From: Eubacteriales bacterium
GTDB lineage: Bacteria; Bacillota; Clostridia; Lachnospirales; Lachnospiraceae
Reading direction: 5' to 3'
Assembly (NCBI GenBank): GCA_030524545.1
Contig: JAUNGM010000006.1
Location: 62,001-126,000 of the forward strand
DNA: 64,000 nucleotides
The notes below the pieces were generated by a model. The model was given only the letters and a program-made list of their open reading frames with translations, did no database searches and was not told the DNA's origin. Shown here one piece after another: positions 1 through 64,000 of the stretch. Each line of letters opens with the position of its first letter. Within the stretch, counting starts at the first letter, position 1. The translations under genes were made by a program, and so were the position numbers.

Positions 1-632
1 TCCAGTTTACCGCTGTTCATCAGTGCCACACGGTTGCAGAGGGACTGCGCCTCTTCGATATAATGGGTAGTCAAGAGGATAGTCAGGTTCTTTTCATTTA
101 GCTGACGGAGAAGATTCCACATCTGCCTGCGGGAAAGAGGATCCATTCCTGCAGTTGGCTCGTCCAGAAGAAGGATTTCCGGTTCCGTAAGAAGGGCACG
201 GCATACCATCAGCTTGCGCTTCATACCGCCGGAGAGCTTTCGGACAGTTCGTTTGCGGTAATCGATGAGGCCGCAGAATTCCAGCAGTTCTTCCGTGCGT
301 TCCCGAATCTGCCTCAGCGGCATAAAATAAAGACGGCCCTGATATTCCATGATCTCATCCATATTCATATCCTGGCGCATGGAATACTCCTGGGTGATGA
401 CGCTGAGCTTTCTTTTCAGGTCAGGGCGTTTTCTGGTGAGGGTCTGGCCGTCGATGAGGATTTCTCCGGCTGTTGGAAGCAGCAGGGTAGACAGCATGCT
501 GATAGTCGTTGTTTTGCCCGCACCATTAGGGCCGAGAAGGCCGAAGAATTCTCCTGTTTCAATTTTCAGGCTCAGAGAGTCCACAGCCGTAAAATCATCA
601 AATTTTTTTGTAAGATTTCTGATTTCTATCAT
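1..632 (-). CDS. ABC transporter ATP-binding protein (partial, C-terminus off the window)
   Basis: This ATPase would power an ABC exporter whose permease lies outside the window. The minus-strand reading starts at ATG 632 (MIEIRNLTKKF) and runs off the left edge after about 210 codons. Visible motifs are the Walker A loop GPNGAGKTTT at about residue 37, a Q-loop (ITQEYS), the signature LSGGMKRKL, Walker B ILLLDEPTAGMDP and the switch histidine in TTHYIEEA. This arrangement is typical of the CcmA/multidrug/DrrA exporter class. A TATAAT/TTGAAA promoter with a 17-base spacer lies just upstream. The substrate cannot be read from the ATPase alone. It is divergent from a secreted surface protein, but a functional link is unproven. 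Confidence 0.93.
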   Translation of the reverse strand, partial: MIEIRNLTKKFDDFTAVDSLSLKIETGEFFGLLGPNGAGKTTTISMLSTLLLPTAGEILIDGQTLTRKRPDLKRKLSVITQEYSMRQDMNMDEIMEYQGRLYFMPLRQIRERTEELLEFCGLIDYRKRTVRKLSGGMKRKLMVCRALLTEPEILLLDEPTAGMDPLSRRQMWNLLRQLNEKNLTILLTTHYIEEAQSLCNRVALMNSGKL

Positions 633-671
633 TCCTTGGAACTATGCTCCTTTGTAAAAAAATTCCTTACT

Positions 672-700
672 ATTATACTCTCCTGTATCTTTTTTTTCAA
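672..700 (-). promoter_or_regulatory. Sigma-A-type promoter of the ABC ATPase gene
   Basis: On the minus strand TTGAAA (695-700) is followed after 17 bases by TATAAT (672-677), about 40 bases before the start codon at 632. Confidence 0.65.
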
Positions 701-771
701 TGGAAGACAAAGAATTCTTTATGAATGTAAATGACCGGAAAGTTTAGCGTAATTTTAGCGGTCAGCAATTC

Positions 772-800
772 TTTACATTGCAGGATCAGTATGCTATATT
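772..800 (+). promoter_or_regulatory. Sigma-A-type promoter of the secreted two-domain protein gene
   Basis: TTTACA (772-777), a 17-base spacer and TATATT (795-800), 35 bases before the ATG at 836. Confidence 0.55.
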
Positions 801-835
801 TACTGACATAGGTTAAAAAAAGACAGGTGGAGATT

Positions 836-1984
836 ATGAGGAAAACAAAATTTTATTTCTGTGAAATGGCGCTCTGTATGGCAATATCAGTGATCATGCC
901 TGCTGTAGTGTCGGGGGCAGAAGAGAAATACAGTAAGACGGCATCTTCGGAGGAACAGGTGTCCAACACACAAACCGTAGGGAAATATGGAATGCTCCCG
1001 ATCTATGGAAGAGATGTGAAGGATGGTACCTATGAGATAGAGGTGGAATCCAGTTCTTCCATGTTCCGGATCATAGAAGCTCAGTTAATGGTGGAAGATC
1101 AGGAGATGGAAGCGGTCATTACTTTGAGCGGGACGGGTTATCTGAAGCTGTTTATGGGAACGGGCGAGGAAGCAGCCGGAGCAGATGACGGGGAATACAT
1201 TGGTTTTGAGGAGGATGCGGACGGAATGTATACGTATACCATTCCGGTGGAAGCGTTGGATAAAGAACTGCACTGTGCTGCTTACAGCAAAAGAAAAGAA
1301 CAGTGGTATGACCGTGTGATCTTATTTGATGCGTCATCACTGCCGGACGATACCCTGAAGGTGGAGCTTCCGGATTATGAAAAAATTGAGAAAGCACTGG
1401 AAGCCTATAAGGAAGCGGGGGAAGCTTCGTCTGTCCGGACTGAGGAGAGCGAAGAGACTGCGGAAAACACAGAGAATGCAGGAGAAACAGAGACAAAAGC
1501 GGAACAGTCCGTTGAAGCAGGGGCTCTTTCTCCGTTTGAGCCGGTTTCTGTAGCGAAAGAGGACGGAGTGTATGCCATAGAAGTCACCCTGACCGGAGGA
1601 AGCGGAAAGGCAAGTGTCAATTCCCCCACATATCTTACTGTCAAAGAAGGAAAAGGCTACGCCAGGATCCAGTGGAGCAGTTCCAATTACGATTACATGA
1701 TCGTAGGGGGAGAGAAGTATCTGAATGAAAGCGAGGAAGGCGGTTATTCTACTTTTACCATTCCTATTTCCGTCATGGATGAGGAAATGCCGGTAATCGC
1801 AGATACCACTGCAATGGGAGAACCCCATGAGGTAGCGTATGCATTGACCTTCTATGAAGAATCCATTGGTTCTAAAAGCCAAATGCCTCAGGAGGGAGCC
1901 AAGAGAGTGGTTGCCATTGCCATGGTAATTATTGTGGGAGGCGGCATCCTGAATCACTTTATCAATAAAAAGAAACGCGTATAA
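836..1984 (+). CDS. Secreted, membrane-anchored protein with two related beta-rich domains
   Basis: I do not assign a function. The 382-residue product has an N-terminal signal peptide (hydrophobic to about residue 25, ending VVSGAEE), a first beta-rich domain at about residues 45-165, an acidic Glu/Thr/Ala-rich linker (about 190-225), a second domain at about 235-340, and one C-terminal membrane helix followed by the basic tail NKKKRV. Both domains share a DGxYxIEV opening and a later xYTIPVxxxD segment, so they look like an internal duplication. The lengths and strand pattern recall NEAT-like sandwich domains of Gram-positive surface proteins, but this is only a guess. Start: GTG 827 is in frame, but ATG 836 follows AGGTGG at the right distance. 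A bidirectional hairpin terminator follows. Confidence 0.8.
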   Translation: MRKTKFYFCEMALCMAISVIMPAVVSGAEEKYSKTASSEEQVSNTQTVGKYGMLPIYGRDVKDGTYEIEVESSSSMFRIIEAQLMVEDQEMEAVITLSGTGYLKLFMGTGEEAAGADDGEYIGFEEDADGMYTYTIPVEALDKELHCAAYSKRKEQWYDRVILFDASSLPDDTLKVELPDYEKIEKALEAYKEAGEASSVRTEESEETAENTENAGETETKAEQSVEAGALSPFEPVSVAKEDGVYAIEVTLTGGSGKASVNSPTYLTVKEGKGYARIQWSSSNYDYMIVGGEKYLNESEEGGYSTFTIPISVMDEEMPVIADTTAMGEPHEVAYALTFYEESIGSKSQMPQEGAKRVVAIAMVIIVGGGILNHFINKKKRV

Positions 1985-2010
1985 GTAATAAAAATTAAGG
2001 AGCTATTCAG

Positions 2011-2064
2011 AAAAACAGGCAGAGTCCCTTCTCTTTGTAAGAAGGAAACTCCGCCTGTTTTATT
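2011..2064. terminator. Bidirectional intrinsic terminator
   Basis: A long inverted repeat whose outer arms are AAACAGGCAGAGT and ACTCCGCCTGTTT, with A and T tracts on the two sides. It serves the plus-strand surface-protein gene and the convergent symporter gene. Confidence 0.85.
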
Positions 2065-2081
2065 GTTTGATAACGAATAGA

Positions 2082-3302
2082 TTATAAATCGATACTGATA
2101 TTCTGCTCCTTGATGTTATGCTTTTTGGCATAGCCGGTAAGGATCAGGGTCAGGGCACCGTCGCCGGTAACGTTGCATGCCGTTCCGAAGCTGTCCTGAA
2201 GAGCGAAGATGGTAAGCATAAGCGCCGTACCTGCATCGTCAAATAACAGAACGCCTGTGATGATGCCGAGAGAGGCCATAACCGTACCGCCCGGAACGCC
2301 GGGTGCGCCGATGGCAAAAATGCCAAGGAGTACACAGAAGAGTACCATAGTTCCAACGGACGGCATAGAGCCGTACAGGATCTTGGAAATGGTCATACAG
2401 AAGAACACCTCTGTCAAAACGGAGCCGCAGAGATGAATGTTGGCAAACAGCGGAATGCCGAACTGTACCATATCTTTGCGGAGCGGTTTGGCCTTACCTG
2501 CACACTGGAGGGCAACTGCAAGAGTAGCGGCAGAGGACATGGTACCTACTGCGGTCAGATAAGCCGGTCCGTAATGTCTGACAACATCCATCGGATTTTC
2601 TTTGGAGTAGATGCCTGCAAGAACATAGAGCAGGGTCATCCAGATAAAGTGTCCGATGAGTACGATTACAATTACCTGTATAAATACAGGAAGCTGTTTG
2701 GTAATGGATCCTTCGTAAGCAAGGCCGCAGAATGTGAAGCCGATGAAGATCGGAAGGATCGGGATGATGATCTTGGATACCAGGGAAAGGACGATTTTCT
2801 GGAATTCATCTAAAATACCGGTGATCAGTTTGGCTTTGTTCCATGTAGCTGCAAGTCCGACCATAACAGAGAATACCAATGCGCTCATGACAGACATGAT
2901 CTGCGGGATGGCAAGCTCAAAAACAACGTCCGGAAGCTCCTTCAGTCCCTCTACATCTGTGACGATAGAAAGGTGAGGAATCAGGGCATATCCGGATGCC
3001 ATAGAAAACAGTGCTGCTCCAAGAGAAGACACATAAGCAATCAGGATAGCAACACCAAGCATACGGGAAGCATTGTTTCCAAGCTTCGTAATGGAAGGCG
3101 CAATAAATCCGATAATGATCAGCGGAACACAGAAGTTGATCACCTGTCCAAGAATATATTTCAAAGTAACAACAACATTCAGGATTGCCTGGGTAAGGCC
3201 GGAGCCATCCGTTGCATTCAGAAGCAATCCGATTACAATACCGAGAATAACGCCAACCAGAAGCTTAAATGGCAGGCTGCTGAAAAAACTATTTTTCTTC
3301 AT
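2082..3302 (-). CDS. Dicarboxylate/amino acid:cation symporter (DAACS family)
   Basis: A 406-residue integral membrane protein with about eight hydrophobic helices. It fits the sodium/proton-coupled dicarboxylate or amino-acid symporter family (GltP/SstT/DctA type). Family marks are the amphipathic region with GVPGGTVMAS and the C-terminal GDGALTLIL segment, where D and N/T residues form the substrate and sodium sites. Start: ATG 3302 preceded by AAGGGGGA is preferred over the upstream in-frame ATG 3329. It lies 20 bases downstream of a cysteine-desulfidase-like gene in the same direction. This suggests it imports the substrate of that enzyme (an amino acid such as serine, threonine or cysteine), but the specificity is inferred from context only. 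Confidence 0.9.
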   Translation of the reverse strand: MKKNSFFSSLPFKLLVGVILGIVIGLLLNATDGSGLTQAILNVVVTLKYILGQVINFCVPLIIIGFIAPSITKLGNNASRMLGVAILIAYVSSLGAALFSMASGYALIPHLSIVTDVEGLKELPDVVFELAIPQIMSVMSALVFSVMVGLAATWNKAKLITGILDEFQKIVLSLVSKIIIPILPIFIGFTFCGLAYEGSITKQLPVFIQVIVIVLIGHFIWMTLLYVLAGIYSKENPMDVVRHYGPAYLTAVGTMSSAATLAVALQCAGKAKPLRKDMVQFGIPLFANIHLCGSVLTEVFFCMTISKILYGSMPSVGTMVLFCVLLGIFAIGAPGVPGGTVMASLGIITGVLLFDDAGTALMLTIFALQDSFGTACNVTGDGALTLILTGYAKKHNIKEQNISIDL

Positions 3303-3322
3303 AAAAAAATCCCCCTTAAAAA

Positions 3323-4615
3323 TTAACATTCCTGATCGATATCTACACGGTCGATCATGACATTCAGAATTTCCGTATCAGTCCCGCGCATACCTACACG
3401 GCCGATATAGCCCATGCTCTTAATGGTTTCTTCCACATCTCCCTTGATGATTCCTTCACCGGGAAGGAAGCTCTTATTCTGGATGCTTAAGTTGAATGCC
3501 ATTAATGCCGCATCCACGGAAGTAGCAATTTTGGCAGCACAGGAAGGCTTCGCGCCGTCACAGACAATGCCGCCGATATTACCCAGTGTATTGATGATCG
3601 TCAGGGATACCTGCTGATAGCTGCCGCCGTACATATACGTAATTCCGGCGCCTGCGCCGCAGGCCGCACTGACGGCACCGCAGTAAGCGGAAAGGCTGCC
3701 TATGTAGTATTTCTGGTGAATGGCAACCAGATTGCTCACAACCAGTGAGCGGAACATTTTTTCTCTGGATACTTCCCATTCCTCCGCGTAAGCGATGACC
3801 GGCAGGGAAACGGTCATCCCCTGATTGCCGCTGCCTGAATTAATGACTACAGGCATGGAACAGCCGCCCATTCTGGCGTCGCTGCCGGCTGCCGCACGGG
3901 CACAGGCCCTTGTAGTGACACCTTTGCCCCAGACATGCATCAGGGTCTTCCCGATCTGGGCACCGTAATTGTTGTCCAGTCCTTCCTGGGAAATAGCGGT
4001 GTTCATTTTTACCTGACGGCCGATGACCTCTTCAATGTCCTCCATTCTTACCTGGTCTGCAAAATCCAGGATGTCTTTTACGGTTAACGTGGATTTGTCC
4101 ACGCCGGCATCCTCGTCCTCGGCTTCCGCCGGCTGCTCCAGCAGGATATTGCCGTCTTTCACGATCCTCGTGATGTTTGTGTGCTGGTTTACAATGGTTA
4201 CTTCTGCGTAGTGGCCGTCTTTGATGACCCTGGCAGTGATGTAAAGGTTGGCAACATTTTCCACAAGGGAACAGGAACAGACATGCTGTTCGACAAGTTC
4301 TCTGGTCCTTTGGATATGTTCCGGGGTGATGTTTTCCAGAACTTCCAGAGCCTTGTCTGCGTTGCCGCCTACCGCACCGAGAACGGCTGCTACATCGATT
4401 CCCTTCATCCCGCCGGAATTGGGTACCGTAACGCCTTTGACATTCTTGATGATATTGCCGCTGCAGCTCATCTCAATGGTGTCAGGGAATTCTCCAAGGA
4501 TCTGACAGGCCTTGGCAGATGCGTAGGCAATAGCAATCGGTTCCGTACAGCCAAGGGCCGGAACGAGCTCATGCTTCAGAATGTTCAGATAGTTAGCATA
4601 AAGTGCAGAATCCAT
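3323..4615 (-). CDS. L-cysteine desulfidase / serine dehydratase-alpha-like protein (CyuA family)
   Basis: A 430-residue cytoplasmic protein of the UPF0597/CyuA family, related to the alpha subunit of iron-sulfur L-serine dehydratase. Characterised members use an oxygen-sensitive [4Fe-4S] cluster to degrade L-cysteine to pyruvate, ammonia and sulfide. The family opening PALGCTEP carries Cys23. Other conserved parts are SGNIIKN, the glycine-rich GGCSMPVVINSGSGNQG, CGAVSAACGAGAG and the late CDGAKPSCAAK; these cysteines are the likely cluster ligands. Start: MDSALYANY at 4615 has a strong GGAGAGGAG site; an in-frame ATG at 4633 overlaps that site. It is first in an operon with the downstream symporter, which fits uptake plus catabolism of a sulfur or hydroxy amino acid. 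Confidence 0.88.
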   Translation of the reverse strand: MDSALYANYLNILKHELVPALGCTEPIAIAYASAKACQILGEFPDTIEMSCSGNIIKNVKGVTVPNSGGMKGIDVAAVLGAVGGNADKALEVLENITPEHIQRTRELVEQHVCSCSLVENVANLYITARVIKDGHYAEVTIVNQHTNITRIVKDGNILLEQPAEAEDEDAGVDKSTLTVKDILDFADQVRMEDIEEVIGRQVKMNTAISQEGLDNNYGAQIGKTLMHVWGKGVTTRACARAAAGSDARMGGCSMPVVINSGSGNQGMTVSLPVIAYAEEWEVSREKMFRSLVVSNLVAIHQKYYIGSLSAYCGAVSAACGAGAGITYMYGGSYQQVSLTIINTLGNIGGIVCDGAKPSCAAKIATSVDAALMAFNLSIQNKSFLPGEGIIKGDVEETIKSMGYIGRVGMRGTDTEILNVMIDRVDIDQEC

Positions 4616-4658
4616 CTCGCTTCTCCTCTCCATTATTTGTGCAAAGCACTATGCAGTT

Positions 4659-4687
4659 ATTATAATATATTGGGAGAAAAACCTCAA
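4659..4687 (-). promoter_or_regulatory. Promoter of the desulfidase-symporter operon
   Basis: On the minus strand TTGAGG (4682-4687), 17 bases, TATAAT (4659-4664), about 44 bases upstream of the start at 4615. Confidence 0.6.
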
Positions 4688-4701
4688 TCTTTAATAAATT
4701 A

Positions 4702-4730
4702 TTTACAAAAAATGTTTTTTTTGCTATCCT
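4702..4730 (+). promoter_or_regulatory. Promoter of the XdhC-hydE gene pair
   Basis: TTTACA (4702-4707), a 17-base spacer and TATCCT (4725-4730), divergent from the desulfidase promoter. Confidence 0.5.
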
Positions 4731-4780
4731 AAAAACAGAGAATTCAGAAAATATATGTTGTTGTTTGGAGAGTAAGTGAG

Positions 4781-5821
4781 ATGTATCGTACGATTTATGA
4801 ACTGCTGGAACAAACAGGAAGAGTGAAATCGGCTGTGATTCTTTCCGGGGCACGGGCGGGATGCAGATGTATTTATACAGAGGAAAACGGAATATGGACA
4901 GAATCGGAATGCGGGAAGAACCGGACACAGGTATCCGGCTCTGCGAAGGAACAGGCAGATGCGGACTGGTCACCTTATGAAGAGCTGATTCGACAGACGG
5001 AAGAAACCAGAATTCTCAGGACAGAAGGCGGAGAAATCCTGGTAGAGATTTTTCAGAAAAATCCCCGTATGATCATTCTTGGCGGAGGCCATGTGTCCTG
5101 CCCTACGGCTCATCTTGGAAAGATGCTTGGATTTCAGGTGACCGTAATGGATGACAGGGAGGAGTTTCTGACACAGGAGCGGTTTCCGGATGCAGATGAA
5201 CGGATTCTGGGGACTTTTGAAGAGCTTTCGGACAAAATCCCTCCATACGGGAATGCCTACTATATTGTTGTGACAAGGGGCCATGCAGGTGATTCCCTTT
5301 GTGCCAGGCAGATTTTGAGAAGGCCCTATGTGTATTTCGGCATGATCGGCAGCAGAACCAAGGTGCGCCTTACCAGAGAAAAATTACTGGAGGAAGGTTT
5401 TACGAAAGAGCAGCTTGATACGATTCATGCCCCCATCGGCCTTCCCATCGGCGGACAGCTTCCGGAGGAGATTGCCATCAGCATTGCGGCGGAGATTGTC
5501 CAGGTGAAAAACCGCCGCTATGCAGCATTTTCGGATGATAAGATCGGAAAAGAAGTTCTGTCAGGAAAACATGGAATCATGATGACGATCATCAAAAAGA
5601 CAGGTTCTTCTCCAAGAGGAATCGGGAGCAAGATGTTTCTGGGAGAGAACGGAAGCCTGTATGGAAGTATCGGCGGAGGAAGTGTGGAGTATGAAGCTAT
5701 GAAACATGCTGTAACAGTTACGTCTTCAGAAATACAGGCATACAATCTTTCTATCAATGATGACAGGAACCTGGGGATGATCTGCGGCGGAAACGTAGAG
5801 GTCTTTTTTGAAAGAATCTGA
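4781..5821 (+). CDS. XdhC/CoxI-family protein with inverted domain order
   Basis: A 346-residue protein of the XdhC family, whose members help insert sulfurated molybdenum cofactor into hydroxylases. Residues about 95-240 form the Rossmann-type XdhC_C domain: ILGGGHVSCP, then YYIVVTRGHAGD, GMIGSRTK and the late HAPIGLPIGGQLPEEIAISI. The C-terminal 85 residues carry the other family domain: a K-x-GSSPRGIGSKM motif, GSIGGGSVE and a final MICGGNVEVFFE. In classic XdhC the CoxI-type domain comes first; here it is last. No molybdenum hydroxylase lies nearby. The gene is followed after 27 bases by hydE, so the two are probably co-transcribed. Confidence 0.85.
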   Translation: MYRTIYELLEQTGRVKSAVILSGARAGCRCIYTEENGIWTESECGKNRTQVSGSAKEQADADWSPYEELIRQTEETRILRTEGGEILVEIFQKNPRMIILGGGHVSCPTAHLGKMLGFQVTVMDDREEFLTQERFPDADERILGTFEELSDKIPPYGNAYYIVVTRGHAGDSLCARQILRRPYVYFGMIGSRTKVRLTREKLLEEGFTKEQLDTIHAPIGLPIGGQLPEEIAISIAAEIVQVKNRRYAAFSDDKIGKEVLSGKHGIMMTIIKKTGSSPRGIGSKMFLGENGSLYGSIGGGSVEYEAMKHAVTVTSSEIQAYNLSINDDRNLGMICGGNVEVFFERI

Positions 5822-5848
5822 GAAAGCAAAGCTTTCGGGAGAAAACAA

Positions 5849-6886
5849 ATGAGAGAATATATTGATAAGCTTTATGAGACACAGAGCCTGACAAGGGAGG
5901 AGTTTTTCGGTCTACTTGCCAACCGCAGCGAAGAGACTGACGCATACGCCGGAAAACTGGCATGTCAGGTGCGCCAAAGAGAGTATGGAGACAGGATTTT
6001 TATCAGAGGCCTGATCGAATTTACCAATTATTGCAAAAATGACTGCTATTACTGCGGGATTCGGAGAAGCAATTCCAATGTCCAGAGATATCGGCTGAAT
6101 GAGGAAGACATTCTTGAATGCTGCCGGGAAGGATATGCCCTTGGATTTCGGACATTTGTGCTGCAGGGCGGGGAAGACGGGTATTATCATGAAGAACGGA
6201 TGGTCGGACTGATCAAAGCAATTAAAAAGGAATATCCGGACTGTGCCCTGACGTTATCGGTCGGTGAAAAAAAGGAAGAGGTATACAGAGCCTACCGGGA
6301 AGCCGGGGCAGACCGTTATCTTCTGCGCCATGAAACAGCAGATGAAGAGCATTATAGAAAGCTGCATCCGAAGGAACTTTCCGGCGCACGCAGGAAGGAA
6401 TGTCTGAAAACGCTGAAAAAACTGGGGTTTCAGACCGGTGCAGGATTTATGGTCGGTTCTCCTTATCAGACAACGGATACTCTGGTGGAAGATTTCCTGT
6501 TTCTGAAAGAACTGGATCCGCAGATGGTGGGGATCGGTCCCTTTATTTCCCACAAAGACACACCGTTTCGGGATGAAGCAAACGGAATACTTGCAGATAC
6601 GCTTTTTTATCTGGCACTGCTGCGGTTGATGCTGCCAAAGGTTCTTTTGCCTGCTACGACAGCCCTCGGTACGATTCATCCCAGGGGCCGGGAGATGGGA
6701 GTCCTGTCAGGAGCCAATGTGGTCATGCCGAATCTCTCTCCCGTTGCAGTAAGGAAAAAATATCAGCTTTATGACGGCAAGATCTGTACAGGTGATGAGG
6801 CTTCCGAATGTATCGGATGTATGAAGCGGAGAATGGAGCGGATCGGATGCCGCATTGTTACGGACCGTGGAGACTATAAAGGTTAA
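5849..6886 (+). CDS. hydE: [FeFe] hydrogenase H-cluster radical SAM maturase HydE
   Basis: A 345-residue radical SAM enzyme needed to build the dithiomethylamine/Fe(CO)(CN) part of the H-cluster of [FeFe] hydrogenases. The radical SAM cysteines are C62-x3-C66-x2-C69 in NYCKNDCYYCG. The following RYRLNEEDILECC and LQGGED segments are typical of the HydE/BioB-like barrel, and the late segment AVRKKYQLYDGK fits HydE. Length matches the family (about 350). It sits in an operon behind the XdhC-like gene, roughly 34 kb from the two [FeFe] hydrogenases in this window, which are its expected clients. HydF and HydG are not seen here. ThiH- or PylB-like proteins are the nearest alternatives. Confidence 0.93.
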   Translation: MREYIDKLYETQSLTREEFFGLLANRSEETDAYAGKLACQVRQREYGDRIFIRGLIEFTNYCKNDCYYCGIRRSNSNVQRYRLNEEDILECCREGYALGFRTFVLQGGEDGYYHEERMVGLIKAIKKEYPDCALTLSVGEKKEEVYRAYREAGADRYLLRHETADEEHYRKLHPKELSGARRKECLKTLKKLGFQTGAGFMVGSPYQTTDTLVEDFLFLKELDPQMVGIGPFISHKDTPFRDEANGILADTLFYLALLRLMLPKVLLPATTALGTIHPRGREMGVLSGANVVMPNLSPVAVRKKYQLYDGKICTGDEASECIGCMKRRMERIGCRIVTDRGDYKG

Positions 6887-7026
6887 AAAATCCGGGGCGG
6901 ACTTATCCCGGATAGTAATCGTTCGGTTATGTTTATGCCGAAGGCAATCCGGAATGAATTTTGGTCTCGTTACTGAGAACGGAGTGATCAGTAACACATC
7001 GTTCGGACATATCTATGAAAAAATAC

Positions 7027-7056
7027 TTGCACAACATGGTATAAATAAGGTATAGT
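7027..7056 (+). promoter_or_regulatory. Promoter of the SH3 lipoprotein gene
   Basis: TTGCAC (7027-7032), an 18-base spacer and TATAGT (7051-7056), about 60 bases before ATG 7117. The 140 bases between hydE and this promoter hold no convincing gene. Confidence 0.55.
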
Positions 7057-7116
7057 GGTAGATATGAATGAATTATGCTTGAAAGACAGCGATGTGTTTT
7101 CAAAGGAGGAAATATC

Positions 7117-7596
7117 ATGAAGAAATATGGACTGCTGATTTTGCTGCTGGGAATGATCTTTTGCATTCCGGGCTGCGGGTTTGATGACGGAGGGGAAGAT
7201 ATTACCGTTACCATCATCAAGGCTACACCGACCCCGGAACCGACCCCCACTCCGGAAGTGACACCGACCCCGGAAGTGACACCTACTCCGGAACCGGTGA
7301 TCGAACAGACAGCCAGCGGTGTTAATATTGAAAAGAAAGAGGGCACCTACTATGCCACAACAGATCTGAATCTCCGTACGGACTGCAGTGCGGAAGCGGA
7401 ATTTATCGTTTCCGTTCCGGCAGGTACTGCGCTGACCAGCACAGGTGTCAGTGACAACGGCTGGATTGAGGTTTCTTATAACGGAACGGTCTGCTATGCG
7501 AGCGGGGATTATGTAACACAGACAGATTCTGCTGCCGCAGCGGCAGATCAGGCAGCGGCTGAACAGGCACCGGCAGATGCGGCCGCAGCACAATAA
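7117..7596 (+). CDS. Lipoprotein with Thr-Pro-Glu repeat linker and SH3-like domain
   Basis: A 159-residue predicted lipoprotein. The signal peptide ends in CIPGC, so Cys20 would be lipidated. A linker of TPxP repeats (TPTPEPTPTPEV and similar, about residues 35-60) acts as a stiff spacer across the wall. Residues about 80-135 (YYATTDLNLRTDCSAEAEF to GTVCYASGDYVT) match a bacterial SH3 (SH3_3) domain, which usually binds cell-wall peptides. The C-terminus is an Ala/Gln-rich low-complexity tail. Start: ATG 7117 has AAAGGAGG upstream; the longer in-frame start at 7075 lacks one. Own promoter and terminator indicate a single-gene unit. Function beyond wall association is unknown. Confidence 0.85.
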   Translation: MKKYGLLILLLGMIFCIPGCGFDDGGEDITVTIIKATPTPEPTPTPEVTPTPEVTPTPEPVIEQTASGVNIEKKEGTYYATTDLNLRTDCSAEAEFIVSVPAGTALTSTGVSDNGWIEVSYNGTVCYASGDYVTQTDSAAAAADQAAAEQAPADAAAAQ

Positions 7597-7611
7597 ATCA
7601 TAAAACAGGAA

Positions 7612-7640
7612 AACTGAGGCGATTGTCCTCAGTTTTTTTG
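7612..7640 (+). terminator. Intrinsic terminator after the lipoprotein gene
   Basis: AACTGAGG, a 7-base loop and CCTCAGTT followed by a T run. Confidence 0.9.
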
Positions 7641-7663
7641 TAGAAAGAGAGGAGGCAGCGGAT

Positions 7664-8638
7664 ATGAGAGAAAAAGCAGATCTGCATCTGCATTTGGACG
7701 GTTCACTTTCCGTTTCTCTGGTTCAGCGCCTTTTGGCAGAGAGCGGGGAAACTCCGGATACGGAACAATTGAAGAACATGCTGATGGTTCCGGCAGATTG
7801 CCGTAACCTTACAGACTATCTGAAATGCTTTGATCTGCCTGTGAGAATCCTGCAAAGCAGGCAGGCGCTTTGTGCCGCAGGTGAGGATTTGACGGAAAGG
7901 CTTGGAAAACAGGGCCTGACCTATGCGGAAATCCGTTTTGCTCCGCAGCTTCATACAGAACGGGGGCTTACACAGGAAATGGCAGTGGAGGCTGTCAGTG
8001 AAGGAATTGGGAACGGGCTTAAGAAATGTCCCGGGCTTCGGGCGGGGCTTTTATTGTGTATGATGGTGACAGGGGAGCCAAAAGCAAATGAGGAGACAGC
8101 GGAACTGGCATGCGCCCTGAAAGGACAAGGGGTTGCAGGGCTGGATCTTGCTGGTGCGGAAGGTGCTGTTCCGATGGAAACTTTCCGGCCGTTTTTTCGG
8201 AAAGCGTATGCGATGGATGTGCCTTTTACGATTCATGCAGGAGAGTGCGGAGATTATGAAAATATCCGAACTGCGGTTTCTTTTGGTGCAAGAAGGATTG
8301 GACATGGATGTGCGGCGCAATATTCAGAGGAATGTATGGAGCTTCTTAAACGCGAGGGCATCCTGCTGGAAATGTGCCCGACAAGCAATCTGCAGACCAG
8401 AGCTGTCAATCGTATAGGGGAACATCCCATAAGAAAATTTTTTGACCGCGGCATCCGTGTATCTGTAAATACAGATAATATGACAGTTTCCTGTACGGAT
8501 CTTGAGCAGGAGTATGCGCTTTTAAAGACTGCTTTCGGATTTACGGAGAATGAAATCAGGCAAATGAACCAGTGGGCCTGCGAAGCCGGATTCGCTCACT
8601 GTACTAGTACAACGAAAAATAAATTTCTGATACATTGA
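7664..8638 (+). CDS. add: Adenosine deaminase, C-terminal end supplied by an inserted repeat
   Basis: A 324-residue zinc enzyme that would convert adenosine (or deoxyadenosine) to inosine plus ammonia in purine salvage. The metal site HLHLDGS has H8 and H10, followed by HAGECGDY (metal histidine and catalytic glutamate), RIGHGCA and VNTDN near residue 275. A fragment EMCPTSNLQT is also diagnostic. The last ten codons (STTKNKFLIH and the stop) lie inside one arm of the palindromic element at 8604-8768, so the native C-terminus was probably replaced on insertion. The catalytic core ends before that point, so activity is likely kept. Adenine deaminase of the same superfamily is an alternative. 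Confidence 0.9.
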   Translation: MREKADLHLHLDGSLSVSLVQRLLAESGETPDTEQLKNMLMVPADCRNLTDYLKCFDLPVRILQSRQALCAAGEDLTERLGKQGLTYAEIRFAPQLHTERGLTQEMAVEAVSEGIGNGLKKCPGLRAGLLLCMMVTGEPKANEETAELACALKGQGVAGLDLAGAEGAVPMETFRPFFRKAYAMDVPFTIHAGECGDYENIRTAVSFGARRIGHGCAAQYSEECMELLKREGILLEMCPTSNLQTRAVNRIGEHPIRKFFDRGIRVSVNTDNMTVSCTDLEQEYALLKTAFGFTENEIRQMNQWACEAGFAHCTSTTKNKFLIH

Positions 8639-8768
8639 CGTAGGATGATTGTTTCATATGCAAGGCGGAGGAATGAGGCGTAGCGGTGGCTACGGCGATT
8701 GACGACAACGCCGCAGATGAAAAATCAGACAAGTCAAGGTGTCAGTTATTTATTATTCGTTGTACTAG
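8604..8768. repeat. MITE-like palindromic element with 35-bp inverted ends
   Basis: The left arm 8604-8638 and the reverse complement of 8734-8768 match at 30 of 35 positions, both beginning CTAGTACAACGAA. The interior is GC-rich and has a small central hairpin (GTAGC-GGTG-GCTAC). There is no open reading frame. The left arm overlaps the last codons of adenosine deaminase. CTAG at the tips may be a target duplication. This looks like a non-autonomous transposable element or a large REP-like palindrome. Confidence 0.75.
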
Positions 8769-8785
8769 GCATGTCAGATAATTTA

Positions 8786-8813
8786 AAAGCTTCCCGGAGG
8801 TTCGGGAAGCTTT
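8786..8813 (-). terminator. Intrinsic terminator of luxS
   Basis: AAAGCTTCCCG, a 6-base loop and CGGGAAGCTTT; on the minus strand it is followed by TTAAATTAT. Confidence 0.85.
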
Positions 8814-8828
8814 GGGGCTGAGAAAGCG

Positions 8829-9308
8829 TTATTCGGGATAAATCAGACGCTCCGGACTGATATCATAGAGAACTTCTTCCAGATATTTTTTCGCCAGATA
8901 TTTTGCCATGGGAAGATTCATGTCCAGATAGTTGCCGCAGTCTTTGGCAGCGGCACCGGGAACCTCTCCCTCAAAATCCCGGATAAATTCAAAGGTTTCC
9001 ACCATAAGAGGAACAATGTCCGCGGACTCATAGTCACCGCTTAAGAGCAGATAGTTGCCTGTTCGGCAGCCCATGGGACCCCAGTAGATCATTTTTGGTC
9101 CGAATACGGGATGATTCCGCAGAAAAGTGGCAGCCAGGTGTTCGATGGTATGAAGCTCCGCAGTATTCATGACCGGCTCTTCGTTAGGGGAGGTCATGCG
9201 GATATCGAAAGTTGTGATAACCGTGTTGCCAACCGGGTCTTTCCGTGAAACATACACGCCTGGCTGGAGTTTCAGATGGTCTATGGTAAAGCTTGTGATT
9301 TTTTCCAT
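8829..9308 (-). CDS. luxS: S-ribosylhomocysteine lyase LuxS
   Basis: A 159-residue metalloenzyme that cleaves S-ribosylhomocysteine to homocysteine and DPD, the precursor of autoinducer-2, as part of the activated methyl cycle. Metal ligands are H53 and H57 in the HTIEH motif and C124 in AAKDCGNY; C81 in GPMGCRTG is the catalytic cysteine equivalent. Length is normal for the family (about 155-160). It is a single-gene unit with its own promoter and terminator, divergent from trpS. Confidence 0.97.
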   Translation of the reverse strand: MEKITSFTIDHLKLQPGVYVSRKDPVGNTVITTFDIRMTSPNEEPVMNTAELHTIEHLAATFLRNHPVFGPKMIYWGPMGCRTGNYLLLSGDYESADIVPLMVETFEFIRDFEGEVPGAAAKDCGNYLDMNLPMAKYLAKKYLEEVLYDISPERLIYPE

Positions 9309-9349
9309 GAAAAGTGCCTCGCTTTCTGAAATAGAGTAATATATGATTC

Positions 9350-9378
9350 ATTCTAACAGAGGTTGTGGAAGGATGCAA
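9350..9378 (-). promoter_or_regulatory. Promoter of luxS
   Basis: On the minus strand TTGCAT (9373-9378), a 17-base spacer and TAGAAT (9350-9355), about 42 bases upstream of the luxS start. Confidence 0.6.
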
Positions 9379-9382
9379 GTAA

Positions 9383-9411
9383 TTGACTTTCTTTTAACAG
9401 AGTGATAAACT
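9383..9411 (+). promoter_or_regulatory. Promoter of trpS
   Basis: TTGACT (9383-9388), a 17-base spacer and TAAACT (9406-9411). The 90-base leader has a possible hairpin between GGATCC repeats (9422 and 9459 regions) but no T-box elements. Confidence 0.65.
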
Positions 9412-9506
9412 GTTTTTAATAGGATCCGTATGCCCGGATGCGGCTTTTTCGGGAAAACGGGATCCGGTACAGAAATGAGAATGACTGATAATCGGAGGAG
9501 AGTATT

Positions 9507-10511
9507 ATGATTGACGGAAAGAAAATTTTATTCAGCGGAATGCAGGCAACAGGAAATCTGACACTTGGCAATTACCTGGGAGCCCTGAAGAACTGGCTGA
9601 CTTTAAGCGATGAATACGAATGTTTTTACAGCGTGGTGGATATGCATTCGATCACTATCCGCCAGGATCCGGCAGAGCTTCGCAAGCGTGCCAGAAATCT
9701 GCTGACTTTATATATTGCGGCAGGCCTTGACCCAAAGAAAAACTGTATTTATTATCAGTCCCATGTATCCGGACATGCGGAACTGGCGTGGATTCTGAAC
9801 TGCTTTACTTATATGGGAGAGCTGAACCGCATGACCCAGTTTAAGGACAAGTCAGCCAAGCATGCGGACAATATCAATGCCGGACTGTTCACGTATCCGG
9901 TTTTGATGGCTGCGGATATTCTTCTGTATCAGGCAGATGTGGTTCCGGTAGGTGTTGACCAGATGCAGCATTTGGAACTTACACGGAATGTGGCAGAACG
10001 TTTTAACAATATTTATGGGGATGTATTTACTGTTCCGGAAGCTTATATCGGTAAAGTAGGAGCCAAGATCATGAGTCTTCAGGATCCGTCCAAAAAGATG
10101 TCTAAATCTGACGAAAATCCAAACGGAAGCATCTATCTGATGGATGATCCGGACACGATCATGCGCAAGTGCAAACGTGCCGTAACAGATTCCGAGGGCT
10201 GCATCCGCTACTGTGAGGAGCAGCCGGGCATTAAGAATCTCATTGACATTTACAGTGCATGCACAGGCAGGACGCCGGATGAGACAGTCAAAGAATTTGA
10301 AGGCAAGGGCTATGGAGAACTGAAGCCGGCAGTAGGAGAAGCTGTGATCAGTGTTCTGAAGCCGCTGCAGGAAGAGTTTGCAAGACTTTCCAAAGATAAA
10401 GCCTATATCGATTCCATCATTAAAGAAAACGCAGAAAAGGCCAACTATTATGCGGTCAAGACTCTGCGTAAGGTACAGCGCAAAGTCGGTTTTCCGGACA
10501 GAATCCGCTGA
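9507..10511 (+). CDS. trpS: Tryptophan-tRNA ligase
   Basis: A 334-residue class I aminoacyl-tRNA synthetase that charges tRNA-Trp. The HIGH-type signature is TLGNYLG (residues 19-25) and the KMSKS loop is at 197-201. GVDQMQHLELTR, also diagnostic of TrpRS, lies near residue 150. Length fits the bacterial family. It is preceded by its own promoter and a good GGAGGAGAG site and is followed by the separately promoted cyclophilin gene. Confidence 0.97.
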   Translation: MIDGKKILFSGMQATGNLTLGNYLGALKNWLTLSDEYECFYSVVDMHSITIRQDPAELRKRARNLLTLYIAAGLDPKKNCIYYQSHVSGHAELAWILNCFTYMGELNRMTQFKDKSAKHADNINAGLFTYPVLMAADILLYQADVVPVGVDQMQHLELTRNVAERFNNIYGDVFTVPEAYIGKVGAKIMSLQDPSKKMSKSDENPNGSIYLMDDPDTIMRKCKRAVTDSEGCIRYCEEQPGIKNLIDIYSACTGRTPDETVKEFEGKGYGELKPAVGEAVISVLKPLQEEFARLSKDKAYIDSIIKENAEKANYYAVKTLRKVQRKVGFPDRIR

Positions 10512-10542
10512 TATTTGTTTTCTGAACTTTCTGTGAAATGAA

Positions 10543-10570
10543 TTGTAATTTTTCCTTGTCTCGTTATAAT
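10543..10570 (+). promoter_or_regulatory. Promoter of the cyclophilin lipoprotein gene
   Basis: TTGTAA (10543-10548), a 16-base spacer and TATAAT (10565-10570), 37 bases before ATG 10608. Confidence 0.6.
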
Positions 10571-10607
10571 GAGATTTAACGGAAATCAGAAGATGGAGGA
10601 AAAGATC

Positions 10608-11411
10608 ATGAAGCATAAAATATTGGCATTGTTTTTGGCATCTGTTCTGGCTGCCGGAGTTATGACAGGCTGCGGAAGCGATTCTGCCCGGGATGATAAT
10701 GCTGCGGCAGAGGGAACAGCAGATCAGGCATCAGAGGAAGAGAATGCAAAGAATGCCGAATTTACGGATGGAGAAGAAGGAACCGGGGATGCCGGAGATA
10801 CATCAACAGATGCAGAGGACACAGGGGATGTTTTTAACGCTGATGAGCCTTCAGAAGATACGGATGAGGCATCAGGAACAGAAACGGCAGTCCTTGATAC
10901 GGATACGGAGCTTTCCGGTAAGCATCATGCAGAGATTATGATCAAGGATTATGGAGAGATTGATGTAGAACTGGATGCGGATTCTGCTCCGATCACAGTG
11001 ACTAATTTTGTAAAGCTGGTTCAGGAGGGCTTTTATGACGGACTGACTTTCCATAGGATTATGGATGGCTTTATGATGCAGGGCGGTGATCCTCTGGGCA
11101 ATGGAACAGGCGGTTCCGAAGAAACCATTAAGGGTGAATTTTCTGAAAACGGTGTGGACAATGACCTTTCCCATACAAGGGGTGCAATTTCCATGGCACG
11201 GTCTTCTGCACCGGATAGTGCAAGCTCCCAGTTCTTTATCGTACAGTCTGACTGCACCTATCTGGATGGACAGTATGCGGTATTCGGCTATGTGACCGAA
11301 GGTATGGATATTGTAGATGAAATCTGCAAAGCTGCTCAGCCAACGGACGATAACGGAACAATTCCCGCAGAAGAGCAGCCGGTGATTGAAACTATCAAAA
11401 TCGTTGATTAA
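10608..11411 (+). CDS. Cyclophilin-type peptidyl-prolyl isomerase lipoprotein
   Basis: A 267-residue extracytoplasmic PPIase that would help fold exported proteins. A lipoprotein signal ends in VMTGC, so C22 would be lipidated. Residues about 25-95 form an acidic Glu/Asp/Ala/Thr linker. The cyclophilin domain occupies about 100-265, with FHRIMDGFMMQGGD (catalytic FHR arginine and QGGD), SMARSSAPDSASSQFFI and a terminal PVIETIKIVD. Start: ATG 10608 follows GGAGGA; the upstream in-frame ATG 10569 overlaps the promoter. Probably monocistronic or a weak leader to rnhB 43 bases downstream. Confidence 0.93.
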   Translation: MKHKILALFLASVLAAGVMTGCGSDSARDDNAAAEGTADQASEEENAKNAEFTDGEEGTGDAGDTSTDAEDTGDVFNADEPSEDTDEASGTETAVLDTDTELSGKHHAEIMIKDYGEIDVELDADSAPITVTNFVKLVQEGFYDGLTFHRIMDGFMMQGGDPLGNGTGGSEETIKGEFSENGVDNDLSHTRGAISMARSSAPDSASSQFFIVQSDCTYLDGQYAVFGYVTEGMDIVDEICKAAQPTDDNGTIPAEEQPVIETIKIVD

Positions 11412-11454
11412 ATTGCGGCGGCTTTTTGCTTTCAGGGAACGGAAGTGACAGAAG

Positions 11455-12210
11455 ATGAAAAATATAGGTGAAATCAAAGCCGAGATTGCGTCAGCGGCTC
11501 TTGAGGAATACGCCGGTCTCTACGAAAAATACGGGGCAGATGAACGAAGCGGTGTAAAGAAACTGCTGGAGCAGTGCAGAAAAAAAGAAGCTGCACTGAA
11601 AAAGGAAATGCAGCGGACAAAAGAAATGAAAAAGTTCGAGTATCAATATGAACATCTGGGATATCTGTGCGGAATTGATGAAGTTGGGCGGGGACCATTG
11701 GCTGGCCCTGTGGTTGCATGCGCAGTGATCCTTCCGAAAGACTGTGATATTCTGTACCTGAATGATTCCAAACAGCTTACACCTAAGAAAAGGGAAGAAC
11801 TGTACGAGGTGATCATGAAGAAAGCTGTTTCCGTAGGACTTGGAATGGCCGGTCCGGCCCGTATAGATGAAATCAACATTCTCCAGGCAACTTATGAAGC
11901 TATGAGGGAAGCAATCGGCAGGCTTTCGGTAGTGCCGCAGCTTCTTCTCAATGATGCGGTAACAATTCCGGAGATTACGATTCCCCAGGTACCGATCATT
12001 AAAGGGGATGCCAAAAGCGTTTCTATTGCTGCTGCAAGCATTGTTGCCAAAGTGACAAGAGACAGGATGATGGAAGAATACGACATCGTAATGCCGGAGT
12101 ATGGCTTTGCTTCTAATAAAGGATATGGATCGGCCGCACATATTGATGCGATTAAAAAGTATGGCCCAAGTCCCATACACAGAACAACCTTTATTAAGAA
12201 TTTTGTTTAA
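11455..12210 (+). CDS. rnhB: Ribonuclease HII
   Basis: A 251-residue enzyme that nicks RNA in DNA-RNA hybrids and removes misincorporated ribonucleotides. The active-site opening GIDEVGRGPLAGP carries D75 and E76; further family parts are LNDSKQLTPKKREEL, IKGDAKSVSIAAASIVAKVTRD (third acidic residue) and YGFASNKGYGSAAH. A 70-residue N-terminal extension precedes the core, as in other Firmicute RNases HII. It begins a short DNA-housekeeping run with the YraN-family gene. Confidence 0.95.
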   Translation: MKNIGEIKAEIASAALEEYAGLYEKYGADERSGVKKLLEQCRKKEAALKKEMQRTKEMKKFEYQYEHLGYLCGIDEVGRGPLAGPVVACAVILPKDCDILYLNDSKQLTPKKREELYEVIMKKAVSVGLGMAGPARIDEINILQATYEAMREAIGRLSVVPQLLLNDAVTIPEITIPQVPIIKGDAKSVSIAAASIVAKVTRDRMMEEYDIVMPEYGFASNKGYGSAAHIDAIKKYGPSPIHRTTFIKNFV

Positions 12211-12254
12211 ACAAAAGATACCTACATTGAAACAGAAATGAATGAGCATATTTT

Positions 12255-12614
12255 TTGAATAAAAGAAGTATCGGCAGTATTTATGAGCAGAAGGCTGCCG
12301 TCTATCTGGAATCCAGAGGAGTAAAGATCCTGGAGCGGAATTTTCGGTGCAGAACCGGAGAAGTGGATCTGATCGCAAAAGACGGGAAATATCTTGTTTT
12401 TATAGAGGTTAAATACCGCTTGGACAGAGGCTCAGGAAGTGCTGCGGAGGCAGTTAGCCATAAAAAGCAAAGAGTCATCAGCCGTGTTGCAGATTATTAT
12501 CTGGTGTCCCATTGCAAAAAGGAAGATACACCATGCAGGTTTGATGTGGTTACCTTCGATGGAGAAAAAGCCTGCTGGTATCAGGACGCATTTGCGTATT
12601 GCCCGAAATATTGA
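12255..12614 (+). CDS. YraN family (UPF0102) endonuclease-like protein
   Basis: A 119-residue protein of the UPF0102/YraN family, which has a restriction-endonuclease-like fold and commonly sits next to rnhB, as here. The family pattern is clear: GSIYEQKAAVYLESRG, NFRCRTGEVDLIAKD (acidic site) and VFIEVKYR (E-x-K). The only in-frame start is TTG 12255 with a weak upstream site; the two ATGs at 12238 and 12242 are in other frames and stop at once. Its biological role is not established. Confidence 0.88.
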   Translation: MNKRSIGSIYEQKAAVYLESRGVKILERNFRCRTGEVDLIAKDGKYLVFIEVKYRLDRGSGSAAEAVSHKKQRVISRVADYYLVSHCKKEDTPCRFDVVTFDGEKACWYQDAFAYCPKY

Positions 12615-12631
12615 AATTTCAGGAGGAACCT

Positions 12632-13483
12632 ATGAAAATAAACTGGCACGATCAAATCTGTGAAAAGATGACTGTCAATGAGAAGAATGGAGTTACCTAC
12701 CTTACCTATCCGGAACTTGACGGCCTGAAGGAATATGTCCATTGTTTTTCAACGCGGTTAGGCGGGGTAAGTGAGGGCATTTATCAATCCATGAACCTGA
12801 GCTTCACAAGAGGAGACAGGGAAGAAGCGGTCAGGGAAAACTACAGGAGAATTGCAGATGCCCTTGGCTTTCTGCCGGAGGATATCGTAACTTCTGATCA
12901 GACCCACACGACCAATGTGCAGGTAGTGACAGAAGTTGACCGCGGCTGCGGGGTTACAAGGCCTCGGCAGTTTAAAGATGTAGACGGTATGGTCACCAAT
13001 GTCCCGGGAATTGTATTGGCTACCTTTTATGCGGATTGCGTGCCCCTTTATTTTATTGATTCTGAGAATAAAGCCATAGGGCTTTCCCATTCAGGATGGA
13101 GAGGAACTGCCGGACGTATGGGGGCGGCTACCATGAAAAAGATGGAAGAGGAGTATGGTTCCAGACCGTCTGAGCTGTATGCTGCAATTGGCCCATCCAT
13201 TTGTCAGAAATGTTATGAAGTGAGTGAAGACGTGATCCGGGAATTTCAGAAAGCATTCTCTGAGGAATACTGGGGGTCTCTTTTTTATGAGAAGCCGAAC
13301 GGTAAATACCAGCTTGATCTGTGGCAGGCGAACAGGATCGTCCTGATAGAAGCGGGGATTCCCCAAAACCATATCTTCCTGCCGAATCTCTGCACATGCT
13401 GCAACCCGGATTTCCTTTTTTCACACAGGGCTTCCCATGGAAAGAGGGGGAATCTCGGTGCCTTTCTGGGAATCCGGCCATGA
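12632..13483 (+). CDS. pgeF: Peptidoglycan editing factor / multicopper polyphenol oxidase domain protein
   Basis: A 283-residue YfiH/PgeF-family protein. In E. coli this family removes wrongly incorporated serine from peptidoglycan precursors; members also show purine nucleoside phosphorylase and laccase activities. Metal-binding parts are QTHTTNVQ, FYADCVPLYF, LSHSGWRGT and CTCCNPDFLFSHRAS. Start: ATG 12632 with AGGAGG upstream is better than the in-frame ATG 12599, which overlaps the YraN-family gene. It lies 17 bases behind that gene and is probably co-transcribed with it. Confidence 0.93.
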   Translation: MKINWHDQICEKMTVNEKNGVTYLTYPELDGLKEYVHCFSTRLGGVSEGIYQSMNLSFTRGDREEAVRENYRRIADALGFLPEDIVTSDQTHTTNVQVVTEVDRGCGVTRPRQFKDVDGMVTNVPGIVLATFYADCVPLYFIDSENKAIGLSHSGWRGTAGRMGAATMKKMEEEYGSRPSELYAAIGPSICQKCYEVSEDVIREFQKAFSEEYWGSLFYEKPNGKYQLDLWQANRIVLIEAGIPQNHIFLPNLCTCCNPDFLFSHRASHGKRGNLGAFLGIRP

Positions 13484-13524
13484 AATGCTGATTGCTGAAT
13501 GAAGACAGCATCATCGTGCGAAAA

Positions 13525-13560
13525 GAAAACTCCTGATCACTCAGGAGTTTCTTTTCGTTT
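13525..13560. terminator. Bidirectional terminator between pgeF and prs
   Basis: GAAAACTCCTGA, a short loop and TCAGGAGTTTC, with A and T tracts on both sides; the two genes converge on it. Confidence 0.9.
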
Positions 13561-14733
13561 TTAGCGTTTATTCACTTTTTTCATCAGTTCATAAATCTTA
13601 TCGTTGCTGGAACGGACTTTTTCTACGGAGACATCATGATTGATGATATCCATGATGCTTGCCAGATACTTGCTCATATTAGCTTCTACATAATAGGGCT
13701 TGGTCAGCAGCTCAGGAAGACGGTAATTCAGGTTCGTGGTGATCACCTTGTCAAGCCAGCCTTTGTTATAGTAGTCGTCAAACTTTTCCAGGCCGTCTGT
13801 GAATAGCCCGTAAGTGGTACAGATAAATACGCGGTTAGCCTTGCGCTCTTTGATCTGCTTGGCTACATCAAGCATACTTTCTCCGGAGGAAATCATGTCG
13901 TCGATGATGACAACATCTTTCCCTTCTACGGAGTCACCGAGAAACTCATGGGCAACAATCGGGTTCTTACCATTCACGATGGTAGAGTAGTCGCGCCGTT
14001 TGTAGAACATCCCCATATCCACTCCAAGGATGTTGGAGAAATAAACTGCTCTTGACATAGCACCTTCATCAGGGCTGATGATCATCAGATGGTCATTGTC
14101 CATTTTGAAGTCCGGTACACTTTTTACGAGAGCCTTCAAAAACTGATATGTGGGGAAGAAGTTGTCAAACCCATTCAGCGGAATGGAGTTCTGAACACGG
14201 GGATCATGGGCGTCAAAGGTGATAAAATTGGAGACACCCATATCGCTCAGCTCCTTCAGTGCAAGGGCACAGTCCAGAGATTCTCTCTTGGAACGCCTGT
14301 GCTGACGGCCTTCATAAAGGAATGGCATAATAACATTGATTCTATGTGCTTTGCCGGTAGCTGCGGAAATGATGCGCTTGAGATCCTGGTAATGATTGTC
14401 CGGAGACATATGATTCTCATGGCCGCATACCGAATAGGTCTGGCTGTAATTAGTCACATCCACCATAATATAAAGGTCAGTTCCGCGGACGGATTCTTTG
14501 ATATATCCCTTGCCTTCACCTGTTCCGAAGCGGACACATTCACATTCCACCAGAAATGAATCTTCGCTGTAGCCCTGAGGAATGGTGCTGGGCTGCTTCT
14601 TGGCTACCAGTTCTTTACGGAATTTTACCAGCTTCTTGTCAACTTCGCGGGCCAGGTCCTGACAGCCGGCGAGTGCGGCGATGCGGATAGGCGCGACAGG
14701 AAGGGATTTCTCAAGTAACTCTATATTCGGCAT
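13561..14733 (-). CDS. prs: Ribose-phosphate pyrophosphokinase (long form)
   Basis: A 390-residue PRPP synthetase making phosphoribosyl pyrophosphate from ribose 5-phosphate and ATP for nucleotide, His and Trp synthesis. The PRPP-binding loop is VVIIDDMISSGES; RQHRRSKRESLDCA and FDAHDP are also typical. It is about 70 residues longer than the classic 315-residue enzyme, as in a Clostridia subfamily with an N-terminal extension. Start: MPNIELLEKS at 14733 follows TAGGAGGA; an upstream in-frame ATG 14775 lies in the leader. Confidence 0.94.
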   Translation of the reverse strand: MPNIELLEKSLPVAPIRIAALAGCQDLAREVDKKLVKFRKELVAKKQPSTIPQGYSEDSFLVECECVRFGTGEGKGYIKESVRGTDLYIMVDVTNYSQTYSVCGHENHMSPDNHYQDLKRIISAATGKAHRINVIMPFLYEGRQHRRSKRESLDCALALKELSDMGVSNFITFDAHDPRVQNSIPLNGFDNFFPTYQFLKALVKSVPDFKMDNDHLMIISPDEGAMSRAVYFSNILGVDMGMFYKRRDYSTIVNGKNPIVAHEFLGDSVEGKDVVIIDDMISSGESMLDVAKQIKERKANRVFICTTYGLFTDGLEKFDDYYNKGWLDKVITTNLNYRLPELLTKPYYVEANMSKYLASIMDIINHDVSVEKVRSSNDKIYELMKKVNKR

Positions 14734-14786
14734 AATATTCCTCCTACGTAAATAAGTTTTTGACAATAAAAACATATCCTACCATA

Positions 14787-14815
14787 TTTATAACATTTGC
14801 CCTAAATCTCGTCAA
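14787..14815 (-). promoter_or_regulatory. Promoter of prs
   Basis: On the minus strand TTGACG (14810-14815), a 17-base spacer and TATAAA (14787-14792). Confidence 0.65.
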
Positions 14816-14823
14816 GGAATTTA

Positions 14824-14852
14824 TTGATTTTTACTCTCGAAATTGGTATGAT
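14824..14852 (+). promoter_or_regulatory. Promoter of the DUF512-der-plsY-gpsA operon
   Basis: TTGATT (14824-14829), a 17-base spacer and TATGAT (14847-14852), divergent from the prs promoter. Confidence 0.55.
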
Positions 14853-14906
14853 AAGTTAGATTAGAAATGCTGGGTGCAACTGCCCTGTTTGAAAATGGAG
14901 AAGAGC

Positions 14907-16289
14907 ATGAAAGAAAAAAAGCATGTAATTTCCAGGGTGCTTCCCGACAGCATCGGTGAAGAACTGGAACTGGAAGCGGGAGATACACTGCTTTCGATAA
15001 ATGATCAGCAGATTGAGGATGTTTTTGATTACCGCTACTTACTGAATGACGAATATATTGTTCTCCTTATTCAGAAGCCGGACGGAGAAGTCTGGGAACT
15101 GGAAGTGGAGAAAGAGTACGAGGAAGATCTGGGGATTGAATTTGAAAACGGGCTGATGGATGATTACCGCTCCTGTTCCAATCACTGCATGTTCTGCTTT
15201 ATTGACCAGATGCCGCCGGGGATGCGGGAGACTCTCTATTTTAAGGATGATGATTCCCGCCTTTCGTTTCTTCAGGGGAATTATGTGACACTGACCAATA
15301 TGAGCAGCCATGATATTGACCGTATTATTCATTATCATCTGGAACCGATCAATATTTCTTTCCAGACCATGAATCCTGAACTTCGCTGCAAGATGCTGCA
15401 TAACCGTTTTGCAGGAGAGGCGCTTGCCAAGGTGGACAGGCTGTATGAGGCCGGAATCACTATGAACGGTCAGATCGTTCTGTGCAAAGGAGTGAATGAC
15501 GGCAAAGAACTGGAATACAGCCTGGAAAAGCTTTCTGCTTATGCGCCTTTGTTGGAAAGTGTGTCAGTTGTTCCTGTAGGCTTGACAAAATACCGGGAAG
15601 GGTTGTATCCTTTACAGGCATTTACCAGAGAGGATGCCCGTGAAGTGATCGGACAGATCCGGTGCTGGCAGGAAAGGATGATGGAGATGCATGGCACCCA
15701 TTTTGTCCATGCGTCGGATGAGTGGTACATTCTGGCAGAACAGGAGCTTCCGGAAGAAGAAACCTATGACGGCTACCTTCAGCTTGAAAACGGCGTGGGT
15801 ATGCTGCGTCTCCTGGAAACGGAGGTAAAAGAAGCTCTTTCGGAGCGTGCCGGTGACGACCGGCAGATTCATGTGACTCTTGCTACCGGAAAGCTTGCTG
15901 GTCCTTATCTTGAGAAGCATGCGGCACGGATACGCGGGAAATTTCCAAATGTACGGATTGATGTGATAAGTATTGTCAATCGCTTCTTTGGAGAAATGAT
16001 CACTGTATCGGGATTGATCACCGGACAGGATCTGAAGGAGCAGCTTTCTGAAACGGAACTGGGGGACAGAATCCTTCTTCCCTGTAATATGCTGCGGGAC
16101 GGAGAGAATATCTTTCTGGATGATGTAAGTGTGGAGGAGCTTTCCGAAGCACTTGGGAGAGAAATTGTCATTGTAGACGAGGGCGGGGCAGATTTGGTAT
16201 CAGCCATTCTGGATCCGCAGGAACATAAAATACCGAAAAGGAGACAAATGTATGAGCAAACCAGTAGTTGCCATAGTGGGCAGGCCTAA
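14907..16289 (+). CDS. DUF512 family protein with PDZ-like and radical-SAM-like parts
   Basis: A 460-residue protein of the DUF512 family. The first 65 residues resemble a PDZ domain ([19 protein letters not shown]). It is followed by a cysteine motif [14 protein letters not shown], a CxxxCxxC arrangement like radical SAM enzymes, then a barrel-like region with GNYVTLTNM and LCKGVNDG, and the C-terminal DUF512 part ([13 protein letters not shown]). The family has no confirmed reaction. Start: ATG 14907 with GGAGAAG is chosen over 14895 and 14874. Its last 38 bases overlap der, which shows tight translational coupling to that ribosome-assembly GTPase. Confidence 0.88.
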
Positions 16290-17583
16290 TGTAGGAAAAT
16301 CCACTTTGTTCAACGCCCTGGCCGGCGAAATGATTTCCATTGTAAAGGATACGCCGGGCGTGACCAGAGACAGGATCTATGCAGATGTCACATGGCTTGA
16401 TAAATCTTTTACGCTGATCGATACAGGCGGTATCGAGCCGGACAGCAGCGATGTGATCCTTTCCCAGATGCGGGAGCAGGCACAGATCGCTATTGATACG
16501 GCAGATGTGATTGTTTTTATTACCGATGTTCACCAGGGGCTTGTGGATTCCGACTCCAAGGTTGCGGATATGCTTCGAAGAAGCGGCAAGCCGGTAGTTC
16601 TGGTAGTAAATAAGGTGGACAGCGTTCAGAAATACATGATGGACGTCTATGAATTTTACAATCTGGGTATTGGGGAGCCGATTGCGATCTCTGCAGCAAA
16701 CCGCATGGGAATCGGTGATATGCTGGACGAGGTTGTGAAGGAATTCCCGGAGAATATGGAAGCGGAGGAGGAGGACGATATTCCGAAGATTGCCGTAGTT
16801 GGCAAGCCGAATGTCGGCAAGTCTTCCCTGATCAACAAGCTTCTGGGAGAAGACAGGGTGATCGTATCCGATATTGCAGGAACCACCCGCGATGCCATTG
16901 ATACAAAGGTAAAATGGCAGGGAAGGGACTATATCTTTATTGACACCGCAGGCCTTCGCCGTAAAGGAAAGGTGAAGGAACAGATCGAGCGTTACAGTGT
17001 AATTCGTACTGTGACTGCGGTAGAGCGTGCCAGTGTTGTGGTGATCATGATCGATGCTACGGAAGGTGTTACGGAGCAGGATGCCAAGATCGCCGGAATT
17101 GCGCATGAACGCGGAAAAGGCGTCATTATTGCAGTAAACAAATGGGATGCCATTGAGAAAGATGACAAGACCATTTACAAACATACGAACCGTATCCGCG
17201 AGGTTCTTGCGTACATGCCTTATGCAGAACTGGTCTTTATTTCTGCAAAGACAGGACTGCGTATCAGCCGGCTGTTTGAGACGATTGATGCGGTCATCGA
17301 GAATCAGACGCTGCGTATTCAGACAGGGGTTCTCAATGAGATCCTTTCCGAGGCAGTGGCTATGCAGCAGCCTCCTTCTGACAGGGGAAAACGTCTGAAA
17401 ATTTATTATATGACGCAGGTTTCCGTGAAACCGCCGACATTCGTGATCTTTGTCAATGATAAAGAACTGATGCATTTTTCATACACCAGATATATTGAGA
17501 ACAAGATCCGGGATGCATTCGGGTTCAGCGGTACTTCACTGAAGTTTATCATCCGTGAACGCGGAGAAAAGGAAGGAGCATAA
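16252..17583 (+). CDS. der: Ribosome biogenesis GTPase Der (EngA)
   Basis: A 443-residue essential GTPase for 50S subunit assembly. It has the diagnostic two tandem G domains: G1 motifs [12 protein letters not shown] near residue 9 and [12 protein letters not shown] near residue 183, DTPG/DTAG G3 motifs and NKVD/NKWD G4 motifs. A KH-like C-terminal domain ends in [15 protein letters not shown] 16252 follows AAAGGAGAC, inside the end of the DUF512 gene. plsY begins directly after the stop codon. Confidence 0.97.
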
Positions 17584-18240
17584 ATGGAACGGGTTGTTTG
17601 TTTAGCGATTGGTTATGTATGCGGGCTTTTCCAGACCTCCTATTTCATCGGACGGATGTATAAGACGGATATCCGGGAGCACGGGAGCGGAAATGCGGGG
17701 ACAACCAATGCGCTTCGAACCTTCGGCAAAAAAGCAGGTGCACTGACGCTGCTGGGGGATCTGCTGAAGTGTGTTGCTGCAATTTTGATCGCAAAGGCTC
17801 TGTTTAAAAATGAATACGGAGACATTCTTCCCCTGCTGAGCCTGTATGCGGCTGCCGGATGTATTTTGGGACATAACTTTCCGTTTTATCTGAAATTCAG
17901 AGGCGGCAAGGGGGTGGCAGCATCCGTGGGAATGATTCTTGCATTTGACTGGAGAATTTTTGTGCTTTGTGCAGTGGTGTTCTTCGGACTGTTTTTTACA
18001 ACCCATTTTGTATCTCTCTGCTCTCTTTGTTCCTATGGAGCGGCTCTGGTGCTCATGATCATATTCGGCGAGATGGGTTTTTACGGTATGGACAGGCCGC
18101 ATACGCTGGAAATGTATGCGGTTATGGCGGTGCTGACAGTTTTGGCGTTTTACCGGCACAGAGCGAATATTGTGCGGTTGGCGAACGGAACAGAAAATAA
18201 AATATTCCTGGGAGGCAAATCCGGGAAAAAGAAAGATTAA
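17584..18240 (+). CDS. plsY: Glycerol-3-phosphate acyltransferase PlsY
   Basis: A 218-residue membrane protein that acylates glycerol 3-phosphate from acyl-phosphate, the first step of phospholipid synthesis. Several hydrophobic helices and the family motifs are visible: REHGSGNAGTTNALRTFG, GHNFPFYLKFRGGKGVA and the later THFVSL. It starts immediately after der and is followed after 11 bases by gpsA, which supplies its substrate. Confidence 0.95.
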   Translation: MERVVCLAIGYVCGLFQTSYFIGRMYKTDIREHGSGNAGTTNALRTFGKKAGALTLLGDLLKCVAAILIAKALFKNEYGDILPLLSLYAAAGCILGHNFPFYLKFRGGKGVAASVGMILAFDWRIFVLCAVVFFGLFFTTHFVSLCSLCSYGAALVLMIIFGEMGFYGMDRPHTLEMYAVMAVLTVLAFYRHRANIVRLANGTENKIFLGGKSGKKKD

Positions 18241-18251
18241 GAGGTGATCGT

Positions 18252-19262
18252 ATGGCAAAAATCAGTGTATTGGGAGCCGGAAGCTGGGGAACTGCGTTAG
18301 CTCTGCTGCTTCATAACAACGGACATGATGTGCTTTTGTGGTCTGCTTTGGAAGAGGAAGTTCGGATGCTCAACGAAAAAAGAGAGAATGAATCCAAGCT
18401 TCCGGGAGTGAAACTGCCGGAAGAAATCAGGATCACTGCGGATCTGGAAGCTTCTCTGAAGGAACCGGATGTGGCAGTTCTGGCTGTGCCGTCTCCTTTT
18501 ACAAGGAGCACGGCTCACAGAATGGCTCCGCTGGTACGTGACGGACAGAAGATCGTCAATGTGGCAAAGGGGATTGAAGAAAAGACTCTTATGACACTCA
18601 GCGATATCATTGAGGAGGAGATCCCGAATGCGGATGTCTGTGTGCTTTCCGGACCGAGCCACGCGGAGGAGGTTGGGCGCGGACTTCCTACTACCTGTGT
18701 TGTCAGTTCCAAGACGAGAGAGACTGCCGAATATCTTCAGGGGATTTTTATGAGTCCGGTATTCCGCGTTTATACGACTCCGGATATGCTCGGCGTGGAG
18801 CTGGGAGCTTCTTTGAAAAACGTGATCGCTCTGGCGGCAGGAACTGCTGACGGCCTGGGATACGGAGACAATACGAAAGCTGCTCTGATCACCAGGGGAA
18901 TTACGGAGATTGCACGTCTGGGTATTAAGATGGGCGCCAAGGCAGAAACTTTCTGCGGATTGTCCGGAATCGGGGATCTGATTGTGACATGTGCCAGTGT
19001 TCACAGCCGCAACCGCAAAGCCGGTTATCTGATCGGCAAAGGATATACTATGCAGGAAGCGATGGATGAGGTAAAAATGGTGGTAGAGGGAGTATATTCA
19101 GCGAAGGCTGCCAAAGAACTGGCCGAAAAATATGAAGTGGAAATGCCGATTATTGAAGAGGTGAACAAAGTCCTTTTTGACGGGAAATCGGCTTCTGAAG
19201 CTGTGATCGATCTGATGCTTCGTGATAAAAAGCTGGAAGCTCCGGAGCTGCCCTGGGATTAG
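18252..19262 (+). CDS. gpsA: Glycerol-3-phosphate dehydrogenase [NAD(P)+]
   Basis: A 336-residue cytoplasmic enzyme reducing dihydroxyacetone phosphate to glycerol 3-phosphate for PlsY. The nucleotide fold opens with GAGSWGTALA; SGPSHAEEV, GASLKNVIALAAG (catalytic Lys) and GLSGIGDLIVTC are family motifs. RBS AAGAGGTGATC precedes ATG 18252. It ends the DUF512-der-plsY-gpsA operon, closed by the hairpin at 19354-19393. Confidence 0.96.
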   Translation: MAKISVLGAGSWGTALALLLHNNGHDVLLWSALEEEVRMLNEKRENESKLPGVKLPEEIRITADLEASLKEPDVAVLAVPSPFTRSTAHRMAPLVRDGQKIVNVAKGIEEKTLMTLSDIIEEEIPNADVCVLSGPSHAEEVGRGLPTTCVVSSKTRETAEYLQGIFMSPVFRVYTTPDMLGVELGASLKNVIALAAGTADGLGYGDNTKAALITRGITEIARLGIKMGAKAETFCGLSGIGDLIVTCASVHSRNRKAGYLIGKGYTMQEAMDEVKMVVEGVYSAKAAKELAEKYEVEMPIIEEVNKVLFDGKSASEAVIDLMLRDKKLEAPELPWD

Positions 19263-19353
19263 AAGGCGTGCTTCGGCGGCGGAAGACAGAAGCGGAAGCA
19301 TTCCTGCGTCTTTTATATTTTATAATATGCCGGGAAATACCTGAACGATGAAA

Positions 19354-19397
19354 AAGCCGTGAGATACTGGAAATATACAGTAACTCACGGCTTGCTT
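19354..19397. terminator. Bidirectional terminator between gpsA and the aldo/keto reductase gene
   Basis: AAGCCGTGAG (19354-19363) pairs with CTCACGGCTT (19384-19393), flanked by an A tract and a T-rich tract. Confidence 0.85.
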
Positions 19398-19403
19398 TTA
19401 TAG

Positions 19404-20237
19404 TTAGAATTTAATGTCTCTCAAATCTTCAGGAATGCTGGCACTTCTGTAGTTCTGATTTAACGTATCCAGAATCGCCATATCTTCTTCCTCAATAGAA
19501 AAGTCAAAAATCTGGCTGTTGCTGATGATTCTGTCTGGATTTACAGATTTTGGAATAACGGAGATGCCCTTCTGTACAGCCCATCGAAGGCCGATCTGGG
19601 CGGGAGTACGTGCGTATTTCGTTCCAAGAACACAGGTTACGTCGTGATCCAGATAAGCACCTCTGGCAAGAGGGGCATAAGCCTGAACCTGAATGCCGTT
19701 TGACTGGCAGTAATCGATCAGCTCTTTGTTGTAAAACAGTGGATGGCATTCAATCTGGTTTACTGCGGGCACGATGCCGGAAACCTTTTTCAGTTCTTCC
19801 AGATGGCGTATTTCAAAATTGCTGACCCCGATGGAAAGAGCGCGGCCGGAATCAAGGATACCTTCCAGTTCCTTCCAGGTGCTGAGGTAACAGCCCGGAA
19901 CAGGCCAGTGAATCAGGTAAAGATCTACATAATCCAGACGGAGACGCTCCAGGCTGCGTTCAAAAGCTCCCCGGACATCTCCGAGCCTCTGAGCGGTATT
20001 CCAGATCTTGGTTGTTACGAACAGGTCTTTGCGCGGGATTCCGCAGGAAGCAATCCCGCGTCCTACATTTTCTTCGTTTTTATATGCAGATGCCGTGTCA
20101 ATGAGGCGGTAACCTGCATTTACAGCAGCCTGAATAGCGGCCTCTGCCTCGCCGGCACCGGTAGCTTTATACATACCGAGGCCGAGAAGCGGCATCTCTC
20201 TGTCCGTGTTTAAATATATACAGTTTTTCAAGTTCAT
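19404..20237 (-). CDS. Aldo/keto reductase
   Basis: A 277-residue NAD(P)H-dependent carbonyl reductase of the AKR5-like group (2,5-diketo-gluconate or glyoxal reductase type). The catalytic tetrad is complete: D47 and Y52 in LIDTASAYKNE, K77 in TTKIWN and H110 in YLIHWP. IGVSNF and the late IPKSVNPDRI (NADP-binding) are also family marks. The physiological substrate is unknown. It is a single gene, convergent with gpsA. Confidence 0.93.
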   Translation of the reverse strand: MNLKNCIYLNTDREMPLLGLGMYKATGAGEAEAAIQAAVNAGYRLIDTASAYKNEENVGRGIASCGIPRKDLFVTTKIWNTAQRLGDVRGAFERSLERLRLDYVDLYLIHWPVPGCYLSTWKELEGILDSGRALSIGVSNFEIRHLEELKKVSGIVPAVNQIECHPLFYNKELIDYCQSNGIQVQAYAPLARGAYLDHDVTCVLGTKYARTPAQIGLRWAVQKGISVIPKSVNPDRIISNSQIFDFSIEEEDMAILDTLNQNYRSASIPEDLRDIKF

Positions 20238-20665
20238 TCCTCCTCGTATAATATGTAGTGCCCCTCACAGAAGAAGTGCGGCGGCATGTCGGCGGAAGGC
20301 ATTTGAAATTATGCGGTACGGTTGTCTTCCTCCTCATAAAACGCAGATTCATTTTTTGCATTTTTTCAGTATAGCATAGAAATGTGAAAGAAGAACATCA
20401 AATATATTACAAATTTGATACAGATTATATTGTTAAAAAGAAAACGAGAGGGTTATTTCTTTGCCAATTTTATGAAAAAAAATACAAACGAATTTCGGCA
20501 GACGGCAAAATAATTGGTGCTTTTTTATGAATATTGCCTTGCTAATCCAGCGAAAAAGATGTATAATGAGATAAATTGATAAATTATTGTCATGTCAGAA
20601 AATGTTTAATTTTTATATTTCATAAAATGAATAGAAATAATTGTAAGAAAGAGAGGAAATTTTCC
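20238..20665. other. Intergenic region upstream of the Wood-Ljungdahl locus
   Basis: About 430 AT-rich bases without a gene. It holds the leader of the minus-strand aldo/keto reductase gene (which has a TATACT-like -10 near 20375), then the plus-strand promoter at 20539-20567 and a 95-base leader. No riboswitch was recognised. Confidence 0.6.
20539..20567 (+). promoter_or_regulatory. Likely main promoter of the CODH/ACS locus
   Basis: TTGCTA (20539-20544), a 17-base spacer and TATAAT (20562-20567). It is the only strong promoter-like signal seen before the run of same-direction genes from 20.7 kb, so it probably drives at least the front of the locus. Confidence 0.6.
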
Positions 20666-21070
20666 ATGCATTTGATTAAAGATGAAAATGGAAATCTTGT
20701 TCAGCACGGACATGAACATACACATGAGCATACACATACAGACGGTGTGACACACAGCCATGCACATGAACACCACGCAGGCCAGGAAGAAATGCACGAT
20801 CATTCTCACGGTGGCGCATCCTGCGGCGGTCATGAGCACTGCGGCTCCTGCGCAGGAGGCGACTGTAAGAATGAGACAGTAGCGCTGCTTACTTATATGC
20901 TGCAGCATAATGAGCATCATGCCGCAGAACTCGACCAGATGGCAGAAAATCTGGAGAAGATGGGAATGAGCGCAGCAGCCAAGACGATCAAAGAAGGCGT
21001 TGCGGATTTCCAGAAGGGCAATATGCGTCTCGGACTTGCCCTGACACTTGTAAAAGAAGAATTAAAATAG
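20666..21070 (+). CDS. Histidine-rich metal-binding protein, probable nickel chaperone
   Basis: A 134-residue protein with no signal peptide. Residues 14-60 contain about sixteen histidines, mostly in HxH repeats (HGHEHTHEHTHT, HSHAHEHH), plus four cysteines (SCGGHEHC and later). The C-terminal half, about 70-134, is a helical domain (TYMLQHNEHHAAELDQM). His-rich tails of this kind bind nickel in CooJ, HypB and UreE. Being the first gene of the CODH/ACS locus and directly followed by cooT, it most likely stores or delivers nickel for the C- and A-clusters. It is not an obvious sequence homologue of CooJ; the role is inferred. Start: ATG 20666 follows AGAGAGGA; the ORF is open further upstream but without an RBS. 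Confidence 0.82.
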   Translation: MHLIKDENGNLVQHGHEHTHEHTHTDGVTHSHAHEHHAGQEEMHDHSHGGASCGGHEHCGSCAGGDCKNETVALLTYMLQHNEHHAAELDQMAENLEKMGMSAAAKTIKEGVADFQKGNMRLGLALTLVKEELK

Positions 21071-21088
21071 TATTAGGAGGCATCAGGT

Positions 21089-21271
21089 ATGTGTCTGGCA
21101 ACTGTATATAAAGAAAGCGACAATTCCGTTATTTTTAAAAATGTAAGCCGCATTGATGTGGATGGGGACAAACTTGTTCTCCGCGACATCATGGGAGATG
21201 AAAGGGTAGTGGAAGGCAGGATCCTTATGGTGGATCTGGCCAACAGTATTGTGAAGCTCTGCTGTGAATAA
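21089..21271 (+). CDS. cooT: CooT family nickel-binding protein
   Basis: A 60-residue protein of the CooT family. CooT of Rhodospirillum rubrum binds nickel through an N-terminal cysteine and is needed for CODH maturation. Here the chain begins MCLATVYK with Cys2, followed by VSRIDVDGDKLVLRDIMGDERVVEGRI, the family's small beta-barrel pattern. It lies 18 bases behind the His-rich protein gene and has an AGGAGG site. Confidence 0.9.
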   Translation: MCLATVYKESDNSVIFKNVSRIDVDGDKLVLRDIMGDERVVEGRILMVDLANSIVKLCCE

Positions 21272-21344
21272 CCCTCTGATTTAGGAATCTGACAGGCCGC
21301 GGGCCTTGAAAAGATAAACAAAAAATATGTGGAGGTAAGGAGCA

Positions 21345-21458
21345 ATGACAACAGTAAAATTTACGGAGGCCTCGAAAGAGAGACCGATTCTTTCTTTCGG
21401 GATTTCTCCGCCAGGTACAGGACAACGGTGCAGGCTATATCATGACTCAGTAATTTAG
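21345..21458 (+). CDS. Small unknown ORF (37 codons) with a strong ribosome binding site
   Basis: ATG 21345 follows GTGGAGGTAAGGAGC and the frame runs to TAG 21456-21458. The product begins MTTVKFTEASKERP and ends CRLYHDSVI; no family is recognised. It sits between cooT and the first CooC-type ATPase, with the next gene 14 bases downstream. It may be a true small protein of the nickel module or a translated leader that couples the two genes. Base evidence alone cannot decide. Confidence 0.45.
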   Translation: MTTVKFTEASKERPILSFGISPPGTGQRCRLYHDSVI

Positions 21459-21472
21459 GAGGTTCCCGATTT

Positions 21473-22243
21473 ATGGCACATGTAATTGCAGTCGCAGGCA
21501 AAGGCGGCGTAGGTAAAACAACATTATGCGGAATGCTCATCCAGTATCTCTGCGAACAGGGGAAGGGCCCGGTTCTTGCAGTGGATGCAGATGCCAATTC
21601 CAATCTCAACGAGGTGCTCGGCGTAAAAGTAGATGCGACTCTCGGTGATGTCCGGGAAGAAATTGCCCGTGCCGAGATGGCAAAGGACAACCCCATTCCT
21701 CCCGGAATGAGTAAGGCTGATTATGCGGAATTTCGTTTCGAAGATGCACTTATTGAGGATAAGGATTTTGACCTGCTCGTTATGGGACGTACCCAGGGAA
21801 AAGGCTGCTACTGCTTTGTGAACGGACTTCTTCAGGCACAGCTTGCCAAATATCAGAATAATTATCCTTATTTTGTAGTGGATAATGAAGCCGGCATGGA
21901 ACATATCAGCAGAGGCGTACTTCCTACCATGCAGACTGCCATTCTGGTCAGTGACTGTTCCAGAAGAGGCGTACAGGCTGTGGGCAGAATTGCCCGCCTG
22001 ATTGACGAATGTGACATGCATCCGTCCAAGGTTGGCCTGATCATCAACCGTGCCCCTAAGGGTGAACTGAATGACGGTATTAAGGAAGAAATAGAAAACC
22101 AGGGACTTCACCTTTTGGGTGTAGTACCTCAGGACGAAACCGTATATGAATATGACTGCGAGGGACGTCCGACGGCATCCCTTCCGGAAGATAACCCTGT
22201 CAAACAGGCGCTTCGGGCCATCGTTGACAAACTGGATTTATAA
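21473..22243 (+). CDS. CooC/AcsF-type nickel-inserting ATPase (copy 1)
   Basis: A 256-residue MinD/SIMIBI-class ATPase. It opens with the deviant Walker A loop GKGGVGKTT (residues 10-17), has a metal-binding CxC motif (C112-Y-C114), and a Walker B-like YFVVDNEAGMEH. CooC proteins insert nickel into CODH; AcsF is the homologue proposed to act on acetyl-CoA synthase. The motif GKGCYCFVN differs from GGGCVCPEH in copy 2 at 24437, so the two paralogues probably serve different clients. Which is which cannot be read from sequence. RBS TTAGGAGG is strong. Confidence 0.9.
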   Translation: MAHVIAVAGKGGVGKTTLCGMLIQYLCEQGKGPVLAVDADANSNLNEVLGVKVDATLGDVREEIARAEMAKDNPIPPGMSKADYAEFRFEDALIEDKDFDLLVMGRTQGKGCYCFVNGLLQAQLAKYQNNYPYFVVDNEAGMEHISRGVLPTMQTAILVSDCSRRGVQAVGRIARLIDECDMHPSKVGLIINRAPKGELNDGIKEEIENQGLHLLGVVPQDETVYEYDCEGRPTASLPEDNPVKQALRAIVDKLDL

Positions 22244-22373
22244 AAATAAGCACCACCCCTTACCGCTTTTCGGCAAGGGATGTTTGTGCGTTACTGCAAA
22301 GAATGGACTGCGGGCTGTTTTTGCAGAACCACAAAAGGAAGATTGTACTTTTTTATTATTTTTTTCATGCAGA

Positions 22374-22397
22374 TAACCCATGGGAGGGGATGGGTTC
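22374..22397 (+). promoter_or_regulatory. Hairpin upstream of cooS
   Basis: AACCCAT and ATGGGTT flank a G-rich loop, in a 234-base gap that also holds a second weak hairpin near 22255-22280. No T run follows, so it may be an mRNA processing or stabilising structure rather than a terminator. Confidence 0.35.
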
Positions 22398-22477
22398 CTT
22401 CTTCTGGGTTACTATAAAAATCTTTAAGAAAGACAAAAGTACATAGGTTTTCATGTACAATTTAAAGGAGGTCTATA

Positions 22478-24370
22478 ATGAGTGAATTCAAATTAACTAC
22501 AGTGGAAGAATTTGAAGCTGCCACTAATCGACTGTTAGAGACTGGTGCCAAAGTTGGCGCAGATTCCTGGCAGATGCGTGTGAAAAATCAAACTCCACAC
22601 TGTAAATTCGGTGAATCCGGTATGTGCTGCCGTATCTGTTCCATGGGACCGTGCCGTATCACCCCGAAAGCACCAAGAGGTATCTGCGGCTGCGACGTAC
22701 ATGGTATCGTAGGAAGAAACTTCCTTCGTTTTACATCCGGCGGTTCCGCAACCCATTCCGATCACGGCCGTGAAATTGCTCATACACTGTATGAATCCGC
22801 AGCAGACGGCAACTACAAAGTAAAAGATCCTGACAAGCTTCTTCGTCTGGCTGCTGAATTCGGCGTTGAGACAGAGGGCAGAGATATCTATGATGTCGCT
22901 CATGAAGTAGCAGAAGCAGGTCTGATGGAATATGGTAAACCATTCGGACATCAGGTATTTACCAAACGTGCTCCGGAACACACCCAGGAAATCTGGGACA
23001 GAGAAGAGATCCGTCCGCGTGCGATCGACCGTGAGGTTTCATGTTCCATGCATATGACCCATATGGGTAACTCTTCCAAGCCGGAAGCTCTGATCCGTCA
23101 GGCACTTCGTTCCGGTCTTTCCGATGGATGGGGCGGTTCCATGATGGGTACCGAATTCTCTGACGTTCTTTTCGGAACTCCGAAGGAAATCGAGACAGAA
23201 GCAAACCTTGGTGTAATGGTAGAAGAAAACGTAAACATCGTTGTTCACGGACATGATCCGTCACTTTCCGAAATGATCTGTGAATATGCAGACAGCAAGG
23301 AAATGATCGACTATGCAAAATCCATGGGTGCACAGGGAATCACCGTATCCGGTGTATGCTGTACCTCCAACGAAGTTGCAATGCGCCGCGGTATTCCGAT
23401 GGCAGGTAACTTCTTACAGCAGGAGAACGTTGTTCTGACAGGCGCATGTGAAGCCATCGTTGTAGACGTTCAGTGTATCTTCCCGGCATTAGGACCTCTG
23501 TCCAAGTGCTTCCACACCAAATTTATCACAACTTCTCCGATCGCTCAGATGCCTGACTCTGATTTTATCAGATTCAACTCCAAGACAGCCGGAGAAAATG
23601 CAAAACTGATCGTTAAGACAGCAATTGAAAACTTTAAGAACAGAAATAAAGACCTGGTATACATTCCGCAGTTAAAACAGAAAGCAACCGTTGGTTTCTC
23701 CGTAGAACAGATCGAGAAGAAACTGGATACTGTTACCAACAGCCATGTTGATGTTACCGGCACCATGATGCCGCTGGTTGACTGTGTAAAATCCGGTGTA
23801 CTCCGCGGTGCAGTTGCCATGGTTGGATGTAATAACCCGAAGGTTCGTCCTGACGCAGCTCATATCGAACTGATGAAGAAACTGATCGCAAACGATATTA
23901 TCCTGGTAGTTTCCGGATGTTCCGCACAGGCTGCTGCAAAAGCCGGACTGATGGACAAGAGAGCCAAAGATCTCTGCGGTGCAGGCCTGAAACGTGTCTG
24001 CGAGCTTGTAGACATTCCTCCTGTATTACATATGGGTTCCTGTGTAGATATCAGCCGTATGATGGTTTTGGCTTCCAGAATCGCAAAGGATTCCGGATGG
24101 AATATCTCCCAGATTCCGTTAGTAGGATGTGCTCCTGAGTGGATGTCCGAAAAAGCGGTTTCCATTGGTAACTATGTAGTAGCAACCGGTATTGATACAT
24201 ATCTCGGTGTTGAACCGTATGCTTACGGCTCCTCTGAGGTTGACGGCCTTCTGAAGGGCGGTATCAGAGACTGGGTTGAGGCTGCTTACACGGTAGAACA
24301 TGATATCGACAAATTAGGCGATATGATGATTGAAAGAATCGAAGAAAAGAGAACTGCATTAGGTATCTGA
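22478..24370 (+). CDS. cooS: Anaerobic carbon monoxide dehydrogenase catalytic subunit
   Basis: A 630-residue Ni-Fe-S CODH, which reduces CO2 to CO with ferredoxin electrons for acetyl-CoA synthesis (AcsA in the acetogen complex). The N-terminal cysteine pattern HCKFGESGMCCRICSMGPC (C42, C50, C51, C54, C59) supplies the D- and B-clusters. Later conserved parts include VVHGHDPSLSEM, GVCCTSNEVAMRRG, VDVQCIFPAL, VGCNNPK, SGCSAQAAAK and MGSCVDISR, which contain C-cluster ligands. Length is normal for the family. RBS AAAGGAGG precedes the ATG. The ATPases on both sides are its maturation factors. Confidence 0.97.
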   Translation: MSEFKLTTVEEFEAATNRLLETGAKVGADSWQMRVKNQTPHCKFGESGMCCRICSMGPCRITPKAPRGICGCDVHGIVGRNFLRFTSGGSATHSDHGREIAHTLYESAADGNYKVKDPDKLLRLAAEFGVETEGRDIYDVAHEVAEAGLMEYGKPFGHQVFTKRAPEHTQEIWDREEIRPRAIDREVSCSMHMTHMGNSSKPEALIRQALRSGLSDGWGGSMMGTEFSDVLFGTPKEIETEANLGVMVEENVNIVVHGHDPSLSEMICEYADSKEMIDYAKSMGAQGITVSGVCCTSNEVAMRRGIPMAGNFLQQENVVLTGACEAIVVDVQCIFPALGPLSKCFHTKFITTSPIAQMPDSDFIRFNSKTAGENAKLIVKTAIENFKNRNKDLVYIPQLKQKATVGFSVEQIEKKLDTVTNSHVDVTGTMMPLVDCVKSGVLRGAVAMVGCNNPKVRPDAAHIELMKKLIANDIILVVSGCSAQAAAKAGLMDKRAKDLCGAGLKRVCELVDIPPVLHMGSCVDISRMMVLASRIAKDSGWNISQIPLVGCAPEWMSEKAVSIGNYVVATGIDTYLGVEPYAYGSSEVDGLLKGGIRDWVEAAYTVEHDIDKLGDMMIERIEEKRTALGI

Positions 24371-24436
24371 TCTCTGTTCCTGTGAAGGAAGACAGAAATG
24401 ATCTAATGTATTTCCGATAGAAAGGCGCGATAACTT

Positions 24437-25201
24437 ATGAAGATTGCAGTAACCGGCAAAGGCGGCGTAGGAAAGACAACATTTGCGGCAACACTTGCCA
24501 GATTATACGCGGACGAAGGAAAGCATGTCCTGGCAGCGGATGTGGATCCGGATGCAAACCTGGGACTTGCACTGGGATTTGATGAAGAAACACTGGATTC
24601 GATCGTCCCGATCTCAAAAATGCGTAAACTGGTAGAAGAGCGGACCGGAGCCAACAGCCAGAACCAGTTTTATAAACTGAACCCCAAAGTAGATGATATT
24701 CCTGACACTTACGGGAAAGTCTGCAATGGTGTGAAGCTGCTGGTGCTCGGTACGGTGGAGACCGGCGGAGGCGGCTGCGTATGTCCGGAGCATGTGATGC
24801 TGAAACGTATCATCAACAATCTGGTGCTTCACAGAGATGATGTAGTCATCCTGGATATGGAAGCAGGGCTGGAGCATCTGGGAAGAGGAACCACAGAGAG
24901 CATGGATGCATTTGTGGTTGTGATCGAACCGGGCGCCAGAAGCGTACAGACCTACAAAAACGTGAAACGTCTTGCCAAAGACCTTGGCGTGGGACAGGTT
25001 ATGGTGGTTGCCAATAAGGTACGCAATGAAGAAGACGAAGAATTTATCAGGAACAGGATTCCGGAAGAAGACCTTCTTGGTATGATTCATTATAATACGG
25101 ATGTTATCGACGCTGACCGTCAGGGGAAATCTCCTTATGATTTCAGCCAGACAGTTACCAGAGAAATAATCAAAATCAAAGAGAAAATCGATCAGAGATA
25201 A
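24437..25201 (+). CDS. cooC: CooC-type nickel-inserting ATPase (copy 2)
   Basis: A 254-residue P-loop ATPase with Walker A GKGGVGKTT, the nickel-binding CxC motif C114-V-C116 in GGGCVCPEH, and a Walker B-type VVILDMEAGLEHLGRGT. This is the classic CooC sequence pattern, so it is the better candidate for loading the CODH C-cluster. It lies between cooS and acsB1. Start ATG 24437 has a weak GATAGAAAGG site. Confidence 0.92.
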   Translation: MKIAVTGKGGVGKTTFAATLARLYADEGKHVLAADVDPDANLGLALGFDEETLDSIVPISKMRKLVEERTGANSQNQFYKLNPKVDDIPDTYGKVCNGVKLLVLGTVETGGGGCVCPEHVMLKRIINNLVLHRDDVVILDMEAGLEHLGRGTTESMDAFVVVIEPGARSVQTYKNVKRLAKDLGVGQVMVVANKVRNEEDEEFIRNRIPEEDLLGMIHYNTDVIDADRQGKSPYDFSQTVTREIIKIKEKIDQR

Positions 25202-25221
25202 ACTCTGTAAATTTAGGAGGT

Positions 25222-27357
25222 ATGACAGTGCTTTTATTTGATATCGTATTTAACGGAAATGATACCATGTATGCAGAAGCAGTGGAAGCTGTTGATGCCG
25301 CAATCGCTGAATACGGCGAAGACATGGCAGTAGGTTTTCCTGAAACCGCATATTCCCTTCCCTGCTTCTATGCAGAGACAGGAAATAAGATTACAACTTT
25401 AAAAGAAGCGAAAGAAGCCCTTACATATATTAAAGCTCAGATGACCCGTGAGAGACGTCTGGATTCCGGTTTCAAATCCGGTGTAGCGACTGCTTTGGCA
25501 GCAGAGCTGATCGAGGCTATGAAATATGTTGGCGGCAAGACCCCGTATGAGGCTCCTTACCTTGGACATATGACAGATGCTCAGATCCGTGAGCTTGGTG
25601 TACCGCTTGTAACAGGCGATATCCCGGGTATTGCAGTTATCATCAATGCAGCTCCGACCGTAGAAGAAGCATGCGCACTGGTTAAGAGCTACCAGGCACA
25701 GGGTAACTTCGTTTGTCTGGTTGGCGGAATCATTGAGCAGTTAAAAGAAGCAAATTACAAGACCGGCTTTAACGTACGTGTATTCCCGATCGGTGAGAAT
25801 ATCTCCTCCGTTTGTCATGCCGTATCTGCAGCATGCAGAACAGCTATGATCTTCGGTAATATCACACCTGGCGACAAGGCTGCTCTTCAGGAGTACACCT
25901 TCAACAGATTCCGTGCATTTGTCAATGCATTTGCACCTCTGGATGAGAAGACCGTTGCCTGCGGTGCAGGAGCTATTTACTATGGCTTCCCGGTAGTTAC
26001 CAATGATATGGACTACACACCAAGCGTACCGAAGAGCCTGATCAAACAGCCGAACGTAGAAGAGTTCAATGCTACTTCCCTTGAGGCTCGTGACATTAAG
26101 ATCAAGATTACAAACGTAGACATCCCTGTAGCATTTGCATCTGCATTCGAAGGTGAGATCATCCGCCGTAAAGACATGCAGGTTGAGTTTGACGGTTCCC
26201 GTGTAGACTGTGCAGAGCTTGTACAGACCTGTGAGCCTTCTGAAGTAGAAGACCACAAGATCACCGTGATCGGACCGGAAGCTGACGAAATGGCTCTGGG
26301 AAGCAAGAACAGCATCGTATATCTGGTAAAAGTTGCAGGCAAGAACATGCAGCCTGACTTTGAATCCGTTATCGAGCGTAAGTTCCACAACTATATCAAC
26401 TGTATCGAAGGTGTATACCACACCGGCCAGCGTGATATGCAGCGTATCCGTATCAGCATTGATGCATTCAATGCCGGATTCCGTATCAAACATATCGGTG
26501 AAGTTCTTTATACTCAGGTTAAGAATGAATTTGACGCTGTTGTTGATAAATGTGAAGTTGTTATTTACACAGATCCTGCAGAATGTACAAGAATGCGTCA
26601 TGAAGTGGCAATCCCGATCTTCAACAAACGTGACGAGCGTCTTGACAACCTGACAGACGAATCTGTAGACGTATACTATAGCTGTATCCTCTGCCAGGCA
26701 TTCTCCCCGTCTCACGTATGTGTGGTTACACCTGAGAGACTTGGACTTTGCGGTGCCGTGTCATGGCTGGATGCAAAAGCAACCAACGAGCTTGATCCGG
26801 CTGGTCCGTGTCAGGTAATCACCAAAGAAAGAGTTATTGATGAAAATCTTGGTTCTTACGAGGACGTTGATGAAGCTGTACAGAAATACTCCCAGGGTGC
26901 CCTGGAGCACGTTACTCTGTACTCCATCATGCAGGATCCGATGACCTCCTGCGGATGTTTCGAGTGTATCTGCGGTATTGAACCGTTCTCCAACGGCGTT
27001 GTTATCGCGAACCGTGAGTATGCAGGCATGACTCCTCTTGGAATGACCTTCTCCGAAATGGCTTCCATGACCGGCGGCGGTGTTCAGACACCTGGTTTCA
27101 TGGGACATGGTAAACATTTCATCGGTTCCAAGAAATTCATGAAGGCAGAAGGCGGTATTGAGCGTATCGTATGGATGCCGAAAGAACTGAAAGAATTCGT
27201 TGCAGACAGACTGAATAAGACTGCTCAGGAAATGTACGGAATCGAGAACTTCACTGATATGATCGGTGATGAAACTGTTGCAGAAGATCCGGAAACCCTG
27301 GTTGAATTCCTGACAGAAAAAGGTCATCCGGCATTAATGCTTGATCCAATGATGTAA
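25222..27357 (+). CDS. acsB: CO-methylating acetyl-CoA synthase, copy 1
   Basis: A 711-residue acetyl-CoA synthase, which condenses CO from CODH, the methyl group of the corrinoid protein and CoA at the nickel A-cluster. The A-cluster cysteines are all present: C488, C491, C500, C510, C577 and C579, with the same spacing as C506-C597 of the Moorella enzyme. Flanking motifs are AFSPSHVCVVTPERLGLCG and TSCGCFECICG. The N-terminal domain (about 1-300) that contacts CODH is complete. RBS TTAGGAGGT is strong. A second complete acsB follows. Confidence 0.97.
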   Translation: MTVLLFDIVFNGNDTMYAEAVEAVDAAIAEYGEDMAVGFPETAYSLPCFYAETGNKITTLKEAKEALTYIKAQMTRERRLDSGFKSGVATALAAELIEAMKYVGGKTPYEAPYLGHMTDAQIRELGVPLVTGDIPGIAVIINAAPTVEEACALVKSYQAQGNFVCLVGGIIEQLKEANYKTGFNVRVFPIGENISSVCHAVSAACRTAMIFGNITPGDKAALQEYTFNRFRAFVNAFAPLDEKTVACGAGAIYYGFPVVTNDMDYTPSVPKSLIKQPNVEEFNATSLEARDIKIKITNVDIPVAFASAFEGEIIRRKDMQVEFDGSRVDCAELVQTCEPSEVEDHKITVIGPEADEMALGSKNSIVYLVKVAGKNMQPDFESVIERKFHNYINCIEGVYHTGQRDMQRIRISIDAFNAGFRIKHIGEVLYTQVKNEFDAVVDKCEVVIYTDPAECTRMRHEVAIPIFNKRDERLDNLTDESVDVYYSCILCQAFSPSHVCVVTPERLGLCGAVSWLDAKATNELDPAGPCQVITKERVIDENLGSYEDVDEAVQKYSQGALEHVTLYSIMQDPMTSCGCFECICGIEPFSNGVVIANREYAGMTPLGMTFSEMASMTGGGVQTPGFMGHGKHFIGSKKFMKAEGGIERIVWMPKELKEFVADRLNKTAQEMYGIENFTDMIGDETVAEDPETLVEFLTEKGHPALMLDPMM

Positions 27358-27401
27358 ATCGCAAAGCACAGGAATTCCCACATTTCTGCGCCGGCGGTTT
27401 C

Positions 27402-27485
27402 AAAACAGAAGAAAGCTGCGGTATGGGTGCTCCGGCACCCTGCGGCAGCCTGCTTCGGTTATAGTACAGACCTCTGTTCTGTTTT
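27402..27485 (+). promoter_or_regulatory. Nested hairpins between the two acsB genes
   Basis: Outer arms AAAACAGAA (27402-27410) and TTCTGTTTT (27477-27485) enclose an inner hairpin (GCTGC...GGGTGC-TCC-GGCACCC...GCAGC, 27415-27449). The T run at the end could give partial termination between acsB1 and acsB2. Confidence 0.5.
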
Positions 27486-27593
27486 CGGGAAGCCTTTGTG
27501 CAAAGCGCATCTGCTCCCCGCAGACAGCAGCAGATTATCAGCCTGTGCAGGAACCTGTTAATCGTATTATTTAGAAAAGGTGGAGATTGCAAC

Positions 27594-29720
27594 ATGTTAA
27601 TCAACAGAATTTTTAGCGGAAATGACGCAGTATTCGGTCTGACCGAGCAGGCAGTGGACGGGGCAGTCCGGCAGCATGGTGCAGACAAGGCAGTTGGATT
27701 TCCTCATACAGCCTATTGCCTGCCGTGTTACTATTCCGTAACAGGCGTCAAGGTAAAGACCCTTGGGGAAATGAAAGAAGCTCTTGGAGTGATCAAAACA
27801 CTGATGACAAGAGAACATGAGCTGAATGACGCCCTTATGTCCGGTGTGGCAACTGCTCTGTGTGCGGAATTCATTGAAGCGCTGAAATATCTGGACGGAG
27901 CACAGCCCTACAGTGAGCCATGCTATGGACATCTGGCTGACTCCATTATCCGTGAACTTGGTGTACCGCTTGTAACAGGCGATATCCCGGGTGTCGCTGT
28001 TATCCTTGGAGCTGCACCGACCGCTCAGGAAGGTGTAGACCTTATTAAGAGCTATCAGGCACAGGGTATCCTTGTGACCCTGGTAGGCGGCATTATCGAC
28101 CAGGCGGCAGAGCTTGGCCTTAAGATGGGCTACAATGTGCGTATCGTACCGCTGGGCAAAGACGTTACCTCAGTGATTCATGTAGTATCCGTCGCACTTC
28201 GTGCAGCCCTGATCTTCGGTAATGTTACTCCTGGTGATGCAGCAAGTCTGATCACTTATACATCAGAGAGAGTTCCGGCATTTGTAAATGCCTTTAAACC
28301 GATCGATGATGTGATCCTGGCAGCCGGAGCCGGAGCAATTAAGCTTGGCTTCCCGGTAATTTCCAACGAAGATGAGAATATCGTGGAAGTGCCCGGAGCA
28401 CTCATTGCCTGCCCGAATGTGGCAGACTTTAATAAGGTTTCCCTGGAAGCACGGAATATCAAGATCAAAATTACGAATATTGATATTCCTGTGGCGTTCG
28501 CATCTGCGTTTGAAGGTGAGATCATCCGTCGTAAAGACATGCAGGTTGAGTTTGACGGTTCCCGTGTAGACTGTGCGGAACTTGTTCAGACCAAGGCCAT
28601 GGATGAGGTGGAAGACCATAAGATCACCGTAGTCGGACCGGATGTTGATACCTTTGAAGTCGGCAGCAAACACAGCCTTGCTTACGTGGTAGAAGTAGCA
28701 GGAAAGAAGATGCAGCCTGACTTTGAGCCGGTTATCGAACGTAAATTCCATAACTATATTAACTGTATTGAAGGTGTATACCATACCGGTCAGCGTGATA
28801 TGTTCCGTATCCGTATCGGCAAGGAAGCTTTTAACGCAGGTTTCCGTGCGAAACATTTCGGTGAGGTTCTGTACGCACAGGTGAAGAATGAATTTGAAGC
28901 CGTAGTGGACAAGTGCCAGGTGACGATTTATACCGATCCTGCAGAATGTACAAGAATCCGTCACGAAGTGGCAATTCCGACATTTGATAAACGTGATGCA
29001 CGTCTGGAAACATTGACCGATGAATCCGTTGATGTATATTACAGTTGTATTCTCTGCCAGGCATTTTCTCCGTCCCACGTTTGTGTGGTCACTCCTGAGA
29101 GACTCGGCCTATGCGGAGCAGTATCCTGGCTCGATGCCAAAGCAACCAACGAGCTGGATCCTGCAGGCCCGTGCCAGGTGATCACCAAAGAGCGTGTGAT
29201 CAATGAAGATCTTGGCTCTTATGAAGACGTTGATGAAGCCGTTCAGAAATATTCTCAGGGCGCTCTGGAGCATGTTACCCTGTATTCCATTATGCAGGAT
29301 CCTATGACTTCCTGCGGATGCTTTGAGTGTATCTGCGGTATTGAGCCGTTTTCCAATGGTGTTGTCATTGCCAACCGTGAGTATGCGGGTATGACTCCGC
29401 TTGGAATGACCTTCCCGGAAATGGCTTCCATGACCGGAGGCGGTGTACAGACTCCTGGTTTTATGGGACATGGGAAACATTTCATTGGATCCAAGAAGTT
29501 CATGAAGGCGGAAGGCGGTATCGAACGTATCGTATGGATGCCGAAGGAACTGAAGGACACAGTGGCAGACCGTCTGAACAAAACTGCGAAAGAGCTTTAC
29601 GGAATCGACAATTTCACTGATATGATCGGTGACGAAACGATTGCGACGGATCCGGAAACGCTTGTGGCATTTTTAACAGAACATGCGCATCCTGCCTTGT
29701 CAATGGAACCAATGATGTAG
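27594..29720 (+). CDS. acsB: CO-methylating acetyl-CoA synthase, copy 2
   Basis: A 708-residue second acetyl-CoA synthase. All six A-cluster cysteines are kept (C485, C488, C497, C507, C574, C576), so it should be active. The C-terminal two-thirds are almost the same as copy 1, but the first 300 residues differ at roughly half the positions (for example MLINRIFSGNDAVFG against MTVLLFDIVFNGNDTMY). The N-terminal part is the CODH-contacting domain, so the copies may differ in partner binding or stability. Start: ATG 27594 with AAGGTGGAG; the ORF stays open upstream to 27498 without an RBS. Confidence 0.95.
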   Translation: MLINRIFSGNDAVFGLTEQAVDGAVRQHGADKAVGFPHTAYCLPCYYSVTGVKVKTLGEMKEALGVIKTLMTREHELNDALMSGVATALCAEFIEALKYLDGAQPYSEPCYGHLADSIIRELGVPLVTGDIPGVAVILGAAPTAQEGVDLIKSYQAQGILVTLVGGIIDQAAELGLKMGYNVRIVPLGKDVTSVIHVVSVALRAALIFGNVTPGDAASLITYTSERVPAFVNAFKPIDDVILAAGAGAIKLGFPVISNEDENIVEVPGALIACPNVADFNKVSLEARNIKIKITNIDIPVAFASAFEGEIIRRKDMQVEFDGSRVDCAELVQTKAMDEVEDHKITVVGPDVDTFEVGSKHSLAYVVEVAGKKMQPDFEPVIERKFHNYINCIEGVYHTGQRDMFRIRIGKEAFNAGFRAKHFGEVLYAQVKNEFEAVVDKCQVTIYTDPAECTRIRHEVAIPTFDKRDARLETLTDESVDVYYSCILCQAFSPSHVCVVTPERLGLCGAVSWLDAKATNELDPAGPCQVITKERVINEDLGSYEDVDEAVQKYSQGALEHVTLYSIMQDPMTSCGCFECICGIEPFSNGVVIANREYAGMTPLGMTFPEMASMTGGGVQTPGFMGHGKHFIGSKKFMKAEGGIERIVWMPKELKDTVADRLNKTAKELYGIDNFTDMIGDETIATDPETLVAFLTEHAHPALSMEPMM

Positions 29721-29774
29721 TATAATGTATATGAAATATGCAATATTAAATTTTTAAGAGGAGGCTATTTAGCA

Positions 29775-30716
29775 ATGCCGTTTAATCAGAAACCACAAAA
29801 GTTTAATGCAAAGATTAACACAGTCACCATCGGCAGCGGAGACAAGACCGTATCTATCGGAGGAAACAGCACATTTCCTTTCTATAGCTTCGATGCTCCG
29901 ACAGCAAACACTGCCAAAGTAGGTGTTGAGATTTCCGATATGGGCCTGGAAGGCGCATCTGAAGGAATCAAAGCATACTATGAAGGTGCCACCACCATGG
30001 CTGAGATCGCTCAGAAAGCAGCTGCTATGGAAGGTGCGGATTTTGTTGCACTCGTTCTGGAAGGCGGAGACCCGAACGGTGAGAACAAATCTGTGGAAGA
30101 GTTAATCGCAATCGTTAAAGAGGTTGCAGATGCAGTTGACTGTCCATTAGTAGTAGAAGGCTGCAAGAACGTTGAGAAGGACGCTGAACTTCTTCCGAAG
30201 GTAGCAGAAGTATTACAGGGCAGAAACGTTCTCATCCTTTCTGAAAAAGAAGAGAACTACAAGGCTATCGGTGCTGCAGCAGGTCTTGCATACAACCAGA
30301 TCGTTGGTGCAGAGTCTGCCGTAGATATCAACCTTGCAAAACAGTTAAACGTTGTTACCACTCAGTTAGGCGTTAATGCACAGAAGATCGTTATGAACGT
30401 CGGAAGTGCATGTGCAGGATACGGATACGAGTACGTTGTATCCACTATGGACCGTATCAAAGGTGCAGCATTAGGCCAGAACGACAATATGCTGCAGATG
30501 CCTATCATTACTCCAGTTGCTTCCGAGACGTGGGGCGTAAAAGAAGCATCCGCTTCTGAAGCAGACATGCCGGAATGGGGACCGCAGGACGAACGTGGAA
30601 TTGACATGGAGATCATGACCGCAGCAGCAGACCTGGCAGCAGGTTCTGACGCAGTTATTCTGAGACATCCTCAGTCTGTGGCAACCATTTCTAAAATGAT
30701 CAAAGCACTTGCGTAA
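29775..30716 (+). CDS. acsD: Corrinoid/iron-sulfur protein small subunit (ACS/CODH delta)
   Basis: A 313-residue TIM-barrel subunit that pairs with AcsC to hold the corrinoid which carries the methyl group. The start FNAKINTVTIG and the segments GGNSTFPFYSFDAP, VLEGGDPNGENKS and MNVGSACAGYGYEY fit the family. Length is normal. RBS AGAGGAGG. acsC follows after 22 bases. Confidence 0.95.
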   Translation: MPFNQKPQKFNAKINTVTIGSGDKTVSIGGNSTFPFYSFDAPTANTAKVGVEISDMGLEGASEGIKAYYEGATTMAEIAQKAAAMEGADFVALVLEGGDPNGENKSVEELIAIVKEVADAVDCPLVVEGCKNVEKDAELLPKVAEVLQGRNVLILSEKEENYKAIGAAAGLAYNQIVGAESAVDINLAKQLNVVTTQLGVNAQKIVMNVGSACAGYGYEYVVSTMDRIKGAALGQNDNMLQMPIITPVASETWGVKEASASEADMPEWGPQDERGIDMEIMTAAADLAAGSDAVILRHPQSVATISKMIKALA

Positions 30717-30738
30717 TTGAATAGGAGGAAGAAAAGAT

Positions 30739-32085
30739 ATGGCACTGAATGGTATTCAGATCTTTAAATTAACACCAAAGAAAAACTGTAAGGAATGTGG
30801 ATGCCCGACATGTATGGCTTTCTCCATGAAAGTTGCACAGGGCGCTATGAAAATTGAGCAGTGTCCTCATATGTCTGAGGAAGCTCTTGCATCTCTGTCT
30901 GAGGCAACCGCTCCGCCAATGAAGACCATCAAGATCGGAACTGGCGACGGCGAATTCAGCCTTGGCGGTGAGACCGTACTTTTCAGACATGAGAAGACAT
31001 TTGTAAGCAAAACAAGATATGCAGTATCTCTGTGCACATGCATGGATGATGCAGCGGTAGAAGCAAAGCTGGCAGAAATCCCGAAGGTTGATTATGAACG
31101 TATCGGTGAGAGAATGTACGCTGAGCTTGTATATGTAAACTGCAGTGAAGGTGCAGATGCAGCAGCATACACCGCACTGGTTGAAAAAGCAGCAGCTCTT
31201 GGCAGAACTCTGGTTCTTGGATGCGCAGATTCTGAAATCGCCAAAGCAGCTCTTGCAGTATGTAAAGACAGCAAGCCGGTACTGAACGGCGCAAATGCTT
31301 CCAACTACGAAGCTATGAACGCAGTAGCTACAGAAGCAGGCGTTGTTCTGGGCGTATCCGGCAAAGATATCAACGAACTGTATGACACTGTTGCAGCTCT
31401 TGAGAAACTCGGCAACAAGAATCTCGTACTGGATGTAACAGGCGCTGACCTGAAGGAAACCTTCGCAAATGCAGTACTTGTTCGTCGTGCAGCTCTGAAG
31501 GATCAGGACAGAACCTTCGGATATCCGTCTATCGTAAATACTGTAAAGATCGCAAAAGGCGATGTACATATGCAGGCAGCTCTTGCTTCCCTGTTCACCA
31601 TGAAATATGGTTCCATCATCGTTATGGAGCAGATGACCTATGCAGAAGCACTTCCTCTGTACGGTCTGCGCCAGAACGTATTTACAGACCCGCAGAAGCC
31701 AATGAAAGTAGAACCGGGCATCTATCCGTTAAACGGTGCAGACGAGAACTCTCTCGTTGTTACAACCGTAGACTTCGCCCTGACCTACTTCGTAGTATCC
31801 GGCGAGCTGGAGCGTTCCGGTGTTCCGCTTAACCTGGTGATCAACGATGCAGGCGGATTGTCCGTTCTGACATCCTGGGCTGCAGGTAAATTCTCCGGCA
31901 ACAGCATCTCCAAGTTCATCATCGAGAATGTTGAGCCGAAGGTAAAATGCAGAAAACTTCTCATTCCTGGTAAAGTTGCCGTTCTGAAAGGCGACCTGGA
32001 AGCAAAACTTCCTGGATGGGAGATCATCGTTGGACCAAGAGAAGCTGTACAGCTTGTGAAGTTCTTAAAAGACATGCAGGCATAA
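30739..32085 (+). CDS. acsC: Corrinoid/iron-sulfur protein large subunit (ACS/CODH gamma)
   Basis: A 448-residue methyl carrier. The N-terminal [4Fe-4S] domain has C17, C20, C25 and C42, the same positions as in the Moorella protein; this cluster re-reduces Co(II). A TIM barrel and a C-terminal cobamide-binding domain follow (GGLSVLTSWAAGKFSG). It receives the methyl group from AcsE and gives it to AcsB. Confidence 0.96.
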   Translation: MALNGIQIFKLTPKKNCKECGCPTCMAFSMKVAQGAMKIEQCPHMSEEALASLSEATAPPMKTIKIGTGDGEFSLGGETVLFRHEKTFVSKTRYAVSLCTCMDDAAVEAKLAEIPKVDYERIGERMYAELVYVNCSEGADAAAYTALVEKAAALGRTLVLGCADSEIAKAALAVCKDSKPVLNGANASNYEAMNAVATEAGVVLGVSGKDINELYDTVAALEKLGNKNLVLDVTGADLKETFANAVLVRRAALKDQDRTFGYPSIVNTVKIAKGDVHMQAALASLFTMKYGSIIVMEQMTYAEALPLYGLRQNVFTDPQKPMKVEPGIYPLNGADENSLVVTTVDFALTYFVVSGELERSGVPLNLVINDAGGLSVLTSWAAGKFSGNSISKFIIENVEPKVKCRKLLIPGKVAVLKGDLEAKLPGWEIIVGPREAVQLVKFLKDMQA

Positions 32086-32097
32086 AACTGTATCTGA

Positions 32098-32196
32098 CCG
32101 TTACCGGCCAGGGATAGCATTCCGCAGGTTTATGACCGGATATGCATGACCGGTAACGTTAAAAAGCGAGACTGTGCAGGAGTCCCCTGCACAGTC
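32098..32196 (+). promoter_or_regulatory. Two stable hairpins upstream of acsE
   Basis: First hairpin: CCGTTACCGG (32098-32107) with CCGGTAACG (32150-32158). Second: GACTGTGCAGG (32170-32180) with CCTGCACAGTC (32186-32196), an 11-bp perfect stem. Neither has a T run, so mRNA processing or stability control is more likely than termination. Confidence 0.5.
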
Positions 32197-32230
32197 CCGC
32201 ACAATCTTAAAAATAAAGGAGAACACGAGT

Positions 32231-33016
32231 ATGGCAAAATTTGTAACAATCGGGGAAAGACTTTCAACTACAGCACCGGCGGTAAACAAAGCATTTACCG
32301 AAAGAGATCCTGAGCCGATTTTAAAAAGAGCAAAACAGCAGCTGGATGCAGGTGCTACATATCTGGATGTAAATATCGGACCGGCAGAGAATGATGGAGA
32401 AGACTTAATGAAATGGGCTGTTCAGCTTCTTCAGGGAGAATTCGACAATGTTCCGCTTGCTTTGGATACCACCAATATGAAAGCAATCGAAGCTGGTATT
32501 TCCGTATACAACAGAGCAAAAGGTAAACCAATCGTTAACTCCGCAGATGCAGGAGACAGAATCGCAAACATTGACCTTGCAGCAGCAAATGATGCAATTG
32601 TTATCGCACTTTGCTCCTCCGGTATGGTAGCTGCAGACAATGATGAGCGTATGATGCACTGCCAGAATATGCTGGAAAGAGGCATGATGCTTGGCATGGA
32701 TCCTCAGGATCTGTGGTTTGACCCGTTATTCCTGGTTGTTAAGGGAATGCAGGACAAGCAGATGGAAGTTCTGGAAGCTATCAAAATGTTCTCCGAAATG
32801 GGACTGAATTCCACAGGCGGACTTTCCAATAACAGCAACGGTATGCCGAAACACATCCGTCCGATCATGGACTCTGCTCTGGTAGCTATGGCTATGATGC
32901 AGGGATTAACATCCGCAATCGTAAATCCGAACGACCTTCGTCTGATGGAAACGATCAAATCCTGTGATGTATTCAAGAACAATACTCTGTACGCTGATTC
33001 CTATCTGGAAATCTAA
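32231..33016 (+). CDS. acsE: Methyltetrahydrofolate:corrinoid/iron-sulfur protein methyltransferase
   Basis: A 261-residue TIM-barrel methyltransferase that moves the methyl group of CH3-THF to the cobalt of AcsCD. Pterin-binding family marks are LDVNIGPAENDGE, ALDTTN, PIVNSADAGDRI and STGGLSNNSNGMP. Length equals the Moorella enzyme (262). Start: ATG 32231 with AAAGGAGAAC; the open frame upstream to 32174 is inside the hairpin leader. Confidence 0.96.
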   Translation: MAKFVTIGERLSTTAPAVNKAFTERDPEPILKRAKQQLDAGATYLDVNIGPAENDGEDLMKWAVQLLQGEFDNVPLALDTTNMKAIEAGISVYNRAKGKPIVNSADAGDRIANIDLAAANDAIVIALCSSGMVAADNDERMMHCQNMLERGMMLGMDPQDLWFDPLFLVVKGMQDKQMEVLEAIKMFSEMGLNSTGGLSNNSNGMPKHIRPIMDSALVAMAMMQGLTSAIVNPNDLRLMETIKSCDVFKNNTLYADSYLEI

Positions 33017-33052
33017 TTTAAAACAGGGATTCTCTTAATAAACACAATCGGA

Positions 33053-33081
33053 GGCTGGAGGCTTCGGCCTTCAGCCTTTTT
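33053..33081 (+). terminator. Intrinsic terminator with UUCG tetraloop between acsE and acsV
   Basis: GGCTGGAGGC (33053-33062), loop TTCG, GCCTTCAGCC (33067-33076) and TTTTTC. A strong terminator inside the locus, likely to lower expression of acsV and genes beyond it. Confidence 0.9.
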
Positions 33082-33153
33082 CATCAAATGGGAAACTTTG
33101 TTCATGAGCAGCAGGATTCCTTTTTAAAAGGCTGTGAGAAAGGTGGTTGCCGG

Positions 33154-35091
33154 ATGTTTAAGGTAACATTTGCATTCGAAGATGGCAGTGTGGTAGAAAC
33201 ATATGCCAATGCGGGGGATAATTTATTGGAAATTGCACGGGAGGCCAATGTCGCTATTGACGCCCCCTGTTCCGGAAACGCTTCCTGCGGGAAATGCCGG
33301 GTGCAGTTAAAAGGCGGAGAATTAAATTCCAAGAAAACACTTCATATTGCGGATGAAGAATACAATAACGGCTGGAGACTGGCCTGTGTAAGTACGGTTT
33401 GCGCGGACGTGACTGTGCTGGTACCGGATATTGCTTCTGCATACAAGAGCAGAATGAAAGTGGCGGATTTAAGCTCCAAAGAGGAAATTGCCATTTTTGA
33501 AAAAGCCAAGAGAGAGATTGAACTAACCGGCATTATGTTAAATAACAGTCTGGATGTTGTGGAGGTGACGATGGATCCTCCGAGCCTGGACGATACCATG
33601 CCGGACAATGAACGCCTTACAAGGGCGCTTCGTAAATTCCTGAACATTAAGCGTGTGCGGATTCCGTATGCAGTCCTTAAGAAACTGCCGGATGTCATGC
33701 GCGACAATAACTATCAAGTAAAATGTATCCTGCGGACAACGCCGAACGACATGTTTGTCTATGACATCTACGGAATGAGCGAGGATGTTGTAGTATGCGG
33801 TCTTGCAGTAGATATTGGTACAACAACTGTATCAGCCGTGATCATCAATATGGAAAACGGCGAAATTCTGGCAAAGGGTTCTGCAGGCAACGGTCAGATC
33901 CGCTATGGTGCGGACGTGATCAACCGTATTATTGAACAGCAGAAGCCGGGCGGCAAAAAGAAGCTGCAGGACGCAGTGATCAAGGAGACCATTAATCCCA
34001 TGATCCGCGAAATGTGCAAAAGTGCCGGTATTTCCAGAAATCAGATCTACCGGATGTGCGTTGCATCCAACACGACTATGAATCATCTGTTTGCAGGAAT
34101 CAATGCAGATCCGCTGCGTATGGAACCATACATTCCTGCATTCTTTAAAACAAATTCCCTGTTTGCTTCCGACGTGGGAATTGATATTAACCAGGACGCC
34201 CATATTATTGTGGCTCCGAATATTGGAAGCTATGTAGGCGGTGATATCACTGCCGGAACACTGGTGAGCATGATCTGGAACAGACCGGAGTTCTCCCTGT
34301 TCATCGACCTTGGAACCAACGGAGAGCTTGTATTCGGAAATTCCGATTTTATGATGAGCTGTGCATGTTCTGCAGGCCCTGCATTTGAGGGCGGCGATAT
34401 CAGCTGCGGTATGCGTGCGACAGACGGTGCCATTGAGGCCTGTACCATTGATAAAGAGACCATGGAGCCTACCTACAAGATCGTAGGTGAGCCGGGTACG
34501 AAGCCAATCGGTCTCTGCGGTTCCGGTATCATTGATGTGATCAGTGAACTGTTTATTACCGGAATCATCAACCCGAAGGGGAAATTTGTCCGTGAAGGCA
34601 GGCGTGTGAAGCATGACGAATACGGAATGGGAAGCTATGTCCTTGCATTTGAGGAGGAAGCAGGATCTGTCAAAGATGTGGAGATCACAGAGGTTGACAT
34701 TGACAACTTTATCCGTGCGAAAGGCGCGATCTTCTCCGCGATCCGTACAATGCTCAGTTCCCTCGACTTTGATGTTTCCATGATCGATGACGTCTATGTA
34801 GCAGGCGGCATCGGCAGCGGCATCAATATGAAAAATGCGGTAAATATCGGTATGTTCCCGGATATCCCGCTGGACAAATTCCATTACATTGGAAACTCTT
34901 CCTTAACAGGAGCCTATCTGATGCTCCTTTCCACAAAGGCAGAGCAGAAAACCTACGAGCTTGCATCTAATATGACTTATCTGGAGCTTTCCACAGTTCC
35001 GACCTATATGGATGAATTTGTAGGTGCATGCTTCATTCCTCATACGGATACTACACTTTTCCCGGATGTAATGGAGCTTTTGAATCAATAA
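33154..35091 (+). CDS. acsV: Reductive activator of the corrinoid protein (RACo, AcsV)
   Basis: A 645-residue protein that uses ATP and a [2Fe-2S] cluster to re-reduce inactive Co(II) in the corrinoid protein. The N-terminal ferredoxin domain has C39, C45, C48 and C78. A linker domain (about 100-220) follows, then an ASKHA-type ATPase domain with GLAVDIGTTTVSAV, ASNTTMNH, DLGTNGE and GGIGSG. Start: MFKVTFAF at 33154 with AGGTGG; the longer in-frame start at 33088 would overlap the terminator region. Name by family and position in the locus. Confidence 0.93.
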   Translation: MFKVTFAFEDGSVVETYANAGDNLLEIAREANVAIDAPCSGNASCGKCRVQLKGGELNSKKTLHIADEEYNNGWRLACVSTVCADVTVLVPDIASAYKSRMKVADLSSKEEIAIFEKAKREIELTGIMLNNSLDVVEVTMDPPSLDDTMPDNERLTRALRKFLNIKRVRIPYAVLKKLPDVMRDNNYQVKCILRTTPNDMFVYDIYGMSEDVVVCGLAVDIGTTTVSAVIINMENGEILAKGSAGNGQIRYGADVINRIIEQQKPGGKKKLQDAVIKETINPMIREMCKSAGISRNQIYRMCVASNTTMNHLFAGINADPLRMEPYIPAFFKTNSLFASDVGIDINQDAHIIVAPNIGSYVGGDITAGTLVSMIWNRPEFSLFIDLGTNGELVFGNSDFMMSCACSAGPAFEGGDISCGMRATDGAIEACTIDKETMEPTYKIVGEPGTKPIGLCGSGIIDVISELFITGIINPKGKFVREGRRVKHDEYGMGSYVLAFEEEAGSVKDVEITEVDIDNFIRAKGAIFSAIRTMLSSLDFDVSMIDDVYVAGGIGSGINMKNAVNIGMFPDIPLDKFHYIGNSSLTGAYLMLLSTKAEQKTYELASNMTYLELSTVPTYMDEFVGACFIPHTDTTLFPDVMELLNQ

Positions 35092-35110
35092 TTGATTTAT
35101 AAATAATTGT

Positions 35111-35145
35111 CTGTCCGGCGGCAAACAGCCGTAAACACCGGACAG
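35111..35145 (+). promoter_or_regulatory. Hairpin between acsV and the DUF3786 gene
   Basis: CTGTCCGG and CCGGACAG form an 8-bp perfect stem with an inner GGC/GCC pairing; no clear T run. Weak terminator or processing site. Confidence 0.4.
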
Positions 35146-35178
35146 GCACGAAATAGAACATACATACAGAGGTGGCAC

Positions 35179-35892
35179 ATGGCTTTTGAGAAAAATGATA
35201 AAAACAGCAATGCAGGAAATTCTTCTGCATCGCAGCCGGTAGGGCAGCAGTTAGGATATGAAAAGGACAGCAAGGAGCGGATGCCCTGGGAACATTATAT
35301 GGAACAGTACAAGAATACTGACCCGGCAGAAATTGCGGGACGCCTGGGGATTCCTTTTAGTCAGGAAACAGGATGCTTTACCCTGAAATTCCTCGGTACC
35401 GTATATGAAATCTCCCATCCGGATTTTCAGGTGACTCATCACGCAGATGACATGGGCTACTATCCTCTGGAAGAGATGATTTACGCAAAAATCCTTACGA
35501 TCCGTTTCCTTCTTGGAGGAGCGGCATCCTGCGGCAGCGGAAGATTCAAAACCTACAGGGAGATGCCCTGGGGTGAGGTGTATCTGCGCCAGTTTGACGG
35601 AAGATGCATCAAACGCCTGGCTTTTTCCTATGGAAACCGGCTGAAGGATTTTCATGCGATCATGGAACATCTCCGTGCAGTTCCTGTAAAGCATGGAGAT
35701 ACTGCATTTGAAGTGGAGATCTATCCGGGGTATCAGGTGCAGATGATCCTGTGGGAAGGGGATGAAGAATTCCCGCCATCCTCACAGATCCTGTTTTCCG
35801 ACAATTTCCCGGTATCTTTCCAGGCAGAGGACATGGCAGTGATGGGAGACGTGATCATCGGCTCTTTAAAGGCATTTGCCAAAGTCATCTGA
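35179..35892 (+). CDS. DUF3786 family protein of the Wood-Ljungdahl locus
   Basis: A 237-residue cytoplasmic protein of the DUF3786 type. After a low-complexity start (residues 1-30) come PWEHYMEQY, GIPFSQETGCFTLKFLGTVYEISHPDF, LLGGAASCGSGRFKTYREMPWGEVY and QMILWEGDEEFPPSSQILFSDNF, which are the conserved family stretch. As far as I recall the family occurs mainly in anaerobes with CODH/ACS or corrinoid enzymes, so a helper role for corrinoid or metal handling is plausible but unproven. It has AGAGGTGG upstream and lies between acsV and fhs. Confidence 0.75.
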   Translation: MAFEKNDKNSNAGNSSASQPVGQQLGYEKDSKERMPWEHYMEQYKNTDPAEIAGRLGIPFSQETGCFTLKFLGTVYEISHPDFQVTHHADDMGYYPLEEMIYAKILTIRFLLGGAASCGSGRFKTYREMPWGEVYLRQFDGRCIKRLAFSYGNRLKDFHAIMEHLRAVPVKHGDTAFEVEIYPGYQVQMILWEGDEEFPPSSQILFSDNFPVSFQAEDMAVMGDVIIGSLKAFAKVI

Positions 35893-35967
35893 TTTTGATT
35901 AAAGCAGGAGAGAACCTGTTTTAAATAAAAGTAAAAGCGTATAGAAAAGAAAAGGAGGTAATTTTCT

Positions 35968-37653
35968 ATGGGATTCAAAACCGACATCGAAATCGCTCAG
36001 GAGTGTGAAATGCTCCCCATTACCGAGATTGCAGCAAAGGCAGGTATTGATGACAAATATCTGGAGCAGTACGGCAAGTACAAAGCAAAAATCGACTACA
36101 ATCTGTTAAAAGATTCCGACAAAGAAAACGGCAAACTGATCCTGGTTACCGCGATCAACCCGACACCGGCAGGTGAAGGTAAGACCACCACAACCGTAGG
36201 CCTTGCAGACGGTATGCAGAAACTTGGCAAAAACGTTATGGTAGCTCTGCGTGAGCCATCCCTCGGACCGGTATTCGGCGTTAAGGGCGGTGCTGCAGGC
36301 GGCGGATACGCACAGGTAGTTCCGATGGAAGACATCAACCTGCACTTCACAGGTGACTTCCATGCCATCGGCGCAGCCAACAACCTTCTGGCAGCAATGA
36401 TCGACAACCATATCTTCCAGGGCAACGCATTAAACATCGACCCGAGAAAGATCACCTGGAGAAGATGCGTGGACATGAATGACCGTCAGCTCCGTAACGT
36501 AGTAGACGGCCTTGGCGGTAAGACCAACGGCATGCCTCGTGAAGACGGCTATGACATCACCGTTGCTTCCGAGATCATGGCAGTTCTCTGTCTTGCAAGC
36601 GACATCAAAGACCTGAAAGCAAGACTTTCCAGGATCATCATCGGATATACCTACGGCAAAGTTTCCGAGCAGAAACCGGTTACCGCAGGTGACCTTCATG
36701 CAGAAGGCGCTATGACCGCACTTCTGAAAGATGCCCTGAAACCAAACCTGGTTCAGACCCTGGAGCACGTTCCTGCAATCGTTCACGGCGGACCATTCGC
36801 AAACATCGCTCACGGATGTAACTCCGTAACCGCAACCAAGATGGCTCTGAAATTAGCTGATTACGCTATTACAGAGGCAGGCTTCGGCGCTGACCTCGGT
36901 GCAGAGAAATTCCTGGATATCAAGTGCCGTATGGCAGGCCTGAAACCGAACGCAGTTGTAATCGTAGCTACCGTACGTGCCCTGAAATACAACGGCGGCG
37001 TAGCTAAGGCTGACCTGAACACCGAAAACCTGGAAGCTCTGGAAAAAGGTCTTCCGAACCTTCTGAAACACGTAAACAACATTAAGAACGTATACAAACT
37101 TCCATGTGTGGTTGCCATCAATGCATTCCCGACCGATACCAAGGCAGAGCTTGACCTGGTAGAAGCAAAATGTAAAGAACTGGGCGTAAACGTAGCTCTT
37201 TCCGAAGTATGGGCAAAGGGCGGCGAAGGCGGCGTGAAGCTTGCTGAAGAAGTGATCCGTCTTGTAGAAGAGCCGAATGACTTTACATACTCCTACGAAC
37301 TGGAAGGCAGCATCGAAGACAAACTGAACGCCATCGTTCAGAAGATCTACGGCGGCAAGAAGGTTGTCCTGACTGCAAACGCTCAGAAACAGGCAAAAGA
37401 ACTGGAAGCTCTCGGCTTCGGCAACTGCCCGATCTGTGTAGCTAAGACTCAGTACAGCTTAACGGACGACCAGACCAAGCTCGGCGCTCCGACCGATTTC
37501 GAAGTAACGGTACGTAACCTGAAGATCTCCGCAGGCGCAGGCTTCATCGTAGCCCTGACAGGTGAGATCATGACCATGCCGGGTCTGCCGAAGGTTCCGG
37601 CTGCAGAAAGAATCGACGTAGACGAAACCGGAAAGATCACGGGACTGTTCTAA
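35968..37653 (+). CDS. fhs: Formate-tetrahydrofolate ligase
   Basis: A 561-residue enzyme that makes 10-formyl-THF from formate, ATP and THF, the entry step of the methyl branch. The nucleotide loop [18 protein letters not shown] is near residue 68; [23 protein letters not shown] and [12 protein letters not shown] are family marks. RBS AAAGGAGGT is strong. Codon choice is biased like the other highly expressed genes here. Confidence 0.97.
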
Positions 37654-37687
37654 TTCTTTTAAAAAGAATCAGTTTTAAGAAAACCTT

Positions 37688-37950
37688 GAGGGGAGACCAT
37701 CTCAAAGTTGCGAAGCCCGAAGGTCTCCCCTCAAACTCCCCTCTTCTTGGGCACGCCGGCTGCGCGATAGGATATTCCAAATGGTATATAGCCAATGCTA
37801 GTGCCATGCACACCTGCCTGCGCCATGCACACCTGCCTGCGCGGCAGGATATCCAAATGGCATTTTATTGGAAAAAGTATCCGGCTGCGGGCGTGGCCAA
37901 CAGGGGAGCGCGAGGGGAGTGCGGCCTTCGCAACTATGAGCTCTCCCCTC
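37688..37950. repeat. Large imperfect palindromic element (MITE-like)
   Basis: The left part from 37688 (GAGGGGAGACCATCTCAAAG) matches the reverse complement of the right part ending at 37950 (GAGGGGAGAGCTCATAG) over about 95 bases with gaps, including GTTGCGAAG, CTCCCCTC twice, and GGCACGCC/GGCCACGCC. The centre has a tandem duplication (see next entry) and two similar GGATAT(T)CCAAATGG segments. Confidence 0.7.
37804..37841. repeat. Two exact tandem copies of a 19-bp unit
   Basis: CCATGCACACCTGCCTGCG occurs at 37804-37822 and again at 37823-37841 with no change, in the centre of the palindromic element. Confidence 0.9.
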
Positions 37951-37979
37951 GCATAAAGAGTAAAAAGGAGAAATTTGAA

Positions 37980-38609
37980 ATGGGATTTTCCACTAGTACA
38001 TGTACGGAATTTGTTGAAGTTTTGGCTTCCAAGGCTCCGGTACCCGGCGGCGGCGGTGCTTCTGCACTGGTTGGTGCAGTAGGAACCGCACTTGGCAACA
38101 TGGTAGGAAGCCTTACTGTAGGTAAGAAAAAATACGCAGATGTTGAAGAAGAAATGTGGGAGCTGAAAGCAAAATGCGATCAGCTTCAGAAAGACTTCCT
38201 CCGTCTGATCGAAAGAGATGCTGAAGTATTTGAACCGCTTTCCAAAGCATACGGAATGCCGAGAGAAACGGAAGAAGAAAAAGCAGAAAAAGCAAGAGTT
38301 ATGGAAATCGTCCTGAAAGATGCCTGCTCTGTTCCTATGGAAATTATGGAGAAGTGCTGTGAGGCGATTGATGTGATCGTGGAATTTGCGGCAAAAGGCT
38401 CTAAACTTGCTATCAGCGATGCTGGTGTAGGAGCTGCATTCTGCTGCGCTGCTCTGAAGGGGGCAAGCCTGAATGTTTATATCAATACCAAATCCATGGC
38501 AGACAGAGAGTATGCGGAAGAGCTGAATAAAAAGGCTGATGCAATGCTGGAAAAATATACCAGGATCGCAGATGAGACTTTTGAAAGCGTATTAGGAAGA
38601 CTGAAATAA
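37980..38609 (+). CDS. fchA: Methenyltetrahydrofolate cyclohydrolase (FchA, cyclodeaminase family)
   Basis: A 209-residue all-helical protein of the formiminotransferase-cyclodeaminase family. In acetogens FchA interconverts 10-formyl-THF and methenyl-THF. The family opening is APVPGGGGASALVGAVG, with SLTVGKKKY and AISDAGVGAAF later. Start: ATG 37980 with AAAAGGAG. folD follows after 15 bases. FolD often has cyclohydrolase activity too, so this step may be doubly covered. Confidence 0.93.
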   Translation: MGFSTSTCTEFVEVLASKAPVPGGGGASALVGAVGTALGNMVGSLTVGKKKYADVEEEMWELKAKCDQLQKDFLRLIERDAEVFEPLSKAYGMPRETEEEKAEKARVMEIVLKDACSVPMEIMEKCCEAIDVIVEFAAKGSKLAISDAGVGAAFCCAALKGASLNVYINTKSMADREYAEELNKKADAMLEKYTRIADETFESVLGRLK

Positions 38610-38624
38610 GCGGAGGAATAAAAA

Positions 38625-39479
38625 ATGGCTAAACAGTTATTAGGTAAGGAAGTTACCGCAGCATTAAATGAAAGAATTAAAGCAAATGTAGCAGAATTGC
38701 AGGGAAAGGGCGTAAACCCGACTCTGTGTATCATCCGTGTTGGTGAGAACCCAAGTGATATCTCTTATGAAAAAGGTGCAACGAAACGCTGTGAAACTCT
38801 TGGTGTGGCATGCGAAAAGATTCTTCTTCCGGGAGATGTTTCCCAGGAAGAGCTTCTGGCAACCATCGATAAAGTAAACAAAGATGACCATATCCACGGC
38901 GTGCTTCTGTTCCGTCCGCTTCCGAAGCATCTGGATCAGGCAGTGATCGAGAACGCACTGGCTGCAGAAAAGGACGTTGACTGTATGACAGACCTGTCCA
39001 TGTCCGGCGTATTTACCGGCAAAAAGATCGGTTTCCCGCCATGTACACCGCAGGCTTGTATGGAAATCCTTGATCACTACGGAATTGACTGCACAGGCAA
39101 AAAAGCAGTTGTAATCGGCAGAAGCCTTGTAGTTGGAAAACCGGCTGCTATGATGCTTGTTAAGAAAAACGCAACTGTTACGATCTGCCATACAAGAACC
39201 GTAGATATGCCGTCTGTTGCAAGAGAAGCTGACATTGTGATCGTAGCTGCAGGCCGTGCAGGTGTTGTAGGTGCTGAATATGTTAAAGAAGGCCAGACCA
39301 TCATCGATGTTGGTATTAATGTAAATGCAGAAGGCAAGCTTTGCGGAGACGTTGACTACGCAGCAGTCGAGCCGATCGTAGATGCGATCACTCCTGTTCC
39401 CGGCGGTGTTGGAAGCGTTACCACTTCCGTACTTGTAGGTCATGTAGTAGAAGCGGCTATGAGAAAAGTAAACGCATGA
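38625..39479 (+). CDS. folD: Methylenetetrahydrofolate dehydrogenase/cyclohydrolase FolD
   Basis: A 284-residue enzyme reducing methenyl-THF to methylene-THF. The family motifs are present: VGENPSDISYEKGATKRCE (catalytic YxxxK), HGVLLFRPLPKH, PCTPQACMEIL, VIGRSLVVGKPAAMML and PVPGGVGSVTTSVL. RBS CGGAGGA. Its stop overlaps the next gene's ATG by 4 bases. Confidence 0.96.
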   Translation: MAKQLLGKEVTAALNERIKANVAELQGKGVNPTLCIIRVGENPSDISYEKGATKRCETLGVACEKILLPGDVSQEELLATIDKVNKDDHIHGVLLFRPLPKHLDQAVIENALAAEKDVDCMTDLSMSGVFTGKKIGFPPCTPQACMEILDHYGIDCTGKKAVVIGRSLVVGKPAAMMLVKKNATVTICHTRTVDMPSVAREADIVIVAAGRAGVVGAEYVKEGQTIIDVGINVNAEGKLCGDVDYAAVEPIVDAITPVPGGVGSVTTSVLVGHVVEAAMRKVNA

Positions 39480-40354
39480 GAAAACGCTCAAATCAATCGA
39501 AACGGAGATCAAATTCCAGATTGAGGATTGAAAGAAAGAAAAAATTTCTTCGGAGCATAGGCATAGTGGCGGGTGTCCTGATTATCGGGACACCCGTTTG
39601 CCGTAAGATGCTCCTTGCTCTGCCGGGAAGTGTGGCGGAAGCTGTGGCAGGAACGGAAGAATCCGTGTCTACAGGAGAAGAACAGGAAGAGGCTGATCTG
39701 AGTCAGGAGGGTCAGATCGGCAGACCGGCAGGAGCGGATGTGTTCAGTGAATCCGGAGCAGATGATTCTACGGATAATACCTATGAATATTATACGATCA
39801 TGGGAAAGACAACGGTAGATGCGGTTGATATGGTTTCTCTGTATAATGGAAGAAATGTGGAGTTTCCGTCTTCTGTTCTGGGGGCTGGAGGTGCCGGAAC
39901 GATCGAGGAATTCTGTGAAATCATTCTGGAAGAAGCGGAGGCGGAAGGCGTACGCGGAGAAGTGGTGTTTGTACAGTCTATGCTGGAGACGGGATGGCTG
40001 CAGTACGGCGGAGATTCCGGTGCGGAGCAGTTCAATTTTTCCGGTCTCGGAACGACAGGAGACGGTGTTCCGGGGATATCTTTCCCTGATGTACGGACAG
40101 GCATCCGGGCACAGGTACAGCATCTGAAAGCATATGCCTGCTCTGAGGAATTGAATAATGAATGTGTGGACGAGCGCTTTGCCTATGTGGCAAGAGAAAG
40201 TGCACCCTATGTAGAATGGCTTGGAATACAGGAGAATCCCTACGGCGGAGGATGGGCGGCAGGAGAAGGCTATGGCTATAAGCTTCGTGCCTTGCTTGCT
40301 GAACTGAAAGGAACGGAGTATCAGGCATTCAAACTGCCGGAAGGAGAAAGCTAA
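39476..40354 (+). CDS. Membrane-anchored glucosaminidase-domain protein (GH73-like)
   Basis: A 292-residue protein with a basic N-terminus (residues 1-27, rich in Arg/Lys), one membrane helix at about 29-50, a low-complexity acidic stretch (55-105), and a glucosaminidase-type domain at about 135-280. VVFVQSMLETGWLQYGGDS (catalytic Glu region), FNFSGLGTTGDG and YVEWLG support the endo-beta-N-acetylglucosaminidase assignment. It would cut peptidoglycan. The ATGA overlap with folD indicates translational coupling although the functions are unrelated; it closes the Wood-Ljungdahl operon. Confidence 0.85.
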   Translation: MRKRSNQSKRRSNSRLRIERKKKFLRSIGIVAGVLIIGTPVCRKMLLALPGSVAEAVAGTEESVSTGEEQEEADLSQEGQIGRPAGADVFSESGADDSTDNTYEYYTIMGKTTVDAVDMVSLYNGRNVEFPSSVLGAGGAGTIEEFCEIILEEAEAEGVRGEVVFVQSMLETGWLQYGGDSGAEQFNFSGLGTTGDGVPGISFPDVRTGIRAQVQHLKAYACSEELNNECVDERFAYVARESAPYVEWLGIQENPYGGGWAAGEGYGYKLRALLAELKGTEYQAFKLPEGES

Positions 40355-40366
40355 GCCAAAGAGAGC

Positions 40367-40412
40367 AAAAAAGAACACCGAACAGCCAAAGAGCCATCCG
40401 GTGTTCTTTTTT
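40367..40412. terminator. Bidirectional terminator between the folD operon and the group B hydrogenase
   Basis: AAAAAAGAACACCG (40367-40380) pairs with CGGTGTTCTTTTTT (40399-40412), a 14-bp perfect stem with A/T tails for both directions. Confidence 0.92.
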
Positions 40413-40413
40413 A

Positions 40414-41919
40414 TTAGTCCAGTTCGATTTCCTCCAGCTCCTTGGGAGGAAGCTTTTTAGAAGAAGTATCTACAAATTTCTTCAGTGCCTTGGAAGATTT
40501 TGCAAAAGATACATTGGTTCCGGCACCGCCCATGCAGCCGCCCGGGCAGGCCATACCTTCGATCATACAGCCCTTGATCTTGCCTGCTTTGGCCAGAGCA
40601 AGCACTTTCTTACATTCTGCAAGACTTTCTGCGTGCTCAATATGTACCGGTACATCCGGATAGTATTCTTTCAGGCAGGCTTCGATAGCACCTGCAACAC
40701 CGCCGGCAACCGCATATCCGCGTCCTGCAGCAGTTGCATTATGAAGAGAAGAATCTCCCTCAAAACCGGCCGGGTCGATTTCTTTGGCATCGAACATAGC
40801 TGCCAGCTCTTCAAAGGTTACTACAAAATCTACATCGCTTCGGATGGTTCGGCGCATCGCTTCCAGCTTCTTGGAGGCGCATGGTCCGATGAAAACGACT
40901 TTGGCATCCGGGTGTTCCTGTTTGACCTTACGAGCAGTAGCAACCATCGGTGTCAGCTCCTGGGAAATGTTGTCGATCATGGTCGGGAAGTATTTCTTTG
41001 CCATCATGGACCAGGACGGACAACAGGAGGTGAGAAGGAACGGGATATTTCCGGTAGCTACTTCATTAGCATAATGATGTGCTTCGGAAATAGCACCGAT
41101 GTCGGCTCCAAGAGCAACCTCATACACGTCGGAGAAGCCCAGGACTTCTAATGCGGCCTTAAACTTACGCGGTGTAACATCCTCTCCAAACTGGCCGATA
41201 TATGCCGGAGCAACGATTGCCATGATCTTCGTGCCCTCGCGAAGGGAATGGGCAAGCTGGAAAATCTGGGATTTGTCCGAAATCGCTCCAAACGGACAGC
41301 TTACCATACACATCCCGCAGGAAACACATTTGTCATCTACAATTTTAGCGCGGCCCTGCTCGTCGCTTGTGATGGCTTTCACACCGCAGGCACGTTCGCA
41401 GGGACGTTCCTTGTGGGCAATGGCATCATAGGGGCAGACTGCCTTGCATTTCCCGCATTTGATGCACTTTTCCTGATCAATGTGGGATTTGCCGTCTACC
41501 ATGGAGATGGCACCCTTGGGACAGGCCTGCATGCATGGATGGGCCACACACCCTTTACACATGTTGCTGACTTCATACTTATTCGGTGCACAGGCCGCAC
41601 AGGCGGAAGGAATGACCTGCATAAGAGGCGGCTCATAATATTTCTCATCAATGTTGCTGGCTTCCAGACCGTCAGTCAGATGGACGGCTCTGTTCTCAGG
41701 ACGAAGGGAAAGACCCATGGCCAAGCGGACGCGTTCGCTTGCAACGGCTCTTTCGCGGTAAATACTGTCACGGTATTTGGCGCGTTCTTCTACAATATTG
41801 TAAGGAATCGCTTCAATATCATGAATCAGAGTTTCATCTGTGGATTCGAAGCCAATTTTTGCAATTTCCGTAAAAATTTTCCGGCGGATTTCCCGAACCG
41901 GGGTATCCAGATTTCTCAT
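40414..41919 (-). CDS. Group B-like [FeFe] hydrogenase (monomeric, ferredoxin-like domains)
   Basis: A 501-residue iron-sulfur protein with the H-cluster domain. After a 95-residue helical N-terminus come cysteine clusters: CAACAP, CKGCVAHPCMQACP, CIKCGKCKAVCP and CVSCGMCMVSCP, giving at least two [4Fe-4S] ferredoxin modules. The H-cluster motifs are TSCCPSW near residue 297, IGPCASKK, and EGMACPGGCMGGAG near the C-terminus. The second motif differs from the MPCTAKK of typical group A enzymes, which places it with group B. Such enzymes probably couple to ferredoxin; the physiological direction is unknown. It is convergent with folD and divergent from HydCBA. Confidence 0.88.
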   Translation of the reverse strand: MRNLDTPVREIRRKIFTEIAKIGFESTDETLIHDIEAIPYNIVEERAKYRDSIYRERAVASERVRLAMGLSLRPENRAVHLTDGLEASNIDEKYYEPPLMQVIPSACAACAPNKYEVSNMCKGCVAHPCMQACPKGAISMVDGKSHIDQEKCIKCGKCKAVCPYDAIAHKERPCERACGVKAITSDEQGRAKIVDDKCVSCGMCMVSCPFGAISDKSQIFQLAHSLREGTKIMAIVAPAYIGQFGEDVTPRKFKAALEVLGFSDVYEVALGADIGAISEAHHYANEVATGNIPFLLTSCCPSWSMMAKKYFPTMIDNISQELTPMVATARKVKQEHPDAKVVFIGPCASKKLEAMRRTIRSDVDFVVTFEELAAMFDAKEIDPAGFEGDSSLHNATAAGRGYAVAGGVAGAIEACLKEYYPDVPVHIEHAESLAECKKVLALAKAGKIKGCMIEGMACPGGCMGGAGTNVSFAKSSKALKKFVDTSSKKLPPKELEEIELD

Positions 41920-41964
41920 GATTTTTCACTCCTATATGTATTTAAAAATTATCTACCTTTATTA

Positions 41965-41993
41965 ATCATATAAGAAATAAGATTAAAAATCAA
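41965..41993 (-). promoter_or_regulatory. Promoter of the group B-like hydrogenase gene
   Basis: On the minus strand TTGATT (41988-41993), a 17-base spacer and TATGAT (41965-41970). Confidence 0.5.
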
Positions 41994-42248
41994 CGATATC
42001 TTGTGGATGTTTCTAAGCAAATACATAATCTGGTCACTGTTCAAGCCTTCGGCATAAACAGTAACGAATTTCGTACCATGCCTGACAACTGTAATCTGCT
42101 GCAGGCTGGTCAGTGAGCGGCAGCTATGAAACACCATCTTTGAAGAAAAAATCTTCTTATTGTGATTTTGCACAAAAAAACAAAAAAGTGATGTTTAATT
42201 ATTAACAATATTGTCAAGGAAATTGCATTGTATTTTTTTAGGTACAAT

Positions 42249-42282
42249 CCTGAAAAAAGCCCGTTTTATAAGGGTTTTCAGG
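42249..42282. promoter_or_regulatory. Palindrome upstream of the HydCBA promoter
   Basis: CCTGAAAA (42249-42256) and TTTTCAGG (42275-42282), with CCC/GGG pairing inside. It lies about 33 bases before the -35 box. It could be an operator or the hairpin of an upstream leader. Confidence 0.45.
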
Positions 42283-42314
42283 GACGAATTTACTGAAAAT
42301 TGCAAATATATTGC

Positions 42315-42343
42315 TTGTGAAAAATGTCAATATCATGTATAAT
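42315..42343 (+). promoter_or_regulatory. Promoter of the HydCBA operon, possible Rex-like site
   Basis: TTGTGA (42315-42320), a 17-base spacer and TATAAT (42338-42343). The sequence TTGTGAAAAATGTCAA across the -35 box is a loose inverted repeat resembling Rex (NADH-sensing) operators; that part is speculative. Confidence 0.6.
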
Positions 42344-42421
42344 TAGTCTATAACTTTATGTGAAAAATGACTAAATATGAGTGGACAACAAAAGTGAAAA
42401 TCATTTTAAGGAGGGAAATGA

Positions 42422-42901
42422 ATGTTAGACCAGTCTTATTACAAAAAGGCGGATGAGATTATCGAGCATTACGGCAGAAAAGCCGGATCGTTAATTCCCA
42501 TCATGCAGGACATCCAGGCAGAGTACCGTTACCTGCCGGGAGAACTTCTCACCTATGTAGCAGCCGAAATCGGCGTAACAGAGGCTAAGGCATACAGCGT
42601 AGCTACTTTCTATGAGAACTTTTCCTTTGAGCCAAAAGGAAAGTACATCATCAAGGTCTGCGACGGAACAGCCTGTCATGTAAGAAAGTCCATGCCAGTG
42701 AAGGAAGCCATGATGAAAGAGCTTGGCTTAAGCCACAAGAAGCACACGACAGATGATATGATGTTTACCGTAGAGACAGTATCCTGTTTGGGTGCATGCG
42801 GATTAGCACCTACATTGACTGTCAATGATGAAGTACATCCCAAGATGACACCGGAAAAAGCTGTTGAGCTGCTGAATGGATTGAGAGGTGAAAAGGCATG
42901 A
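42422..42901 (+). CDS. hydC: Electron-bifurcating [FeFe] hydrogenase, NuoE-like subunit (HydC/HndA)
   Basis: A 159-residue thioredoxin-like [2Fe-2S] subunit. The four ligands are C80, C85, C122 and C126 (VCDGTACH and SCLGACG). ATFYENFSF is also a NuoE-family mark. It forms the small subunit of the NAD- and ferredoxin-dependent hydrogenase with the next two genes. RBS AAGGAGGG precedes ATG 42422. Its stop overlaps the hydB ATG by 4 bases. Confidence 0.94.
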   Translation: MLDQSYYKKADEIIEHYGRKAGSLIPIMQDIQAEYRYLPGELLTYVAAEIGVTEAKAYSVATFYENFSFEPKGKYIIKVCDGTACHVRKSMPVKEAMMKELGLSHKKHTTDDMMFTVETVSCLGACGLAPTLTVNDEVHPKMTPEKAVELLNGLRGEKA

Positions 42902-44769
42902 GTATCGCTTGTAGAGATGACCTGTTAATGAAACAGGAAGAAGTGAAAAAAACTTTAGAAACTTATACCTGCCGTGTCCTCGTCTGTTCCGGTACCGGAT
43001 GTATCGCGTCCGGTTCACAGAAGATTTATGACGAGATGGTCAGATTATGTGCAGATATTGACGGCGTGAAGGTAGAAATGCAGAAAGATGTTCCACATGT
43101 CGGCGTTGTGAAAACAGGCTGCCAGGGCCTTTGCGAGCTTGGGCCTCTGATGCGCATTGAGCCGTATGATTATCAGTATGTACACGTTCAGATCGAAGAC
43201 TGCAAGGAAATCGTAGAGAAAACGATCCTCAACGGCCAGCCGATCGAGCGTCTGTTCTATAAACATAATAATGAAGTCTGTCAGCATCCGGATGATATTC
43301 CTTTCCTGAACCAGCAGACCAGAATCGTTCTGGAAAACTGCGGAAAGATTGATGCGGAATCCATTGACGAATATATTGCAGTGGGCGGTTACACAGCACT
43401 TGCAAAGGCTCTTTTTGATATGGAACCGAAGGATGTTATTGACGAAGTGACCAAGTCCGGTCTGCGCGGCCGAGGCGGCGCCGGCTTCCCGGCAGGCAAG
43501 AAATGGGGCCAGGTAGCACGCCAGAAAGAAAAAGTCCGCTACGTAGTCTGCAACGGTGACGAAGGTGACCCGGGTGCATTCATGGACGGTTCCGTAATGG
43601 AAGGCGATCCGTATAAGATGATCGAAGGTATGACCATCGCTGCTTATGCGGTAGGCGCAGAGAACGGTTATATCTATGTACGTGCAGAATATCCCATGTC
43701 TGTAAAACGTCTCCGCATGGCTATCGAGCAGGCAGAGGCTTACGGACTCCTGGGTGACAATATCCTTGGATCAGGCGTGAATTTCCATTTACATATCAAC
43801 CGCGGCGCAGGCGCTTTCGTATGCGGTGAAGGTTCTGCCCTGACGGCATCTATCGAAGGAAACAGAGGTATGCCTCGAGTAAAACCGCCTCGTACTGTTG
43901 AAAAAGGCCTTTGGGAAAAACCAACCGTCCTGAACAACGTAGAAACCTATGCAAACGTTCCGAAGATCATCCTTCAGGGCGCTGACTGGTTCCGCACCAT
44001 CGGAACAGAGGGAAGCCCGGGAACCAAGACCTTCTCCCTGACAGGCGCAATTGAGAACACCGGACTTATTGAGGTTCCGATGGGAACCAACCTTCGTCAT
44101 ATTATCTATGATATCGGCGGCGGATTAAAGAGCGGCGCTGCATTTAAGGGCGTACAGATCGGCGGCCCGTCCGGCGGATGTCTGATTGAGGATCAGCTTG
44201 ATCAGCCACTGGATTTCGATTCCGTGAAGAAACTTGACGCCATCATGGGTTCCGGCGGACTTGTTGTTATGGATGAAAACACCTGTATGGTTGAGGTTGC
44301 CAGATTCTTCATGAGCTTTACCCAGCGTGAGAGCTGCGGCAAATGTGTGCCGTGCCGTGAGGGAACAAAGCGCATGCTTGAAATCCTGGAAAAAATTGTA
44401 GCAGGCAAGGGCGAGATGTCTGACCTTGACGAGCTGGAAGAACTTGCAAGAATGGTACAGAGCATGGCTCTCTGCGGCCTTGGCAAGAGCGCTCCGCTTC
44501 CTGTAATCAGTACCCTGAAACGCTTCCGCAGCGAGTACGAAGAGCATATCAAAGATAAGAAGTGCCGTGCGAAGGTTTGTACCGCGCTCCGTCAGTTCCA
44601 TATTAATCCGGAATTCTGTATCGGATGCGGCAAATGTGCGAAGAACTGCCCGGCAGGAGCAATCCACGGCAAGATCAAGAATCCATATAAGATTGACAAT
44701 GACCTTTGTATCAAGTGTGGTGCATGTAAAGATAACTGTAACTTTGATGCAGTTTATGTGGAAGCATAG
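42898..44769 (+). CDS. hydB: Electron-bifurcating [FeFe] hydrogenase, NuoF-like flavin subunit
   Basis: A 623-residue subunit holding FMN and the NAD(H) site. It has an N-terminal thioredoxin-like [2Fe-2S] domain (CSGTGCIASG, TGCQGLCELGP), the NuoF core with RGRGGAGFPAGKKWG (NAD and FMN glycine-rich loop) and NGDEGDPGAFMD, the SLBB-type region, the ESCGKCVPCREG [4Fe-4S] site and a C-terminal two-cluster ferredoxin domain (CIGCGKCAKNCP, CIKCGACKDNC). This is the HydB architecture of Thermotoga-type bifurcating hydrogenases. Confidence 0.95.
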   Translation: MSIACRDDLLMKQEEVKKTLETYTCRVLVCSGTGCIASGSQKIYDEMVRLCADIDGVKVEMQKDVPHVGVVKTGCQGLCELGPLMRIEPYDYQYVHVQIEDCKEIVEKTILNGQPIERLFYKHNNEVCQHPDDIPFLNQQTRIVLENCGKIDAESIDEYIAVGGYTALAKALFDMEPKDVIDEVTKSGLRGRGGAGFPAGKKWGQVARQKEKVRYVVCNGDEGDPGAFMDGSVMEGDPYKMIEGMTIAAYAVGAENGYIYVRAEYPMSVKRLRMAIEQAEAYGLLGDNILGSGVNFHLHINRGAGAFVCGEGSALTASIEGNRGMPRVKPPRTVEKGLWEKPTVLNNVETYANVPKIILQGADWFRTIGTEGSPGTKTFSLTGAIENTGLIEVPMGTNLRHIIYDIGGGLKSGAAFKGVQIGGPSGGCLIEDQLDQPLDFDSVKKLDAIMGSGGLVVMDENTCMVEVARFFMSFTQRESCGKCVPCREGTKRMLEILEKIVAGKGEMSDLDELEELARMVQSMALCGLGKSAPLPVISTLKRFRSEYEEHIKDKKCRAKVCTALRQFHINPEFCIGCGKCAKNCPAGAIHGKIKNPYKIDNDLCIKCGACKDNCNFDAVYVEA

Positions 44770-44784
44770 AAGGGAGGATATACT

Positions 44785-46473
44785 ATGGGAACCATGACAA
44801 TTGACGGTAGAAAAGTCGAATTTACCAATGAAAGAAATGTCCTGACCGTTATCCGTAACGCAGGAATTGATCTTCCGACATTGTGCTACCATTCCGAGTT
44901 ATCCACTTTCGGCGCATGCCGTCTGTGTACGGTAGAAGATGACAGAGGCAAGACATTTGCTTCCTGTTCAGAGGAACCAAGAGACGGAATGGTAATTTAT
45001 ACAAATACAGGAAAACTGAGAAAATACAGAAAACTGATTGTGGAGCTGCTGCTTGCGTCCCACTGCCGTGACTGTACTACCTGCCGCAAGAGCGGAGAAT
45101 GTAAGCTGCAGGATCTGGCACATAAGCTGGGCGTACGTGAGATTCGCTTCAATAATTACAAAGAAGAGCATCCGATTGATTTCTCTTCTCCATCCATCGT
45201 ACGTGATCCGAACAAATGTATCCAGTGCGGCAACTGTGTGCGTGCCTGTGAAGAATTACAGGGAATCGGTGTTCTCGGATTTGCTCATCGTGGAACAGAA
45301 GCGATTGCCACCACCGCATTCGACAGACCGATTGCAACGACCGACTGTGTAAACTGCGGCCAGTGCCGTGTATTCTGTCCGACCGGAGCAATCACCATCC
45401 GCTCCAACAGAACCGATGTATGGGATGCACTTTCCGACAAAGATGTACGTGTAATTGCACAGATTGCTCCTTCTGTACGTGTGGCTGTAGGCGATCACTT
45501 CGGACTGCCCAAGGGCAAGAGCGTTATGGGAAGAATCGTAAACGCGCTTCATAAGATGGGATTTGATGAGGTTTACGATACCAACTTCAGTGCCGATCTG
45601 ACGATCATGGAAGAAACAGCAGAATTTTTGAAGAGAGTGGAGACAGGCGGCAAGATGCCTCTTCTGACCTCCTGCTGTCCGGCCTGGGTGAAATTTATCA
45701 CAGACCAGTACAAGGATTATATCCCGAACCTGTCCACCTGCCGTTCACCGCAGGGAATGCTTTCCGCGGTCATTAAAGAATACTATCGTGATCCGGAGAG
45801 GGCACAGGGCAAAAAGACCGTTGTGGTATCCATTATGCCGTGTACCGCTAAGAAATACGAAGCAAACCGTCCGAACAGCTATACCAAGGGCGAAAAAGAT
45901 ACCGATATCGTTATTACCACCACCGAATTGATCCGCATGATCCAGGAATACGGTCTGGATCTCTCCAAGCTGGAAGCAGAAGCATGCGATATGCCGTTTG
46001 GCTATGGCTCCGGCGGCGGTGTGATCTTTGGTGTGACAGGTGGTGTGACAGAAGCAGTTCTGCGCCGCTTAAGTCCTGACCACAGTGCGGAATCACTGCA
46101 GACCATTGCAGACTGCGGTGTGCGCGGTACCGATGGAATCAAGGAATTTGTTGTACCATATAACGGAATTGACGTAAAGATCTGCGTTGTCAATGGTCTT
46201 GCCAATGCAAGAATCGTGATGGACCGCGTAAAGAACGGAGAAGCCGAATATCATCTGATCGAAGTTATGGCATGCCGCCGCGGCTGTATCATGGGCGGAG
46301 GACAGCCTACGGGTGCAGGCGACAGAACAAAGGCAGCCAGAGCGCAGGGCATCTACAATGCAGATAAGGCAAGCATCATCAAGAAGTGCGATGAGAATCC
46401 GCTGATTCACGGTCTGTATGACGGAATCCTTAAGGGCAAAGAGCACGAACTTCTTCATAACGAATTCTATTAA
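44785..46473 (+). CDS. hydA: Electron-bifurcating [FeFe] hydrogenase, catalytic subunit
   Basis: A 562-residue group A3-like catalytic subunit that would oxidise or evolve H2, splitting electrons between NAD+ and ferredoxin. The N-terminal [2Fe-2S] domain has C34, C45 and C48 (LCYHSELSTFGACRLC). It is followed by a His-containing [4Fe-4S] site (HCRDCTTCRKSGEC), two ferredoxin clusters (CIQCGNCVRAC, CVNCGQCRVFCP) and the H-cluster domain with TSCCPAWVKF, MPCTAKK and EVMACRRGCIMGGGQ. It is somewhat shorter than the 645-residue Thermotoga HydA, which has an extra C-terminal domain. Confidence 0.95.
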   Translation: MGTMTIDGRKVEFTNERNVLTVIRNAGIDLPTLCYHSELSTFGACRLCTVEDDRGKTFASCSEEPRDGMVIYTNTGKLRKYRKLIVELLLASHCRDCTTCRKSGECKLQDLAHKLGVREIRFNNYKEEHPIDFSSPSIVRDPNKCIQCGNCVRACEELQGIGVLGFAHRGTEAIATTAFDRPIATTDCVNCGQCRVFCPTGAITIRSNRTDVWDALSDKDVRVIAQIAPSVRVAVGDHFGLPKGKSVMGRIVNALHKMGFDEVYDTNFSADLTIMEETAEFLKRVETGGKMPLLTSCCPAWVKFITDQYKDYIPNLSTCRSPQGMLSAVIKEYYRDPERAQGKKTVVVSIMPCTAKKYEANRPNSYTKGEKDTDIVITTTELIRMIQEYGLDLSKLEAEACDMPFGYGSGGGVIFGVTGGVTEAVLRRLSPDHSAESLQTIADCGVRGTDGIKEFVVPYNGIDVKICVVNGLANARIVMDRVKNGEAEYHLIEVMACRRGCIMGGGQPTGAGDRTKAARAQGIYNADKASIIKKCDENPLIHGLYDGILKGKEHELLHNEFY

Positions 46474-46535
46474 TGAATATCGCGATTCTGGGATGAAAAG
46501 GTATTTTGTCTCACAATATCGAAAAAGTGATCGGG

Positions 46536-46560
46536 CGGCCGCAGAAATGCGGCCGTCTTT
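46536..46560 (+). terminator. Intrinsic terminator of the HydCBA operon
   Basis: CGGCCGCA, loop GAAA, TGCGGCCG, then TCTTTC. Confidence 0.85.
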
Positions 46561-46674
46561 CAAATTGCCGAAAAGCGATTTTGTAAAGACAGAATAAGAA
46601 TGAACGGACACCCCTTTGCATATACATATAACAATACATGCGATTGTGTAAATCTATGCAAGGGGGCTTTTATT

Positions 46675-48144
46675 ATGGAAAACTTTCAGGTTTACCGGGA
46701 TATCCAGGCGCGGACCGGCGGTGATATATACATAGGTGTTGTAGGCCCTGTCCGTACCGGAAAATCCACTTTTATCCGAAGATTCATGGAACTGACGGCA
46801 CTTGCCGGTATGGAGCTGGAGAAACAGGCAGAGGTACGTGACCAGCTTCCCTTAAGCGGCGCAGGCAGGCTGATTACAACCGTGGAGCCTAAATTTATCC
46901 CCAAAGAGGCGGTGCCTGTCCTTTTGGGCGGTGAGCAGCAGGTAAAGGTCAAGCTTATCGACTGCGTGGGATTTCTTGTAAAGGATGCATCCGGCCATGT
47001 AGAAGAAGGACGGGAGCGTATGGTCAAGACTCCCTGGTTTGAAAAGGAGATTCCCTTTCACGAAGCTGCGCAGCTTGGTACACGGAAAGTTATTCAGGAA
47101 CATTCCACCATTGGTCTGGTCATTACAACGGATGGTACTTTCGGTGAGCTTCCCAGAGAAAATTTTGTGGAAGCAGAAGAAAAAACAGTCAGTGAACTGA
47201 AGAAGCAGGGCAAGCCTTTCCTGATCCTTGTAAATTCCCAGACACCATATAAAGAAGAGACACTTGCCCTTGCCAGGGAACTGCAGGAAAAGTATATGGT
47301 AACTGCCATTACGGCCAATTGTGAACAGCTTCGCAGGGAAGATGTTCCAAGAATTCTGGAAAACATTCTGTATGAGTTCCCGGTAAGCGAAATTCAGTAT
47401 TTTATCCCCAAATGGGTGGAAATGCTTTCCGGGGAGCATGAGCTGAAGAACCAGCTTATCATGCAGATTAAGGAAAGAATGCAAAAGCTCTGCCATATTC
47501 GGGATATTACCAGAGAATCCATTCAGTTGAACGGTCCGTATGTACAGGATACAATGCTGGAAAATGTCAGCCTGTCCAATGGATGCGTAAAAATCCGGGT
47601 CCGGATAGACGAAAAGTATTACTATCAGCTTCTAAGCGAAATGTGTGGTGTCAGGATGGCAGGAGAATATGATCTGATCCATACTATCCGGGAGCTGTCC
47701 GACATGCGTGAACAGTATGTAAAAGTCCGGGCGGCTTTAGAAGCGGTCAGAGGAAGCGGATACGGGGTAGTTGTTCCGGAACTTGATGAAATTAAGATGG
47801 AAGAACCAACCGTAATCCGGCAGGGGAATAAGTTCGGCGTAAAGATACGATCCAAAAGTCCCTCGATCCACATGATCAAAGCAAACATCGAAACGGAAAT
47901 CGCGCCTATCGTAGGCACAGAGCAGCAGGCAAAAGATCTGATCCAGTATATAGGAGAGAGCAGTGAAAGAGGAGAAAGTGTCTGGGAGACCAACATTTTC
48001 GGCAAATCAATCGAACAGCTGGTACAGGATGGCATACGAAGCAAAATCACTGCCATTACGGAAGAAAGTCAGGTAAAACTTCAGGATACCATGCAAAAGA
48101 TTGTGAATGACAGCAAGGGCGGACTTGTGTGTATCATAATATGA
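46675..48144 (+). CDS. spoIVA: Stage IV sporulation protein A
   Basis: A 489-residue ATPase that polymerises on the forespore surface as the base layer of the spore coat. The Walker A loop GPVRTGKST is at residues 24-32, and LPLSGAGRLITTVEPKFIP, IDCVGF and TDGTFGELPRENF are family marks. The C-terminus SKGGLVCIII fits the conserved SpoIVA end. Length is close to the B. subtilis protein (492). Start: ATG 46675 with AAGGGGGC; an in-frame ATG 46600 lies in the leader. A CATATACAT sequence upstream might be part of a sigma-E promoter. It shows that the organism is a spore former or descends from one. Confidence 0.96.
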   Translation: MENFQVYRDIQARTGGDIYIGVVGPVRTGKSTFIRRFMELTALAGMELEKQAEVRDQLPLSGAGRLITTVEPKFIPKEAVPVLLGGEQQVKVKLIDCVGFLVKDASGHVEEGRERMVKTPWFEKEIPFHEAAQLGTRKVIQEHSTIGLVITTDGTFGELPRENFVEAEEKTVSELKKQGKPFLILVNSQTPYKEETLALARELQEKYMVTAITANCEQLRREDVPRILENILYEFPVSEIQYFIPKWVEMLSGEHELKNQLIMQIKERMQKLCHIRDITRESIQLNGPYVQDTMLENVSLSNGCVKIRVRIDEKYYYQLLSEMCGVRMAGEYDLIHTIRELSDMREQYVKVRAALEAVRGSGYGVVVPELDEIKMEEPTVIRQGNKFGVKIRSKSPSIHMIKANIETEIAPIVGTEQQAKDLIQYIGESSERGESVWETNIFGKSIEQLVQDGIRSKITAITEESQVKLQDTMQKIVNDSKGGLVCIII

Positions 48145-48155
48145 AAAAAATTGAA

Positions 48156-48179
48156 AAATTTCGAGATTTTTCGAAATTT
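48156..48179. promoter_or_regulatory. Perfect 9-bp inverted repeat after spoIVA
   Basis: AAATTTCGA (48156-48164) and TCGAAATTT (48171-48179) with a 6-base loop, preceded by an A run. It may be a weak terminator or an operator for the downstream regulator. Confidence 0.4.
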
Positions 48180-48290
48180 CCTTCGTATTACTAATGTATA
48201 AGGTAATAATCTGGCTGAAAAAAAGTTTAAAATAATATTATTCAGCGGAGATCAGAAAAGAAATACACCAGGAAACGGGGGAAAGTACCA

Positions 48291-48533
48291 ATGAGAGAAC
48301 AGAAGCTGCTGGCCGAAAGGATCAAAACACTTTGCGAAGAGAGAAAAATGTCCTATTATCTTTTGTCGTACAAATCTACGGTACCAATTACGACGATTAT
48401 GAACATCATCCACTGTACTACGAAGAATCCGGGAATTTTTACTATCATCAAGCTGTGTGATGGATTAGGTATTACGATTCAGGAATTCTTTAAGACAGAT
48501 GAATTTCAAAATATTGAACGAGAGGCAGATTGA
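48291..48533 (+). CDS. Small XRE-family helix-turn-helix regulator
   Basis: An 80-residue DNA-binding protein. The whole chain is a Cro/C1-type HTH: LAERIKTLCEERKMSYYLLSYKSTVPITTIMNII with the recognition helix at about 31-45, then IKLCDGLGITIQEFF. No effector domain is present. It lies between spoIVA and the surface-polymer locus and has its own terminator, so it could regulate either or itself. RBS CGGGGGAAAG is weak. Confidence 0.88.
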   Translation: MREQKLLAERIKTLCEERKMSYYLLSYKSTVPITTIMNIIHCTTKNPGIFTIIKLCDGLGITIQEFFKTDEFQNIEREAD

Positions 48534-48551
48534 TCAATATGCCATGTATGG

Positions 48552-48580
48552 CCGGGGAATCCACCAATTCCCCGGTTCTT
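48552..48580 (+). terminator. Intrinsic terminator after the XRE regulator
   Basis: CCGGGGAAT, a 5-base loop and ATTCCCCGG followed by TTCTTG. Confidence 0.8.
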
Positions 48581-48692
48581 GTCTTCGGAGATACCTGAAA
48601 CGCAGGTTCTGCGAATTTTTTTTGCGTGAACGGAAAACGAGACAAAATTGTGCCGTTTTTTTGTTCAAAATCAGGTACGTGGTCTTAAAAAC

Positions 48693-48721
48693 TTGCAAAC
48701 AGGCTGAGATATTGCTATAAT
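48693..48721 (+). promoter_or_regulatory. Upstream promoter of the surface-polymer locus
   Basis: TTGCAA (48693-48698), a 17-base spacer and TATAAT (48716-48721). Confidence 0.65.
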
Positions 48722-48813
48722 AATAAAATGTGTATGTGAATGTTTTACATTTTTATGATGCATAAAATGGCAAAAATAGATAGAATTGTGACTTAATTTG
48801 TATGGAAATAACA

Positions 48814-48842
48814 TTGACTAAAATGTAAATAAAGTTTATCAT
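48814..48842 (+). promoter_or_regulatory. Second promoter of the surface-polymer locus
   Basis: TTGACT (48814-48819), a 17-base spacer and TATCAT (48837-48842), 48 bases before ATG 48890. Confidence 0.6.
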
Positions 48843-48889
48843 AAAAGAAATAAAGATTTAATGTATGAATAGTGTTGGAGAAGAAAAAT

Positions 48890-50344
48890 ATGTATAAGAA
48901 ATCAGCACAGGGTTGGTTGAAGCATTGGGATTTTATTCTGATGGATGTGGTTTGCCTGCAAATCGCTTTTGTGATTGCGTATCTTTCACGCCTGGGAATC
49001 AGGAACCCATATAACGATCAGCTCTACCGTAACCAGGCAATTGTACTTATTTTCTGTCAGGTTTTTGTAGCCTTTTTTGGTCAGACATTTCGTGATATTT
49101 TAAGGCGCGGATATTATGTGGAGTTTATAAAAACGGTGAAACATGTATGCGCGGTCATGCTCCTTGATATGTTGTATATGTTTATGACCCAGCAATCCGT
49201 TTCCTATTCACGTCTGACATTTATTATTACGGCTGCCGTATATTTCATTCTGGCATATGCTCAGCGTGTAGCATGGAAAGCATTTCTTGTAAAAAGGGGA
49301 AAGGGAACCGCCGGTAAGCGTTCCATGGTTGTCATCACTGTATGGGATACGGCCAGAGATGTATTAAAAAGGCTGGATATTAATCCTTATGATGGTTTTG
49401 CTGTCACCGGAATTGCATTACTTGACAAAAATCTTACCGGGCAGTATATTAGAGGCGTTCCGGTTGTGGGAGATGCAAAGAGCATTAAGGATTATGTGTG
49501 TCGGGAATGGGTAGATGAAGTCTTTGTCAGTATTCCGGATGACGCTGAATATCCCAAGAGCCTTGTCGATGCATTCATCCTCATGGGAGTGACCGTACAT
49601 ATGACGCTTTCTGAAATCGATAAGGTCAGTGCCGGTAAGCAGCATGTAGAGAAAATGGGTGATTATACGGTTCTCACCACCAGCATCAATATGACAACAC
49701 CGAAGCAGCTTCTCTGGAAACGTCTGATCGATATTATGGGAGGTCTGGCAGGATGTCTGTTGACGGGAATTCTGTTTATTTTCGTTGCGCCGGCTATTTA
49801 CATAAAGTCTCCGGGGCCGATCTTCTTCTCGCAGATTCGAATCGGTAAGAACGGAAGGAAGTTTAAGATTTATAAATTCCGAAGTATGTATATGGATGCG
49901 GAGGAGCGTAAGAAGGAACTGATGGAGCAGAACAAGGTGAAGGATGGATTCATGTTCAAGATGGACTTCGATCCCAGAATCATCGGCAGTGAGAAGCTGG
50001 ATAAGAACGGTAACCCCAAGGGCATCGGCAATTTCATCAGAAAAACTTCAATCGATGAATTCCCACAGTTCTGGAATGTGCTGAAGGGCGATATGAGCCT
50101 GGTAGGGACAAGGCCGCCGACAGTAGATGAGTGGGAGAAATACGATCTTCATCATAGAGCTCGAATGGCTATCAAGCCCGGTATTACAGGAATGTGGCAG
50201 GTAAGCGGACGAAGCGATATTACGGATTTTGAAGAAGTTGTTCGTCTGGATACCGAATATATAGAGAACTGGAGCATTGGACTGGATATTAAGATTTTGG
50301 GCAAAACGGTTTTGACGGTGCTTCACAATGATGGTGCGATGTAA
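48890..50344 (+). CDS. Polyprenyl-phosphate glycosyl-1-phosphate transferase (initiating sugar transferase)
   Basis: A 484-residue membrane enzyme that starts repeat-unit assembly by moving a sugar phosphate to undecaprenyl phosphate. The first 130 residues form four hydrophobic helices, then a Rossmann-like CoA_binding_3 domain (VPVVGDAKSIKDYV), then the catalytic bacterial sugar transferase domain from about 285: membrane helix, KSPGPIFFSQIRIGKNGRKFKIYKFRSM, KTSIDEFPQFWNVLKGDMSLVGTRPP and GITGMWQVSGRSD. Start: ATG 48890 with TTGGAGAAG; GTG 48872 is in frame but overlaps that site. It has two possible promoters and begins the locus. Confidence 0.94.
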   Translation: MYKKSAQGWLKHWDFILMDVVCLQIAFVIAYLSRLGIRNPYNDQLYRNQAIVLIFCQVFVAFFGQTFRDILRRGYYVEFIKTVKHVCAVMLLDMLYMFMTQQSVSYSRLTFIITAAVYFILAYAQRVAWKAFLVKRGKGTAGKRSMVVITVWDTARDVLKRLDINPYDGFAVTGIALLDKNLTGQYIRGVPVVGDAKSIKDYVCREWVDEVFVSIPDDAEYPKSLVDAFILMGVTVHMTLSEIDKVSAGKQHVEKMGDYTVLTTSINMTTPKQLLWKRLIDIMGGLAGCLLTGILFIFVAPAIYIKSPGPIFFSQIRIGKNGRKFKIYKFRSMYMDAEERKKELMEQNKVKDGFMFKMDFDPRIIGSEKLDKNGNPKGIGNFIRKTSIDEFPQFWNVLKGDMSLVGTRPPTVDEWEKYDLHHRARMAIKPGITGMWQVSGRSDITDFEEVVRLDTEYIENWSIGLDIKILGKTVLTVLHNDGAM

Positions 50345-50352
50345 GTGACAAT

Positions 50353-50406
50353 ACAAATAATATATTTAACGGCTGGAAGGCTTCCAACCGCTAAATATAT
50401 TATTTG
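50353..50406. terminator. Long near-perfect palindrome between the initiating transferase and rfbA
   Basis: ACAAATAATATATTTA...ACGGCTGGAAG pairs with CTTCCAACCG...TAAATATATTATTTGT over about 25 bp per arm. It would form a very stable hairpin in RNA and may cause partial termination inside the operon. Confidence 0.7.
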
Positions 50407-50443
50407 TGATAAGTAATAAATATAATAAACAGAGGGAGATAGC

Positions 50444-51340
50444 ATGAAAGGAATTATTTTAGCAGGCGGTTCAGGGACAAGACTGTATCCATTGACAAAG
50501 GTAACGTCAAAACAATTGCTGCCTATATACGACAAACCTATGATCTATTATCCGATGTCCGTTTTGATGAATGCGGGTATCCGGGATATTTTGATTATTT
50601 CGACACCAAGCGATACACCGAGATTTCAGGAGCTGCTTGGCAGCGGAGCACAATTTGGCGTGAATTTAACGTATGCCGTACAGCCGTCACCGGATGGCCT
50701 GGCACAGGCTTTCATCATCGGAGCTGATTTTGTTGGTGATGATACGGTTGCTATGGTGTTAGGGGACAATATTTTTGCAGGACATGGTCTGAAGAAACGT
50801 CTGCAGGCCGCCGTACATAATGCAGAGAACGGAAAAGGAGCCACTGTATTTGGATACTATGTAGATGATCCGGAACGGTTCGGTATCGTAGAATTTGATC
50901 AGAACGGACATGCTGTTTCCATAGAAGAAAAGCCGCAGAAACCCAAAAGTAATTATTGCGTAACCGGGCTGTATTTTTACGATAACCGTGTCGTTGAATT
51001 TGCCAAAAATCTGAAACCTTCGGCTCGTGGAGAATTGGAGATCACAGATTTAAACCGCATCTACCTGGAAAAAGGTGATCTGAATGTCGAATTGCTCGGC
51101 CAGGGATTTACGTGGCTGGATACAGGAAGTCATGAGAGTCTGGTGGATGCTACGAACTTTGTAAAAACTGTAGAAAATCATCAGCATCGTAAGATTGCCT
51201 GTCTGGAGGAGATTGCTTACCTGAACGGCTGGATCAGCCGGGAGGAACTGCTTTCTGTCTATGAAGTGATGAAGAAAAACCAGTATGGACAGTATCTGAA
51301 GGATGTGCTGGATGGAAAATATATGGATGCGCTTAGATAG
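50444..51340 (+). CDS. rfbA: Glucose-1-phosphate thymidylyltransferase
   Basis: A 298-residue nucleotidyltransferase making dTDP-glucose from dTTP and glucose 1-phosphate, the first step to dTDP-deoxysugars. The nucleotide signature is [20 protein letters not shown] (residues 8-27), followed by [45 protein letters not shown] and [13 protein letters not shown]. Length is standard. RBS AGAGGGAGA. RfbB, C and D are not in the window. Confidence 0.96.
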
Positions 51341-51365
51341 ATAAAACATCTTGATCGAAATATGG

Positions 51366-51416
51366 ATGCCTGTTTTAGGGATGGGATAAGTTTTTTGTGA
51401 TTTGTCGAACAGGCAT
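51366..51416 (+). promoter_or_regulatory. Hairpin after rfbA
   Basis: ATGCCTGTT (51366-51374) pairs with AACAGGCAT (51408-51416), followed by TATT. Possible weak terminator. Confidence 0.4.
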
Positions 51417-51453
51417 TATTGGTCATGCGATACGGAAACAGAGAGGAGCAGTT

Positions 51454-51693
51454 ATGATCGGAGAGCTAATTGTGATTGAAGGGCTGGATGGAAGCGGAAA
51501 AATGACCGTAAGGTATCGCGGAGATGAAAGCAAGAAGGATATACATGAGTGTAATCTAGAGTATATGAATTGATCAAAACTGGCTGCAGAGTATTGTGCC
51601 AGGAAACTGGAATGGAAGATTGTTCACAGTGTGAAAGATTGTACAATGCGGAGTATTGAGGAAATACATGACGAAATTGTCTCGTATATCTAA
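51454..51693 (+). pseudogene. Remnant of a dTMP kinase gene (tmk), internally deleted
   Basis: From ATG 51454 (RBS AGAGGAGCAG) the frame reads MIGELIVIEGLDGSGKM, the dTMP-kinase P-loop opening, then meets TGA at 51571 after 39 codons. In the same frame 51574-51693 reads AAEYCARKLEWKIVHSV and MRSIEEIHDEIVSYI, the usual C-terminal end of Lachnospiraceae thymidylate kinases. About 130 middle codons are missing, so it cannot be active. It fills most of the gap between rfbA and the aminotransferase gene. A kinase supplying dTTP beside rfbA would have made sense. Confidence 0.8.
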
Positions 51694-51726
51694 AGAACAT
51701 TGAAGAAGGAATAAAGGAGAAAAAGA

Positions 51727-52830
51727 ATGTCTATTTTGGTAACAAGATCCTCTATGCCGAAACTGGAGGACTATATTGAAGAAATTAGACCTATTTTTGA
51801 GAGCCATCGTTTAACTAATATGGGACCCGTTTATAAACAGTTCCAGCATCAGTTAATTGATTATTTGGGAGTACCGGAGCTTTCTCTGTTTGTAAATGGT
51901 CATATGGCTTTAGAAATGGCTATCCATGCGTTGGGGCTGAGACGTGAGGGCGGAGAAGTCATTACAACTCCATTTACATTCGTTTCTACGACACATGCCA
52001 TTGTAAGAAATGGATTAAAGCCTGTATTCTGTGACATTAAACCAGATGATTATACAATGAATCCTGAGAAAATTGAGGACTTGATTACAGATAAGACTGT
52101 CGCAATTATTCCTGTTCATGTTTATGGAAATTTATGTGATGTGGAAGCCATAGACAAAATATCTAAGAAGCATAATTTGAAAGTGATTTATGATGCAGCA
52201 CATGCATTCGGCGTTACATATAAAGGAGTCGGAGCCGGAAATTTTGGCGACGCATCTATGTTTAGTTTCCATGCAACTAAAGTATTCAATACGATTGAAG
52301 GAGGAGCAGTCGCTTTTCATGATCAGTCATTTCGTGAAAAACTACATGAGTTAAAAAATTTTGGTATTCATGGTGTCGACGATGTGATGGCAGTTGGAGG
52401 CAATGCGAAGCTGGATGAATTCCGCGCTGCTATGGGTATCTGTAATTTGCGGCGTATGGACGAGTGCATCACCAGGCGGGCTGAAGTAGCAGCAAGATAT
52501 AATGAGCGCCTTGGTAATATTCCGGGAATCAGACTTGGAAAGCCAAAAGAAGGCGTTATGCCGAATCATGCTTATTATCCGGCGTATTTTGATGAAAATG
52601 TTTTTGGAAAGAGCCGTGATGATGTGTTTGAACAGTTGAAAGAGAATGATATTTATGCAAGAAAATATTTCTATCCCGCTGTAAATGAAATGGCTTGTTA
52701 TAAAGATGGCGGTTACGCGGAAACTCCGATCGCACATGATGTTTCCATGCATATTCTGACATTGCCGATATATGAGGAACTGGCTTTGGAAGATGTGGAT
52801 CGGATATGTGATGTAATTCTTAATAAATAA
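51727..52830 (+). CDS. DegT/DnrJ/EryC1-type PLP-dependent aminotransferase
   Basis: A 367-residue PLP enzyme that usually aminates a keto-sugar nucleotide, here probably a precursor of the polymer. Family marks are TTPFTFVSTTHAIVRNG, DAAHAFGV, FSFHATKVFNTIEGG with the PLP lysine K185, and AMGICNLRRMDE. The C-terminal part ILTLPIYEEL is also standard. The exact sugar substrate cannot be told. RBS AAAGGAGA. From here on the DNA is clearly more AT-rich than upstream. Confidence 0.93.
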   Translation: MSILVTRSSMPKLEDYIEEIRPIFESHRLTNMGPVYKQFQHQLIDYLGVPELSLFVNGHMALEMAIHALGLRREGGEVITTPFTFVSTTHAIVRNGLKPVFCDIKPDDYTMNPEKIEDLITDKTVAIIPVHVYGNLCDVEAIDKISKKHNLKVIYDAAHAFGVTYKGVGAGNFGDASMFSFHATKVFNTIEGGAVAFHDQSFREKLHELKNFGIHGVDDVMAVGGNAKLDEFRAAMGICNLRRMDECITRRAEVAARYNERLGNIPGIRLGKPKEGVMPNHAYYPAYFDENVFGKSRDDVFEQLKENDIYARKYFYPAVNEMACYKDGGYAETPIAHDVSMHILTLPIYEELALEDVDRICDVILNK

Positions 52831-52848
52831 TTTGTTGGGGAAAGAAAA

Positions 52849-53706
52849 ATGCAGGATATAACTGAATTATCTAAATCGCAGAAAGCTGAGATTGCAAGTT
52901 ATATAGCGAGAGATAACCTTGCAATAGTAAATGCGAAAGTTAAACAGGTGACAGTTAAAGATACCTTTTATACCCGTTATGGGAAGCGTGCTATAGATAT
53001 CGTTATTTCTTTGTTCGCATTGATTGTCACCTTGCCGATTAATTTCTTTATTGCAATAATAACTTTTTTTGATGTTGGTTCTCCTATTATTTTTAAACAG
53101 CATCGTGTAGGAAGAAATGAGAAGATTTTTACAATTTACAAATTTCGAAATATGACTAATGAAACGGATGCTAATGGAGAATTGCTGCCACCGTCTGAAC
53201 GAGTAACAAAATGGGGAAACTTTGTAAGAAAGACCTCTTTGGATGAACTTCTTAATTTTGTATCAATTTTGAATGGTTCAATGAGTATTATCGGACCTAG
53301 ACCATTATTGGAATATTATGCAGAGCGATTGAATGTACGCCATAAAAAAATTTATGCAGTTCGTCCGGGATTGGAGTGTCCTACTTTAAATAAGGTTGAC
53401 CATACATTATCTTGGCAGGAACGTTTAGAGAATTATATTTGGTACGTGGAAAACTGCAGTTTTTGGATTGATGTGAAACTGGCATTCAGAATTGTTCAAA
53501 TTGCATTTGATCGAAAAAGTACTGCACAAAGAGCTGACGCAAGCCATGGAGGGTTGCTGGGGTATGACTTGGAAGGAAATGTGATTTATACCAAATCTGT
53601 ACCGGATCATTTTGTAGAAGAGTTTTGTAAAAAGCACGGCTATAAGAATTTAGAAGATGCAGTTTCTATTCGCATAAAGGATGCGAATAAAGGTAAGAAT
53701 ATTTAG
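52849..53706 (+). CDS. Sugar transferase (polyprenyl phosphate glycosyl-1-phosphate transferase, short form)
   Basis: A 285-residue single-helix transferase of the PglC/WcaJ catalytic type. RYGKRAIDIVISLFALIVTLP is the membrane entry helix (residues about 43-65); catalytic parts are FKQHRVGRNEKIFTIYKFRNM, KTSLDELLNFVSILNGSMSIIGPRPL and VRPGLECPT. The Glu after SLD is the metal/catalytic residue. A second initiating-type transferase after the one at 48890 suggests either two polymers or that this region arrived as a separate unit. RBS GGGGAAAG is weak. Confidence 0.9.
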   Translation: MQDITELSKSQKAEIASYIARDNLAIVNAKVKQVTVKDTFYTRYGKRAIDIVISLFALIVTLPINFFIAIITFFDVGSPIIFKQHRVGRNEKIFTIYKFRNMTNETDANGELLPPSERVTKWGNFVRKTSLDELLNFVSILNGSMSIIGPRPLLEYYAERLNVRHKKIYAVRPGLECPTLNKVDHTLSWQERLENYIWYVENCSFWIDVKLAFRIVQIAFDRKSTAQRADASHGGLLGYDLEGNVIYTKSVPDHFVEEFCKKHGYKNLEDAVSIRIKDANKGKNI

Positions 53707-53743
53707 TTATATGATTTTAGGGAAGAGTAAAAGAGGAATTGTA

Positions 53744-55033
53744 ATGAAAAAATATGAAAACAAACGTTTACTGATTATTGGAGCGACATCTTATTTTATT
53801 GATGTTATTCAAGAAGCAAAGAAAATGGGAATCTATACAATATGTACGGATTATAATCCAAATGCAATTGCGAAAAAATATGCAGATAAATCGTATGATG
53901 TTAATACGGTTGATCATGAAGCCATTTTACAATTAGCAAAAGATGAAAAAGTAGATGGCGTTTTTGTTGCGTGGTCTGATGCGAATTTATATACAGCACA
54001 GTATGTATGCGAAAAACTTGGAATGCCATTTTATGCAACGAAAGATCAATTGGATTGCGCAGTTAACAAAGATTATTTTAAACAAATGTGCCGCAATTAT
54101 AACGTTCCGTGTACGAAACAGTATCAACTGGATGAATCGTTTAAGAGAGAGGATCTTGACCAGATTGAATATCCTGTTATCGTGAAACCGGTAGATAATG
54201 GAGGTTCACGTGGAATTACGGTATGTAATTGTGAAGAAGAATTGAAGGAAGCATTTACAAAGGCATTAAGTTATTCTAAACGTAAAAATGTGATAGTGGA
54301 GCAGTTTATGGAAAATCAGGGAAAAACTATCAGCGTTAAATATTTAATTCGTGATGGGGTTCCATATCTGCTTAGTGTAGGAGATCGGCGAGTTCTGGAT
54401 GCGCATGATGGAAAAGCATTGATAACAAGTGCTGCTATTTATCCTGCAAGTATTACGCAAAGGTATAAGGACACTCTTGATGAAAAAGTTCGTAAGATGC
54501 TGATAGAAATGGGCTTCCGCAATGGTCAATTGTTTATGGAGGCAATTCCGGCAGAGGATGAAATTTATTTTTATGAAATGGGTTACAGGTTAAGTGGCGG
54601 TATAACCTACCATATTACAGATTCATTAACTGGTATAAATGGTATGCGCATGCTGATTAACTTTGCACTGAGCGGTGAAATGTGTGATCAAGAGACTGCT
54701 GAACGTATTGATCCTTTCATGCAGGGGAAAGCCGCATGTAGTTTTGCGATTTTGATGAAACAAGGCACAGTGACTAAAATTAATGGTTTAGAAGAAGTTC
54801 GACAAAGTCCCAATGTGCTGGATATTACACAATACTATAAAGAGGGAATGACCGTAGAGCCAAGAGATGTTGGGAATGTGGGACAGATGTTTGCTCGTAT
54901 TACAACGATTGGAAAAAATCGTGAAGATTTAGTGCAGGTGATTCATCAAATTGAGGAAAGAATATGTATTTTGGATGAAAATGGTGAGGACATGTTTTTA
55001 AGAGCATTTGATCCAAATACAGTTTTGGAATAA
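53744..55033 (+). CDS. ATP-grasp ligase, carbamoyl-phosphate-synthase-like
   Basis: A 429-residue cytoplasmic ATP-grasp enzyme that would join a carboxylate to an amine via an acyl phosphate. The N-terminal fold LLIIGATSYFIDVIQEAKK resembles a PreATP-grasp domain. The ATP-grasp core has YPVIVKPVDNGGSRGI near residue 145 and FYEMGYRLSGG near residue 280 (Mg ligands). Similar enzymes amidate or add amino acids to sugars and peptides. Start: ATG 53744 with AGAGGAA. In this cluster it is a candidate for coupling an opine-like amino acid to another acid. The substrate is unknown. Confidence 0.82.
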   Translation: MKKYENKRLLIIGATSYFIDVIQEAKKMGIYTICTDYNPNAIAKKYADKSYDVNTVDHEAILQLAKDEKVDGVFVAWSDANLYTAQYVCEKLGMPFYATKDQLDCAVNKDYFKQMCRNYNVPCTKQYQLDESFKREDLDQIEYPVIVKPVDNGGSRGITVCNCEEELKEAFTKALSYSKRKNVIVEQFMENQGKTISVKYLIRDGVPYLLSVGDRRVLDAHDGKALITSAAIYPASITQRYKDTLDEKVRKMLIEMGFRNGQLFMEAIPAEDEIYFYEMGYRLSGGITYHITDSLTGINGMRMLINFALSGEMCDQETAERIDPFMQGKAACSFAILMKQGTVTKINGLEEVRQSPNVLDITQYYKEGMTVEPRDVGNVGQMFARITTIGKNREDLVQVIHQIEERICILDENGEDMFLRAFDPNTVLE

Positions 55034-55044
55034 AGGAGAGAAAA

Positions 55045-56301
55045 ATGATAGGAATCAATACAGTCAGTTCGCAATCTGGACGGGCGTATTTTGCAGATTA
55101 TTTGAAAAATGGCTATCAAATGATTGGATATGCACGTCACTCTATGCATGGCACAACATTCATTAATGCTGTAAGTAGTGCTGGAGGGATTTATATGGAT
55201 CGTCCTCAAAACAAGAATCAGGAGAGTAAAGTCTTTTTACCGTTGAAGGACAGCCGCGTTACGCAGGATTTGGAGGAATTAGTATCGAATTCTGAACTGA
55301 TTATTTTAGCCGAACCATCTCACTATTTTGTTCAGAGTGTAAAAGAAATGGTAGAAGCCGGACTGCTAAAATACCGCGTGCCTTTGGTTCTGTCTCCCTC
55401 AAGAACCTTTTCTTCTCCATATTTATGGGAAATTTTGGGGGAAGGGTATCCCATTGCTTGTTTTTCAACATGTGCGTATTCTTGTAAAGCACCAGAACCG
55501 GATGTTGCATATATAAAACGACGCAAGCGTAATTGGATTATTTCGCTTGAAGGAGAGTTTTATGAATCACAGATAGGATTATTGCAGGAGTTGTTTCCAC
55601 AGGCTGTCATTAATCATATTCCAGCTACGACATCACTCGGTAATGTAGGTGCAATTTTTCATCCTGCTACATATTTGTTAAATTACGATGAAATAAAACG
55701 CTGTGAAAGTTCAGGAAAGACTTTTTCTTTCTATATGGATGGAATTGCCGCAAGGCCAGAAGTGGGAGAAGTTTTGGAGGCAATTGATCAAATGCGTTTG
55801 GAGATTGCTGCGTGGTTTGGATATCCGGTATTTGGATTAAAAAGGAAACCATTTGAGGAACAGTGGGCAGAACTAATGCAAAATATGCGTATAAAAGAAA
55901 AAACAGATGAGAATTTACGGGAATTACGTAGGATTCGTAGGGATAGTCTGCAAATTCTGAATAGTTCTATTACATCATGTAAACACTGGTTAGATTATAC
56001 ATACGGTGTGAAACGTATTCCGGATGAGCCGCTGTATAAGGCAATTGGTCGTACGCCTACATATCAGAAAAATAGTGTACCACAGGAACGGTATGTCAAT
56101 GAAGATATTTCAACGGGTTTACTTCCATTGAGAAATATGGCAGCTCGATTTGGAATTGATACAAGTGCTGCGGATTACGTTTTGGAAATATTTCAACGTT
56201 ATTATAATTTTGAAGATGCAGTGGGAGTGCGCACACTAAATGAGTTTAGTGATGAGTATATTAAAAATTACTTACAAGGTAAATATTTTAAATTAATTTG
56301 A
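55045..56301 (+). CDS. Opine (octopine/nopaline) dehydrogenase-like protein
   Basis: A 418-residue protein whose C-terminal two-thirds match the octopine/nopaline dehydrogenase helical domain: SLGNVGAIFHPATYLLNYDEI (residues about 195-215), FYMDGIAARPEV and a later YGVKRIPDEPLYKAIGRTP. Such enzymes join an amino acid amine to pyruvate or 2-oxoglutarate with NAD(P)H, giving secondary amines (opines). The N-terminus (MIGINTVSSQSGRAYFADYL) lacks the usual GxGxxG nucleotide motif, so cofactor binding is unusual or altered. RBS AAAGGAGAG. A second opine-synthase-like gene follows at 60495. Confidence 0.75.
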   Translation: MIGINTVSSQSGRAYFADYLKNGYQMIGYARHSMHGTTFINAVSSAGGIYMDRPQNKNQESKVFLPLKDSRVTQDLEELVSNSELIILAEPSHYFVQSVKEMVEAGLLKYRVPLVLSPSRTFSSPYLWEILGEGYPIACFSTCAYSCKAPEPDVAYIKRRKRNWIISLEGEFYESQIGLLQELFPQAVINHIPATTSLGNVGAIFHPATYLLNYDEIKRCESSGKTFSFYMDGIAARPEVGEVLEAIDQMRLEIAAWFGYPVFGLKRKPFEEQWAELMQNMRIKEKTDENLRELRRIRRDSLQILNSSITSCKHWLDYTYGVKRIPDEPLYKAIGRTPTYQKNSVPQERYVNEDISTGLLPLRNMAARFGIDTSAADYVLEIFQRYYNFEDAVGVRTLNEFSDEYIKNYLQGKYFKLI

Positions 56302-56332
56302 CAGTGCTTAATAGATATTAAGGAGATATGTA

Positions 56333-58183
56333 ATGAAAAATTTATATCTGGCAATGACATTAGGGGCAGATCCTCATACTGTAGGGATTTATAAAGCGGT
56401 TCGTATCGCAAATTTATTGGGAATTCCCAGTAAAATTCTTGCTACAGATATGGATGATGAGAAAAAAATTCAGATCATAAAAGAAGAGGCCCCAGTGTTC
56501 CTTGGGTTGAGTTATCGTTTAAGTCCTGATAAGGCAGTATATGAATTACAAAAATTTTTAAAAAAAATGGAGAATGCAGGCTTAATAAGGGATGAACAAT
56601 TTATCTGTTTTGCCGGGCTGCTTCCGACTTTGGATTTAGTAAGAAAGTTGGGAATAGATAAAAAATATAATATTTCGTTGATGGGAAGCTATAAGGATAT
56701 AGATAGGACTACATCTGAGACGATAGATTTTTTTCGCATTGCCACGTCTGACCAAAGGAAAAAAATAATTAAAATGGTACATGATGAATCAGAACCAGAA
56801 CGCATCAAAATAATTGATGAAATAGCAAAAGATGTTTTTCGTAATGATGCATATCTTCTGGAACCTCCATTGCCTGTTCCGAGTCAGAAGGCTGTTTTAT
56901 CTATTACAGATAGAATTGATGAATCCAAAATTCCAATTATTCGCAGTCATTATGGAGTGCCGGCACCGGATATTAATCCGACTGTGGATGGCATTCGGAG
57001 AATAGCTCAAGCCAGAGCTATTGATGAATTAAGTCTTGGTTCAAGTGATCTTTCACAACGGTATTATGGGCATCCGGAGATGTTTTTAGACAGAAAGAAT
57101 GATGGCGGGGTTCCGTATAAAAACCGGGAAGATCTCGAACGTATTTTTGCAGCTTCACGTGACGGTAATTTTCCATCTGTAAAACCATATTGTCACGTGA
57201 ACAATATTATTCCTTTTATTGATGAATGTTTGGATATTGGTATGTTAAAGGGAGCTCATCAGGCTATCCCTTTATTTTGGTTTAATGAATTGGATGGGAG
57301 AGGTCCAATGACAGTGCCAGATTCCATTGAAGAACATCTTCGGGCAGTACAATATCTTGCTAAGAAGGGTATTCCCGTTGAAATGAATGATCCGAATCAA
57401 TGGTCTTCACGTATGGTACATGACACACTTTTTGTGGTTAGTTATTGCCTGTTGTCTTCTGTAATGTATAAATATGGTGTTAAAAATATGGTTGTACAAT
57501 GCCAGTTTAATAAACCAGCAACAACAGGAGATTATGCAGATCTGGCAAAAATGATGACAGGGCAATATTTTATCGAGCAGTTACGTCCTGCTGGTAATCG
57601 TACAAGAGTACTTTATGAATGCCGATCAGGTATTGAACATTTTAGTACTGATCAGGAATTAGCCAAATTTCAGTTGGCACGCAGCACAATTCTACAGATG
57701 TTAATTAATCCGAGTATTTTACATTTAGTTAGTTATTGTGAAGCTGATCATGTTGCGACGGCAGATGATGTAATTGAAAGCAGCAAGATTTTGCGTCATG
57801 CAGTAAGGTTATTCCGTGAAAATGAACAGGATATTCGTCGTGCTGTGAAGTGGGATGTTGTCCAGAAAAGAAGTGATTTCTTAAAAGAAGAGGTACGTGT
57901 CGTTTTAGATGAATTGGTTGCGTTAAGTGGGCATCGGAAGATTACGAATCTTCGTGAGTATCATCAGTATCTTGGACAGGCAAAAACGCTCCAGGGTGCT
58001 ATGCAATATGGAATTATGGCAGCCCCCGGTATTACTCATAAAAAATATGCACATCCTGAGCTTTTAACTAAGATTGGGGAGTATGGAGTGATGGATTGCT
58101 ATCGTAACTGGGATGATAATAATCCGATGCGGGAAAAAGAAAGGCTTGCAGATATTAGAAAAAAGTACAATTTGAAGTATTAG
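56333..58183 (+). CDS. Putative one-chain cobalamin-dependent mutase
   Basis: A 616-residue protein. The start carries the cobalamin-binding motif D13-x-H15-x-x-G18 in LGADPHTVGIYKAVRIANLLG, followed by VFLGLSYRLSPD (S-x-L motif) and FAGLLPTL; this is a base-off/His-on B12-binding Rossmann domain of about 150 residues. Residues about 200-480 look like the barrel of glutamate mutase epsilon or aminomutases: IPVEMNDPNQWSSRM, then YGVKNMVVQCQFNKPATTGD. The total equals MutS plus MutE of glutamate mutase fused in one chain. The canonical last GG motif of the B12 domain is not clear. Reaction unknown; a carbon-skeleton or amino mutase on an amino acid is my inference. RBS TAAGGAGATA. Confidence 0.6.
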   Translation: MKNLYLAMTLGADPHTVGIYKAVRIANLLGIPSKILATDMDDEKKIQIIKEEAPVFLGLSYRLSPDKAVYELQKFLKKMENAGLIRDEQFICFAGLLPTLDLVRKLGIDKKYNISLMGSYKDIDRTTSETIDFFRIATSDQRKKIIKMVHDESEPERIKIIDEIAKDVFRNDAYLLEPPLPVPSQKAVLSITDRIDESKIPIIRSHYGVPAPDINPTVDGIRRIAQARAIDELSLGSSDLSQRYYGHPEMFLDRKNDGGVPYKNREDLERIFAASRDGNFPSVKPYCHVNNIIPFIDECLDIGMLKGAHQAIPLFWFNELDGRGPMTVPDSIEEHLRAVQYLAKKGIPVEMNDPNQWSSRMVHDTLFVVSYCLLSSVMYKYGVKNMVVQCQFNKPATTGDYADLAKMMTGQYFIEQLRPAGNRTRVLYECRSGIEHFSTDQELAKFQLARSTILQMLINPSILHLVSYCEADHVATADDVIESSKILRHAVRLFRENEQDIRRAVKWDVVQKRSDFLKEEVRVVLDELVALSGHRKITNLREYHQYLGQAKTLQGAMQYGIMAAPGITHKKYAHPELLTKIGEYGVMDCYRNWDDNNPMREKERLADIRKKYNLKY

Positions 58184-58224
58184 CGGTTTGGGATAAGTGT
58201 GAAAATATACAGGAGAGTGATGAT

Positions 58225-59328
58225 ATGGCAGATAGATCAAAGATGGGTTTGCTTTTAGATCATGCATATATTTATGGCAAAACGTTAAAGTATTGTGTTA
58301 ATAAATCAAGATATGCAAAAAAGAGAATTAAGATGATTGGAGGAGGATATAAGGGAAGCCAAAAAGAATATAAAGAAACGGTATTAGAATACTGGAAACC
58401 TTATGGTATACGTCCAAGAAGATATTGGTATACATTATATTGCTCAAGAGAAAATTCATATGATCCAAGATATATTCCAGATAATATATGGTTTGGAAAG
58501 ATTTATCCATATTTTAACAATATTATTGCGCGTAATACTTATGCAGATAAGGGGTTTTTTGATACTTTATTTTCTGATTTAAAGCGCCCAGAAACTATTG
58601 TAAAAAATATGGCGGGAAAATACTATGATGCAGATATGAACAGAATGTCAAAGGAAGAAGCAGTAGAGCGCTGTCTTAAGGCTAAGAATTGGGTAATTAA
58701 AGCTTCAACTAATACTGGTGGGGGAAAGAGTGTACAGTTTTTTGATTTTTCTGGTGAGAATGACAGAATTAAAATAGAAAAACTGTTTTCTGAATATAAA
58801 GTGAATTTTATTGTACAGAATTTAGTTGAGCAGCATCCTGATTTAGCAAGAATTCATGATAAGTCATTAAATACGATACGTGTTCAATCGTTTTTCTTTA
58901 AAGATAAGGTACATATTTTATCATCACAGCTTCGTATGGGAAGCGGGGAATCTCGTCTTGATAATGTGTCTTCAGGAGGATGCGCTTGTGCAATTGGCGA
59001 AGATGGCTGGTTAGTCGGGAAAGCAGTCACTAGAAAATCAGAATGGACGGATCATCATGAAAGTGGAATCTATTTTAAAGATGTACGAGTTCCTTCATAT
59101 GATAAAATCCTTGAAATTGTAAAGAAAAAACACCCGCAGTTGCCTTATTTTGGAATTATAGGATGGGATTTTGCGGTTGATGCGGAAGGGGAACCGGTTT
59201 TTATTGAAATAAATGCAACATCTGAGCCTAATCAGATAGCAAGTGGTCCAACTTTTGGGGATTTGACTCAGGAGGTTCTGCAGGAAGTTTTCATTGATAA
59301 AACGATGAAAGATTACTTTATTAATTAA
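58225..59328 (+). CDS. Sugar-transfer-associated ATP-grasp protein
   Basis: A 367-residue ATP-grasp protein of the sugar-transfer-associated type (ATPgrasp_ST). The core has NWVIKASTNTGGGKSV (ATP lysine and glycine loop, about 152-168), RIHDKSLNTIRVQSFF, and near the C-terminus GWDFAVDAEGEPVFIEIN, where D and E/N bind magnesium. The family lies in capsule and exopolysaccharide clusters and presumably adds amino acids to sugar acids. RBS CAGGAGAG. It is the second ATP-grasp of the cluster. Confidence 0.85.
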   Translation: MADRSKMGLLLDHAYIYGKTLKYCVNKSRYAKKRIKMIGGGYKGSQKEYKETVLEYWKPYGIRPRRYWYTLYCSRENSYDPRYIPDNIWFGKIYPYFNNIIARNTYADKGFFDTLFSDLKRPETIVKNMAGKYYDADMNRMSKEEAVERCLKAKNWVIKASTNTGGGKSVQFFDFSGENDRIKIEKLFSEYKVNFIVQNLVEQHPDLARIHDKSLNTIRVQSFFFKDKVHILSSQLRMGSGESRLDNVSSGGCACAIGEDGWLVGKAVTRKSEWTDHHESGIYFKDVRVPSYDKILEIVKKKHPQLPYFGIIGWDFAVDAEGEPVFIEINATSEPNQIASGPTFGDLTQEVLQEVFIDKTMKDYFIN

Positions 59329-59347
59329 TTGATAAGAGTGAGGAATT

Positions 59348-60502
59348 ATGAAAATAAGTTTTACAGGCGATTTAACCTGTGATAAACCGCTTTTAAAGGC
59401 TGCGTATTTGAATGACGAATTTCATTTTGAGAATGTGTTTTTTCATGTTTCGGAGTTGTTTAGGGATTCTCAGTATGTAGTATCAAATTTAGAAACGACT
59501 TTTTCAGAAGAGGGAAATTATAATAAAAAGGCTTATTGCTATAATTCGCCTAAAGTGTTCCTGGATGCAGCATGTAAGGCAGGAATTAATATTTTTAGTA
59601 TTGCAAATAATCATTGCTGTGATGGGGGATTACCGGGACTGAAAAATACAGTTTCTGAATTGGAGAAAAGAAATTTATTATACATGGGTTATAAAGGAAG
59701 AAGTTGTACTGTGCAGCAGGATGGGCAAAGAGTTACATTTTTGTCTTATACCTACGGAATTAATGATAACGGATACGATTTAGAGGATATAGAAAAAAGC
59801 GTAAATGTGTTAAGACCCTATGCCAGGGGAAAAGATACGGGATTCAGAAAAGTAATACCAATGTCTTGGCGCAGGAGAATACGTAAAACAATTCGCTTAT
59901 TAAAAGGAAAGCCTACTTTGGCAAAATCTGTAGATGACTATCCTGTAAATGAATCATTCTGTGAAAAGATCAAAGAAGATATTCGTGATGCAAAAGAGAA
60001 TTCTGATTTTGTATGTGTGTATCCGCATATGGGAGGGCAGTTTAATTTAGAAATAGGTAGCTTCAGTCGGACTATGGCAAAGTGTTTTGAAGACGCAGGT
60101 GCAGATTTGATTGTAGCTAATCATGCTCATATTGTACAGAAGTACGAAAATGAGACAATTCCTATATTTTACTGTCTAGGGGGATTAAGTATTTCCCCTA
60201 GTGCATCGTACTTAATTCAGGACGATATGCCGCAATATTCTATTGTCGTGCATCTCTATATTAGTGAGAAAAAGCATAAACTTACATTTTCAATTATAAA
60301 ATGTGTGGAGGATGAAAACGGATATGTTACGATATGGCCTGTAGATAGTCTTTATAAATCGCTCACAGAAAATAATAAGAGACATCAGCTAAAGAAAGAA
60401 GCAGTTCTTATCTATAACAGACTTTTGTCTACAAATGTAGATTGGGAAGATTTTGAGCTAAAAAAAGAATACGAAATAAAAGAGGTTAAGAGCAATGTGT
60501 AA
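59348..60502 (+). CDS. CapA family protein (PGA_cap metallophosphoesterase-like), copy 1
   Basis: A 384-residue protein of the CapA/PgsA family, a calcineurin-like fold linked to poly-gamma-glutamate and other polymer synthesis. Motifs are ISFTGDL (metal Asp), VVSNLETTF, IFSIANNHCCDGG (NNH) and LIVANHAHIVQ. Unlike B. anthracis CapA it has no signal peptide or membrane helix, so it would act in the cytoplasm. The stop codon overlaps the next gene by 8 bases. A second, related CapA gene lies at 62794. Confidence 0.88.
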   Translation: MKISFTGDLTCDKPLLKAAYLNDEFHFENVFFHVSELFRDSQYVVSNLETTFSEEGNYNKKAYCYNSPKVFLDAACKAGINIFSIANNHCCDGGLPGLKNTVSELEKRNLLYMGYKGRSCTVQQDGQRVTFLSYTYGINDNGYDLEDIEKSVNVLRPYARGKDTGFRKVIPMSWRRRIRKTIRLLKGKPTLAKSVDDYPVNESFCEKIKEDIRDAKENSDFVCVYPHMGGQFNLEIGSFSRTMAKCFEDAGADLIVANHAHIVQKYENETIPIFYCLGGLSISPSASYLIQDDMPQYSIVVHLYISEKKHKLTFSIIKCVEDENGYVTIWPVDSLYKSLTENNKRHQLKKEAVLIYNRLLSTNVDWEDFELKKEYEIKEVKSNV

Positions 60503-61475
60503 ACGTACAATGGGATTTCTAATTAGTCATAAAAATAATGAGAAAAGACGAGCATTATTACCAAAAGATTTGTCAATGATTAAAAATTGTGATTGTCTTT
60601 ATTTTGAGTCCGGTTACGGAGAGAGTGTGAATTGCACAGATGAGGAATATTTACGTTATGGAGTACATGTGGTATCACGTGAAGAGGTGTTAGAGTGTGA
60701 TATTATTGTCGATGTTAAATTAGGTGATGCAGATTATTTGGAAGAGATTGAAGATGGAAAGATTTTATGCGGATGGGCACATGCTGTTCAGGGGATTGAA
60801 TTTACATCCGTTTGTTTAAAGAAAAATTTTACAGTCATAGCATGGGAAGAAATTTTTGAACATGGCCAGTATATATTCCATAGAAACAGGGAAGTTGCCG
60901 GGGAAGCAGGAATTCTTCAAGCATTTTTATACTGTGGAAAGATGCCATATGATACTAAGGTTGCCATTTTAGGAAATGGTCAGACAGCAAAAGGAGCCTT
61001 AAGAGTACTTAACGGATTAGGTGCAGAAGTTGATGTATATGGAAGAAATCTTGAGAATCTTTTTAAACGGAACATGGACCAATATGATGTTCTGGTTAAC
61101 TGTATTATGTGGGATACCAACAGAACAGATCGTATCATCTATCGCGAAGATTTAAAACGTTTAAAAAAGGGTTGTATGATTGTTGATATTAGTTGTGATC
61201 CAAATCTTGAAATAGAGACCACACATGCCACCACAATTGATAATCCAGTTTATGTTGTAGATGGTATTATCCATTATGCAGTAGATAATACACCAGCAAT
61301 GTTTCCTTATACAGTTACGAAAGTATTGAGCAGCGGTTTTGCCCTTTATGTGGATCAAATTCTTGAGAACCGTTTGTCAGAGTCGATTAATAAAGCAACT
61401 GTAATAAAAGAGGGTAATATTAAGGATATCAATATTCGAAAGTTCAGAGAAAGAATCGGGGAATTTTGTAAATGA
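60495..61475 (+). CDS. N5-(carboxyethyl)ornithine synthase-like dehydrogenase
   Basis: A 326-residue protein of the alanine dehydrogenase/CEOS family. CEOS of Lactococcus condenses ornithine (or lysine) with pyruvate and NADPH to N5-(carboxyethyl)ornithine. The opening GFLISHKNNEKRRALLP is the CEOS-type start. Lys75 (VDVKLGD) and His96 (WAHAVQG) match the pyruvate-binding and catalytic residues of alanine dehydrogenase, and GNGQTAKGAL (160-169) is the nucleotide loop. Alanine dehydrogenase proper is unlikely, since the C-terminal part is not the standard one. Overlaps the CapA gene by 8 bases and the next gene by 4. Confidence 0.85.
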   Translation: MCKRTMGFLISHKNNEKRRALLPKDLSMIKNCDCLYFESGYGESVNCTDEEYLRYGVHVVSREEVLECDIIVDVKLGDADYLEEIEDGKILCGWAHAVQGIEFTSVCLKKNFTVIAWEEIFEHGQYIFHRNREVAGEAGILQAFLYCGKMPYDTKVAILGNGQTAKGALRVLNGLGAEVDVYGRNLENLFKRNMDQYDVLVNCIMWDTNRTDRIIYREDLKRLKKGCMIVDISCDPNLEIETTHATTIDNPVYVVDGIIHYAVDNTPAMFPYTVTKVLSSGFALYVDQILENRLSESINKATVIKEGNIKDINIRKFRERIGEFCK

Positions 61476-62737
61476 TTAAGATACGCAATCTTCAAAAAAA
61501 ATATGTTAATAAACGGGTTCGTATTAGTGCAACTATAGATATTCCGGATGACGCGGCATCAAAGTGGTATCAACATTCTTTGGAACAAGAGAAAACAAAA
61601 GAAGATTACAGTTATGTTGTGGAAGACTATCTTGATTGGATCCAGGGGGAAAGAGAATTATATTATGAAGTTGACAAAGAATTTGAGTCTTTTCTTGTGA
61701 CGGAAACATCAGATTGTTTTGTTGCAGGTATATTATATTATGCCATGGCATCAGGTCATGATATTTTTTGTGAGAAACCAGTTTCTCAACAATTATTAGA
61801 GAATTTAAATAACACATTGATTCCTTTAGTCTGCAAGGCTTCCAATGTTCCAATAATAAAAGTTATTGCTAAGCCATTTTATGGAAAAATAGGAGAGGGC
61901 ACGGAAATCGGAACGGGTATGAGTGCAGGAGTTGATTCCCTTCATACAGTATATTTATATGGAACTCATACAGATCCAGAGCAGAAACTGACTGTTTTGA
62001 CGCAGTTTAACGTGGGGTCTGAAAGATATTATTTTAAACATGAGAAAAACATGGAAGGGTTAGAACGATATGAAAAACAGTTTCAGGAGACTAAAAAAAG
62101 CCGAGTAAAAAGAGCAAAAGAGGTGGCGGAAGCTCTTGGAATGAAATATTTGCAGGTGGATTCCAATATTCAGGATATTTATCAGGGGTTATTTGAAGAG
62201 TCTCATATTTATCGTACAGCTTCTGCAGTTTTGGCTTTACAAAAGTTATTTAAGAAATATTATATAGCTTCTAGTGGATGTTCTCATTTGGATTATCAGC
62301 CGTCAATTTATAAAGACCCAGCCCATTATGAACAGATTAGCGTTCCAATGATGAGTACTGTGACCACTCGGATTGTTTCGGCGTCAAAAGCATATACTCG
62401 AATCGATAAAATAAATGATTTGAAAGATTTTCCGCTTGCTAAGAGATATCTTTGTGTATGCGGGAAGCATGAGAAACCATGTTATCATTGTGGTAAAGAG
62501 AGAAGAACTTTTGTTATTTTAGATATTCTTAATTGTTCAGAAAATTTTAGCGAGGTTTTCGACATAAATAAAATAAAAGAAGTAAGAAATGAAACATATT
62601 ACTGGTTATTAGTGGAAAAGGATAAAAAGAATCCTGCAACGCTTTACATTTATGAAAAAGCAGAGGAAAAAGGTCTGATTCCGCAGAAAGCAAAAATGAA
62701 ATATTTTTTGCACAAAATGAAACATTTGTTTCATTGA
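61472..62737 (+). CDS. PP-loop (N-type ATP pyrophosphatase) family protein
   Basis: A 421-residue protein of unknown function. The segment GTGMSAGVDSLHTVYLYG (about residues 147-164) looks like an ATP-pyrophosphatase P-loop (SGGxDS, with A replacing one G). Near residues 328-345 is CVCGKHEKPCYHCGKERRT, a four-cysteine knuckle of the kind CxxC-x-RT seen in QueC-like and asparagine-synthase-related proteins. Such enzymes adenylate a carboxylate before amide or thiol transfer. The ATGA overlap with the CEOS-like gene indicates a tight functional pair. Substrate unknown. Confidence 0.6.
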   Translation: MIKIRNLQKKYVNKRVRISATIDIPDDAASKWYQHSLEQEKTKEDYSYVVEDYLDWIQGERELYYEVDKEFESFLVTETSDCFVAGILYYAMASGHDIFCEKPVSQQLLENLNNTLIPLVCKASNVPIIKVIAKPFYGKIGEGTEIGTGMSAGVDSLHTVYLYGTHTDPEQKLTVLTQFNVGSERYYFKHEKNMEGLERYEKQFQETKKSRVKRAKEVAEALGMKYLQVDSNIQDIYQGLFEESHIYRTASAVLALQKLFKKYYIASSGCSHLDYQPSIYKDPAHYEQISVPMMSTVTTRIVSASKAYTRIDKINDLKDFPLAKRYLCVCGKHEKPCYHCGKERRTFVILDILNCSENFSEVFDINKIKEVRNETYYWLLVEKDKKNPATLYIYEKAEEKGLIPQKAKMKYFLHKMKHLFH

Positions 62738-62793
62738 TAGAATATTTTTTGAGTTTTGAAAAATATTTCATTTCATGATTAGGAGAATCTGAT

Positions 62794-64000
62794 ATGTCAA
62801 AAGTTAAGATCACTTTTTTAGGCGATATTATGTGTGAACCCTTACTTATGAAGGCTGCGCAAAACAAATATAATACATATAATTTTGATTGTGTATTTCA
62901 AAATATCCAAGAATTACTTTCTGAATCTGATTATGTAATTGGTAATTTAGAAACACCGTTAGCCGGAAAAGAGGCTGGTTATACACAGGGATTATTTGAA
63001 TTTAATGCACCTGATGAATTTGCAGATGCAGTAAAAAAGGGAGGGATTGATTTAGTCAGTACTGCAAATAATCATTGCCTTGATCGTGGAATTGATGGAT
63101 TACTTCGTACAATTCGAGTATTAGATGAGAAAGGAATAGGACATACGGGGACCTTTTTGCCAGAACAGAAACGTGATAATGCCTTTTTCTTTGAAATAAA
63201 AAATACCCGAATGGCAGTTGTCTCATATACTTATGGAACAAATTATTATGAAAACCGTATATCCCTGGATAAAATGCAAGCAAATATGATTAATCTTCTT
63301 CGTCCGCAGGAAGAATCCTGTTATATATTGAATAAGTCGACGAAAAAGCCAGCTCTTAGGAAGCGGATATGGGGAAGGTTTTTACGTAATTTTCCATTGG
63401 AGCAACAGTATGCAATTAAAAGGGCACTGCGTTTACCTTATAATATGGCACGTGAAGACAATAATTTAAACAAGTCTACAATGCTGCCATATATTCAGAA
63501 AATGCAGAGGGATATTAAATCTGCAAAAGAAGAAGCTGATTTTGTGTTTTTTTATCCTCATGTAGGGGGACAGTTTAATCTTGAACCTGGCCGCATTTCG
63601 AAGTATGTTTTTGAAAAAGCAGTAGAGTCAGGGTGTGATGCGATTATAGCATCGCATCCTCATATTGTACAGAGAGCAGAGTATTATGGAAAGGTTCCGT
63701 GTTTCTACTCACTTGGTAACTTCAGCATGTCACCGAATTCCGTATACTTATTGCATGAAAATCTGCCAGACTATGGTATTGCTGTTCATATATATATAGA
63801 TGAAGGCAAAATTATTAAAGTGACTTTTTCTATTCTGAAAATTGTCGAGAGTAGTAAAGAACCATTGTCTGTTTATACTGTTGATGAATTATACGGTTTA
63901 CTAAAATCTACTTCTGAAAAAACTAAGTTAATGGAGGAAGTTTCACAAATTTATCAAGTTGTAACAGGAACACAGTTGAAAAATGGTTTAGTGAAACGGG
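62794..64000 (+). CDS. CapA family protein, copy 2 (partial, runs off the window)
   Basis: At least 402 codons, open to the right edge. ATG 62794 follows TAGGAGAA. The motifs repeat those of copy 1: ITFLGDIM, VIGNLETPL, VSTANNHCLDRG, FFYPHVGGQFN and IIASHPHIVQR, so it is a paralogue with the same calcineurin-like fold and no signal peptide. The two CapA proteins bracket the opine-synthase/PP-loop pair. The partial end prevents a length comparison. Confidence 0.88.
   Translation, partial: MSKVKITFLGDIMCEPLLMKAAQNKYNTYNFDCVFQNIQELLSESDYVIGNLETPLAGKEAGYTQGLFEFNAPDEFADAVKKGGIDLVSTANNHCLDRGIDGLLRTIRVLDEKGIGHTGTFLPEQKRDNAFFFEIKNTRMAVVSYTYGTNYYENRISLDKMQANMINLLRPQEESCYILNKSTKKPALRKRIWGRFLRNFPLEQQYAIKRALRLPYNMAREDNNLNKSTMLPYIQKMQRDIKSAKEEADFVFFYPHVGGQFNLEPGRISKYVFEKAVESGCDAIIASHPHIVQRAEYYGKVPCFYSLGNFSMSPNSVYLLHENLPDYGIAVHIYIDEGKIIKVTFSILKIVESSKEPLSVYTVDELYGLLKSTSEKTKLMEEVSQIYQVVTGTQLKNGLVKR

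Follow-up and report, generated by a model that had tools for sequence, protein, structure and literature searches.

An opine-type dehydrogenase (OpDH) and a B12-dependent mutase-like protein form a near-obligate pair, usually encoded by neighbouring genes and conserved across phyla, and in the window (the whole stretch of 64,000 nucleotides analysed here) both lie within a surface-polymer locus. The likely product of this module is an unusual amino acid that ATP-using ligases would then attach to the cell surface. The earlier note had placed opine-type enzymes, a B12 mutase and ATP-grasp proteins together in such a locus, and this view has held up: the pair recurs with the same partner classes, namely ATP-grasps, CapA, DegT and an initiating transferase, in Bacteroidota, a Clostridia MAG and a genome of the same phylum. 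If the reading holds, surface polymers of bacteria would gain a new kind of building block, and B12 enzymes perhaps a new reaction. Its genes are as follows.

48872..50344, + strand: initiating sugar-1-phosphate transferase, CoA_binding_3 and Bac_transf domains (PF02397 1.9e-61)
50444..51340, + strand: RmlA/RfbA glucose-1-phosphate thymidylyltransferase (TIGR01207 481.6 bits, above cut-off)
51727..52830, + strand: DegT-type sugar aminotransferase (nearest model DesI TIGR04427, 6.3e-87, 292/650 bits, under cut-off)
52849..53706, + strand: second initiating sugar transferase (PF02397 3.3e-48)
53744..55033, + strand: ATP-grasp ligase 1, L-amino-acid-ligase/PylC-like (CPSase_L_D2, LAL_C2)
55045..56301, + strand: OpDH, 418 aa (PF02317 1.9e-24)
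56333..58183, + strand: putative B12-dependent mutase-like protein, 616 aa, B12 domain and barrel (by homology)
58225..59328, + strand: ATP-grasp ligase 2, sugar-transfer associated (ATPgrasp_ST, PF14397 1.1e-34)
59348..60502, + strand: CapA/PGA_cap protein 1 (PF09587 5.8e-46)
60495..61475, + strand: AlaDH/PNT-family dehydrogenase, N5-(carboxyethyl)ornithine-synthase-like (PF05222 and PF01262 above cut-offs)
61472..62737, + strand: PP-loop-motif protein (TGMSAGVDS and CGKERRT motifs, no family model)
62794..64000, stop just beyond the window, + strand: CapA/PGA_cap protein 2, 406 aa (PF09587 5.2e-62)

The eight ORFs at 53744-64000 in the ORF listing of the window are all on the + strand, co-oriented and closely packed, with overlaps of 8 bases (60495/60502) and 4 bases (61472/61475), in agreement with the contiguous, overlapping arrangement first described. 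The two initiating transferases, RfbA and DegT protein said to precede them are likewise borne out by two Bac_transf domains, a TIGR01207 match above cut-off and a DegT model match. ATP-grasp ligase 1 has an alternative earlier ATG at 53681, and CapA protein 2 is found in full length at L026:9794-11014. Beyond the window, the cluster continues with a Wzy_C protein (PF04932) and a flippase-like membrane protein of 509 aa, with 9 hydrophobic segments and no Pfam match. Wzx/Wzy loci for surface polysaccharides with amino-acid-decorated sugars are a known kind, and they seem to share with this cluster the initiating transferases, RmlA, DegT, the Wzy_C protein and the flippase-like membrane protein. 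The cluster differs from them in its opine/mutase module and in lacking an ordinary glycosyltransferase: Pfam and NCBIfam reveal none in the run of 14 genes starting at 48872 and ending with the flippase-like gene, 3 of which have no family match. A cluster without a glycosyltransferase is odd for a Wzy-type polymer. The GC content drops from 0.45-0.49 at 42-48 kb to 0.34-0.38 at 54-64 kb of the window.

The pairing of the two proteins is evident at the scale of the phylum. With thresholds of E<=1e-3 for the mutase and E<=1e-8 for OpDH, the mutase occurs in 90 of 398 sampled genomes and OpDH in 87 of those 90, compared with an OpDH match in 10 of the 308 genomes without the mutase. The OpDH match lies within 2.5 kb of the mutase in at least 80 of the 87 genomes with a listed mutase position, a set that leaves out the window's own genome. 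Around the mutases of the same type as the window protein (616-type), OpDH lies inside the fetched DNA at 20 of 24 loci, and for 3 of the remaining 4 a match is present in another part of the genome; one locus, L016, spans 21.8 kb without OpDH, and the match elsewhere in that genome has one stop counted within it. Across 21 loci, the distances of the two proteins correlate with r = 0.90, a value that includes shared ancestry and was reached in none of 20000 permutations. The earlier note had suggested the mutase and the PP-loop protein as neighbourhood queries. The PP-loop gene was found in 1 of the 398 genomes, the window's own. The expected synteny in other genomes was found for the OpDH-mutase pair and its partner classes and not for the exact set of eight genes, which was seen nowhere else.

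By its sequence, the 418-aa protein is a relative of opine dehydrogenases. Its Octopine_DH domain (PF02317) scores 86.9 bits against a gathering score of 30, and His206 and Asp354, which align with the corresponding stretches of 1bg6 and which we take to be the catalytic pair of opine dehydrogenases, are invariant in 21/21 sequences. The closest solved relative of the OpDH profile in the PDB is 1bg6, N-(1-D-carboxylethyl)-L-norvaline dehydrogenase (3.9e-24); octopine dehydrogenase (0.0019) and glycerol-3-phosphate dehydrogenase (0.049) follow as weaker matches. Most of the length is matched to the norvaline and octopine enzymes, and the window protein differs from them in being tied to a B12 mutase. 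Alternatively, OpDH might use the mutase product as its substrate and be a dehydrogenase of CH-NH groups or hydroxy acids with the same fold, which the family match and the His/Asp pair would also allow; given the distance by which 1bg6 leads glycerol-3-phosphate dehydrogenase, we consider it unlikely.

The 616-aa window protein has no match in Pfam or NCBIfam, and its designation as a B12 mutase is therefore a putative one, taken from homologues. The 616-type profile matches a family of about 550 aa (550-type) with 100% probability, and the two halves of the latter appear to resemble the B12 subunit of glutamate mutase and, weakly, its barrel. The motif D13-P-H15-T-x-G18 is invariant in 24/24 616-type mutases, with DxHxxG in 24/25; in the 550-type, the position of the motif Asp holds Cys or Asp in 27/27, Asp in just 2. 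The B12-ligand His and the motif Gly are retained in 53/53 mutases, with the truncated L021 excluded. PF02310 (B12-binding) matches 18 of 24 616-type members at E<=1 (best 6.8e-6), the window protein not being among them, and B12-binding profile matches are clearer in the 550-type.

These similarities raise the alternative that the mutase is an ordinary glutamate mutase, forming 3-methylaspartate from glutamate for subsequent N-carboxyalkylation or reduction by OpDH. The B12 domain and the putative barrel of the 550-type resemble glutamate (methylaspartate) mutase GlmS/GlmE, and MutL-like genes or fusions occur in four mutase loci; unlike GlmS/GlmE, the mutase here is a single chain. Methylaspartate mutase S matches 18/21 550-type proteins (best 1.5e-6), although other corrinoid models match equally often (e.g., MtgC 18), and methylaspartate mutase E matches 4/21 (best 1.4e-5). 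PF06368 reaches its cut-off for mutase genes of five genomes (4.4e-14 in L074), and hhalign relates the 550-type to glutamate mutase E with a probability of 82% (E 1.1e-5); for the more distant 616-type, the direct profile comparison gives no useful match (probability 2%). Six residues of glutamate mutase E (Arg66, Arg100, Arg149, Lys326, Glu171 and Glu330) have substrate or cofactor roles, Arg66, Arg100 and Arg149 belonging to the substrate site. In the weak 82% profile alignment, Arg66, Arg149 and Lys326, which are invariant in glutamate mutase E, align with His, Tyr and Val in 21/21 550-type proteins, Arg100 aligns with Arg in just 7/21, Glu171 aligns with Pro or Ser, and Glu330 is the only one of the compared residues kept in 21/21. 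Two invariant arginines (Arg154 and Arg233 in L030) lie two residues ahead of the Arg66 and Arg149 positions, so that a shifted site is possible. With these key arginines unaligned and no direct 616-type match, an ordinary glutamate mutase seems improbable. The window's own genome encodes a corrinoid adenosyltransferase, and MutL was not found in it.

The earlier note was aware of no described cluster with this exact set, but a comparable dehydrogenase-B12 pair already appears in a survey of how nickel, cobalt and B12 are used, published in 2009 (Zhang and Gladyshev among the authors; PMC2667541). In the section concerned, a B12 family with an N-terminal B12 domain, present in 11 genomes and with no function assigned, is described as "always adjacent" to octopine/nopaline dehydrogenase and, in several organisms, near a D-Ala-D-Ala ligase; that section mentions neither a branch in surface loci nor any connection with glutamate mutase or MutL (PMC2667541). 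Judging from context and taxa, this family would correspond to the 550-type. Our literature search found no later paper on the family and no known reaction for it. The 616-aa branch, and surface-polymer loci with the same partner classes on three branches of the mutase tree, are apparently new. The pairing and its neighbours make the 2009 prediction testable with two purified proteins, and the OpDH partner, together with amino-acid ligases nearby in surface loci, narrows the search to opine-like amino acids.

At E<=1e-10, the commonest Pfam families among the 111 genes beside 616-type mutases are ATP-grasp_4 (9), ATPgrasp_ST (7), Bac_transf (6) and aldo/keto reductase (6), followed by DegT, PGA_cap, the Ddl C-domain and Glycos_transf_1 with 5 each; around the 550-type, the Ddl C-domain ranks first (5/90). 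The aldo/keto reductase is present in six relatives, and the window has none. Homologues of ATP-grasp ligase 1 occur in 11 of 24 mutase loci, of ligase 2 in 8, of the second initiating transferase in 6, and of the DegT protein in 8, all classed as surface-type, a class that in the case of two short contigs, L006 and L021, rests on ATP-grasp and DegT themselves. Near many pairs there is no homologue of the ligases or sugar genes seen in the window, and roughly half of the 616-type pairs, like many of the 550-type, are not part of a recognisable surface locus. A MutL-fused branch has peptidase C26 and either TRAP or ABC transporters as neighbours, a setting of the catabolic kind. The pair might accordingly be a general metabolic module (e.g., for redox or amino acid breakdown) merely located in a polymer island, a possibility to which we give little weight, as surface loci with the same partners are found on three separate mutase-tree branches and the pair is tightly packed with ligases in the window cluster. 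A single clade of surface-locus 616-type mutases is rejected (AU p 1.1e-5, in a test picked after a first tree had been seen); since these mutases are not monophyletic, the same partner classes seem to have joined the pair on more than one occasion. Each of the three switches between a surface and another context on the tree might be either a gain or a loss.

On balance, with a little better than even confidence, we read the locus as specifying a Wzx/Wzy-type surface polymer in which a 4-amino sugar carries an opine-derived amino acid, made by the pair and joined by ATP-grasp enzymes. Judging from the protein families, RmlA and DegT would form the amino sugar together with RmlB, whose gene is located outside the cluster, and the two initiating transferases would place sugars onto the lipid carrier. 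OpDH would couple an amino acid with a 2-oxo acid in a reductive amination that depends on NAD(P)H, and either the opine or its precursor would have its carbon skeleton rearranged by the mutase. Both ATP-grasp ligases may then activate the carboxylate of the product and form an amide bond with an amine, in the simplest case the 4-amino group of the sugar or another amino acid. CapA, Wzy-like and flippase-like proteins would complete and export the polymer. Ligase 1 shares the ATP-grasp, LAL_C2 and PylC-like N domains with L-amino acid ligase BL00235 and PylC, above the Pfam cut-offs (CPSase_L_D2 1.4e-13; LAL_C2 31.3 against a cut-off of 29.4 bits), and in the PDB it matches 4dim first (6.9e-24) and BL00235 (3vot) second (2.6e-17, residues 5-373); unlike PylC, it stays under the equivalog cut-off (41/248 bits).

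The earlier note had instead linked opine-type amino acids to a polymer carboxylate; the bond would then run through their amine to a uronic acid. Uronic acid amides with opine-like amino acids do occur in O-polysaccharides, Proteus and Providencia being examples with N-(1-carboxyethyl)lysine, ATP-grasp and PP-loop chemistry could activate either partner, and one NDP-sugar dehydrogenase, the single match above its model cut-off in the genome, is encoded on another contig. This target is nonetheless doubtful, because the cluster contains genes for making an amino sugar (RmlA, DegT) and lacks one for an NDP-sugar dehydrogenase; its ORF list, searched with Pfam and NCBIfam, holds no uronate-forming gene, and the amine-forming DegT homologue accompanies the mutase in the surface-type loci counted above.

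The favoured amino-sugar reading leaves a more specific, beta-opine chemistry to be considered. N-(1-carboxyethyl) groups made by opine dehydrogenases from pyruvate contain a branched -CH(CH3)-COOH unit, and units of this type are interconverted with linear -CH2-CH2-COOH by the class of carbon-skeleton mutases to which glutamate mutase belongs. A mutase acting on the opine itself, with free, reverse and surface-polymer uses, is as a whole a speculative and quite unlikely proposal. If true, it would mean a new two-step synthesis of N-(2-carboxyethyl) amino acids and an isomerase with a new substrate class; the route would be used free in Bacilli (e.g., Halolactibacillus), run backwards for breakdown by the MutL-fused branch, and adopted on repeated occasions by loci for surface polymers, whose ATP-grasp enzymes would acylate amino sugars with the product.

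The N5-(carboxyethyl)ornithine synthase (CEOS)-like and PP-loop genes are additions unseen in relatives, the former being absent from the fetched stretches of surface-type relatives, and they may make or amidate a second such residue. Among the best 15 of 127 matches, the AlaDH/PNT-like protein is nearer to annotated CEOS (the five best plasmid matches, 29.0-33.8%) than to alanine dehydrogenases (27.6-28.3%), another CEOS being at 25.0%; the likeness to CEOS (best 33.8% over 84%) comes from annotation, no curated model supports it, and the TIGR00518 cut-off is not reached. The PP-loop protein has no Pfam or NCBIfam match above cut-off and no convincing PDB match. It shares the motifs TGMSxGVDS and CGKxRRT with a Paracoccus yeei plasmid homologue (29%), and the SGGxDS-type loop reads SAGVDS in the window protein and SCGVDS in the homologue.

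The window spans positions 62001-126000 of a contig 159,990 bases long, in a genome of 4.34 Mb. From about 48 kb onward its GC content drops from 0.45-0.49 to 0.34-0.42, and at this drop a one-strand cluster starts, in which an initiating transferase, RmlA, DegT and a second initiating transferase are followed by these genes:

53744-55033, ATP-grasp 1
55045-56301 (+), opine-type dehydrogenase (OpDH)
56333-58183 (+), 616-aa B12 mutase-like protein
58225-59328, ATPgrasp_ST
59348-60502, CapA
60495-61475, CEOS-like dehydrogenase
61472-62737, PP-loop-motif protein
62794-64000, CapA

These eight genes had been named in the earlier note, an observation that is borne out, and they belong to the cluster, which past the window end adds a Wzy_C protein and then a 509-aa membrane protein. 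With family models run on 14 cluster genes, three (those for the mutase, the PP-loop protein and the 509-aa protein) had no match over any cut-off, and no glycosyltransferase family was matched except by the two initiating transferases. Every terminator-like pattern in 53744-62794 is intragenic. The Wzy-type cluster extends from window position 48872 to L026:13831 (L026 and L027 are stretches of the same contig that lead past the window end) and contains two initiating sugar transferases, with no ordinary glycosyltransferase found. Three further features lie on this contig:

Window 42422-46473, putative NuoE/NuoF-type subunits and iron-only hydrogenase, recognised by eye, just upstream of the island
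L026:13851-20000 into L027:1-1395, protein of some 2500 aa that looks secreted, immediately 3' of the polymer cluster
L027:6568-10484, second capsule-type cluster with Bac_transf, LytR-CpsA-Psr and CpsB/CapC genes

In the secreted-looking protein, residues 1-900 gave matches to repeat families of the PKD/Ig-like and BNR types.

OpDH is related to N-(1-D-carboxylethyl)-L-norvaline dehydrogenase, and a His and an Asp, whose roles we take to be those of opine dehydrogenases, are invariant in 21 of 21 sequences. Compared with alanine dehydrogenases, annotated N5-(carboxyethyl)ornithine synthases are somewhat closer to the CEOS-like enzyme, but the two ranges overlap and the names stem from annotation, not assay. 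Therefore, two opine-type dehydrogenases of different families share the locus, as the earlier note had claimed.

A pattern-based scan limited to one genome per species, and able to detect only close relatives, returned 24 relatives of the window's mutase (44-57% identity; the 616-type) in Bacillota, Bacteroidota, Chloroflexota, Balneolota and Myxococcota. With ORFs called mechanically, OpDH is encoded within the fetched DNA at 20 of these 24 loci and is the immediate next gene at 14. For three of the remaining four, an OpDH match lies elsewhere in the genome, two of them with a stop counted inside the match, and in the genome of the fourth (L021) no OpDH match was found. A more distant family of about 550 aa (the 550-type) surfaced when 398 genomes belonging to the window's phylum were searched with a profile; among these, a mutase occurs in 90 genomes, the window's included (only weakly in G103 and G211), and an OpDH match in 97. 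Both genes are present in 87 genomes, the mutase alone in three and OpDH alone in 10; a Fisher test on this pairing disregards kinship and its p value is not to be taken literally. G135, scored OpDH-negative, carries a divergent OpDH adjoining the mutase, as does G443. Searches of 60 other genomes (36 of the genus and 24 of the order, many incomplete) did not recover the window's mutase, so the OpDH-mutase module looks accessory. Plasmid searches returned no mutase and one weak OpDH match.

The cofactor motif D-P-H-T-x-G near the N-terminus is invariant in all 24 proteins of the 616-type alignment, which omits the L021 mutase, truncated by a contig end and with Cys in place of the motif Asp. 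The Pfam B12-binding domain is matched weakly by 18 of the 24, the window's own mutase giving no match. The 616-type and 550-type are clearly homologous (hhalign 100%, E 1.7e-101), sharing invariant Arg204, His206, Arg323, Glu350, Lys406, Arg431 and Glu470, and the B12 domain is plainer in the latter, with matches to methylaspartate mutase S in 18 of 21 proteins and to corrinoid protein MtgC in equally many. Against the PDB, the 550-type profile matched 4jgi ('putative uncharacterized protein', 7.6e-9), a trimethylamine methyltransferase corrinoid protein (4.2e-5) and ornithine aminomutase (2.9e-4). With the 616 profile no PDB match was convincing: the best hits, from E 0.07, were to designed or unrelated chains, and 4jgi, the best chain for the 550 profile, scored E 1.5.

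That the mutase is a plain glutamate mutase seems to us rather unlikely. The B12 half and the second half of the 550-type resemble that enzyme: matches of the second half to glutamate mutase E are weak but recurrent, Glu330 of the latter is kept, and invariant 550-type arginines sit two residues before two of its three arginine places, so the site may be shifted. In the profile alignment, however, the arginine site itself does not line up in the 550-type: Arg66, Arg149 and Lys326, which have substrate or cofactor roles and are invariant across all 14 aligned glutamate mutase E proteins (14 of 30 fetched loci used), are replaced by His, Tyr and Val, respectively, in 21 of 21 sequences. Moreover, the 616 profile alone gave no useful match to glutamate mutase E. 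The combined 616- and 550-type profile reached a probability of 38% (E 3.4e-4). On our reading, the mutase belongs to the glutamate mutase superfamily but probably acts on a different substrate. MutL assists glutamate mutase; the window's own genome contains a corrinoid adenosyltransferase family and gave no MutL match. A MutL-like gene adjoins the 550-type mutase at two loci, L029 (named by eye and linked to Pfam MutL via a BLAST match to the L072 fusion) and L037, and in two others the MutL domain is fused to the mutase:

L072:6671-10324 (G443; fusion by BLAST)
L073:5806-9507 (G135; fusion by Pfam)

At both loci the fused gene has a peptidase C26 and a divergent OpDH as neighbours, together with a gene for a TRAP transporter in L072 and an ABC transporter of oligopeptide type in L073, and the two appear to represent a catabolic branch of this pair. 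An apparent OpDH-mutase fusion in L074 (939 aa) was discarded: its residues 1-390 match no query and look like upstream frame read-through.

ATP-grasp 1 has an L-amino-acid-ligase C-terminal domain over the Pfam cut-off and matches ligase BL00235. At nine Bacteroidota loci (L010, L011, L012, L015-L017, L019, L022 and L024) the mutase lies directly 3' of an ATP-grasp 1 homologue, each with at least one of initiating transferase, ATPgrasp_ST, aldo/keto reductase, CapA and DegT; L010, the one inspected gene by gene, also encodes a Polysacc_synt protein and glycosyltransferases. A goat-colon Clostridia MAG (L023) combines GT2, OpDH, mutase, ATP-grasp, a flippase-looking membrane protein, CapA and ATPgrasp_ST, and one locus of a same-phylum genome (L048/L065) combines DegT, a 319-aa protein, ATP-grasp 1, a 550-type mutase and OpDH. 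In neighbour tallies, ATP-grasp families rank first around 616-type mutases (111 of 116 proteins; five of L018 excluded). Around the 550-type (90 of 114 proteins; L067, L070, L071 and L074 excluded for overlapping frames from a naive ORF caller; L068 without a usable mutase frame), the D-Ala-D-Ala-ligase-type ATP-grasp domain ranks first, in agreement with PMC2667541. This type of ATP-grasp lies near the pair at the 550-type loci L057, L058, L059 (Pfam-checked) and L069, whose copies fall into one cluster, and at the 616-type L020:7035-8105. In the Bacteroidales loci L015 and L016, the mutases are 93% identical, whereas their ATP-grasp 1 proteins differ, sharing 40% and 27% identity with that of the window; the ligase seems to have been swapped while the mutase stayed.

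With 'surface' labels that we assigned from gene neighbours (L023, at first 'other', was relabelled after its neighbour genes were inspected), a single clade of 616-type surface mutases was rejected in the tree without L002, L006, L013 and L021 (p 1.1e-5) and in the all-row tree (p 2.1e-8), in clade tests chosen after sight of the first tree and on trees of a quick kind with long-branch warnings. The L023 mutase is sister to the window's with support 95 in the former tree, a placement that another tree did not resolve, and in the all-row and reduced trees both fall among mostly stand-alone pairs, chiefly from Bacillota. The 550-type surface case (L048/L065) forms a further branch. Three context changes on the tree are most simply three arrivals, gains not being separable from losses. 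Because the single clade is rejected and the 550-type branch is separate, the module, together with the same classes of partner, is carried by surface loci that differ in origin, and this recurrence provides the strongest evidence for a joint function.

The OpDH-mutase pair is not new, since PMC2667541 (2009) describes an OpDH-B12 family pair of this kind; in the searchable literature, neither the 616-type branch nor its occurrence in surface loci appears to have been described. Full-text searches, with hits judged by title and the opening of the abstract and most subscription papers outside their coverage, showed no later paper on the pair. Passages of PMC6801904, on pyruvate acetals, have no bearing on it.

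Beyond the observed pairing, cofactor motif, family of most enzymes and recurrence with ligases, we propose that OpDH would make an opine, that the mutase would rearrange this opine or its precursor, and that the ATP-grasps would form an amide with an amino sugar from RmlA, RmlB (encoded elsewhere in the genome) and DegT. Opines occur in Proteus and Providencia polymers. The earlier note had favoured a polymer carboxylate as acceptor, which is less likely because no gene for a uronate-forming enzyme was found in the cluster, whereas DegT recurs in eight of 24 loci; over the cut-off, such an enzyme is encoded in this genome on another contig only. The PP-loop protein may, as a guess, perform amidation or ligation. 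Of the two queries that the note had suggested for a gene-neighbourhood analysis, the mutase recurs with OpDH and ligases, and the PP-loop protein is rare in the genomes searched, with a match in one of 398 same-phylum genomes and one of 41 near relatives, the window's own both times. PP-loop homologues are found on two Paracoccus plasmids; the neighbours of that in Paracoccus yeei are of another kind and explained nothing about its role. Finally, OpDH-mutase pairs are also present in Amphibacillus (L007), Halolactibacillus (L009) and Natronobacillus (L002, a short contig), where the DNA fetched around them contains no homologue of the ligases or sugar genes of the window. These genera are salt- or alkali-loving, and their pairs might conceivably make a free product, for example a solute.
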